From Myxococcales bacterium (GTDB lineage: Bacteria > Myxococcota_A > Polyangia > DRWM01 > JAAZOP01), in contig JAAZOP010000212.1 in the NCBI GenBank assembly GCA_012797735.1, positions 1 to 36,107 of the forward strand: a DNA stretch of 36,107 nucleotides. The letters are read 5' to 3'. Positions 1 through 36,107 of the stretch are shown here, in pieces. A program made the translations under genes and the position numbers. Position 1 is the stretch's first letter; the number at the start of each line of letters is the position of its first letter. The notes beneath the pieces are model-generated. The model saw only the letters and a program-made list of their open reading frames with translations. It did no database searches and was not told where the DNA came from.

Positions 1-339
1 AAGGTGGGCGACCTGCGCGAGGTCGCCTTCTCCCGGGCGCTCGCGCAGGTCCGGGCCGCGCCGCATCCCGCCGTGACCCTGGAGAGGTGCCGCGACTGCC
101 CGCTCAACACCCTCTGCGGCGGCGGCTGCCGCTCGGAAAACCTCCAGTACACCGGCAACGCCGACGAACCGGTGTGCGGCCCGTGGCGCGTGCGCGTGCT
201 CAGCGAACTGCTGGCCGAGGATCGCCCGTCGGCGCTCGAATGGTCCGCGCCGCAGCTTCTCAGCGAGGCGCGCGCGCGGGGTTTCGAGGCGCCGGAGACG
301 CTCGAGCCGGCCATTCCCTCGCGCCACCTGCTGGAGTAG
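1..339 (+). CDS. Radical SAM/SPASM protein, C-terminal fragment
   Basis: Only the last 112 codons are present; the frame is open from the first base, so the gene begins before the window and the GTG at 4 need not be a start. The fragment contains a Cys cluster of the SPASM/Twitch type: CRDCP, then CGGGC, then a later VCGPW. This is the C-terminal auxiliary [4Fe-4S] domain of radical SAM enzymes that modify peptides or proteins (anaerobic sulfatase-maturase and peptide-maturase relatives). The CxxxCx2C radical SAM core lies outside the window, so substrate and subfamily cannot be named. The gene ends with TAG, 55 bases before the next gene. Confidence is good for the SPASM domain, none for the substrate. 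Confidence 0.75.
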   Translation, partial: KVGDLREVAFSRALAQVRAAPHPAVTLERCRDCPLNTLCGGGCRSENLQYTGNADEPVCGPWRVRVLSELLAEDRPSALEWSAPQLLSEARARGFEAPETLEPAIPSRHLLE

Positions 340-394
340 GGCGGGCCGCGGGAGGAGGAACCCCGGGTCCGAGGTTCCACGGGAGGCGCCGCGG

Positions 395-1767
395 ATGCTG
401 CTGCACGAGATCCTCGCCCGAGCCGTGGAGTGCTGGCCGGAGCGCGAGGCGGCGACCTGCGGCGGGCGGCGCTTCCGCTACGCGGAGATGGGCGAGCGCG
501 TCCGGCGGATGGCCCGGGCGTTCGCCGCGCGCGGGGCGTGCGACGGCGCCCGCGTGGCGACGCTGTTGCCGAACGACCACGTCCACCTCGAGGCGTATCA
601 CGCCGCGGCGCTCGCCGGCGCGGTGCTCGTGCCGATCAACGTGCGCCTCAACGCGGGCGAGGTCGCGTTCGTGGTGAAGGACACACGAGCGGCACGACCG
701 GCCGGCCGAAAGGGGTGATGCTGTCGCATCGCAACGTCGCCGCGCACATGCTGGCCGCGGTGGAGGAGCTGCAACTGGTCGAGACCGACGTCTGGCTGCA
801 CGCCGCCCCGATGTTCCATCTCGCCGACGCCTGGGCCGTCTTCGCGGTCACCTGGGCCGGCGGGCGGCACGTGCTGCTGCCGCGCTTCGAGCCGTCGCGG
901 GCGCTGGATCTGCTGGAACGCGAACGGGTCACGCTGACCAACCTGATCCCGACGATGATCCAGCGGCTGCTCGCCGAGCCCGGCGTCGCCGATCGCGACT
1001 GGTCCGCCCTGCGCCTGCTGCTCAGCGGCGGCGCTCCGATCGCCCCGGCGGTGGTCCGGCGCCTGATCGAGACCTTCCGCTGCGAGTACGCGCAGACCTA
1101 CGGGATGACCGAGACCAGTCCGTATCTCACGCTGTCGCTGCTGCGGGACCACCACCGGGACCTCCCGGCCGAGGAGCAGCTCCGGATCCGCGCGCGGACC
1201 GGCCGCGCCTTCCGCGGCGTCGAGCTGCGCGTGCTGCGGGAGGACGGCACCGAGGTGCGCGCGGACGACCGCGAGGTGGGGGAGATCGTGGTGCGCGGCG
1301 CGTCCGTGACCCGGGGCTACTGGCGGCTGCCCGCCGAGACCGCGGCGGCAATCCGGGACGGGTGGCTCCATACGGGCGACCTGGCCACGATCGATGCCGA
1401 AGGGTACGTGAACATCGTCGACCGCAAGAAGGACATGATCCTCACCGGCGGCGAGAACGTCTACTCGACCGAGGTGGAGAACGTGCTGTACCGCCACCCC
1501 GCGGTGCTCGAGGCGGCGGTGATCGGCGTGCCCGACGAGACGTGGGGGGAGACGGTGCATGCCGTCGTGGCGCTGCGCCCGGGAGCGGCGGCGACGGGGC
1601 GGGAACTGATCGAGTTCTGCCGCGGCGAACTGGCGCACTTCAAGTGCCCGCGATCGGTGGAGATCGTGGACGCCCTGCCGCGGCTCGGTTCCGGCAAGCT
1701 CGACAAGCGGTCGTTGCGGGCGCGCCGGGCGGGCGGCGGTTCCGGCGGGGCGCGCGAGCCGGTTTGA
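395..1767 (+). pseudogene. Acyl-CoA synthetase (AMP-binding), internal deletion with frameshift
   Basis: The enzyme family activates a carboxylic acid with ATP and transfers it to CoA. The first part (ATG 395, preceded by GGGAGG) reads through an N-terminal segment ending VAFVVKD at about 682 and stops at 718. The rest continues one frame over from about 685, starting exactly at the P-loop motif TSGTTGRPKG and running to 1767 with YGMTETSP, GWLHTGDLATID, DRKKDMILTGGENVYSTEVE and the terminal catalytic-lysine motif GSGKLDK. Family members carry several tens of residues between VVKD and TSGTTG; these are missing and the frame changes at the junction. This is therefore an internal deletion whose length is not a multiple of three, either real or an assembly error. 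As read, no full enzyme can be made. It resembles FadD-like fatty acid CoA ligases; exact substrate unknown. Confidence 0.85.
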
Positions 1768-1813
1768 CCGCGGGCGTCGGCGGACTATCATCCCGGCTCC
1801 GGGAGGGAGTCGC

Positions 1814-2599
1814 GTGGCGGTCCGACGGTCGTCGCTGCTTCTCGTCGCGGCCCTGCCGGTGCTGGGGGCCTGCGGTCCGTCGCGCAGCGAGTGGCAGGCG
1901 AAGGTCCGGGAGGTCGAGGACCTGCAGGCGCAGCTCGAGCAGCGCGACTGGACGGTCCGGACCCAGCAGCAGCGGATCAACGAGCTCGTGGTCTAGCTGG
2001 ACCGGGCGCAGCGCACGCTGCTCGAGGTCTCGACGCAGTGCGAGGCGCAGTCGGCCGAGCTGCGGGCCTCCGTGGCGCAGCTCCAGGCGGTGGTCGAGCA
2101 GGCGCGCCGCGAGGCCGAGGAACAGGCCGCCTACCCCACCGCCCTGCTCGACGGCGGCCAGCCGCTCGACCCCGTCGAACTGCGGGAAGTCCCCCGGCCT
2201 CCGTTGGCCCTCCGCCGCGTGACGCTCGACTGGCACTTCCGCAGCTCCCGCGGCGGCGACGCGACGGTCGGTTTCGACAGCACGGTCCGCAGCGACCTCT
2301 CCGAGTACTGCAGCTTCTGCACGGTGTTCGTCCAGGCGGATTGCACCATCGACGACGTCGTCCTGTCCGACCGTCGCGCCATCTCGGAAACCGAGTACGT
2401 GATGGACCTGGGTCCGGGCGACACCGCGCAGATGTCGTGCAACATTTTCCGCAACACGCCGGTGGACACCCATCCCTCCCGCTGCGAGCTGGTGTTCTCC
2501 CTCGCCGAGCAGTCGGCGGCGGAGACGGGCGTGCTGCTCGGCCGCTGGTGCTGGACCGGGGAGGGCCGCGTGCGCGAGGGGCGCTGTCCCGACCGGTAG
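1814..2599 (+). pseudogene. Coiled-coil lipoprotein interrupted by in-frame TAG
   Basis: A GTG start at 1814 follows GGGAGGGA. The product opens with a short basic N-terminus, a hydrophobic stretch and the lipobox-like VLGAC (Cys at residue 20), so it should be an envelope lipoprotein. A coiled coil rich in Q, E, R and L follows ([23 protein letters not shown]). At 1994-1996 there is a TAG, after which the same frame continues the same coiled-coil character ([27 protein letters not shown]) into a globular C-terminal half with several cysteines, ending at TAG 2597-2599. Without that one codon the product would be 261 residues. I do not recognise the C-terminal family. The stop may be a nonsense mutation (CAG or GAG to TAG is one base), a sequencing error or a read-through codon. 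An ATG at 2072 could restart translation but lacks a signal peptide. Confidence 0.7.
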
Positions 2600-2612
2600 T
2601 GCGGCGGACGCC

Positions 2613-2629
2613 GTCCGGCCGCGCCGGAC
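2613..2629 (+). terminator. GC hairpin after the lipoprotein gene
   Basis: GTCCGGC and GCCGGAC form a 7-bp perfect stem around a CGC loop, 13 bases after the lipoprotein stop. No T-run follows, so it is at best a weak intrinsic terminator; hairpins of this kind arise easily at this GC content. A second small palindrome (GGATCC, six-base loop, GGATCC) lies at 2647-2664. The rest of the 212-base gap holds no gene I can support. Confidence 0.25.
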
Positions 2630-2811
2630 GCCGGCCGGGCATCGCCGGATCCTCGAGCGGATCCCCGCCGGCACCGGGGTGCACGGCCGGGAATCGCGGT
2701 GTCTCTCCGCGTGGCGGGCGGTGCAGTGGAAAACGGTTCGTCGGCCGCGCCGGTTCGTCCTTCCGGTTGCCAGGCGGCGAATCGTGCCTACCGTGGGTCC
2801 GAGGAGAGCGG

Positions 2812-3873
<1,062 letters not shown>

Positions 3874-3980
3874 TCGGACGCGAACGCGCGTCTTGCGCCG
3901 CCGCGGCCGGACGGGGCAGGATCCGGCGCGGCGCCCGGTCGTCCCCCCGAGCCGTCCGCGGCGCCGCGGGGAGCGGATCC

Positions 3981-5678
3981 TTGAAGACGGTCGGCGTGCA
4001 GACCGTTCTGATGCTGGCGTCGCGCCGCCTGCGGCGGAACGTCGTGTTCCTCGTCAAGTTCTGCCTGTTCCTGGCCGCGATGATCGTGGTCTACGCGCTG
4101 TTGTTCGAGCTGTTCATGCATCTGGAGGGGCGCGAGTACAGCTTCGTCTCGGGGCTCTACTGGACCCTGACCACGATGACGACGCTCGGCTACGGCGACA
4201 TCACCTTCCAGAGCGATCTGGGCCGGGCGTTCTCGGTGATCGTGCTGTTGAGCGGCATGGTGTTCGTGCTCGTGCTGCTGCCGTACGTGATCATCGAGTT
4301 CGTCTACGCCCCGATCGTGCAGGTGCAGGAGGCGGCGCGGGCGCCGCGCGAGCTGCCGCCCGAGACGCTGGGACACGCGCTGCTCACGAGCCACGACGCG
4401 GTGTCGCAGGCGTTGCGGGCCCGGCTGGAGCCCCAGGGGACGCCGTGCGTCCTGATCACGCCGGACGTCCAGGAGGCCGTCGCGCTGCACGATCTGGGAT
4501 GGCAGGTCGTCGTGGGCGAGCCGGACGACCCGGACACCTACCGGCGCGCGCGGGTCAAGGGGGCGGCTCTGGTGGCGGTCACGTCCGACAACGACGCGCG
4601 CAACGTCAACATCGTCTCGACCGTCCGGCCGTTGTCCGAGGTCGTTCCGGTGGCGAGCGTCGCCGGCGACCCGGACGCCGTGGACATCCTCGAGCTGGCC
4701 GGCTCGACGCAGGTCCTGCTGTTGCGCGAGTTGCTCGGGGCCGGACTGGCGCGCTACGTCGGCGGCGGCCGGGCCGTCGCCCGGGTGCTCGGGCAGCTGG
4801 CCGGCGTGCGGATCGCCGAGGCGCACGCGCACGGCTCCCCCTGGGTCGGTCGCACGCTGGCCGAGGCGGCGTTCGGCGAGCGGCTGGGGATCACCGTCGC
4901 CGGCCTCTGGGATCGCGGGCGGTTCGAACTGGCCGGACCGCGGAGCCGGATCACCGACAGTTCGGTGCTGTTGATGGGGCTCTCCGCCGAGCAGCTCGAA
5001 CGGTACAACGCGCTCGTCGGCGGCGAGGACGAGCCGGCCGGCCATGTCGTGATCATCGGCGGCGGCGACGTCGGCCGGGCGGCCGCCCGCGCGCTCGAGG
5101 CGCGCCGGATCGACTGGCGGATGGTGGACCAGGCCGGCGCGGGCGACCCCGTGGCGTCCGGCCGCGTCGTCGCCGGCGATGCCGCCGACCGCGAGGTGCT
5201 CCGCCGGGCCGGGTTCGACGACGCGACGGCGGTGATCCTGACGACCGGAGACGACGACATCAACATCTACCTGACGATCTACTGCCGCCGCCTGCGGCCC
5301 GGCGTGCCGATCGCCAGCCGGGCGACGCACGAGCGGAACGTGGCGACCCTGCACCGCGCCGGCGCCGACTTCGTGCTCTCGGCGGCTTCGGTCGGCGCCG
5401 ACGCGATCCTGAACCACCTGCAACACGGCACGACGCTGATGATGGTCGAGGGGCTGTTCGCCAAGCGGGTCGCCGTTCCGCCGGGGCTCCGCGGCCGCAC
5501 GCTCGCCGAGGCCCAGGTGCGTGCCCGCACCGGCTGCAGCGTCGTGGCGTTCGGGCAGGGAGACGAGCTGGTCGTCGGTCCGCCGGCCGACTTGCGGCTG
5601 CCCGACCGCGGGCAACTCGTGCTGATCGTCACCCCGGAGATGGAACAACGCTTCGTCGAGGCGTTCGGTCGGGGCTGA
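3981..5678 (+). CDS. Potassium channel with two RCK (TrkA-N) domains
   Basis: A 565-residue two-helix K+ channel: TM1 at about 21-45, a pore helix and selectivity filter TLGYGD at 68-73, TM2 at about 83-108. The cytoplasmic part has two tandem RCK modules. The first (about 140-330) has a weakened nucleotide motif. The second starts with [12 protein letters not shown] near 355, a classic Rossmann glycine motif, and contains DAADREVL and [10 protein letters not shown] as in TrkA-N. Such channels (MthK/Kch type) gate K+ flux in response to a nucleotide or ion bound to the RCK ring. I chose the TTG at 3981 because GGGGAG lies seven bases before it; the ATG at 4011 is in frame but has no Shine-Dalgarno and would shorten the N-terminus by ten residues. 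The ligand cannot be told from sequence. Confidence 0.92.
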
Positions 5679-5887
5679 CCGCGCTCAGGGACCACGGCCG
5701 GAACCAGGTTGCGGATCGAGTCGGCTCGGTGCGGCCGTCGCCGGCGCTCCGGCGGAACGGCGCGAGGCGTTCGCGGGTCGCGCCGTGTTCGGGGCCGGCG
5801 GAAGGCGCGACCGCCGTCCGCCCCCGACGTCGGGAGGTCGCGCGGCAGTTGCAGACGGGTCCCCGGCTGCGTAGCCTCCGGCTCGCG

Positions 5888-7367
5888 ATGTCGCACGATT
5901 CTCGCTGGGCCCCGTACCGCGTCACCGTACTGGCCTTGCTTCTGGCGGCCTTCGTCGGGGCGGCCATCTACTTCGACCTCGTCGAGCGACAGTCGACGGT
6001 TTGGGTGCATCTGGCCTACGTCCCGATCGTGCTGGCCGGCTTGTGGTGGGGTTGGGTTGCCCTGGGGATCGCCTTCCTGCAAGGGTGCGTGTTGGTCGTG
6101 CTCCGACTGCTCGGCGTCGGGGTCGGAGAGGCATGGACCGACACCGTGCGGGTCCTGCTGTTCCTGGTGGTGGGTGCGTGCGTGGGAGGCTTGTCCGCGC
6201 GACTGCAGAAGACGACGCGGGCGTACCAGGTGTCGAGCGAGAACTACCGCGCGCTGTTCGAGCATTCGCTGGCGGGCGTGGCGGTGTACCGGGACGAGCG
6301 GGTGGTTCTGTGCAACCGGCGGTTCGAGGCGCTGCTGGGGTACGACGAGGGCGGACTGGCAGGTCGGTCGATCTGGGAGGTGATTCATCCGGACGACCAT
6401 GCGGCCGTGCGTGCGCGGCTCGAGCGGCGGGAGCGCGGCGAGGTGCGGGGACTCCACTACGAAACGCGTTTTCTTCACCGGGACGGCCGTGCCGTGTGGG
6501 TCGATCTGGCCAGTGAGCCGGTGCGATTCGACGGTCGTCCGGGGATCCTGGTCAACGTGTACGACATCACGGCGCGGAAAGAGGCCGAAGAGCGTCGCGG
6601 CGAGTTGGTCGAGTTGGCGCGGCAGCAGGAGGAGCAGCTGGTTCACTCGGTGCGGTTGGCCGAACTGGGCGAGATGGCCGCGGCCGTCGCCCACGAGCTG
6701 AACCAGCCGCTGACCAGCATCCGGACGTTCGCCAAGAACGCGGCGTACATGCTGGAGAACCAGGCGGGCGAGCCGGGGGAGGTCGAACTGAACCTGCGGC
6801 GGATTTCCGAGCAAGTGGACCGTGCCGCACGGATCATCGGTCAGATGCGCCAGCTGGCCCGACGCTCGGAACCGATCGCCGCACCGGTGGACCTCAATGC
6901 GGTGCTGTCCGAAGCGCTCGATTTCGTCGCGCACCACATGCGGCTGTCCGGTGTCGAAGTGCGGTTCGAACCCTCGCCGGACCTGCCGCAGGTGCAAGGG
7001 GACCGGCTCCGGCTGGAGCAGGTGTTCCTCAATCTGTTGACCAACGCGCGGCAGGCGATGGAACAGTCGTCGGAGCGGCGGTTGCGCGTGACTTCGCGTT
7101 TCGAACCGGGACATCCGCGTCCGGTGGTCATCGAGATCGCCGACACCGGAGTGGGGTTCGCGGCGGCGGACGCCGCCCGGCTCTTCGCGCCGTTCTTCAC
7201 GACCAAGCAGCCGGGCCAGGGCACGGGGCTCGGGTTGTCGATCTCGCTCACCATCGTCAAGGACCATGGCGGCACGATCGAAGCGTCCGGCGCGCCGGGC
7301 CGGGGGGCGACCTTCACCGTGCGATTGCCCCTTGCCGGATCGGTCGTCACGGAGGACGGGAGGAAGG

Positions 7368-7375
<8 letters not shown>
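5888..7375 (+). CDS. Membrane PAS sensor histidine kinase
   Basis: 495 residues. Four hydrophobic segments (about 11-29, 37-54, 55-75, 85-103) with very short loops form a membrane anchor with no sizeable external domain, so the signal is probably sensed in the membrane or by the PAS domain at about 118-235 ([11 protein letters not shown] ... IHPDDHAAV ... [11 protein letters not shown]). HisKA follows with phospho-acceptor His269 in [12 protein letters not shown], then HATPase motifs [17 protein letters not shown] and [11 protein letters not shown]. The C-terminal architecture is that of DctB/NtrB-like kinases that partner sigma54 activators. The gene overlaps the NtrC-type regulator by eight bases, so the two are an obvious cognate pair. 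The ATG at 5888 lacks a clear Shine-Dalgarno; an in-frame TTG at 5849 has GGGAGG upstream and would add 13 residues. The input signal is unknown. Confidence 0.93.
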
Positions 7376-8768
<1,393 letters not shown>

Positions 8769-8840
8769 TCCGCTGGACGGCTCTGTCCCTGGCGACGGGA
8801 CCGGAACGCTCGCGCCCGGCCCCGGGCCGTCGTTCCCGGA

Positions 8841-8870
8841 TTGCCCATGGGCGATCTGTGCCCAAATGTC
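8841..8870. promoter_or_regulatory. Candidate enhancer site for the NtrC-type regulator
   Basis: In an otherwise GC-rich gap this stretch carries a 10-bp perfect palindrome GCCCATGGGC at 8843-8852 and an overlapping inverted repeat TGGGC-N7-GCCCA at 8848-8864. It is followed by an unusually AT-rich stretch to about 8900. It lies about 190-210 bases upstream of the predicted sigma54 start, within the usual range of NtrC-type enhancers. Assignment rests on symmetry and position only. Confidence 0.4.
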
Positions 8871-9028
8871 ATGATCCATTGAATCTACTCGTTTTTCTTG
8901 CCGAGTGAGCGACACGGCCGGTTGACAGGAACCCGTCGAACGACCGCGCAGGTGTCGAGAGCGCCGCCAGTCGCCTGCCAACGTGCGGAAATGACTCGCT
9001 GCCGGCGTCCGCGTTCGCGGGGAGCGGA

Positions 9029-9044
9029 CGGCCCGACTCTTGCT
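9029..9044 (+). promoter_or_regulatory. Sigma54 (-24/-12) promoter of the hydrogenase island
   Basis: CGGCCCGACTCTTGCT matches the consensus TGGCACG-N4-TTGCW at the invariant GG (9030-9031) and GC (9042-9043), with exactly ten bases between them and a complete TTGCT -12 element. Mismatches are the first base and one base of the -24 block. Transcription would start near 9055, about 35 bases before the ATG of the first island gene. The gene just upstream encodes a sigma54 activator. The rest of the gap 8769-9089 shows no gene; a TTGACA at 8922 has no partner -10. Confidence 0.72.
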
Positions 9045-9089
9045 GGGGACGCCGGCGTCACGCGGTCCGGGGGAGCCGGTGGAGGCCCG

Positions 9090-9452
9090 ATGGTCGCGAA
9101 GTCGCTGAGCGAGGTTGCCGAGGCGTTGGGCGCGCGGGTCGTCACCCGCGGGTCCGGCCTGGCGGTGGAGATCGACCGGGTCTACGCCGGCGACCGCATC
9201 AGCGACCTGCTCGAGCGTTCCTCGCCGCGCACGCTGGTGGTGACGAACCTCGCGAGTCGACCGTTGTTGCGGCTGGCGGACCTGATGGATGTGCCGGCGA
9301 TCTGTTTCGTGGACGGAAAGGAGCCCGAAGCGGAGGTGATCGCGGCGGCGCAGGCGCGCGGCACGGTGTTGCTCGTCTCGCCCGTCGGGGTCTCCGAGAC
9401 CTGCGGGCGGCTGTCTCGGCTGTTGGGGGAGGGGGAAGGCGGCCGGTCGTGA
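9090..9452 (+). CDS. DRTGG-domain protein, first copy
   Basis: A 120-residue soluble protein that is essentially one DRTGG-like domain: the GDRISDLLERS opening, the hydrophobic strand TLVVTNLASRPLLRLADL, then VPAICFVDGKEPEAEVIAAAQARGTVLLVS. DRTGG domains are found between CBS and DHH or phosphotransacetylase domains and are thought to bind a small ligand. Stand-alone copies occur, as I recall, beside NAD-linked [FeFe]-hydrogenases, where their job is not established. The ATG at 9090 follows a GGAGCCGGTGGAGG stretch. It is the first gene after the sigma54 promoter, and its stop overlaps the GTG of the next gene (GTGA), implying coupled translation. A second, diverged copy lies at 11011. Confidence 0.8.
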   Translation: MVAKSLSEVAEALGARVVTRGSGLAVEIDRVYAGDRISDLLERSSPRTLVVTNLASRPLLRLADLMDVPAICFVDGKEPEAEVIAAAQARGTVLLVSPVGVSETCGRLSRLLGEGEGGRS

Positions 9453-11014
9453 CCGTTGCGGAGTGGCCGTTGGTCGGCGGCGTCTACGACGACGTGGGGC
9501 GTGCCACCCGCGCTTTGAAAGAGCATCTCAAGCGGCTGGGGGTCGACGTCGGGGCGATTCGTCGTGCGTTGATTGCCGCGTATGAGGCCGAGGCCAACGT
9601 GGTGATCCACGCGCGGCGCGGGACGATGCGCTGCTACTTCGGGCCGGGGCAGCTCGACGTCGAGGTGGAGGACGAGGGTCCCGGGATTCCGGACATCGAT
9701 CTGGCGTTGCGCGAGGGCTTCTCGACGGCTCCGCTTGCCGCCCGGGAGCTGGGGTTCGGGGCGGGGATGGGGTTGCCGAGCATCCGGCGCAACAGCGATC
9801 GGTTCTCGCTGCAGTCCACGGTGGGGCGTGGCACTCGGGTCGCGTTCAGCGTGCGCTATCGGCCCCAGGAGGGCGGCGTCGTCGTCGGACATTCGGTCGC
9901 GGTCGAGGCGGCGCGCTGCCAGCGCTGTCGCCGCTGCGTGCGCGCCTGTCCCGTGCAGGCCGTCCGGTTGCGCGATTCCGGCCCTTCGATCCTCGAGCAC
10001 CTGTGCATCGACTGTGCGGCCTGTCTGGCCGTCTGTCCGACGGGGGCGCTGGGCTTGCGGGGGCGGTCGGACGCTCCGGCCGTGGACGGCGGGACGCTCG
10101 TCGTTCCCGATGCGCTGCTGGTGCAGTTCGGCGCTGCGGTCCGACCCGCCGACGCGCTCGCCGCGCTGGAACGGCTCGGCCACCGTGACGTCCGCACGCT
10201 CGAGCCGTGGGAGCGTGGCCTGCGGGCCGCCGCCGCGGAGCGGGCGCGCGCGAACAGTGGACCCCGACCCGTGATCGCGCCGTTCTGCCCGGCGGTGTTG
10301 AACCTGGTCGCATCGCGGTTTCCCGGCCTGCTCGCGCAGGTGGCGCCCTTCCTCACCCCGCTCGAAGCCGCGCGTCGCGCGCTCCAGACGCGGCCCGCGG
10401 CGTTCGTCACGCTCTGCCCCGCGCAGCGATCGTCCCTGACTTCGACCACCGGCCCGGGGGCCGCCGAGCTGGTCGCGCCGACCAGCCTGCTGCGGGAGAT
10501 GCTGGGGGTGTTGGTCGGACGGCCGCGTCCGACGGTGGACGAGGCCGCATCGCCGGTCGCGGCGCCGACCACCGCCCCCGCGGTGCTTGTCGCGACCGGC
10601 CTGCGCCACGTCCTGCGCGTTCTCGACGAGGCGGAGAACGGGGCGCTCGGCGACGTGCTGCTGCTCGAACTCTGGGCCTGCGACGGCGGATGCTTCGGTT
10701 CGCCGCTGCTGCGGGAGGATCCGGCCATCGCCGGACACCGGGCGCGCACCTGGTCGGTCGGCGACGGGCCGGTCGCGCCCGCCGAGCCGCTGGCAGTGGA
10801 ACGACAGGTTCGTCGCGGCGTGCGTCTGGACCCGGATCTCTCCCGCGCCGTCCAGTTGCTCGGAGAGATCGACCGGCTGGCGCGGGCGCTGCCCGGCCGT
10901 GACTGCGCCGACTGTGGGGCACCGACCTGCCAGGCGCTGGCGGAAGACGTTGTGCTCGGGCGCGCGATGCTCGCCGCATGCCCGCACCGTCCCGTCGAGG
11001 AGGAATTGCGATGA
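9449..11014 (+). CDS. RsbW-like kinase fused to ferredoxin and degenerate [FeFe]-hydrogenase domain
   Basis: 521 residues with four modules. (1) About 1-140: an anti-sigma/RsbW-type HATPase with N-box EAEANVVIHA (Asn50), DEGPGI at 75-80 and GFGAGMGLP at 102-110. (2) Two [4Fe-4S] ferredoxin motifs, Cys157/160/163/167 and Cys186/189/192/196. (3) About 215-430: a domain with the layout of the hydrogenase H-cluster domain but altered motifs: FCPAV (Cys280) for L1, LCPAQ (Cys323) for L2, ACDGGCFG (Cys411/415) for L3. The four cysteines that would hold the cubane are kept; the extra L1 Cys, the L2 Lys and the GGGQP tail are lost. (4) A CxxCxxxxC iron-sulfur motif (Cys486/489/494, probably Cys511). 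I infer an iron-sulfur redox sensor controlling a Ser/Thr-type kinase, without hydrogenase activity. It overlaps both neighbours by four bases. No sigma factor or STAS partner is in the window. Confidence 0.85.
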   Translation: MTVAEWPLVGGVYDDVGRATRALKEHLKRLGVDVGAIRRALIAAYEAEANVVIHARRGTMRCYFGPGQLDVEVEDEGPGIPDIDLALREGFSTAPLAARELGFGAGMGLPSIRRNSDRFSLQSTVGRGTRVAFSVRYRPQEGGVVVGHSVAVEAARCQRCRRCVRACPVQAVRLRDSGPSILEHLCIDCAACLAVCPTGALGLRGRSDAPAVDGGTLVVPDALLVQFGAAVRPADALAALERLGHRDVRTLEPWERGLRAAAAERARANSGPRPVIAPFCPAVLNLVASRFPGLLAQVAPFLTPLEAARRALQTRPAAFVTLCPAQRSSLTSTTGPGAAELVAPTSLLREMLGVLVGRPRPTVDEAASPVAAPTTAPAVLVATGLRHVLRVLDEAENGALGDVLLLELWACDGGCFGSPLLREDPAIAGHRARTWSVGDGPVAPAEPLAVERQVRRGVRLDPDLSRAVQLLGEIDRLARALPGRDCADCGAPTCQALAEDVVLGRAMLAACPHRPVEEELR

Positions 11015-11364
11015 GACTCGACGAACTGGCTCGGTCGCTGGACTTGCGCCTGTTGACGCCGGAGCTGGCCGATGCGGGTTCCGCCGAAGTCGTCGCGGGG
11101 CACGTCTCGGACATGCTGTCGGATGTATTGGCCAACGCTCCGCCGGGCGGCGTGCTGGTCACGATCCAGGTGCACCTCAACGTGATCGCCGTCGCCGTCC
11201 ACGCGGGATTGGCCGGTGTGATCTTTGCGGCCGGGCGCACGCCCGAGGATGCGGTGCGACAGCGGGCCGTGGAACAGCAGTTGCCGCTGTACGTATCGGA
11301 CGCTTCGGCGTTCGACGTGGTGGGTCGGCTGTGGAGCCTGGGTGTGAAGGGGCGGAATGCGTGA
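11011..11364 (+). CDS. DRTGG-domain protein, second copy
   Basis: A 117-residue single-domain protein. It has GHVSDMLSDVLANAPPGGVLVT, then NVIAVAVHAGLAGVIFAAGRTPEDAV, then EQQLPLYVSDASAFDVVGRLW, the same order of elements as the protein at 9090 but closer to the usual DRTGG form. I chose the ATG at 11011 because GAGGAGG precedes it and it overlaps the previous stop (ATGA); an in-frame ATG at 10978 lies inside the preceding gene and has no reason to be used. The two copies flank the RsbW-hydrogenase fusion. A ligand-binding or partner-switching role is inference; there is no catalytic motif. Confidence 0.8.
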   Translation: MRLDELARSLDLRLLTPELADAGSAEVVAGHVSDMLSDVLANAPPGGVLVTIQVHLNVIAVAVHAGLAGVIFAAGRTPEDAVRQRAVEQQLPLYVSDASAFDVVGRLWSLGVKGRNA

Positions 11365-12092
11365 GGCTCTTCGACGCCGACCTGCACGTTCACACCGCGC
11401 TCTCGCCGTGCGGCGCGGACGAGATGACGCCGCCGGCGATCGTCCGGGAGGCGCGTCGACGGGGTCTGGCGATGCTGGCGATCTGCGACCACAACAGCGC
11501 CCGCAACGTCCCGGCGGTCCGGGCGGCCGCCGGCGGGGATCCGGTGGTGCTGGCCGGCATCGAGGTTACGACGGCCGAGGAGATCCACGTGCTGGGGCTG
11601 TTTGGCGACGACGAGGCCGCGCTGGCGACGGGCGAGGCGGTGGGGGCCACCTTGCCGCTGGCGGGCGTCGCCTCCCGGCGGCACTACGGGGCGCAGACGG
11701 TGTGCGATGCCGAGGGTCGTGCGGTGGACGAGGAACGGCGTCTGCTCGCGGCAGCCTCGGGTTTCCCGCTCGGGGCGGCGGTCGAGCTGATCCGGCGGCA
11801 CGGGGGGCTGGTCGTGGCCTGCCACCTCGACCGGCCATCGTTCAGCGTGTTCTCGCAGCTCGGGCTGTGGCCGGCCGACGTGAGGTTCGACGCGATCGAG
11901 ATCTCCGCGGCCGATGCCGCGCCGCCCTGGCGCGAGGCCGTGCGCGCTCTGCCGCACCCCGTGTTGCGGGGCTCGGACGCGCACTGCCTCGACGAACTGG
12001 GCGCCTGCCGGAGCCGCTTGCGGCTCGCGGCGCCGGGCTTCTCCGAGTTCGCGCTGGCGCTGCGGGGCGCCGGCGGACGGGGGGTCGCCTGA
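11361..12092 (+). CDS. PHP-domain metal-dependent phosphoesterase
   Basis: 243 residues of the PHP superfamily (histidinol-phosphatase/polymerase type TIM-like barrel). Metal ligands are visible in order: DLHVHTALSPCG near the N-terminus, AICDHNS, GIEVTTAEEIHVLGLF, VVACHLDRPSF and GSDAHCLDELG. These suggest an intact multi-metal phosphoesterase. Substrates of this group vary (histidinol phosphate, 5' ends of nucleotides, phosphonucleosides), so none is assigned. The GTG start at 11361 overlaps the previous stop (GTGA) and the stop overlaps the next ATG, placing it inside the coupled regulatory module. It might remove a phosphate or a nucleotide signal made or sensed by its neighbours; that is speculation from context. 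Confidence 0.88.
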   Translation: MRLFDADLHVHTALSPCGADEMTPPAIVREARRRGLAMLAICDHNSARNVPAVRAAAGGDPVVLAGIEVTTAEEIHVLGLFGDDEAALATGEAVGATLPLAGVASRRHYGAQTVCDAEGRAVDEERRLLAAASGFPLGAAVELIRRHGGLVVACHLDRPSFSVFSQLGLWPADVRFDAIEISAADAAPPWREAVRALPHPVLRGSDAHCLDELGACRSRLRLAAPGFSEFALALRGAGGRGVA

Positions 12093-12637
12093 TGCAGGAG
12101 CTGTCCCTTCATCTGTTGGACCTGCTCGAGAACGCCGTGCGCGCCGGCGCGCGAACGATCCTGGTGTCGATCGACGAGGACCCGGCTCGCGACCGGCTGG
12201 TGCTGAGCGTGGAGGACGACGGGTCCGGCTTCCCCGAGCCGGCGGAGCGGGTGCTCGATCCGTTCTTCACGACGAAGGAAGGCAAGCGCACCGGACTCGG
12301 ACTGAGCCTGTTGCGGACCGCGGCGGAGCAGGCCGGCGGCGGCCTGAGGCTCGGCCGTTCGTCGCTCGGCGGCGCGCTCGTCGTCGCCGAACTGCGGCTC
12401 GGGCACGTCGACCGGATGCCGCTCGGCGACCTGCCGGGCACGTTGTTCGCCATGGCCTGCACGCACCCGGAGCTGGTCCTGCAGTGCCGGGTTCGGTCGG
12501 CGGCCGGAGAACGACGGGCGGTTTCATGGGAAGCCGGCGAAGACGGGTCGGATGCGGCGCGCGGCGGGTGGGTCGCCGCGCGGCGGTTCGCGGAACGGGT
12601 GCGCGAGGATCTGCGGGAATTGCAGGTGACTGCGTAG
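12092..12637 (+). CDS. Stand-alone HATPase (histidine-kinase-like ATP-binding) protein
   Basis: 181 residues. The GHKL ATP-binding fold is clear: N-box DLLENAVRAGA, G1 box DDGSGF, F-box DPFFTTKEGKRTGLGLSLL. There is no dimerisation/phospho-acceptor HisKA domain, so it cannot be a complete histidine kinase by itself. The C-terminal third (HVDRMPLGDLPGTLFAMACTHPELVLQC) is not kinase-like and looks like a dedicated extension. The ATG overlaps the TGA of the PHP gene. It could phosphorylate a partner, as RsbW-type proteins do, or act as an ATP-dependent switch. It is distinct from the HATPase at the start of the 9449 fusion, so the module holds two different GHKL proteins. 27 bases separate it from the first hydrogenase structural gene. 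Confidence 0.85.
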   Translation: MQELSLHLLDLLENAVRAGARTILVSIDEDPARDRLVLSVEDDGSGFPEPAERVLDPFFTTKEGKRTGLGLSLLRTAAEQAGGGLRLGRSSLGGALVVAELRLGHVDRMPLGDLPGTLFAMACTHPELVLQCRVRSAAGERRAVSWEAGEDGSDAARGGWVAARRFAERVREDLRELQVTA

Positions 12638-12664
12638 TCACCGGGAAAGCGAAGGAGGAGAACG

Positions 12665-13192
12665 ATGGAGAGCGGATGCTGCAGCTGCGAGAAGGGCCGG
12701 GAGCCGACGGAACAGGAGCTCCTCGCCCGGTTGGACGAGGTGCTCGACGACTATGCGGGCAAGGCCGGGGCCCTGATCCCCGTGCTGCAAATCGCCCAGG
12801 GGCTGTTCGGCTACCTCCCCGAGACGGCGCTCAAGCGCATCGCCGAGCGACTCGGCAAGTCGTACAGCGAGGTGGCGGGCGTCGTGGGGTTCTACTCGTT
12901 CTTCACCACCGTGCCGCGCGGCCGGCACCTGATCCGCGTCTGCCTCGGCACGGCCTGCTACGTCCGCGGCGGCAAGCAGGTGCTCGACACGTTCAAGAGC
13001 GAACTCAAGATCGATGTCGGCGAGACCACCCCGGACCGGCTGTTCACGCTCGAGGTCGCGCGCTGCTTCGGCGCCTGCGGCCTCGCTCCGGCGATCATGA
13101 TCGATGAGGACGTGCACCACCGCGTGAAGCCGGTGAAGGTGCGCGAACTCCTCGCACCGTATCGGGCGGATGCCAAGGCCGAAGTGGCCTAG
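12665..13192 (+). CDS. hndA: NAD(P)-linked [FeFe]-hydrogenase subunit HndA/HydC (NuoE-like)
   Basis: A 175-residue thioredoxin-like [2Fe-2S] protein homologous to the 24-kDa subunit NuoE of complex I. It has the N-terminal helical region with IPVLQIAQGLFGYLPE and VAGVVGFYSFFTTVPRG, and the four cluster cysteines in CLGTACYVRGG and EVARCFGACGLAP. In HydABC/HndABCD enzymes this subunit contacts the flavoprotein and takes part in electron transfer between NAD(P)H, ferredoxin and H2. An additional CCSC stretch at residues 5-8 is not typical of NuoE. GGAGGAG precedes the ATG. It begins the structural part of the island in the order hndA-hndB-hndC-hndD. Confidence 0.95.
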   Translation: MESGCCSCEKGREPTEQELLARLDEVLDDYAGKAGALIPVLQIAQGLFGYLPETALKRIAERLGKSYSEVAGVVGFYSFFTTVPRGRHLIRVCLGTACYVRGGKQVLDTFKSELKIDVGETTPDRLFTLEVARCFGACGLAPAIMIDEDVHHRVKPVKVRELLAPYRADAKAEVA

Positions 13193-13202
13193 GGAGGCGA
13201 CA

Positions 13203-13574
13203 ATGGGCGACAAGATCCAGAGCGTGGCCGAGTTGAAGGCGCTGGCCGCCAAGGCGCGCGAGGAACTCGAGATCCGCGGCGCTCCGAAGGCGACCGTGAT
13301 CAATGTCCACATGGGCACCTGCGGCATCGCCGCCGGCGCCCGAGACGTGCTGGCCTGCCTGGCGGCGGAACTGGAGGCGGCGGGCGTCCGGGATGTGACC
13401 CTGCGCCAGTCCGGCTGTGCGGGCCTCTGCAGTCAGGAACCGATGCTGACGTTGACCGACAAGAACGGAACGCAGTTCCGCTACGGCAAGCTCGACAGCG
13501 CGCGCGTGCGCGAGATCGTCCGCGAGCACGTGGTCGGCGGCACCGCGGTCGCCAATTACCTGATCCGCCTGTAG
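13203..13574 (+). CDS. hndB: HndB-type [2Fe-2S] thioredoxin-like ferredoxin subunit
   Basis: A 123-residue thioredoxin-like [2Fe-2S] ferredoxin. Cluster ligands lie in HMGTCGIAAGA and SGCAGLCSQEP. Size, fold and position between the NuoE-like and NuoF-like genes match HndB of the Desulfovibrio NADP-reducing hydrogenase. In three-subunit HydABC enzymes this domain is present only as part of the flavoprotein subunit; here both the separate HndB and an N-terminal copy in HndC exist. AGGGAGG precedes the ATG at 13203. Confidence 0.92.
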   Translation: MGDKIQSVAELKALAAKAREELEIRGAPKATVINVHMGTCGIAAGARDVLACLAAELEAAGVRDVTLRQSGCAGLCSQEPMLTLTDKNGTQFRYGKLDSARVREIVREHVVGGTAVANYLIRL

Positions 13575-13593
13575 GGAACGGGAGGCAGAAGCG

Positions 13594-16500
13594 ATGGACA
13601 AGGTACGAAGCCACTTCCTCGTCTGCGCCGGCGGCGGCTGCGTCGCCTCCGGTGCGCTGGAGTTCGCTGCCGCCCTTCGCAGCGCCATCGACAAGCAAGG
13701 GCTGGCGGAGGAGATCAAGGTCGTCGAGACGGGCTGCCTCGGCCCCTGCGCGGCCGGACCCGTCGCCGTGGTCTATCCCGACGGCACGTTCTACCAGAAG
13801 CTGAAGGCCGCCGACGCCGCCGAGATCGTCGAGCAGCATCTGCTCAAGGGACGACCCGTCGAACGGCTGCTCTACAAGAAGCCCGCCGGCGACGAGGCCG
13901 TCCCGGCGCTGGGCAAGCTCTCGTTCTTCAAGGACCAGGTGAAGATCGTCCTGCGGAACTGCGGCCTGATCGACCCCACGCGCATCGAGGAGTACCTGGC
14001 GCGGGACGGCTACCTGGCCCTGGCCAAGGCGTTGACCGAGATGACGCCCGAGCAGGTGATCGAGGAGGTCAAGAAGTCCGGCATCCGGGGACGCGGCGGA
14101 GCCGGCTTCCCCACCGGCCTGAAGTGGGCGTTCGCCCGCAAGGCCCAGGGACCCAGGAAGTACGTGCTGTGCAACGCGGACGAGGGCGATCCCGGCGCCT
14201 TCATGGACCGCAGCGTCCTGGAGGGCGACCCGCACAGCGTGATCGAGGCGATGGCGATTGCCGCCTACGCCGTAGGCGCGGCCCAGGGGTTCGTCTACGT
14301 CCGTGCCGAATACCCGCTGGCGGTCAAGCGGCTGGGCATCGCGATCGATCAGGCCCGCCAGCGCGGCCTGCTCGGCGCGAAGATCCTCGGCACAGACTTC
14401 TCCTTCGACCTGGAGATCCGCATGGGCTCCGGCGCCTTCGTCTGCGGCGAGGAGACCGCGCTGATGACTTCCATCGAGGGCAACCGGGGCGAACCCCGTC
14501 CACGACCTCCATTTCCGGCCGTCAAGGGCCTGTGGGGCATGCCCTCCTTGCTGAACAACGTCGAGACGTACGCCGCGATCCCGATGATCATCCTCAAGGG
14601 CGGCGACTGGTACGCCTCCTACGGCACCGAGAAGAGCAAGGGTACCAAGGTCTTCGCCCTCGCCGGCGCGGTGAACAACACCGGCCTGGTCGAGGTGCCG
14701 ATCGGCATGTCGCTGGGCGAGATCGTCTACGACGTGGGCGGCGGGATCCCGGGCGGCAAGAAGTTCAAGGCCGCCCAGGTCGGCGGCCCCTCCGGCGGGT
14801 GCATCCCCCGCGAGCACCTGAACGTCCCGATGGACTACGAGACCCTGCAGGAACTCGGCGCGATCATGGGCTCGGGCGGGCTGATCGTCATGGACGAGGA
14901 CGCCTGCATGGTCGATGTCGCCCGCTTCTTCCTCGAGTTCGTCCAGGACGAATCGTGCGGCAAGTGCGTCCCCTGCCGGATCGGCACGAAGCGGATGCTG
15001 GAGATCCTCGAGCGCATCTGCCGCGGCGAGGGCGTCGAGGGGGACGTCGAGCGTCTGGTCGCGCTCGGCAACCGGATCAAGGACACCGCGCTATGCGGCC
15101 TCGGTCAGAGCGCCCCCAACCCCGTGCTGTCCACGATCCGGCACTTCCGTCACGAGTACGACGCGCACATCCGCGCCAAGCGCTGCGTCGCGGGCGTCTG
15201 TCCCGAACTCGTCCGCGCTCCCTGCCAGAACGCCTGCCCGGCCGGCGTCGATGTCCCGGGCTACGTGTCGCTGACCGGCGAGAAGCGCTATGCGGAGGCG
15301 CTGCGGTTGCACCGCGAGCGCAACCCGCTGACGGCCGTCTGCGCCCGCGTCTGCTTCCACACCTGCGAGGACAAGTGCCGCCGCTCCACCCTCGACGCCC
15401 CGGTCTCGATTCGCGGAGTCAAGCGCTACCTCGCCGACCAGGAGGTGACCGTCCAGCTGCCCGAGGTGCGCGACAACCCGGAGAACGCGGCACGGAAGAT
15501 CGCCGTCATCGGGGCGGGTCCGGCCGGCCTTTCCTGCGCCTACTTCCTGGCCCGTCTCGGATACCGGCCGACGGTCTTCGAGGCCGAGCCGAAGCCCGGC
15601 GGGATGCTGGTCCAGGCGATTCCGGCCTACCGACTGCCCCGCGAGATCGTCGAACGCGAGGTGCGGATGATCGAGCGGCTGGGGGTGGACATCCAGACGG
15701 GCCAGCGGCTGGGGCGCGACTTCACCCTGCCCGGCCTCCGCCAGCAGGGCTACGAGGCGGTGTTCCTCGGCGTCGGCGCCCCGAAGGGGGCGCGCCTCGG
15801 CATCCCCGGCGAGCAGGCCGAGGGGGTGGCCGAGGCGTTGACGTTCCTCAAGCGCTACAACCTCGGCGGCGCGGGCCGCGTCGGCGGGCGGGTGGTCGTG
15901 ATCGGCGGCGGCAACGCCGCGATCGATGCCGCCCGCACCGCCCTGCGCCTCGGTGCCGACACCGTCACCGTGCTCTACCGCCGCACCCGCGGGGAGATGC
16001 CGGCCTACGGCGAGGAGATCGAGGAGGCCGAGCGTGAGGGTGTCACGATCCGCGAGCTGGTGGCCCCCGAGGAGATCCTCGTGCGCGACGGCAAGGTCGC
16101 CGGCGTGCGGAGCCGCAAGATGGTCCTGGGCCCCTACGACCGCAGCGGCCGGCGACGCCCGCAACCCGCCGAGGAGGCGCCCTTCGTCGTCGAGGCCGAT
16201 CAGGTCATTGCCGCCATCGGCCAGGTGCTCGAGCCGTCGGAGTTCGTGGACGGCCTGGGCCTGAAGCTGACCCGTCAGGGCTACGTCGAGGCCGACCCGC
16301 TCACCGGTGCGACCTCGATTCCGTGGCTGTTCGCCGGCGGCGACGCCGCCGTCGGACCGTCCTCGGTGGCCGAGGCGGTGGGGGCGGGCGAGCGGGCGGC
16401 GGTCGGCATCGATCGATTCCTGACCGGGGAAATGCATGCCTTCTGGCGCGCCGAGGCGCCCGCCGCGGTGCCCTTCGATCCGAACGCGGATCCCGCGCCG

Positions 16501-16641
16501 TTCCCGCGTGCGCCGATGCGCATGCTTCCCGTGGAGCGGCGCAAGGGGACATTCCAGGAGGTCGAGCTGACGTTCACGGAGGGTGCGGCATTGCAGGAGG
16601 CGAGGCGTTGCCTGCGCTGCGACTACCGCGAATGCAAGTGA
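13594..16641 (+). CDS. hndC: HndC/HydB flavoprotein (NuoF-like) fused to a GltD/NfnB-like NADPH oxidoreductase
   Basis: 1015 residues, about 400 longer than ordinary HndC. Domains: thioredoxin-like [2Fe-2S] (1-90, CAGGGC ... CLGPC); NuoF core with FMN/NAD(P)H motifs GRGGAGFPTGLKW and CNADEGDPGAFMDR; [4Fe-4S] ligands CGKCVPC from Cys455 plus Cys501 in TALCGLG. HndC normally continues into a 2[4Fe-4S] ferredoxin tail. Here, right after KRCVAGVCPE, the chain enters a GltD-type module: CQNACPAGVDVPGYV from Cys544, CARVCFHTCEDKC, FAD motif IAVIGAGPAGLSCAY near 636, NADPH motif VVVIGGGNAAIDAA near 767, and AIGQVLEP with the terminal FAD motif FAGGDAAVGPSSV. The second flavin site may add an NADPH route, as in NfnAB-type bifurcation. 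GGGAGGC precedes the ATG. The C-terminal CLRCDYREC could be a further metal site. Confidence 0.95.
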   Translation: MDKVRSHFLVCAGGGCVASGALEFAAALRSAIDKQGLAEEIKVVETGCLGPCAAGPVAVVYPDGTFYQKLKAADAAEIVEQHLLKGRPVERLLYKKPAGDEAVPALGKLSFFKDQVKIVLRNCGLIDPTRIEEYLARDGYLALAKALTEMTPEQVIEEVKKSGIRGRGGAGFPTGLKWAFARKAQGPRKYVLCNADEGDPGAFMDRSVLEGDPHSVIEAMAIAAYAVGAAQGFVYVRAEYPLAVKRLGIAIDQARQRGLLGAKILGTDFSFDLEIRMGSGAFVCGEETALMTSIEGNRGEPRPRPPFPAVKGLWGMPSLLNNVETYAAIPMIILKGGDWYASYGTEKSKGTKVFALAGAVNNTGLVEVPIGMSLGEIVYDVGGGIPGGKKFKAAQVGGPSGGCIPREHLNVPMDYETLQELGAIMGSGGLIVMDEDACMVDVARFFLEFVQDESCGKCVPCRIGTKRMLEILERICRGEGVEGDVERLVALGNRIKDTALCGLGQSAPNPVLSTIRHFRHEYDAHIRAKRCVAGVCPELVRAPCQNACPAGVDVPGYVSLTGEKRYAEALRLHRERNPLTAVCARVCFHTCEDKCRRSTLDAPVSIRGVKRYLADQEVTVQLPEVRDNPENAARKIAVIGAGPAGLSCAYFLARLGYRPTVFEAEPKPGGMLVQAIPAYRLPREIVEREVRMIERLGVDIQTGQRLGRDFTLPGLRQQGYEAVFLGVGAPKGARLGIPGEQAEGVAEALTFLKRYNLGGAGRVGGRVVVIGGGNAAIDAARTALRLGADTVTVLYRRTRGEMPAYGEEIEEAEREGVTIRELVAPEEILVRDGKVAGVRSRKMVLGPYDRSGRRRPQPAEEAPFVVEADQVIAAIGQVLEPSEFVDGLGLKLTRQGYVEADPLTGATSIPWLFAGGDAAVGPSSVAEAVGAGERAAVGIDRFLTGEMHAFWRAEAPAAVPFDPNADPAPFPRAPMRMLPVERRKGTFQEVELTFTEGAALQEARRCLRCDYRECK

Positions 16642-16659
16642 GGATGAGGAGAGAGCATC

Positions 16660-18432
16660 ATGGCGAAGCTCACGATTGACGGAATCCCGATCGAGGTCCC
16701 CGATGGAACCACCGTGCTCGAGGCCGCCCGGCGGGCCGGTCGCCGCATCCCGACCCTCTGCTACCTCGAGAACGTCCAGGCGATCGGCGCCTGCCGGGTC
16801 TGCACCGTCGAGGTCGAGGGGGCCCGCACGTTGGTCGCCTCCTGCGTCACGCCGGTGGCCGACGGCATGAAGGTGAGGACGAATACCCGTCGCGTCCGAG
16901 AGGCGCGCCAACTGGTGGTCGACCTGCTGCTCTCGGATCATGCCGGCGACTGCCAGACCTGCGTGCGGGGGGACGACTGCGAACTGCAGGCGTTGGCCCG
17001 CGAGCTGGGTGTGCGCCAGGTGACCTACGCCGGAGAGAAGAGCCGCAAGTACCTGGACCAGTCGACGCCGGCCCTGGTGCGCGACAGTTCGAAGTGCGTG
17101 CTGTGCCGGCGTTGCATCACCGTCTGCAACGAGGTCCAGGGCGTCGCCGCGCTGTGGCCGCAGTTTCGCGGTTTCAAGTGCGTGATGGCGCCGGCCTTCG
17201 GGCATGACCTGGAGGAGGTGGTCTGCGTCCAGTGCGGCCAGTGCGGCGCGGTCTGTCCCGTCGGGGCGATCGTCGAGCGCGATCAGATCGACGAGGTCTG
17301 GGCCGCGCTCGACGACCCCCGGAAGCACGTGGTCGTCCAGACCGCCCCCGCGATCCGCGCGGCGCTCGGGGAGTGTTTCGACATGCCCCCGGGCACGCTC
17401 GTCACCGGCAAGATGACGGCTGCGCTGCGCCGTCTCGGCTTCGACGCCGTCTTCGACACCAACTTCACCGCCGACATGACGATCATGGAGGAGGGCACCG
17501 AGCTGCTCACCCGCCTCAAGCGGGCGCTCGTTGATCGGCAGTCCGTGGCGCTCCCGATGTTCACCAGTTGCTCCCCCGGCTGGATCAAGTTCATGGAGCA
17601 CTACTACCCCGACATGGTCGATAACCTCTCGACCTGCAAGTCGCCCCAGCAGATGTTCGGCGCGCTGGCCAAGACCTACTACGCGCAGAAGATCGGCAAG
17701 CGTCCGGAGGACCTGTTCGTCGTGTCGGTCATGCCCTGCACGGCCAAGAAGTACGAGGCGCAGCGCCCGGAGATGAACGGCAGCGGCGTGCGCGATGTCG
17801 ACGTCGTGCTGACGACGCGCGAACTGGGGCGGATGATCCGGCAGGCCGGCATCGACTTCGCGGCGCTGCCCGACGAGGAGATGGACGCGCCGCTCGGGCT
17901 GTCGTCCGGCGCCGCCGACATCTTCGCCAACACCGGCGGCGTGATGGAAGCTGCGCTGCGGACGGCCTGGGAACTCGTCACCGGGCGTCCGTTGCCTTTC
18001 GACAAGCTGCACGTCCAGCCGGTCATGGGCCTCGAGGGGGTCAAGGAGGCCGGCATCACCGTCACCGGCGCGAAACCCGAGTGGTCGTTCCTGGAAGGGG
18101 TCGAGATGAAGGTCGCCGTGGCCCACGGCCTCGGCAACGCCCGCCGGATCATCGAGCGTGTCCGGGCCGGCGAGGCGAGCTACCACTTCATCGAGGTGAT
18201 GACCTGCCCGGGCGGCTGCATCGGAGGCGGCGGCCAACCCCGGTTCACCACCGACGAGGTCCGCCGGGCCCGCATCGCCGCGATCTACAAGGAGGACGAG
18301 GGGAAGAAGCTGCGCAAGTCCCACGAGAACCCGCAGGTCGCGCAGCTCTACGCCGAGTTCCTCGGCGCCCCGCTGGGCGAGAAGTCGCATCACCTGCTCC
18401 ACACGCACTACGAACGCCGGAGCCGCGTCTAG
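16660..18432 (+). CDS. hndD: [FeFe]-hydrogenase catalytic subunit HndD/HydA
   Basis: 590 residues; reversibly interconverts protons and H2 at the H-cluster. The N-terminal [2Fe-2S] domain has CYLENVQAIGACRVC and a later Cys. Next comes the His-Cys [4Fe-4S] motif HAGDCQTCVRGDDC, then 2[4Fe-4S] motifs CVLCRRCITVC and CVQCGQCGAVC. The H-cluster domain carries L1 TSCSPGW (Cys304, Ser305), L2 MPCTAKKYE (Cys360) and L3 EVMTCPGGCIGGGGQP (Cys516, Cys520). The C-terminal small-subunit-like helix region (KLRKSHENPQVAQLY ... HHLLHTHY) is fused, as in HndD. L1 has Ser where many hydrogenases have a second Cys; I recall this form in NAD(P)-linked enzymes, so activity is still expected. Loss of a separate membrane or Tat signal places it in the cytoplasm. 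The genes for its three maturases lie downstream in the same direction. Confidence 0.97.
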   Translation: MAKLTIDGIPIEVPDGTTVLEAARRAGRRIPTLCYLENVQAIGACRVCTVEVEGARTLVASCVTPVADGMKVRTNTRRVREARQLVVDLLLSDHAGDCQTCVRGDDCELQALARELGVRQVTYAGEKSRKYLDQSTPALVRDSSKCVLCRRCITVCNEVQGVAALWPQFRGFKCVMAPAFGHDLEEVVCVQCGQCGAVCPVGAIVERDQIDEVWAALDDPRKHVVVQTAPAIRAALGECFDMPPGTLVTGKMTAALRRLGFDAVFDTNFTADMTIMEEGTELLTRLKRALVDRQSVALPMFTSCSPGWIKFMEHYYPDMVDNLSTCKSPQQMFGALAKTYYAQKIGKRPEDLFVVSVMPCTAKKYEAQRPEMNGSGVRDVDVVLTTRELGRMIRQAGIDFAALPDEEMDAPLGLSSGAADIFANTGGVMEAALRTAWELVTGRPLPFDKLHVQPVMGLEGVKEAGITVTGAKPEWSFLEGVEMKVAVAHGLGNARRIIERVRAGEASYHFIEVMTCPGGCIGGGGQPRFTTDEVRRARIAAIYKEDEGKKLRKSHENPQVAQLYAEFLGAPLGEKSHHLLHTHYERRSRV

Positions 18433-18445
18433 GAAGGACGTTCGG

Positions 18446-20506
18446 ATGACTGCGTGCATCGACCCGGACGACGCGCCCCTGCCCCTCGGCCAGAACGTCG
18501 TCGCCACGATTCCCGAGCGGTGCCGGCGTTGCTACACCTGCGTGCGCGAGTGCCCGGCCAAGGCGATCCGAGTCGAGAACGGGCAGGCCACCGTGCTCCA
18601 GGAGCGCTGCATCGCTTGCGGCAACTGCGTCCGCGTCTGCGCCCAGCAAGCCAAGCGGATCGTCGATTGCGTGCCGCGGGTCGAACGCATGCTCGCCGAT
18701 CGAGAGACGCCGACGTTCGCCTGCCTCGCGCCGTCGTTCCCGGCCGCGTTTCATCCGACACGGCCCGGAAAGCTGGTCGCCGCGATCCGCGCGTTGGGCT
18801 TCGCCGAGGTCTGGGAGGTCGCGCTCGGCGCCGAACTGGTCGGTCGGGCCTACTCCCGGTTGGCCGAGAGGTCCGCGGCGAGCGCCACGCAACTCATCTC
18901 GTCGGCCTGCCCCGCCCTGGTCTCGTTCGTCCAGAAGCACATGCCGTCGCTGCTCGGCACGCTGGCTCCCATCGTCTCTCCGATGATTGCCACCGCGCGC
19001 GCGATCCGCAAGCGCCGGGGGGCCGGCGTCCGCGTGGTCTTCATCGGCCCCTGCATCGCCAAGAAGAACGAATTCCGCGACCCGCTGGTCAACGGCGAGG
19101 TCGACGCCGTACTGACCTTCGAGGAGCTGCGACGGATGCTGTTCCGCGCCGGGATCGTGCCGGAACACATGACGGAGACGTTCTTCGACAGTCCGCGCTG
19201 CGACCTCGGCCGGTCCTTTCCGCTGTCCGGCGGTCTGCTCAAGACCGCCGGACTGCGGGCGGACATCCTCGAGAACGACATCGTCGTCACCGAGGGCAAG
19301 GACCGCGTTCTCGGCGCCCTCGAAGCGGTGGCCAACGGCTCCAGCGACGCGCGGCTGTTCGACATCCTGTTCTGCGAAGGATGCATCAACGGCCCCCTCA
19401 TGCCCCAGGGGCTGAGTCCGTTCATGCGCAAGGAGGTGGTCGCCGCCTTCGTCACCGAACTCGGGCGCCGCACGACCCAGCGGGAGGTGGTGGAGGCGAT
19501 CGCCGAGTTCGACGACCTGGATCTGAGTCGGACCTTCCAGAGTCAGGTGGTGGTGCTGCCGCAGCCCTCGGAGGTGCAGATCGCCGCGGCGCTGCGGCGG
19601 ATGAAGAAGGGGACTCCCGAGGACCGCCTGGACTGCGGGGCCTGCGGCTACCCCACCTGCCGGGAGAAGGCGATCGCGGTCTGCCAGGGCCTGGCGGAAC
19701 CCGAGATGTGCCTGCCGTACCTCGTCGACGAGTTGCAGGCCGTGATCCACCAGTTGCGGGTGTCCCACGACGAACTGGCCTCCGCCCAGCAGCGCCTCGT
19801 CCACTCCGAGAAGCTGGCCTCGATGGGACAGCTCTCCGCCGGCGTCGCCCACGAGATCAACAACCCGCTCGGCGTCGTCCTGCTCTACTCCCACATCCTG
19901 GCCAAGCAGCTCCCGGAGGGCGATCCCCGGCGCTCGGACATCGATGTGATCGTGCGGGAGGCGACGCGGTGCCGCAACATCGTCCGCGGCCTGCTCGACT
20001 TCGCCCGCCAGTCCCGCGTGCAGAAGACTCCCACCGACACCGCACAGCTGTTCCAGGAGGTGGCCGGGATCCTGCAGCCGCGGCTGGAAGGCCGACCGGT
20101 CCGGTTCGTGATGGAAGTCGAGCCGGGTCTGCCGGTGATGCTGGTCGATGCCACGCAGATCAAGCAGATGCTGGTCAACTTGCTGGAGAACGGCCTCGAC
20201 GCCATCCAGGGCGCGGGCGAGTTGCGGCTGTGCGCCCGCTGTATCCAGGACGGCAGGACGCTGGAAATCAAAGTCACGGACAGCGGCTGCGGCATCCCCG
20301 CGGAAAACCTGCCCAAGCTCTTCACCCCGTTCTTCACGACGAAGGAGGCGGGCAAGGGCACCGGTCTTGGTCTCGCGATCGCCTACGGGGTGGTCAAAAT
20401 GCACTGCGGGGACATCACCGCGGACAGCGAGGTGGGGCGCGGCACGACGTTCCGGATCACCCTGCCGATCGAGCAGCCGGTGACCGAAGCCGTCGCGGCG
20501 CCCTGA
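18446..20506 (+). CDS. Hydrogenase-derived sensor histidine kinase (group D-like H-domain + HK)
   Basis: 686 residues. Two [4Fe-4S] motifs (Cys26/29/32/36 and Cys55/58/61/65) are followed by an H-cluster-type domain: L1 SSACPALV (Cys155), L2 GPCIAKKNE (Cys203, with the Lys and Glu kept), L3 FCEGCINGP (Cys310, Cys313). L3 has CxxC rather than the CxxxC of catalytic hydrogenases, and L1 lacks the proton-relay Cys. Then comes a CxxC...C iron-sulfur motif ([10 protein letters not shown] from 397), a coiled linker, HisKA with His469 ([15 protein letters not shown]) and HATPase ([27 protein letters not shown]). This is the architecture of putative sensory [FeFe]-hydrogenases. It should report H2 or redox state to a receiver, most simply the one at 20532. 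No membrane segment, so cytoplasmic. AGGAAGGA precedes the ATG. Confidence 0.93.
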
Positions 20507-20531
20507 GCGGCGGTGGAAGGGAAGGACGGCG

Positions 20532-20954
20532 ATGGACGGTCAACCCCGAACGGTTCTGGTCGTGGACGACGACCCGGACTTCCTCTTCCTCCTCCGCGAA
20601 CTGCTCGAGGGTCACGGCTTCCGCACCGTCGTCTTCGAGAGCCGTGCGGCCGCTACCGCGTGGTTGGCCGACCATCGTCCCGACCTGGTGGTTTCCGACC
20701 TGATGATGGACGCACTCGACGCTGGTTTCTCCTTCGCCCGCTGGGTCAAGGAGCAACCTTCGCTGGCCGGCGTCCCGGTGCTGATTGTGACCGCCGTGGG
20801 CAGCGCGCTCGGTCTGGACTTCGCGCCCCGCACCCCGGCCGAGCTGGAGGCGCTGCACGCCGACGGCTACCTGGAGAAGCCGGTGTCCCCCACCGCGCTG
20901 CTGGAGCGGATCCACGCCCTGCTGGGGACCGCCGGCGAGGAGCGACTGTCATGA
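20532..20954 (+). CDS. Single-domain response regulator, DMM-type, first copy
   Basis: 140 residues, a receiver with no output domain. Acidic pocket VVDDDPD near the N-terminus, phospho-acceptor Asp56 in SDLMMDALDAG, conserved Thr in IVTAVG and Lys in YLEKPVSP. The segment after the Asp (MMDALDAGF) is unlike the common MPxMDG form and matches the second copy at 26474. Between the Thr and the Lys it is somewhat longer than a standard receiver (LDFAPRTPAELEALHADG). Being next to the hydrogenase-like kinase gene, it is its likely target. It may pass the phosphate on, bind a partner, or drain the kinase. Its stop overlaps the next ATG (ATGA). Confidence 0.9.
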   Translation: MDGQPRTVLVVDDDPDFLFLLRELLEGHGFRTVVFESRAAATAWLADHRPDLVVSDLMMDALDAGFSFARWVKEQPSLAGVPVLIVTAVGSALGLDFAPRTPAELEALHADGYLEKPVSPTALLERIHALLGTAGEERLS

Positions 20955-22426
20955 GCGACGCACCCGTGCGAATCCTCGTGGCCGACGACGAACCCGGGAT
21001 GCGGGAGGGCTGTCGCAAGATCCTGGTCGCCGAGGGCTATGCCGTCGAGACCGCGGCCGACGGCGTCGAAGCGCTCGAGGTCTTCGAGCGGCACGGTGAC
21101 ATCAGCGTCGTGCTGGTCGACCTCAAGATGCCGCGCCTGGGCGGAATGGAGCTGATCGAGGCGGTCCGCCAGCGGGATCCGGACGTCGTGCTGCTCGTGA
21201 TCACCGCCTACGCCGCGATCAACACGGCGGTGGAGGCGACCAAGCGCGGTGCCTTCGGCTACATCCCCAAGCCGTTCCTGCCGGACGAACTGCTGTTGCG
21301 CGTGCGCAACGGCCTCGAGATGCGCGCCCTGACGATCGAGGCCCGACGTCTGCGCGAGGAGCGCGAACGCCGGCTGCTCGAAGTCGCCGCCGAACGCACG
21401 CAGAGCCGCACGATCATCGATTGCATGACCGACGGCGTCCTCGTCGTCAACCGCGACCGGCAGATCGTTCTGCGGAACGCCGCGGCCCGACGCCTGATGC
21501 CCGAGATCGCCGGCATCCCCTTGCCGGCCGAACTCGAGACGATCGAGTCCGCCGAGGTGCGGGCGATCATCGATGAGACGCTCGCCGCCCGCACCGAGCC
21601 GCAGATCGCCATCCGCGAGATTCCCCTCGGGTCCGGCACCTACATGGTCAACGCCAGCCCCGTGCTGGGCTCCTCGGGCGAGTCGTACGGCGCCGTCGCC
21701 GTGCTGCGGGACATCACCGCGTTGACCAAGCTCGCCGCGGCGAAGTCGATGTTCGTGTCGATGGTCGCGCACGAGGTCAAGAGCCCGCTGGCCGCCATCG
21801 AATCGTACCTCAACCTCCTGCTCTCCGGCACCGGTGGCCACGACCCGGAACGCGATCGCCGGATGCTCGAGCGCTGCATGGTGCGCGCCAAGACCCTGCG
21901 CACGATGGTCTCCGAACTGATCTCGCTCGTCGCCGTGGAAACCGGAAAGTTCTCGCTCAAACGCTCCCCGCTCGATGTCGGTGCCGTCGTCGCCGAGGTG
22001 GTCGATGCCTACAAGGACCGGGCCGCGGAGAAGAACATCCAACTGACGCTCGCGACGCTCGGCTCCGCCCAGACCAAGGTGCTGGCCGATCGGGAGGCGA
22101 TCCGGTCGGTGTTCAACAACCTCGTCGACAACGCGTTGAAGTACACGCCCGCCGGCGGGCAGGTGCGGGTCGCCGTCTCGCTGGAGCAACTCAGCGTCTG
22201 CGTCTCGGTCCGGGATACGGGCATCGGCATGAGCCCGGAGGAGCGGAGCCGGGTGTTCGACGACTTCTACCGCGCCAAGAACGAGTTCACCGCGAATGTC
22301 CCCGGCACCGGCCTCGGGCTGTCGTTGGTCAAGAAGTTCGTCGAACTGCATCAGGGTACGGTGACCGTCCAGAGCGAGCCGGGGCAAGGCAGCGAGTTTA
22401 CCGTCCGCCTGCCGGTGGGCGAGTGA
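20951..22426 (+). CDS. Hybrid REC-PAS-histidine kinase
   Basis: 491 residues: an N-terminal receiver with Asp57 (VDLKMPRLGGMEL, Lys in IPKPF), a coiled linker, a PAS domain at about 155-265 (IIDCMTDGVLVVNRDRQIVLRNAAARRL ... VLRDITALT), HisKA with His274 (SMVAHEVKSPLAAIESY) and HATPase (NLVDNALKYTPAGGQ, DTGIGM, GTGLGLSLVKK). No membrane segment. A receiver in front of a kinase suggests it is itself controlled by phosphorylation from another kinase, here probably the hydrogenase-derived one. It would then act on another receiver such as the one at 26474. Start chosen at 20951 because it overlaps the previous stop. The output target is not identified by sequence. Confidence 0.93.
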   Translation: MSDAPVRILVADDEPGMREGCRKILVAEGYAVETAADGVEALEVFERHGDISVVLVDLKMPRLGGMELIEAVRQRDPDVVLLVITAYAAINTAVEATKRGAFGYIPKPFLPDELLLRVRNGLEMRALTIEARRLREERERRLLEVAAERTQSRTIIDCMTDGVLVVNRDRQIVLRNAAARRLMPEIAGIPLPAELETIESAEVRAIIDETLAARTEPQIAIREIPLGSGTYMVNASPVLGSSGESYGAVAVLRDITALTKLAAAKSMFVSMVAHEVKSPLAAIESYLNLLLSGTGGHDPERDRRMLERCMVRAKTLRTMVSELISLVAVETGKFSLKRSPLDVGAVVAEVVDAYKDRAAEKNIQLTLATLGSAQTKVLADREAIRSVFNNLVDNALKYTPAGGQVRVAVSLEQLSVCVSVRDTGIGMSPEERSRVFDDFYRAKNEFTANVPGTGLGLSLVKKFVELHQGTVTVQSEPGQGSEFTVRLPVGE

Positions 22427-22454
22427 ACGGGACGGTGCGCGGGAAAGGCGAGCG

Positions 22455-23564
22455 ATGGGACCCGGGACGGCAGACGACGGAACCACCGGCGACGGGGCGC
22501 TCGGACGACCCGAGCTGCTCGCCGCGTTGCGCGAGGAGGACCCCGAGCGCCAGGAAGCCTTGCGACGCCGGGCGGAAGCCGTTCGGACCGCCTGCGTCGG
22601 CGAAGCCGTTCATCTACGGGCGTTGATCGAAGTCTCCAACCACTGCATCCGCCGTTGCACCTACTGCGGGCTCCGCGCGCCCAACCGGCGCCTGGCGCGC
22701 TACCGCCTGTCGATGAACGAGGTGCTCGACGCGGCGCGGTCGGCGGCAAGCCTGGGTCTCGGTACGGTGGTCATCCAGGCCGGCGAGGACCCCGCCCTGA
22801 CCGAGAGATGGGTCGCCGAACTGGTGCGCCGGCTGAAGGGGGAAACCGGCCTGGCGGTGACGCTGAGCCTCGGCGCGCGGACGCCGGCGGAGTTGCGGGC
22901 CTGGCGGCGGGCGGGCGCCGATCGATACCTGCTGCGGTTCGAGACGTCGAATCGCGCCCTGTTCCGGCACGTGCATCCCGACGCTCCGGGCTGGGGTGCG
23001 GACCGTCTTGACCTGCTGCGCGTCCTGCGGGACCTGGACTACGAAGTCGGTTCCGGCGTGATCGTCGGGCTTCCCGGGCAGACCTGGAACGATCTCGTCA
23101 CCGACCTCGAGACGTTTCGCCGCCTCGACCTCGACATGATCGGCGTCGGCCCGTACCTCGCGCACCCCGACACCCCTCTCGGCCGAAGCGCCGGGTGCGC
23201 GCCGCCCGGCACGGGGCAGGTGCCGCCCAGCGAGACCGTGACCGGTCGCGTCGTGGCGCTGACCCGCCTGCTGTGTCCGCGGTCGAACATCCCCGCCACC
23301 ACCGCCGTCGAGACGTTGGCGCCGGGTCGGGGTTACGAATGCGCGCTGTCCTTCGGCGCCAACGTCCTGATGCCCTGCTTCACTCCCGCGACCCAGGCCG
23401 CCCGGTATGAAACCTACCCGGGCCACAACGAACGCCTCGTCTCTTCGGCCCAGGCCGTCGCGGACGCCCGGCGTCGCATCGCCGCGCTCGGCCGTGTCGT
23501 GGGCACCGGGGACGGGATGTCCCCGAACGTCGTCCGGCGGCGCGCAGTCGGAGGTGCGGCATGA
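22455..23564 (+). CDS. hydE: [FeFe]-hydrogenase H-cluster maturase HydE (radical SAM)
   Basis: 369 residues. The radical SAM motif CIRRCTYC begins at Cys64 and is followed by GLRAPN, typical of HydE. Other family features are VIQAGEDP, the SLGARTPAELRAWRRAGADRYLLRFETS region, GVIVGLPGQTW, GVGPYLAHPDTPL and NIPATTAVETL. HydE works with HydG and HydF on the diiron subcluster of the H-cluster, acting on the HydG product on the way to the azadithiolate bridge. The optional C-terminal auxiliary cluster is not evident. The ATG at 22455 comes 29 bases after the hybrid kinase stop, with a weak Shine-Dalgarno (AAAGGCGAG). It is the first of the three maturase genes in the order E-F-G. Confidence 0.95.
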   Translation: MGPGTADDGTTGDGALGRPELLAALREEDPERQEALRRRAEAVRTACVGEAVHLRALIEVSNHCIRRCTYCGLRAPNRRLARYRLSMNEVLDAARSAASLGLGTVVIQAGEDPALTERWVAELVRRLKGETGLAVTLSLGARTPAELRAWRRAGADRYLLRFETSNRALFRHVHPDAPGWGADRLDLLRVLRDLDYEVGSGVIVGLPGQTWNDLVTDLETFRRLDLDMIGVGPYLAHPDTPLGRSAGCAPPGTGQVPPSETVTGRVVALTRLLCPRSNIPATTAVETLAPGRGYECALSFGANVLMPCFTPATQAARYETYPGHNERLVSSAQAVADARRRIAALGRVVGTGDGMSPNVVRRRAVGGAA

Positions 23565-23706
23565 CCCGGTCGCCGGCGCGTCGCGAGGTGCCGTGTCCGA
23601 GAGACCGTGGTCCGGACGCAACGGCGAAACAAGGCGGCCGCGCCGGCGTGCGGCCGGCGGCGCCGTCGCTCGATGGAATCCGGAGTGCGAACGGGGAGGG
23701 GTACCG

Positions 23707-24969
23707 ATGAACCGGACACCGAAAGGCATGCGCTGGCAGATCGGCTTCTTCGGCCGCCGCAACGTCGGCAAGTCTTCGTTGTTGAACGCCTTGACGCGGC
23801 AGCGGGTGTCGATCGTCTCCGATGTCGCCGGCACCACGACGGACCCGGTGGAGAAGCCGATGGAACTGCTCCCGATCGGCCCCGTGCTGCTGATCGACAC
23901 CGCCGGGATCGATGACGTGGGCGCGCTCGGCGCGCAACGCGTCGAGCGCACGAGGCGGATCTTCGATCGTGTCGACCTTGGCATCGTGGTGGCGGCCGGA
24001 TCGGAGTGGGGCGAATACGAGGATCAAATCCTCTCGGAACTGGTGTCGCGCGGGACGCCGGCCATCGTCGTGTTCAACAAGTCCGACCTGGGTGAGCCCC
24101 GCAGGGCCGTCCTCGAAAAGCTGGCCGGCCTCGGCGTGCCCCACATTCGGACCGTGGCCTCCCGGGACGAAGGCCTGCTCGATCTGCGCGAGGCGTTGAT
24201 TCGCGCGGCGCCCGACGAGTTGATCAACGCTCCGGCCATCGTCGGCGACCTCGTGCCGCCGGGCGAATTGGCGCTGCTGGTCGTGCCGATCGACCTCGAG
24301 GCGCCCAAGGGCCGCCTGATCCTCCCGCAGGTGCAGGCCATCCGGGACCTGCTGGATCACGAGGCGGGGTGTCTCGTCGTCAAGGAGAGCGGCCTGCGTG
24401 ATGCGCTGGCTCGTCTGCGCCGGCCGCCGGCCCTGGTCGTCACGGACTCCCAGGCGTTCCGCAAGGTCGCCGCCGAGACGCCGCAGGAGGTGCCGCTGAC
24501 GTCCTTCTCCATCCTCTTCGCCCGGTTCAAGGGGGACCTGTCGGACCTGGTCCTCGGAACGATCGGCATCGAACGACTGCGCCCGGGGGACAAGGTCCTG
24601 GTGGCGGAGGCGTGCACGCACCATCCGATCGGCGACGACATCGGGCGGGTGAAGATCCCGGGCTGGTTGAACGGGCGCGTCGGCGGTGCGCTGGAGTTCG
24701 TTCACGTGCAGGGTCACGACTTCCCGGAGGATCTCGCCCCGTATCGCCTGGTGGTGCACTGCGGAGCATGCGTCGCCAACCGCCGCGAGGTGTTGTCCCG
24801 TCTCGTCCGGTGCCGGCGAGCGGGCGTGCCGATGACCAACTACGGCCTCGCCATCGCCTGGTCGCTCGGGATCTTCGAGCGGGCGTTGGCCCCGTTCCCC
24901 TCGGCGGTCCGGGTGTTTCGTCAGGCCAGGGGGGACGCGGCCGATGGCGCGCAGGAGGCGCGAACATGA
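23707..24969 (+). CDS. hydF: H-cluster maturation GTPase and scaffold HydF
   Basis: 420 residues. The Era/TrmE-type GTPase domain comes first with P-loop GRRNVGKSS at 16-24, G2 Thr in VAGTTTDPV, G3 DTAGID and G4 NKSD. It continues into the dimerisation and cluster-binding domains. Iron-sulfur ligands are the HydF signature Cys303-x-His305 (CTHHPIGDD) and His351-Cys352-x-x-Cys355 (HCGACVANRRE). HydF carries the diiron precursor made by HydG/HydE and loads it into HydA. I chose ATG 23707, which has GGGGAGGGG upstream; longer in-frame starts lie inside hydE and give no HydF-like sequence. The 142 bases between hydE and hydF hold no other gene. The stop overlaps the hydG ATG. Confidence 0.96.
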   Translation: MNRTPKGMRWQIGFFGRRNVGKSSLLNALTRQRVSIVSDVAGTTTDPVEKPMELLPIGPVLLIDTAGIDDVGALGAQRVERTRRIFDRVDLGIVVAAGSEWGEYEDQILSELVSRGTPAIVVFNKSDLGEPRRAVLEKLAGLGVPHIRTVASRDEGLLDLREALIRAAPDELINAPAIVGDLVPPGELALLVVPIDLEAPKGRLILPQVQAIRDLLDHEAGCLVVKESGLRDALARLRRPPALVVTDSQAFRKVAAETPQEVPLTSFSILFARFKGDLSDLVLGTIGIERLRPGDKVLVAEACTHHPIGDDIGRVKIPGWLNGRVGGALEFVHVQGHDFPEDLAPYRLVVHCGACVANRREVLSRLVRCRRAGVPMTNYGLAIAWSLGIFERALAPFPSAVRVFRQARGDAADGAQEART

Positions 24970-26393
24970 GCGATGCACAAGCCGGTCCCCCGGAGCGTTC
25001 GGCCAGTCCGGATGCGGATATCGTCAACGAGGCGGAGATCTGGCGCGTTCTCGAAGGGGCGCGAGGGCACGACGCGGCGCGCGTTCGAGAAGTGTTGGCG
25101 CGCGCCCGCGAACTTCGAGGACTCGAGGCTCCCGACGTGGCCGTGTTGGCCGGCGTGTCCGACCCCGAGTTGATCCACGAGATGTTCGTCGCGGCGCGCG
25201 AGGTCAAGGAGCGCATCTACGGCCGTCGTCTCGTGCTGTTCGCGCCGTTGTACATCTCCAACCTGTGCAGCAACGAGTGTCTCTACTGCGCGTTCCGCGC
25301 CCGGAACGTCGCCGTCCGGCGACGCGCCTTGAACCAGGATGAGATTGCGCGCGAGACCCGACTGCTCGTCGAGCAGGGTCACAAGCGGATCCTGCTCGTC
25401 GCCGGCGAAGCCTATCCGTCCGAAGGCTTCGCCTATGTGCGCAAGGCGATCGACACGGTCTACTCCGTTCGGAGCGGGCGAGGCGAAATTCGCCGGGTCA
25501 ACGTCAACGTCGCCCCCCTCACTGTGGAAGAGTTCCGGGAGCTCAAGGCCGCCGGCATCGGCACCTTCCAGCTGTTCCAGGAAACCTACCACCACGGCAC
25601 CTACGCCCGCGTGCATGTGGGCGGCAAGAAGCGCGACTACGACTGGCGCTTGGGCGCGATGGATCGCGCGATACAGGCCGGGATCGACGACGTCGGCATC
25701 GGCGTGTTGTTCGGTCTCTTCGATTGGCGCTTCGAACTGCTCGCCCTGCTGCAGCACGTCCGGCATCTCGAGCGGCGTTTCGGCGTCGGTCCCCACACGG
25801 TCAGTGTGCCGCGCCTGGAGCCTGCCGTCGGGTCGGACATGGCGGCCCATCCGCCGCAACCCGTGTCGGACGTGGAGTTCCGGCGAATCGTCGCGATCCT
25901 GCGCCTGGCCGTGCCCTACACCGGCATCATCCTGTCGACCCGCGAGAACCCCAACCTTCGCCGCGAGACCTTCGCCCTCGGCGTGTCGCAGATCTCCGGC
26001 GGTTCGAGGACCAACCCGGGTGGCTATGCGCAGGGCGAAGAAGACGAGGAAGCCCAGTTCTCCGTCGGCGATCACCGATCGCTCGACGACGTGGTTCGGG
26101 ACGTCGCGGCGCTCGGCTACATCCCGTCCTTCTGCACCGCCTGCTATCGCCTCGGTCGCACCGGCCAGGAATTCATGGAACTGGCCAAGCCGGGCGAGAT
26201 CAAGCGGCACTGCGACCCGAATGCGATCGTCACCTTCCAGGAGTACCTGCTGGACTACGCCTCGCCCGCCACGCGCGAGGTGGGCCGACGCACGATCGAA
26301 CAGGCTCTCAACGAATTGCCCGAACCGCTGCGGAGCGCGACCCGCCGGATGGTGGAGCGGGTCGAACAAGGCGAGCGGGACGTGTTCTGTTGA
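24966..26393 (+). CDS. hydG: H-cluster maturase HydG (tyrosine lyase, radical SAM)
   Basis: 475 residues. HydG cleaves tyrosine to give CO and CN- for the H-cluster diiron site. The radical SAM motif CSNECLYC starts at Cys101 followed by AFRARN. The ThiH-like core is clear (FQETYHHGTYARVH, DVGIGVLFGLFDWRFE, SVPRLEPAVGS, STRENPNLRR, GVSQISGGSRTNPGGY). The second cluster that builds the Fe(CO)2(CN) synthon is bound by a C-terminal motif CTACYRLGRTG with Cys390/Cys393 and, 22 residues later, Cys416 in KRHC, exactly the HydG spacing. The gene overlaps hydF by four bases (ATGA). All three maturases are complete, so the HndD enzyme can in principle be activated from this island alone. Confidence 0.97.
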   Translation: MSDAQAGPPERSASPDADIVNEAEIWRVLEGARGHDAARVREVLARARELRGLEAPDVAVLAGVSDPELIHEMFVAAREVKERIYGRRLVLFAPLYISNLCSNECLYCAFRARNVAVRRRALNQDEIARETRLLVEQGHKRILLVAGEAYPSEGFAYVRKAIDTVYSVRSGRGEIRRVNVNVAPLTVEEFRELKAAGIGTFQLFQETYHHGTYARVHVGGKKRDYDWRLGAMDRAIQAGIDDVGIGVLFGLFDWRFELLALLQHVRHLERRFGVGPHTVSVPRLEPAVGSDMAAHPPQPVSDVEFRRIVAILRLAVPYTGIILSTRENPNLRRETFALGVSQISGGSRTNPGGYAQGEEDEEAQFSVGDHRSLDDVVRDVAALGYIPSFCTACYRLGRTGQEFMELAKPGEIKRHCDPNAIVTFQEYLLDYASPATREVGRRTIEQALNELPEPLRSATRRMVERVEQGERDVFC

Positions 26394-26473
26394 GGGAAGA
26401 GCAGGGAGACGCGATCGGCCGGGAGCGCGAGAGGACTCGGGCCCCGTCGAGGACCCGGGCCGGGAGGAGAAGG

Positions 26474-26893
26474 ATGACCAAGGACGGCAAACTCGTCGTG
26501 CTGTGCGTGGACGATGATCAGGACGTCCTCGCCCAGCTGCAGCTGTTGCTCGATGCGGAGGGCTATGTCGTCGCGACCGCCCGTTCCGCGGCGGCCTGCC
26601 GTAGCTGCCTCGACGAGGTGTGCGCGGACCTGGTGCTGCTCGACATGATGATGGAGAGCGCGGATGCCGGTCTGATCCTGGCGCGCGAACTGAAGGCTCG
26701 TTGCCCGACCCTGCCGATCTTCCTGCTCAGTTCGGCCGGCGACGGACTGACGCAGAACGTCGCGCCGGTAATGTTCGGCATCGACGGCGTGTTCCAGAAG
26801 CCGCTGCAGCCCGAGCAGATGCTCGCCGTGTTGGCCCGGCTGGAAGGCGGCCGAAACCGCGGCGCGGGTCGCCCCGACGTCGGAGAACGATGA
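26474..26893 (+). CDS. Single-domain response regulator, DMM-type, second copy
   Basis: 139 residues, receiver only. Acidic pocket CVDDDQD, phospho-acceptor Asp57 in LLDMMMESADAGLILAREL, Ser/Ser at the Thr position (LLSSAGDG) and Lys in FQKPLQPEQ. The MMxxxDAG segment is shared with the receiver at 20532, so the two are paralogues of one subtype. The ATG is preceded by GGGAGGAGAAGG. It lies 80 bases after hydG and closes the co-directional island. It is a plausible end point of the phosphorelay from the two kinases upstream; no DNA-binding domain is present. Confidence 0.9.
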   Translation: MTKDGKLVVLCVDDDQDVLAQLQLLLDAEGYVVATARSAAACRSCLDEVCADLVLLDMMMESADAGLILARELKARCPTLPIFLLSSAGDGLTQNVAPVMFGIDGVFQKPLQPEQMLAVLARLEGGRNRGAGRPDVGER

Positions 26894-27226
26894 GCGGCCG
26901 CCTTGCGACGGTCCCCCGGCTGGCCCGCCGCCCGCCGGGACGGCCGCCGTCGGGCTCCGCGGCTGCACCTGGCGTGTGTCGTCCCCGTGGCGACGCGGCT
27001 CCTCGACCTCCGGCCGATCTGGCGAGACGAGTCCGCCCGTCGAGTCGGCGGCCGGCGTTCGAAACCCGCACGCATCCCTCCCGACGCCCGCCCGGACATG
27101 ACAGGCCCCCCCCGATGGCTAAGCTCGTCCAGCATCGAGATCGGCCGGGCCGACGGGCGGCCCGACCGTGACACGGGAGTCGCCGACGATCTCGGCGGCT
27201 CGAAACGATGACGGGAGGATGGCACC
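26894..27226. other. Gap between the hydrogenase island and wrbA
   Basis: About 330 bases without a supportable gene. Open frames here give only Arg/Pro-rich sequence. A 6-bp stem CGGGCC-N7-GGCCCG lies at 27146-27164 and could help end the island transcript, but it has no T-run. An eight-C run sits at 27106-27113. GGGAGG just before 27227 belongs to wrbA. No promoter is clear. Confidence 0.4.
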
Positions 27227-27862
27227 ATGAACACGACCATCTACGTGGTGTTTCACAGCATCTACGGACACGTGTACCGCATGGCCCAGGCGGTTGCGGA
27301 GGGAGCGAAGTCGGTGACCGACGTCGAGGTGAAGCTGTTCCGCGTGCCGGAAACGGTGCCAGCGGACGTGTTGGCGAGAATCGGGGCGTCGGAGGCGCAG
27401 AAGTCGCTGGAGACGGTGCCGGTGATCCAGCCCGACCAGCTGGCGGAAGCGGACGGGCTGGTGTTCGGCACGGGGACCCGTTTCGGCAACATGTCGGCCC
27501 AGATGCGCTCCTTCCTCGACCAGACCGGCGGTCTCTGGATGAAGGGCGCGCTCGTGGGGAAGCCGGCCGGCGTGTTCGTCGCCACCGCGACCCAGCACGG
27601 CGGGCAGGAGACGACCATCACCAGCTTCCATACGACATTGCTGCATCACGGCATGTTGGTGGTCGGCGTCCCCTACTCCGAACAGCGACTCACCGCCATC
27701 GATGCGGTGTCGGGCGGTTCGCCCTACGGTGCCGGGACGATCACCGGCGGCGACGGTCGGCGGATGCCCAGCGAGGATGAACTGGTGATCGCCAGGACGC
27801 AGGGCCGGCGTGTCGCCGAGGTGGCCCGTGCGCTGAAGAGAGGATTCGGCGGCGTCTCCTGA
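27227..27862 (+). CDS. wrbA: WrbA-type NAD(P)H:quinone oxidoreductase
   Basis: A 211-residue flavodoxin-like protein. FMN-binding P-loop region is [19 protein letters not shown], followed by [25 protein letters not shown], the characteristic WrbA block, then [31 protein letters not shown] and the [12 protein letters not shown] block. WrbA proteins are tetrameric FMN enzymes that reduce quinones by two electrons and protect from redox cycling. The ATG follows GGGAGG. It is co-directional with the hydrogenase island but separated from it by 330 bases, so it probably has its own transcription. A role in quinone detoxification or oxygen stress near an oxygen-sensitive enzyme is only suggested by position. 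Confidence 0.95.
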
Positions 27863-27871
27863 GCCGCCCTC

Positions 27872-27891
27872 GCCTGCGACGAGACGCAGGC
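27872..27891 (+). terminator. Hairpin after wrbA
   Basis: GCCTGCG and CGCAGGC form a 7-bp perfect stem around an ACGAGA loop, ten bases after the wrbA stop. It is followed by the pyrimidine-rich TCTCCTCT rather than a pure T-run. Position supports a terminator; strength is doubtful. Confidence 0.42.
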
Positions 27892-27917
27892 TCTCCTCTG
27901 GCCGGGGCCGGCGGTTC

Positions 27918-27926
27918 TGCTAGAAT
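27918..27926 (+). promoter_or_regulatory. Possible extended -10 promoter
   Basis: TGCTAGAAT resembles an extended -10 element (TGnTATAAT) with one mismatch in the hexamer, in a locally less GC-rich spot about 35 bases upstream of the ATG at 27961. No good -35 box lies 17 bases upstream (CTGGCC). Extended -10 promoters can do without one. Confidence 0.3.
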
Positions 27927-27960
27927 GACATGGGCGGAGCCCTGGAGGAGGATTGGGGAG

Positions 27961-28614
27961 ATGAGCCTGCTCGGTCGGTCGGTCGTCTTCGGTCTGGCGT
28001 TTGTGGCGGCCGTCGTGGCGATTGCTCTCGGCTTGCGCCGGTGGCGCGAGGCCCCCGCGCCGGAGGGCCGCGGGGCCTGGACTGCGGTGCGCCGCGCCTT
28101 CTGGTCCGCCGCGGCCGTGCTGCTCGGGACGTCGGCCGCCGGGTGCGGCACAGTCACCTGCTACTTGGGCGTGCCGTCGGACGTCGACCAGGACAGTGAT
28201 GCAACGGAAGACGGCGAAGACGCGGACGACTCGGACGACGGCGGCCCGACCGATGCCGCCGGCGAGGGCGATGTCGAGGCGCTCGAGGATGTGGACGCGT
28301 CGGACGACGACGCCGCGGACGTCGGGGATTCCGGGGCGGACACGCCGGCCGACGCACCCGAGCCGGAGGCGATGTGCTACGACCCGGTGGACTTCGACGC
28401 CGGGACCGAGGCGTCCGCGCCGGACGGCGGGAAGCAGGCGTCGTCGGCGGAGGCGGGCCGGGCGCGTCGCACGCTGGCGCGGGCGGGGGCCGTGGCGGCC
28501 CTGCTGCGCGACCCCCAGACGCATCCCGCCGTGCGCGAGACCCTGCGCCGCGACCTCGGGCGGCTCGTTCGCGCCGCGCGGAAGGCGCGCCGGACTCTCG
28601 GCGGGATCGGCTGA
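27961..28614 (+). CDS. Unrecognised membrane-anchored protein with acidic middle and basic tail
   Basis: 217 residues, family not recognised. One membrane segment at about 5-24 is followed by a short basic stretch and a second hydrophobic run ending TSAAGC, which resembles a lipobox but sits about 60 residues in. Then comes a strongly acidic segment of roughly 60 residues made almost only of D, E, A, G and S (SDVDQDSDATEDGEDADD and on), a CYDPVDF motif, and a C-terminal quarter rich in Arg, Ala and Leu (RRTLARAGAVAALLRDP ... RRDLGRLVRAARKARRTL), probably helical. The acidic and basic parts could pair with each other. I chose ATG 27961 because GGAGGAGGATTGGGG precedes it; an upstream in-frame ATG at 27925 has none. 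It is followed after 24 bases by the Cys-rich lipoprotein, probably co-transcribed. Confidence 0.65.
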   Translation: MSLLGRSVVFGLAFVAAVVAIALGLRRWREAPAPEGRGAWTAVRRAFWSAAAVLLGTSAAGCGTVTCYLGVPSDVDQDSDATEDGEDADDSDDGGPTDAAGEGDVEALEDVDASDDDAADVGDSGADTPADAPEPEAMCYDPVDFDAGTEASAPDGGKQASSAEAGRARRTLARAGAVAALLRDPQTHPAVRETLRRDLGRLVRAARKARRTLGGIG

Positions 28615-28638
28615 CCGGAGCACGGGAGGAGCGCGACG

Positions 28639-30096
28639 ATGAGGCCCCGGATTCCCGTTCCTTGTCTGGCGGCGGTCGTGTGGACCGTGGCGGCGGGGTG
28701 TGCGGACGAGAACCCGCTGCCGCCGGTCGACGGCGGCGACCGGGCCGACGTGCTCCGGGACGCCGACGCGGGCGAGGACCGGGTCGGGCCGCCGGCGTGC
28801 GGGGACGGCGTGGTCGATCCCGGCGAGGCGTGCGACGACGCGGACCTGGTTCCGAACGACGGCTGCGACGACCATTGTGCGATCGAGCCGGGCTGGGTCT
28901 GCCCGGAGCCCGGCCGCCCGTGCGTGGCCGCGCGGTGCGGCGATTCGATCGTGGCCGGCGGCGAGCAGTGCGACGACGGCGATGCGGAGGCCGGCGACGG
29001 CTGTTCCGCGGTCTGCCGGCTCGAGGAGGGATGGGCCTGCGACACGCCCGGGAGTGCGTGCCGTCGCACGACGTGCGGCGACGGGGTCGTCGAGGGGACC
29101 GAGCAGTGCGAGGACGGGAACCACGACCTGGGCGACGGTTGCGACCCGTTCTGCCGCCGCGAACCGCGATGTTCCGACGGCGTCTGCTCGGCGGTCTGCG
29201 GCGACGGCGTGCGGCTGGAAGCCGAGGCGTGCGACGACGGCAACACGCGCTCCGGCGACGGTTGTTCCGCCGACTGCACGATCGAGGAAGGGTACACCTG
29301 CACCGACGTGGTGGAGGCGGAGCCGGCCCGGGTGGCGATTCCGATCGTCTACCGCGACTTCCGCGGCTGCGACCTCTCCGACGGCCACCCCGACTTCCAG
29401 TATGCGCTCGGCGACGACCGCGGCATCGTCGCCGAGCGCCTCGGGCCGGACGGGAAGCCGGTCTACGCCCATGCCGGCGGCACCACCCCCACGACGAACG
29501 GCCAGGCGGTCTTCGACGTCTGGTACCGCGACAGCACGCGCTACAACCGGACGCTGGTCGAGCGGCTGACGCTCGACCGCACCGCGCCCGGCACCTTCGT
29601 CTTCGACAGCGGCGAGTTCTTCCCGCTCGACGGCCGTGGTTTCGTCGCCGAGGGATCCGAGTCGCCCCGGAACGGCGGTCACAACTTCCACTTCACCAGC
29701 GAGCTGCGCTACTGGTTCGTGTACGCCGGCGGCGAGACGCTCGATTTCCGCGGCGACGACGACGTCTGGGTCTTCATCAACGGCCATCTCGCCGTCGATA
29801 TCGGCGGGGTCCACGGCGCCGAGACCGGCAGCGTGACGCTCGACGCCGCCGCGGCGGCTTCGTTCGGCCTGCGCGTCGGGGGGACGTACGAGGCGGTGGT
29901 GTTCCAGGCCGAGCGGCACACGTCGGAGTCGTCGTACCGGCTGACGCTGCGCGGTTTCAACCCGCCGCGCAGCGAGTGCGCCTGGGGCCAGTGCGGCGAC
30001 GGCACGGTGCAGTCGGTCTACGGCGAGGAATGCGACGACGGGAACCGGACCTCCGGCGACGGCTGCGACGCCAACTGCCACGTCGAGATCGGCTGA
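28639..30096 (+). CDS. Cys-rich (DUF4215/Myxococcus repeat) lipoprotein with fibro-slime domain
   Basis: 485 residues. The N-terminus has a hydrophobic stretch ending VAAGC (Cys21), so it is probably a surface lipoprotein. Five copies of the Myxococcus-type Cys-rich repeat (CGDGxVxxGExCDDGN...GDGCSxxC) start near residues 54, 100, 146, 187 and 452. Between the fourth and fifth lies a domain of about 210 residues with FRGDDDVWVFINGHLAVDIGGVHG, the PA14-like core of fibro-slime domain proteins, which has an Asp-rich loop likely to bind Ca2+. Such proteins are thought to act in adhesion or carbohydrate binding at the surface; no substrate can be named. GGGAGG precedes the ATG. The gene converges with uvrA, leaving 15 bases between the stops. 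Confidence 0.9.
   Translation: MRPRIPVPCLAAVVWTVAAGCADENPLPPVDGGDRADVLRDADAGEDRVGPPACGDGVVDPGEACDDADLVPNDGCDDHCAIEPGWVCPEPGRPCVAARCGDSIVAGGEQCDDGDAEAGDGCSAVCRLEEGWACDTPGSACRRTTCGDGVVEGTEQCEDGNHDLGDGCDPFCRREPRCSDGVCSAVCGDGVRLEAEACDDGNTRSGDGCSADCTIEEGYTCTDVVEAEPARVAIPIVYRDFRGCDLSDGHPDFQYALGDDRGIVAERLGPDGKPVYAHAGGTTPTTNGQAVFDVWYRDSTRYNRTLVERLTLDRTAPGTFVFDSGEFFPLDGRGFVAEGSESPRNGGHNFHFTSELRYWFVYAGGETLDFRGDDDVWVFINGHLAVDIGGVHGAETGSVTLDAAAAASFGLRVGGTYEAVVFQAERHTSESSYRLTLRGFNPPRSECAWGQCGDGTVQSVYGEECDDGNRTSGDGCDANCHVEIG
28798..29292 (+). repeat. Tandem Cys-rich DUF4215 repeat block (four of five units)
   Basis: Four imperfect coding repeats of roughly 40-46 codons start at 28798, 28936, 29074 and 29197, each opening with a TGCGGCGA-like sequence encoding CGDG/CGDS. 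The first two intervals are 138 bases and the third 123. A fifth unit stands apart at 29992. The repeats are divergent at base level, so they are old rather than recently amplified. Confidence 0.8.
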
Positions 30097-30111
30097 CGCC
30101 CGCGGGCCGCG

Positions 30112-32982
30112 CTACCGGCCTCGCAGCACCGGCTTGAGGTACTGGCCGGTGAACGACCCGGCGGTGCGCGCGACCTGTTCCGGCGTGCCGGTCGCGATCA
30201 CCCGTCCGCCGCCCGCGCCCCCCTCGGGGCCGAGGTCGATGACCCAATCCGCGGTCTTGATCACGTCGAGGTTGTGTTCGATGACGATCACGGTGTTGCC
30301 CTGGTCGACGAGCCGGGAGAGGACCTGGAGCAGCTTGCGGATGTCGTCGAAGTGCAGTCCGGTGGTCGGTTCGTCGAGGACGTACAGCGTGCGGCCGGTG
30401 GCGCGCGTGGAGAGCTCGCGCGCCAGCTTGATCCGCTGCGCCTCGCCGCCGGACAGCGTGGTGGCGCTCTGGCCGAGCTGGAGGTAGCCGAGGCCGACGT
30501 CGAGCAGGGTCTGGAGCTTGGCGCGGACCTTCGGCACGGCGTCGAACAGCTCGAGCGCTTCCTCGACGGAGGCATCGAGGACGTCGGCGATCGACCGGCC
30601 GCGGTACTGCACCTCGAGCGTGTCGCGGTTGTAGCGCCGTCCGCCGCACTCCTCGCAGGTCACGTAGACGTCCGGCAGGAAGTGCATCTCGACGCGAATC
30701 ACCCCCTGGCCCTCGCACGCCTCGCAGCGTCCCCCGCGGGCGCCGGCGACGTTGAACGAGTAGCGTCCGGGGCCGTAGCCGCGGGCCCGCGACTCCGGCA
30801 GCGTCGCGAACACGTCGCGGATCAGCCCGAACACCTGCGTGTAGGTCGCCGGGTTCGAACGGGGCGTGCGGCCGATCGGCTGCTGGTCGATCTCGACCAC
30901 CTTGTCGATGTGCTCGACCCCCAGGAGTTCGCGGTGCGGTCCGGCCCGCTCGCCGCTGCGGTGCAACCGGGCGCGCAGGGCGGGCAGCAGCGTGTCGACG
31001 ACGAGCGAGGACTTGCCGGAGCCGGAGACGCCCGTGACGGCGACGAACAGGCCGAGCGGGATGCGGACATCGATCCCCTGGAGGTTGTTGGTCGTCACGC
31101 CGCGGATCTCGATCGTACGGGGTTGGGGGCGACGGCGCCGCCTCGGCACCTCGATCGACAGCTCGCCGGCGAGGTAGCGGCCGGTGAGCGACTCCTTGCA
31201 CTGGCGGATCTTGTCCGGCGGCCCGGCGCAGACCACCTTCCCGCCGTGTCGCCCGGCGCCGGGGCCGAGATCGATGATCCAGTCGGCGCGCTCCATCGTC
31301 TCCCGGTCGTGCTCGACCACCAGCACGGTGTTGCCCATGTCGCGCAAGGCCAGGAGCGTGTCGATCAGCCGCCGGTTGTCGCGCTGGTGCAGGCCGATGC
31401 TCGGTTCGTCGAGGATGTAGATCACGCCGACGAGCGAGGCGCCGATCTGGGTGGCGAGGCGGATGCGCTGGGCCTCGCCGCCGGACAGGGTGGCGGAGGC
31501 GCGGTCGAGCGTCAGGTAGTCGAGACCGACGTTGATCAGGAAGCGGAGCCGCTGGCGGATCTCCCGCAGCAGCCGGTCGGCGATCGTCCGCTCGCGCGGC
31601 GTCAACTCCAGCCCCTCGAAGAAGCGCAGCGCCTCGGCCGCGGTCAGCGCGGAGACCTCGGCGATGTTCCTGCCCGCCACGCGCACGGCCAGCGCCTCGG
31701 GCCGCAGCCGCGCCCCGCGACAGTCCGGGCACGGGTCGCGGCGCGCGTAGCGGTGGAACTCCTCCATCAGGAACTCGAACCCCTCCTCGTGCGTCGTCGC
31801 CCCCGCCTCGCGCTTGCGCCGCTCGTACTCCTTCGATCGCCGCTCCAGGTTCGGAATCACCCCCTCGAACGGCTTGGAGAACGAGTAGCGGTTGGCGCCG
31901 TCCTCGAGCACGAAGTCGATCGACTGCTCGGTGCCGAACAGCACCGCCCGGCGCGCCGCCTCGGGCAGCTCGCTCCACGGCGCGTCGAGGTCGATCCGGC
32001 AGGCGCGCGCGACCGCCGCCAGCATCTGCTGGCGGAAGGACGAGGTGCGTCCGCCCCACGGCGCGATCGCCCCCTCGCGGAGGCTGAGCGACGGGTCGGG
32101 GACGACGAGCGCCGGGTCGAAGTGGAGGATCTCGCCCAGGCCGCTGCAGGTCGGGCAGGCGCCGTGCGGGTTGTTGAACGAGAACGTCCGCGGCGCCAGC
32201 TCCGGCAGCGCGATCCCGTGCTCGACGCACGCGAACTTCGTCGTCAGCAGCAGGTCCTCGCCCTCGACGACCGCGATCCGCACGAGTCCGTCGGTCATTC
32301 CGACCGCCGTCTCGACCGAGTCGGTCAGCCGGCGCGCCACGCCCTCCTTGACCACCAGCCGGTCGATGTACACCTCCAGCGTGTGCTTCCTGTTCTTGTC
32401 GAGGACGATCTCTTCGGAGAGATCCCGCACCTCCCCGTCGACGTTCACCCGCACGTAGCCGTCGCGCCGCAGCTTGTCGAGCTCGCGGCGGTACTCGCCC
32501 TTGCGGTCCCGCACGATCGGCGCCAGCACCGAGAAGCGGGTGCCGGTAGGAAGCGCGAGCACCCGGTCGACGATCTGCTGCACGGTCGAGGCGGAGACGG
32601 GGCGGTCGCAGACCGGGCAGTGGGGCCGGCCGATGCGCGAGAACAGCACCCGCAGGTGGTCCGCGATCTCGGTCGTCGTCCCGACCGTCGACCGCGGATT
32701 GCGGCTCGCGTTCTTCTGCTCGATCGAGATCGCCGGCGAGAGCCCCTCGATCGAATCCACGTCCGGCTTCCCCATCTGCTCGAGGAACTGCCGGGCGTAG
32801 GCGGACAGCGACTCCACGTAGCGCCGCTGCCCCTCGGCGTACAAAGTGTCGAAGGCCAGCGACGACTTCCCCGAGCCCGACAGGCCGGTGATCACCACCA
32901 GCCGGTCGCGCGGGATGTCGAGGTCGATGTTGCGCAGGTTGTGCTGGCGCGCCCCGCGCACCCGGATCGCCGGAGCGCTCAT
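30112..32982 (-). CDS. uvrA: Excinuclease ABC subunit A
   Basis: 956 residues, the normal UvrA length. It is the damage-recognition ATPase of nucleotide excision repair, acting with UvrB. Two ABC modules are seen: the first has Walker [10 protein letters not shown] at 33-41 and a signature [12 protein letters not shown]; the second has [18 protein letters not shown] and [16 protein letters not shown] with Walker [14 protein letters not shown]. Zinc motifs are CPVC (first, with CPTC later) and CEAC/CEEC in the second module. The gene order on this strand is pdxA then uvrA. The ATG of uvrA overlaps the pdxA TGA (ATGA), so the pair is translationally coupled. The frame stays open far upstream, but that part lies over pdxA in another frame and is not coding. 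Confidence 0.98.
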
Positions 32983-34013
32983 GGGCGGGGCGCGGAGCTC
33001 CGCGCGCGCGCGAGCCGGGTCGCCAGCTTCCAGGCCGCCACCATCCCCCGCGGATCGACCCGGCCGGTTCCCGCGATGTCGTAGGCCGTGCCGTGGTCGG
33101 GCGACGTGCGGACGAACGGCAGCCCGAGCGTGACGTTGACGGTCTCGCCGAACGCCAGCAGGCGGCACGGCAGCATCGCCTGGTCGTGGTACATCGCGAT
33201 CACCGCGTCGAACTTCCCGTCGAGGTGCCGGCGGTAGGCGGTGTCGGCGGGCAGCGGTCCGCTGATCGTGGCCTGCAGGCCCCCCTGCTTGAACTGGCTC
33301 TGCAGCGCCCCGACCACCGGCGCGATCGTCTCGTGCTCCTCGTTGCCGAACAGTCCGTCCTCGCCCGCGTGCGGGTTCAAGCCCGCCACCACCAGCCGCG
33401 GCCGCGCGAACCCCAGCTCCCGCAGGTGCTCCACCTCCAGCCGGCAGACGCGTTCGACCCGCTCCGCCTTGACCGCCTTCGGCACCTCGGCCAGCGCCAG
33501 ATGCGTCGTCACCACCGCCGTCCGCACCTTCTCGCCGGTGAACGCCATCGCCACGTCGCCGGAGCGCAGGCCGGCCAGCCGCGCGAGCAGTTCGGTCGCC
33601 CCCGTGAACCGCGAGCCCATCACCTGCGAGATCCCCGCCTTGTGGATCGGACAGGTCACGATCGCCTGCACCCGGCCCGCCTTGGCCGCCTGCACCGCGA
33701 GCGACAGGTAGCGGAGCTGGGCATGCCCCCCCGCGGGCGTCGCCACCCCGGGCTGCGTGTCCGCCGGCGCGAGCGCCGCGGCTTCGATCAAGGTCGGTCC
33801 CCCCGCGTACGCCTCCGGCCGGTCCGTCGCGTCCCCCGGCAGCGGCCGGAACGGCAGCGGCGGGGTCATCCCGAGCGCCGCGGCGGCGCGGGCGAGCTGG
33901 GCCATCGAGCCGAACATGGTCACGGGGGCGTCCGGCCCCAACTCCCGCAAGAGCAGCAGCGTCAGTTCGCCGCCGACGCCGGCCGGGTCCCCGAGCGTGA
34001 TGCCGATCCGCAT
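32979..34013 (-). CDS. pdxA: 4-Hydroxythreonine-4-phosphate dehydrogenase PdxA
   Basis: 344 residues; oxidises 4-phosphohydroxy-L-threonine with NAD in the DXP-dependent branch of pyridoxal phosphate synthesis. Family marks are the N-terminus [24 protein letters not shown], the substrate/metal region [37 protein letters not shown] with metal-binding His, [13 protein letters not shown] with the second His, and [19 protein letters not shown] chose ATG 34013 because the family starts exactly here; an in-frame ATG at 34100 adds 29 Gly/Arg-rich residues. A strong Shine-Dalgarno is lacking. It is divergent from ftsB across about 100 bases that must hold both promoters. PdxA-like enzymes acting on other phosphorylated substrates exist; synteny does not decide. 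Confidence 0.95.
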
Positions 34014-34117
34014 GTCGATCCGCGCCTCTGCTCCGCCCCTCGCGCCCCCGGAAGGCGATCCCCCGCGACCGCCCGTTTTCTTGGAGCGGGCGAATATCAT
34101 AGGTTAGTCTCCCGGCG

Positions 34118-34471
34118 ATGCAAGGGCGGAATCGCGGCGGGACGACGTCTGCGGCACCGGCCGGCGAACCCGGCGCCGTCGGCCCGTTCGCCCGCGCCCA
34201 GGCCTTCCCCGTCCTGATCCTGCTCCTCACGCTGCTCGTCGTCCCGTTCCTGATCTTCGGCGACGAGGGCATCCGGCGCGTCGAACGGCTCGAGACGGAG
34301 CTGGAGCAGATCCGGACCGAGAACGGCAAGCTCGAGGCGCGGGTTCGCGAGCTGCGCCGGCGGCTCGAGGCCTACCGTACGCGGCCCGGGTACCTCGAGG
34401 ACGTGGCGCGCGACGAACTGGGGCTGGTGCGGCCCGACGAACTGGTCCTGGTGTTTCCCGAAGAGCGATGA
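34118..34471 (+). CDS. ftsB: FtsB/DivIC-type septum formation protein
   Basis: 117 residues: a short cytoplasmic Gly/Ala/Pro-rich N-terminus, one membrane helix (about 29-48, [19 protein letters not shown]), a coiled coil ([36 protein letters not shown]) and the typical end [24 protein letters not shown]. This is the FtsB/DivIC layout of a bitopic divisome protein that pairs with FtsL and FtsQ. The extracytoplasmic coiled coil is the interaction region. The N-terminal extension before the helix is somewhat longer than in enterobacterial FtsB. Its ATG has no strong Shine-Dalgarno. Confidence 0.9.
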
Positions 34472-34525
34472 CTTGCGGTCCGGCGGTCCCGGCGGCGTGC
34501 GGCGCGCCGGCATCGTCCTCGCGCC

Positions 34526-34551
34526 GGGCAGCCCGCCAAGGGCAGCCCGCC
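34526..34551. repeat. Short tandem repeat, 12 bp twice
   Basis: GGGCAGCCCGCC occurs at 34526-34537 and again at 34540-34551, a 14-base period, in the gap between ftsB and the DUF2284 gene. Each unit contains a GGGC...GCCC inverted element. It may be a protein-binding site or chance in GC-rich DNA. Confidence 0.5.
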
Positions 34552-34593
34552 GAGCCCCTTGATTTCCCCGCACCACCGCGCCACCGTGTCGCC

Positions 34594-35103
34594 ATGACCG
34601 AACGATCACTCGTCCGGTGGATTCGCCGCGCGCGCGAACTCGGCGCCGCGGGCGCGAGAGTCGTCGCTCCCCGTGACGTGGTCTGTGCCGACTGGGTCCG
34701 CATGAAGTGCCAGTTCGGCTGCGACGGGTTCGGTTCCTCCCGCCTCTGCCCGCCCCATTCCCCGACCCCCGAACAGACCCGTCGCGTGCTCGATGGCTAC
34801 CGCCGCCTGCTGCTCGTGCACTGCACGCACCTGGCCGACGTGACCGGGCTGGTCGTCCGGCTCGAGCGCGAGATCTTCCTGGATGGTTGCTACCGCGCCT
34901 TCGCCTGGGGTGCGGGGCCCTGCCGGCTTTGCCGGGGCGCCTGCCAGTTCGAGGCGTGCCGGCATCCCGAGCGGGCCCGGCCGGCGATGGAGGCGTGCGG
35001 GATCGATGTCTTCGCCACCGCGCGCCGCGCGGGGTTTCCGATCGAGGTCGTCCGGACGCGGCGCGACCGGCGGAACTACTTCGGACTGGTCGGCGTGGAC
35101 TGA
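34594..35103 (+). CDS. DUF2284 predicted metal-binding protein
   Basis: 169 residues of the DUF2284 family. Conserved cysteines lie in WVRMKCQFGCDGFGSSRLCPPHSPTPE and in GPCRLCRGACQFEACRHPERARPAMEACGIDVF, enough to bind one or two metal or iron-sulfur centres. The family has no proven reaction that I know of. I start at ATG 34594 because family similarity begins there; an ATG at 34468 overlapping the ftsB stop would add 42 Pro/Arg/Ala-rich residues without conserved character. The chosen ATG lacks a Shine-Dalgarno, so the longer start is not excluded. In an anaerobe, iron-sulfur proteins of this kind often sit with corrinoid or redox genes, but not here. Confidence 0.85.
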   Translation: MTERSLVRWIRRARELGAAGARVVAPRDVVCADWVRMKCQFGCDGFGSSRLCPPHSPTPEQTRRVLDGYRRLLLVHCTHLADVTGLVVRLEREIFLDGCYRAFAWGAGPCRLCRGACQFEACRHPERARPAMEACGIDVFATARRAGFPIEVVRTRRDRRNYFGLVGVD

Positions 35104-35154
35104 TCGACGGGAGGGGGCCCGATACGGCGGGCGCCGCCGCACCGTGCCAACCGG

Positions 35155-36107
35155 TCAGGGCGCCGCGCAGAGGAACCGGAGGCTCGCGGCCTCGATCGAA
35201 TCGTCGGCGCCCGCCTCCCGAAACACCAGCTCCCACAGACCGGCGGCCCGCGGGCCGCGCTCCAGCGGCAGGGTCCTCGAGAACCGATGCCGCCCGGGAC
35301 GGTCGACTCCGGCGTGGGCCAGCACCCGGCCGAGGTCGTGCGTCGTCCCGTCGGGCTCGACCAGCCGGACTCGCCCTTCGGTCGCCGTGCGGAAACCCAG
35401 CTCGAGATCCGCGACGACGCCGCCCAGGGTGCAATCGCGGCGGACGGCAACGAGCGCGCGGGCGTCGGCGCCGGGACGGGGCCGGCGGGCGCCGGGCTCC
35501 CAACGCGCCGTCCATTCGTCGAGCCGGACGCCGTCGCCCGCGTCGCCCCAAGCGCTCGGCGCGCCCCGGCGGGGCTCGCAGAACAGCCGCAACCGCACCA
35601 CCGTCACGTCCGGCACCGGCATCGGCGCGGTCTCGCCCGTCGCGGACTGCGAGTAGTCCGCGCCGCGCAGGCGGCTCTCGAAGACCCAGGTTCCGGCCAT
35701 CGGAGTCCCGCGTTCGTCGTGGAGGTCCTCCAGCGCCGCCCAGTCCCAGGTCTTGACGAAATCGATCTGGAGCGCCCGCAGGCGCAGCCGCGCGGACCGT
35801 CCCGAGGGCGCGGTCAGCGTGACGGAACCGTCGGGCATGCTGTTCACCCCGACGTCGAGTTCGACGCGCCCGAGCGGGCACGCCTCGGCGACCTCGAAGA
35901 CCCGGCGAACGGTTCCGAAGCCGAGCTGCTGCGCCTCGACGACCACGTCGCCCTCGGAGACCACCGGCTCGAAGTCGGAATCGCCGGGCGCCGACGCGCC
36001 GTCGGGCGTTCCGGCCGGGGCCGTCGCGACGGCGCCGCTCGGCGACGCCGGGTCGGTCGCCCGCAGGCCGTCGGTCGCGTTCGCCGACGACGCGACCGGC
36101 GCGGCAT
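35155..36107 (-). CDS. Partial secreted protein with two P-domain-like repeats
   Basis: The C-terminal part of a gene on the minus strand; the frame is open to the window edge, so the N-terminus is missing and the GTG at 35964 is probably not the start. The first 50 or so visible residues are a low-complexity A/S/P/T/G/D linker, as in exported proteins. Two beta-sandwich-like units follow. Unit one runs from LGFGTVRRVFEVAEACPLGRV to VVRLRLFC and contains PSGRSARL and GTPMAGTWVF. Unit two runs from CTLGGVVADLELGF to ASLRFLC and contains EPDGTTHDLG and AAGLWELVF. The pattern of a P/DG turn, L, then AG-W-L/F resembles proprotein-convertase P domains, often found next to proteases. This likeness is by eye and moderate. 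It converges with the DUF2284 gene, 51 bases apart. Confidence 0.65.
   Translation of the reverse strand, partial: AAPVASSANATDGLRATDPASPSGAVATAPAGTPDGASAPGDSDFEPVVSEGDVVVEAQQLGFGTVRRVFEVAEACPLGRVELDVGVNSMPDGSVTLTAPSGRSARLRLRALQIDFVKTWDWAALEDLHDERGTPMAGTWVFESRLRGADYSQSATGETAPMPVPDVTVVRLRLFCEPRRGAPSAWGDAGDGVRLDEWTARWEPGARRPRPGADARALVAVRRDCTLGGVVADLELGFRTATEGRVRLVEPDGTTHDLGRVLAHAGVDRPGRHRFSRTLPLERGPRAAGLWELVFREAGADDSIEAASLRFLCAAP

Follow-up and report, generated by a model that had tools for sequence, protein, structure and literature searches.

The closest described relatives of the protein analyzed here are the Group D (M2e) putative sensory [FeFe]-hydrogenases, represented by TamHydS of Thermoanaerobacter mathranii and by Cthe_0335, Athe_1292 and Teth39_1463, whose genes lie beside a HATPase gene and a bifurcating hydrogenase. 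The definition of Group D includes a C-terminal Cx2Cx4Cx16C motif (PMC8163306), and further marks of the group have been described (PMC10407848). TamHydS is active although it is without nearly all of the proton-path residues of group A enzymes (PMC8163306); its own proton path comprises E252, E289, S249 and D265 (PMC10407848). The C-terminal cluster of TamHydS is not reduced by H2, and the 2026 paper that reported this gave evidence against the cluster as a redox switch and called it critical to find the partner through which Group D sensory hydrogenases signal (PMC13104023). A HATPase_c domain was described in 2024 on the "group C1" [FeFe]-hydrogenases of Hydrogenedentota, which have hardly recognisable P1-P3 motifs and often adjoin a group A3 hydrogenase; as far as described the architecture is the same as that found here, and the main text of that paper is without a mechanism, an account of cysteine conservation, an Rnf link or a tie to Group D (PMC11406978). 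The ATPase part is related to the switch kinases SpoIIAB, RsbW and RsbT, which have a STAS partner.

The window analyzed, the whole 36,107 nucleotides of contig JAAZOP010000212.1 from a Myxococcales bacterium (GCA_012797735.1), contains a locus of the Group D kind with a HATPase and a bifurcating hydrogenase, in which an ATPase forms the N-terminus of the hydrogenase-like protein itself. The features are:

9090..9452, + strand, DRTGG-type protein a, below the Pfam cut-off; homologues in other genomes form part of ATPase fusions
9449..11014, + strand, fusion gene (521 aa): SpoIIAB/RsbW-type HATPase, 2x[4Fe-4S] ferredoxin, M2e/Group D-like H-domain and C-terminal FeS motif
9449..9868, + strand, HATPase_c_2 domain of the fusion (residues 1-140)
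9893..10066, + strand, two-cluster ferredoxin domain (residues 149-206)
10067..10828, + strand, [FeFe]-hydrogenase-like H-domain (residues 207-460; K358 equivalent is Q326)
10889..10987, + strand, C-terminal FeS motif Cx2Cx4Cx16C, PF04060 (C486, C489, C494, C511)
11011..11364, + strand, DRTGG-type protein b, below the Pfam cut-off
11361..12092, + strand, PHP-family phosphoesterase
12092..12637, + strand, stand-alone HATPase_c protein without a HisKA domain
12665..13192, + strand, NuoE/HydC-type thioredoxin-like [2Fe-2S] subunit
13170..13574, + strand, second thioredoxin-like [2Fe-2S] protein, just below cut-off (true start probably inside the listed ORF)
13594..16641, + strand, HydB/NuoF-type subunit with a C-terminal GltD-like NAD(P)-binding domain
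16660..18432, + strand, catalytic HydA, group A6 NADH-dependent [FeFe]-hydrogenase, above the curated cut-off
18446..20506, + strand, second sensor: HydS-like ferredoxin, H-domain, FeS and histidine kinase
22455..23564, + strand, HydE maturase, just below the curated cut-off
23707..24969, + strand, HydF maturase
25014..26384, + strand, HydG maturase

The five genes from 9090 to 12637 overlap successively by 4, 4, 4 and 1 nt. A search for sigma-54 promoters gave 27 matches where 27 were expected, and a search for sigma-70 promoters found none.

The fusion gene starts with GTG and runs as a single open frame. The domain order proposed in the initial annotation was reproduced by Pfam matches above the cut-off, namely HATPase_c_2 (residues 15-133, 7.9e-11), the dicluster ferredoxin Fer4_9 (residues 156-200), two stretches of Fe_hyd_lg_C, the better of which covers residues 227-314 (7.7e-8), and FeS PF04060 (residues 481-513, 1.6e-9). 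The four cubane cysteines of the H-domain (C280, C323, C411 and C415, with C415 the bridging one) were found at the positions given there; the eight ferredoxin cysteines are residues 157, 160, 163, 167, 186, 189, 192 and 196, and the final motif is C486-x2-C489-x4-C494-x16-C511. A full-length AlphaFold model built with 116 alignment rows had a pLDDT of 92.6 and a pTM of 0.90, and in Foldseek searches its N-terminus resembled SpoIIAB (TM 0.80-0.85 of target; best 1tid, TM 0.85, rmsd 2.0) and the remainder matched [FeFe]-hydrogenases (8zqd, E 7e-11). The hydrogenase-like fold earlier proposed for residues 215-430 was also recovered from residues 206-470 alone, whose profile retrieved HydA chains from the PDB (E 1.7e-26), and from the H-domain modelled by itself (pLDDT 88.6), for which hydrogenases were the top Foldseek matches with a query TM of about 0.5-0.63, values consistent with a shortened, altered domain. 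The residues of the ATP site (Y45, E46, E48, N50, H54, D75, G77, G79 and the GFGAGMGL motif) were invariant in the roughly 65 relatives that cover them, and both the fold and these residues are shared with the SpoIIAB/RsbW/RsbT kinases.

A scan of GTDB genomes detected at least 500 relatives of the fusion protein. The best 80 of the 500 comprised 13 single open reading frames and 67 pairs of neighbouring genes, as expected from the earlier statement that the two halves are usually separate genes; the 13-to-67 ratio is no estimate of abundance, since tblastn retrieval prefers matches that continue in one frame. The same bias removes the weight of the finding that 59 of the 67 split pairs were in the same frame. 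Among these 80, fused relatives came from Hydrogenedentota (four MAGs), Planctomycetota (mostly Phycisphaerae), one member of the Spirochaetales (Spirochaetota) and one actinobacterial MAG (Actinomycetota), and the split versions mostly from Clostridia, Synergistota and Bacteroidales. The fused architecture is thus found beyond Hydrogenedentota, and the window's own genome encodes Myxococcota-type repeat proteins, with cysteine-rich repeats of the myxobacterial type at 28639-30096. The 284 genomes of the host phylum contained no other full-length single match and two-gene versions in G002, G211 and G138. The 13 other single-ORF proteins, 42-50% identical to the window protein over the full length, aligned without gaps across the join at residues 136-149, and an assembly error at this point, the possibility that the initial annotation had raised for the join at 140-155, was rejected on the strength of these homologues from several phyla. 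When a tree was built from the C-terminal part, all 14 fused proteins fell on one side of a fully supported branch.

The initial annotation had missed the kinship with Group D. The split partner proteins carry the marks of Group D/M2e, that is, two N-terminal clusters, the Cx2Cx4Cx16C motif, Ser or Thr at the position of CpI M353 (66 of 70) and often Ala at the C299 position (34 of 70). One split relative (L062) matched the published TamHydS positions E122, A137, C138, S249, E252, D265 and E289 at a constant offset of +1, and C20 and C379 at an offset of 0. With its two ferredoxin motifs (C157-C196) and the C-terminal motif at exact spacing, the fusion protein probably belongs, by its sequence, to the TamHydS type of putative sensory [FeFe]-hydrogenase (Group D, M2e) or close to it, and we infer that group C1 and Group D are one branch. 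TamHydS performs H2 chemistry and is encoded apart from any ATPase, whereas the window protein has an ATPase on its N-terminus, Q in place of K358, and neither the E252 segment nor D265.

Conservation was compared in 84 homologues, 14 fused and 70 encoded by two genes. Fifteen of the 16 cysteines were invariant, including the four cubane cysteines (84/84, hence 14/14 fused) and the C-terminal Cx2Cx4Cx16C motif (84/84), a pattern that is evidently not due to chance. The variable one was C160, which one split sequence and five fused ones from Phycisphaerae do not have; in the latter (L037, L038, L043, L046 and L069) Ser or Ala stands at the equivalent position, and the first cluster may be altered in these proteins.

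The active site of the fused clade differed from that of the split family. The lysine of the PCxxK motif (CpI K358) was replaced by Q in 14 of 14 fused proteins (Q326 in the window protein), whereas K was present in 66 of 70 split ones (K or R in 68 of 70). The hydroxyl residue at the M353 position was found in 1 of 14 fused proteins, the single keeper being the window protein (T321), vs. 66 of 70; the W..GG(E) segment with E252 in 1 of 14, a chance match, vs. 65 of 70; and D265 in 0 of 14 vs. 50 of 70. The E289 equivalent was retained in 13 of 14 fused proteins (E407 in the window protein). The fused clade is missing the segment with S249 and E252 as well as D265, so that of the Group D proton path (E252, E289, S249 and D265 in TamHydS numbering) the window protein has E289 only, and for this reason it is, as judged from its active-site residues, related to or derived from Group D and not a full member. 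Because the cysteines were kept while residues of the di-iron pocket were lost, the comparison suggests that the H-domain of the fused clade became a cubane-only redox domain. The loss of active-site features claimed in the initial annotation therefore held, for residues that are conserved within Group D. An argument from the missing proton-path cysteine and group A extras was rejected as the sole ground for calling the domain degraded, since TamHydS also lacks these and is active (PMC8163306), and for that reason the split family served as the comparison.

The genes around the fusion form a conserved module. The order DRTGG, HATPase, M2e, DRTGG, PHP, HATPase recurred across loci, with NuoE, HydB and HydA downstream in most; the stand-alone HATPase_c protein without HisKA (12092-12637 in the window) was a near-constant member. 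Invariant residues were D35, S38 and D39 in DRTGG protein a (78/78) and D34 and S37 in DRTGG protein b (77/77), and the DxHxH, DHN and SDxH motifs, E68, H76 and H155 of the PHP phosphoesterase were conserved in 74-77 of 77. Among classifiable loci, the module led into hydrogenase genes in 49 and into rnfC in 15 (L048, L053, L058, L067, L083, L088, L089, L091, L096, L099, L101 and L104-L107). At the latter loci the module directly precedes rnfC, and the order rnfCDGEAB was seen where the contig was long enough; RnfC, D, G, A and B were confirmed. The residue at TamHydS position 252 was Gln in 15 of 15 Rnf-linked M2e proteins vs. Glu in 35 of 38 hydrogenase-linked split proteins, an association that falls essentially into one clade of the tree and may reflect a single event. 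No HydG above the cut-off was detected in 6 of the 15 Rnf-linked genomes; nearly all have a catalytic HydA, and assembly gaps are an equally likely explanation. The hydrogenase and Rnf have ferredoxin and NAD pools in common, not H2, and the Rnf-linked loci suggest that the signal is the ferredoxin/NAD redox poise rather than H2 itself.

In two relatives (L047:9590-10396 and L109:9455-10396) the ATPase carries an N-terminal DRTGG domain in the same protein, and the family profile indicated weaker cases in L111:5538-6479 and L007:1090-1908, where DRTGG is below the Pfam cut-off. These fusions show the DRTGG protein to be the predicted physical partner of the ATPase and, taken with the ATPase-M2e fusion, delineate a physical chain of DRTGG, ATPase and FeS domains, each link occurring in different proteins. 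The host genome, which is 99.85% complete, contained no match to STAS (PF01740) or STAS_2 (PF13466) at E 0.001, with positive controls, and DRTGG proteins hold the position of the STAS partner in the window. Classical RsbW/RsbV partner switching is therefore unlikely in the host. The initial annotation had likened the protein to a Ser/Thr-type partner-switching kinase, with the DRTGG proteins as candidate substrates. That reading is supported in part: the fusions speak for DRTGG as a physical partner, and DRTGG may also be the phospho-acceptor of a putative Ser/Thr kinase. Related stand-alone ATPases elsewhere adjoin protoglobin-STAS proteins or carry CBS domains. One close ATPase relative, in a genome of the host's class (L009:985-1914), has two CBS domains, and no hydrogenase-like gene was matched nearby.

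The joining of a HATPase to a hydrogenase is not unprecedented, having been published for Hydrogenedentota group C1 (PMC11406978). New are the loss of Group D active-site features in a clade that kept every cubane cysteine, the same gene set before rnfCDGEAB at 15 loci with E252 changed to Q in all, the DRTGG-ATPase fusions with the chain that they imply, and a host genome with no detectable STAS protein. The two natural fusions, M2e-ATPase and ATPase-DRTGG, name probable signalling partners of Group D sensory hydrogenases, and the fusion protein offers a single-chain construct for testing the signalling link.

These features led us to a model, to which we give an even chance, in which the fusion protein is a single-chain, redox-gated switch ATPase, probably a protein kinase, that controls the neighbouring ferredoxin/NAD hydrogenase; redox gating, phosphotransfer and output would all be parts of the model rather than observations. 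The C-terminal part would be a Group D/M2e "sensory hydrogenase" module whose H2-activating di-iron chemistry was probably lost in the fused clade, and this part would retain as many as four [4Fe-4S] clusters. Electrons would come from the ferredoxin pool or the adjacent hydrogenase and enter through the two ferredoxin clusters. Whether the H-domain cubane or the C-terminal cluster is oxidised or reduced would alter the conformation and so gate the attached GHKL ATPase. The ATPase would work with the flanking DRTGG proteins, which would stand in for the STAS protein of RsbW/RsbT systems; the PHP phosphoesterase may undo a phosphorylation, and the output would set how much of the adjacent bifurcating hydrogenase is made or how active it is, with Rnf as the target at rnf-linked loci. 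Several points count against this redox-switch model. The part of the C-terminal cluster as a switch is weakened by the TamHydS cluster that H2 does not reduce (PMC13104023), the DRTGG proteins of the window are below the Pfam cut-off although their relatives pass it, GHKL domains can also serve as chaperones or adaptors, and the C160 ligand is absent from the ferredoxin domain of five fused relatives. A broader proposal, which we hold tentatively and with the chances somewhat against it, is that Group D modules serve basically to control ferredoxin/NAD-linked complexes according to redox state and not to sense H2, that they signal via a physically attached SpoIIAB-type ATPase with DRTGG replacing STAS, and that the H2 chemistry was dismantled and the clusters kept in two branches, the ATPase-fused one and the Rnf-linked one with E252 changed to Q. 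If redox poise is indeed the signal, surveys of hydrogen metabolism would have to annotate and count these "hydrogenases" differently.

The fused protein might instead sense H2, binding a complete H-cluster as TamHydS does, with binding or turnover of H2 gating the ATPase. In keeping with such a sensor, TamHydS, the characterized Group D protein, is active with almost none of the group A proton-path residues (PMC8163306), the window has genes for HydE, HydF and HydG, and the four cubane cysteines, including bridging C415, and E407 are retained. The Gln that replaces K358 might also still form a hydrogen bond with a cyanide ligand, so that an H-cluster may be present. We nevertheless consider an H2 sensor unlikely, given the K358-to-Q replacement in every fused protein against K in 66 of 70 split ones, the mostly lost M353-position hydroxyl, the absent W..GGE segment with E252, the replaced D265, and the report of Hydrogenedentota C1 enzymes without recognisable P1-P3 motifs (PMC11406978).

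Two other explanations do not require a kinase. The ATPase could be an adaptor or anti-sigma-like switch whose binding to a DRTGG protein, or to some other target, depends on ATP and redox state and involves no phosphotransfer; the DRTGG-ATPase fusions suggest a stable complex and the host has no detected STAS substrate, but the domain has the complete set of SpoIIAB-type catalytic-site residues and almost all loci include a nearby PHP phosphoesterase whose motif residues are conserved, and we judge this reading improbable to about the same degree as the H2 sensor. We think it very improbable that the module uses ATP to assemble or repair the neighbouring FMN/FeS enzyme, HydABC or Rnf, or to inject low-potential electrons into it, in which case the ATPase would be a GHKL chaperone or supply the energy. 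Linkage of the module to two complexes with common NuoF/RnfC-like FMN-FeS chemistry and the absence of a DNA-binding or sigma partner from inside the module would fit that function, but the known SpoIIAB-type ATPases act in signalling, the protoglobin-STAS neighbours and CBS domains of related stand-alone ATPases are typical of signalling, and DRTGG and PHP proteins are not known as assembly factors.

Other proteins with an H-domain resemble the fusion in part. Nar1/NARF hydrogenase-like proteins presumably do so in having the H-domain fold and the cubane cysteines without an H2 function; they have a role in eukaryotic FeS assembly and no ATPase domain. Group C (M2f) TmHydS and the HydS-like histidine kinase of the window (18446-20506) have the same ferredoxin, H-domain and C-terminal FeS input as the fusion protein, whereas their output is PAS or histidine kinase and that of the fusion protein a SpoIIAB-type ATPase. 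The L3 motif of this second sensor is FCEGC (CxxC) where CxxxC is usual, and its H-cluster site looks altered too.

Follow-up and report, generated by a model that had tools for sequence, protein, structure and literature searches.

HydS-HK, encoded at 18446..20506 on the + strand of the window (the whole stretch of 36,107 nucleotides that was analysed), is probably an H-cluster-bearing sensor kinase of the sensory group C of [FeFe]-hydrogenases, responsive to H2 or to H2-linked redox; on the sequence-based evidence below, we give this reading a probability of roughly 0.68. Its L3 loop has the form CxGC, with two rather than three residues between the cysteines, which raises the question of how an H-cluster is held in such a site. 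H2 sensing by group C enzymes is still called putative in the papers used here, and the CxGC family makes this assumption testable.

Domains, motifs and fold of HydS-HK

The open reading frame is intact: it has an ATG start, encodes 686 amino acids and spans exactly 18446-20506 (+). The stop codon of hydA, at 18432, lies 13 nt upstream, and the gene ends 25 nt before a receiver gene. Two N-terminal [4Fe-4S] motifs (C26 to C65, 18521..18640; Fer4_10 at residues 23-65) precede the H-domain (PF02906, Fe_hyd_lg_C, residues 90-317, 18713..19396, 1.2e-44). Pfam also finds an FeS domain (residues 395-424), a HisKA domain (460-522, 3.2e-13) and a HATPase_c domain (568-676, 6.4e-27), while no PAS family appears in the protein at an E value of 0.001. 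The kinase core (19823..20473) has the H-box histidine and the N and G boxes of a HisKA-type histidine kinase (HEINNP at 469, N-box at 576, DSGCGI at 612, GTGLGL at 638).

In the H-domain, L1 reads SSACPAL (18899..18919), with C155 kept and Ala154 at the position of the proton-relay cysteine, and L2 reads GPCIAKKNE (19046..19072; C203, K206, E209). L3 (19367..19396) reads FCEGC (C310, C313) and, aligned by MAFFT with the CPGGC of the window's own HydA, shows a one-residue gap between the cysteines. The C-terminal cluster motif (C397, C400, C405, C422; 19634..19711) has the pattern Cx2Cx4Cx16C, which is the one given for group C and D sensors by Land et al. (PMC8163306). HydS-HK was rejected as a group A catalytic [FeFe]-hydrogenase: the set TSCxP/MPCxxK/CPGGC with relay cysteine is not found in it, and it scores 97.6 bits with TIGR02512, below the cut-off of 405.95. 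On the other hand, it shows the traits of the histidine kinase-linked group C proteins: PF02906, a fused kinase, N- and C-terminal cluster motifs and the loss of the relay cysteine, which is usual in L1 of sensory group C.

The AF2 model of residues 1-458 has a mean pLDDT of 90.1. Compared by VIA, it resembles CbA5H (8zqd, Z 42.1, rmsd 2.5 over 360 residues) and CpI (4xdc, Z 38.2, rmsd 2.7 over 351), and the best Foldseek and VIA matches among those listed are [FeFe]-hydrogenases. In the secondary structure of the model, a predicted helix (residues 423-457, 19712..19816) connects the last cluster cysteine with the HisKA domain.

The initial annotation had described a sensory hydrogenase fused to a kinase acting through His469, placed directly after the catalytic subunit gene, with the lysine and glutamate of L2 kept and L3 one residue shorter than CPGGC. 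The motifs and the gene order agree with this description, and the fusion is further supported by the domains, the fold, the tree placement and the conserved hydA neighbourhood. Its mention of a single cysteine in L1 is correct, since C155 is the only one, but nothing unusual, as the neighbouring HydA has a single one too, at the other position.

Conservation was examined in 81 rows, made of the window protein and the best 80 of at least 561 relatives. Some of the ligand and relay roles of the CpI-numbered positions are those that we presume from structure papers. C155, C203, K206, E209, C310, G312 and C313 are invariant (81/81), as are the four C-terminal cluster cysteines (81/81), and all eight N-terminal cluster cysteines are kept in 100% of the rows. 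A95 and P96 occur in 98%, S178 and P179 in all. The proton-relay position is never a cysteine (0/81); it is occupied by Asp (22 rows), Thr (19), Ser (19), Ala (10), Pro (10) or Asn (1). The position of CpI Met353 is a glycine in all 81 rows (Gly201 in HydS-HK) and that of Met497 a leucine in 98% (Leu308). The L2 glutamate is missing in L004 and in the same-phylum sequences L268-L270. The lysine and glutamate of L2 may persist without a [2Fe] subsite, as in Nar1/NARFL. Other roles of the CpI-numbered positions are taken from PMC8163306 and PMC10055695.

The gene cluster around the sensor

Upstream of HydS-HK, all on the + strand where a strand is given, lie genes for a NuoE-like HydC subunit (12665..13192, named by reading its translation, and used as a tblastn query), a ferredoxin-like protein (13170-13574), a HydB/NuoF subunit fused to DPD_II and FAD/NAD(P) domains (13594..16641, Pfam) and the catalytic HydA of group A6 (16660..18432; NF040763 897 bits, cut-off 765). 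Downstream, a stand-alone receiver (Response_reg, 20532..20954, +), whose phosphoacceptor is by inspection probably Asp56, is followed by a REC-PAS-HisKA-HATPase hybrid kinase (20951..22426, +; Pfam), and similar REC(-PAS)-HK genes are found at other loci. Then come the maturase genes: a HydE-like one (22455..23564, +), whose TIGR03956 score of 251.7 bits is just under the cut-off of 254.6, HydF (23707..24969, +; TIGR03918 527.6 bits, PF18133 and PF18128) and HydG (24966..26393, +; TIGR03955 531.1 bits at 25014-26384).

The same order is common among the relatives. A hydA gene lies within 1.5 kb upstream on the same strand in 57 of the 72 relatives that have at least 1.8 kb of upstream sequence. 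Among the 74 that have at least 1.5 kb downstream, 72 show a REC- or HK-like match within 700 nt, and in 53 a REC lies no more than 400 nt away. Ten downstream open reading frames were scanned: seven are REC(-PAS)-HK, one is REC, one is a radical SAM protein and one gave no match. These counts indicate that sensor, receiver and REC-HK hybrid often form a trio with a bifurcating hydrogenase.

The genes that immediately follow HydS-HK showed no DNA-binding output. Upstream of the hydrogenase cluster, at about 6090-8768 (+), a PAS histidine kinase and a sigma-54-type response regulator can be recognized by reading; they are a possible DNA-binding output for the operon.

A profile search of the own genome with PF02906 gives exactly two matches, HydA and HydS-HK. 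A third, degenerate H-domain, at 9449-11014 (+), is outside these matches, and Pfam run on the protein detects it at 7.7e-8. This protein combines HATPase_c_2, Fer4, the degenerate H-domain and FeS; its L2 reads LCPAQRSS for PCxAKxxE and its L3 CDGGC, and the gene adjoins DRTGG-like and PHP-like genes, so named by reading. It is similar to the group C1 proteins of PMC11406978 that bear a HATPase and are poor in motifs; according to that paper, the group C1 proteins of Hydrogenedentota hardly show P1-P3.

The L1 of HydA (TSCSPGW, 17563-17583, +) has a cysteine at the relay position and a serine at what we take to be the L1 cubane ligand position of CpI, as in 23 of the 25 group A rows of the panel described below (TSCSP). 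HydA and HydS-HK thus retain opposite L1 cysteines, each at one of the two positions.

Distribution and descent of the short L3 loop

A scan of a species-genome collection gave at least 561 relatives among at least 590 candidate stretches, and the best 80 were taken. They are titled Hydrogenedentota, Chloroflexota, KSB1, Bacteroidota, Ignavibacteria, Planctomycetota, Calditrichota, Myxococcota and others. All 80 have CxGC, a uniformity that is partly due to selection, because the loci are the best matches of a CxGC query. The residues C310, G312 and C313 are also kept in 7/7 orthologues within the class. In the own phylum, PF02906 was found in 15 of 141 sampled genomes; of 12 sensor loci, all ten that are HK-type have CxGC, while the remaining two, which are shorter and lack a kinase motif, read CKGSC.

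A panel from the Clostridia phylum, drawn by PF02906 alone and less biased than the best-80 set, comprised 60 non-A places among the matches listed, from which three wrong open reading frames were dropped. It contains 14 CxGC rows, again among the matches listed. The CxxxC spacing is kept in 15 PAS-type rows (15/15, PAS being confirmed by scan in six), in 7 MCP-like, 10 group-D-like (one of them from the window's own class) and 11 group-B-like rows, and in 25 group A rows. HydS-HK therefore differs in L3 from every PAS-type row of the panel. In 40 of the 81 rows of relatives a cysteine directly precedes the motif (CCxGC), so that a CxxxC reading is also possible there; this does not apply to HydS-HK, where Phe precedes CxGC.

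The 80 relatives and the ten HK-type sensors of the own phylum exclude chance as the source of the short loop. It is a trait of a large bacterial family and not a local oddity. There is no support for treating either this loop or the lone L1 cysteine as special to HydS-HK; both are family traits. Related sensors carry sigma-54 or MCP outputs in place of the kinase.

Trees were built without the L3 columns, with reference rows classed by motif and domain. The first left out L010, L219, L035 and L074 as well as 45 of the 80 loci (two of these four included), and the second 19 of 119 rows, of which three were long or odd and sixteen belonged to group A. Group A forms one clade (support 100) and HydS-HK falls outside it, with the sensory enzymes, which is the outcome expected from the initial annotation. 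Its sister is a sequence from a Hydrogenedentota MAG (support 98), and Chloroflexota sequences come next. The free quick trees do not contain a single CxGC clade, with four changes in the first tree and three in the second. However, when all 50 CxGC rows are constrained to one group, the log-likelihood improves by 27.8 units over the free quick tree (p-AU 0.872). A single origin of CxGC is thus favoured, not proven.

Maturases, targets and mode of action

The presence of the maturases gives a clue to the occupancy of the active site. A search for HydF and HydG covered 26 genomes, namely the own one and 25 of 62 sensor-bearing assemblies. Neither is over the cut-off in three MAGs that have the sensor and no group A match (G045, G046, G112), and both are also missing over the cut-off in 7 of 22 genomes that do have a group A match. 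MAG incompleteness swamps the signal, and a survey of the Clostridia phylum filtered at 95% completeness was used instead, in which 317 of 398 genomes have PF02906. Ten were chosen whose best PF02906 match is weaker than about 1e-59. One of them (G071) was discarded as a sensor-only genome, as its two matches are pieces of one group A gene at contig ends.

In two of the ten (G091, a single contig of 2,401,520 bases, and G306), PF02906 matches just one protein, a CxGC one (LFCRGC) that also has a sigma-54 activator domain and an HTH. In both genomes, HydG and HydF are over the cut-off, directly beside the sensor and in the same direction, and HydE is elsewhere in the genome (392 bits, cut-off 254.6). 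HydE, HydF and HydG have no other visible client there, since the CxGC sensor is the only H-domain, and this makes a full H-cluster likelier than a bare cubane; both examples come from the sigma-54 branch, not from the kinase branch. The two genomes are close relatives (78% identity for HydF, 89% for the sensor) and therefore count as one or two independent cases. The seven other chosen genomes, which have neither a CxGC sensor nor a match of group A strength, show no HydG over the cut-off and no HydF domain; L3 is CxxxC in the three of them that are readable, the motifs of L284-L287 being only partly resolved. Genomes in which HydEFG has no visible client but a CxGC sensor offer a clean test case. 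As a separate observation, two genomes that pass the 95% completeness filter (G351 and G621) have as sole PF02906 match a group-B-like protein with canonical motifs (L278, L279), yet no HydG or HydF match.

In G091 and G306, the sensor gene is followed by the genes of the small and large subunits of a [NiFe]-hydrogenase and hypB, and in G306 by a b-type cytochrome too. Among 14 further CxGC sensor contexts, the [NiFe] small subunit comes next in four (G100 twice, G054, G061) and HydA or NuoF occurs in most of the others. Six CxGC sigma-54 sensors in all precede [NiFe]-hydrogenase genes. A GG-N10-GC site (TGGCAy-N5-TTGC-like, -24/-12), with 8-10 of 10 consensus matches, is present in five of the six gaps before the [NiFe] genes, and 0-10 of 1000 shuffled sequences score as high. 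In the sixth gap, of about 35 nt, there is no -24/-12 site. The five near-consensus sites, at L289, L290, L297, L298 and L299, are predicted sigma-54 promoters between sensor-activator and [NiFe] genes, and a reporter placed there could read out H2 directly. Because the sensors accompany either [FeFe]- or [NiFe]-hydrogenases, H2 is the factor that their neighbours have in common.

The chances seem slightly better than even that these proteins are a single-origin family of H2 receptors, whose H-cluster site was remodelled by the loss of a residue located between the cysteine that binds only the cubane and the bridging one. In many phyla, the receptor would serve two-component kinases; in Clostridia, it would be coupled to sigma-54 activators that turn on [NiFe]-hydrogenases, where a sensor of the [FeFe] type, equipped with maturases of its own, would command the other class of hydrogenase.

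For HydS-HK, we infer a path that leads from cluster occupancy, with H2 as the signal, to a final output through phosphotransfer. The H-domain would bind an H-cluster assembled by HydEFG, whose genes lie just downstream, with C155, C203, C310 and C313 as ligands and CxxC rather than CxxxC in L3; the short loop very probably still carries this cluster. The second sphere would be of the sensor type, with Ala154 for the relay cysteine, Gly201 for CpI Met353 and Leu308 for Met497. A change at the cluster may then reach the HisKA dimer by way of the C-terminal [4Fe-4S] domain and the uninterrupted helix 423-457, and would alter, in a direction that the model leaves free, the autophosphorylation of His469. 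The phosphate would pass to the receiver (20532-20954), to the REC-PAS-HK hybrid (20951-22426) or to both, and the circuit would tune the bifurcating hydrogenase and its maturases.

The initial annotation had proposed a cubane site and perhaps a modified H-cluster. The shorter loop stands, and a bare cubane has become less likely than a full H-cluster of putative geometry. If the short L3 could not hold the [2Fe] subsite, HydS-HK would be a sensor of redox or of Fe-S status. Indeed, no PAS-type, group B or group A row of the panel has this spacing, the GGGQP tail and the relay cysteine are lost, and in three MAGs with the sensor neither HydF nor HydG passes the cut-off. This reading is nevertheless unlikely, because G091 and G306 keep HydE, HydF and HydG without any other H-domain, two of them in the gene run of the sensor itself, because no HydG over the cut-off and no HydF domain is found in the seven survey genomes that lack both the sensor and a match of group A strength, and because K206 is invariant. 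A bound H-cluster could also respond to CO, to O2 or, through the N-terminal clusters, to ferredoxin/NADH redox. The two N-terminal cluster motifs and the C-terminal one offer such a redox input and group C and D enzymes show stabilised reduced states (PMC13104023), but what the accompanying [FeFe]- and [NiFe]-hydrogenases share is H2, and we regard a signal of this kind as rather unlikely.

The adjacency to hydA would also suit a catalytic or accessory subunit of HydABC with an incidental kinase. This is very improbable for a protein whose kinase core is complete, whose relay cysteine is absent in 81/81 rows, which is separated from group A by a branch of support 100 and whose relatives bear sigma-54 or MCP outputs instead. 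There is just as little to recommend a kinase branch that has lost cluster binding and kept the H-domain as a scaffold: the degenerate paralogue at 9449-11014, with LCPAQRSS in L2, gives a precedent in the same cluster, but the ligand cysteines and K206 are invariant in the 81 rows, unlike in that paralogue. An H-cluster-bearing sensor kinase is therefore the reading that we prefer, and it can be compared with known systems.

HydDB names group C1 histidine-kinase-linked and gives the roles of all group C members as putative (PMC5037454), although the HK-bearing BfuT proteins are called C3 in PMC11406978. According to the latter, the HydABC (BfuABC) clusters of Hydrogenedentota contain BfuT sensors with PAS or histidine kinase. 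Like HydS-HK, BfuT has a group C H-domain, belongs to bifurcating-hydrogenase clusters and is also found downstream of bfuA. The T genes are assigned to sub-types IV and V, whereas the HydB of the window is sub-type-I-like: it shares the dihydropyrimidine-dehydrogenase domain II (DPD_II) and FAD/NAD(P) domains with sub-type I BfuB, but is followed downstream by a T-type sensor. In the passages of PMC11406978 used here, no mention was found of the L3 spacing of BfuT, of receivers or of sigma-54 relatives.

TmHydS from Thermotoga maritima (group C, PMC10055695), a putative sensor, shares with HydS-HK the replacement of the relay cysteine by Ala, that of Met353 by Gly and the C-terminal cluster. 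It differs by its PAS domain, the absence of a fused kinase and Ser at Met497 instead of Leu; HydS-HK was not filed as TmHydS-type (M2f) because it has no PAS after the C-terminal cluster. TamHydS from Thermoanaerobacter mathranii (group D, PMC8163306) has the N- and C-terminal cluster motifs, the change of the relay cysteine to Ala and a neighbouring bifurcating hydrogenase in common with HydS-HK. On the contrary, it has no signalling domain and Met353 is Ser, and the group-D-like panel rows keep CxxxC. Both characterised proteins bear H-clusters despite the loss of the relay cysteine (PMC10055695, PMC8163306). Fe_hyd_lg_C is listed among the domains of sigma-54 activators of Clostridiales (PMC6615313), in which, as in the CxGC sensors, an H-domain and an FeS domain are the sensory part of a regulator; the passages of that paper used here name neither a [NiFe] target nor an L3 motif for them.

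In open-licence PMC papers, no characterised enzyme with a CxxC L3 was found, and no main text on this spacing, on its [NiFe] target or on sole-client maturases. Group C and the kinase fusion are thus already known, while no report was found of the loop spacing or of the maturase and [NiFe] contexts. In regulatory [NiFe]-hydrogenases with the HoxJ kinase, H2 sensing drives a histidine kinase and hydrogenase expression. The difference from HydS-HK is that the [NiFe] active site is unrelated and the kinase is a separate protein.

Aspartate at the relay position (C299) is found in 22 CxGC sensors (L064, L070, L081, L083, L087-L089, L094, L096, L099, L100, L102-L112), all titled Bacteroidetes, Bacteroidales, Bacteroidota or Draconibacterium. 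This is the one substitution that catalytic enzymes are reported to tolerate (PMC10055695), and these 22 of the 81 members are a natural version of that laboratory variant.
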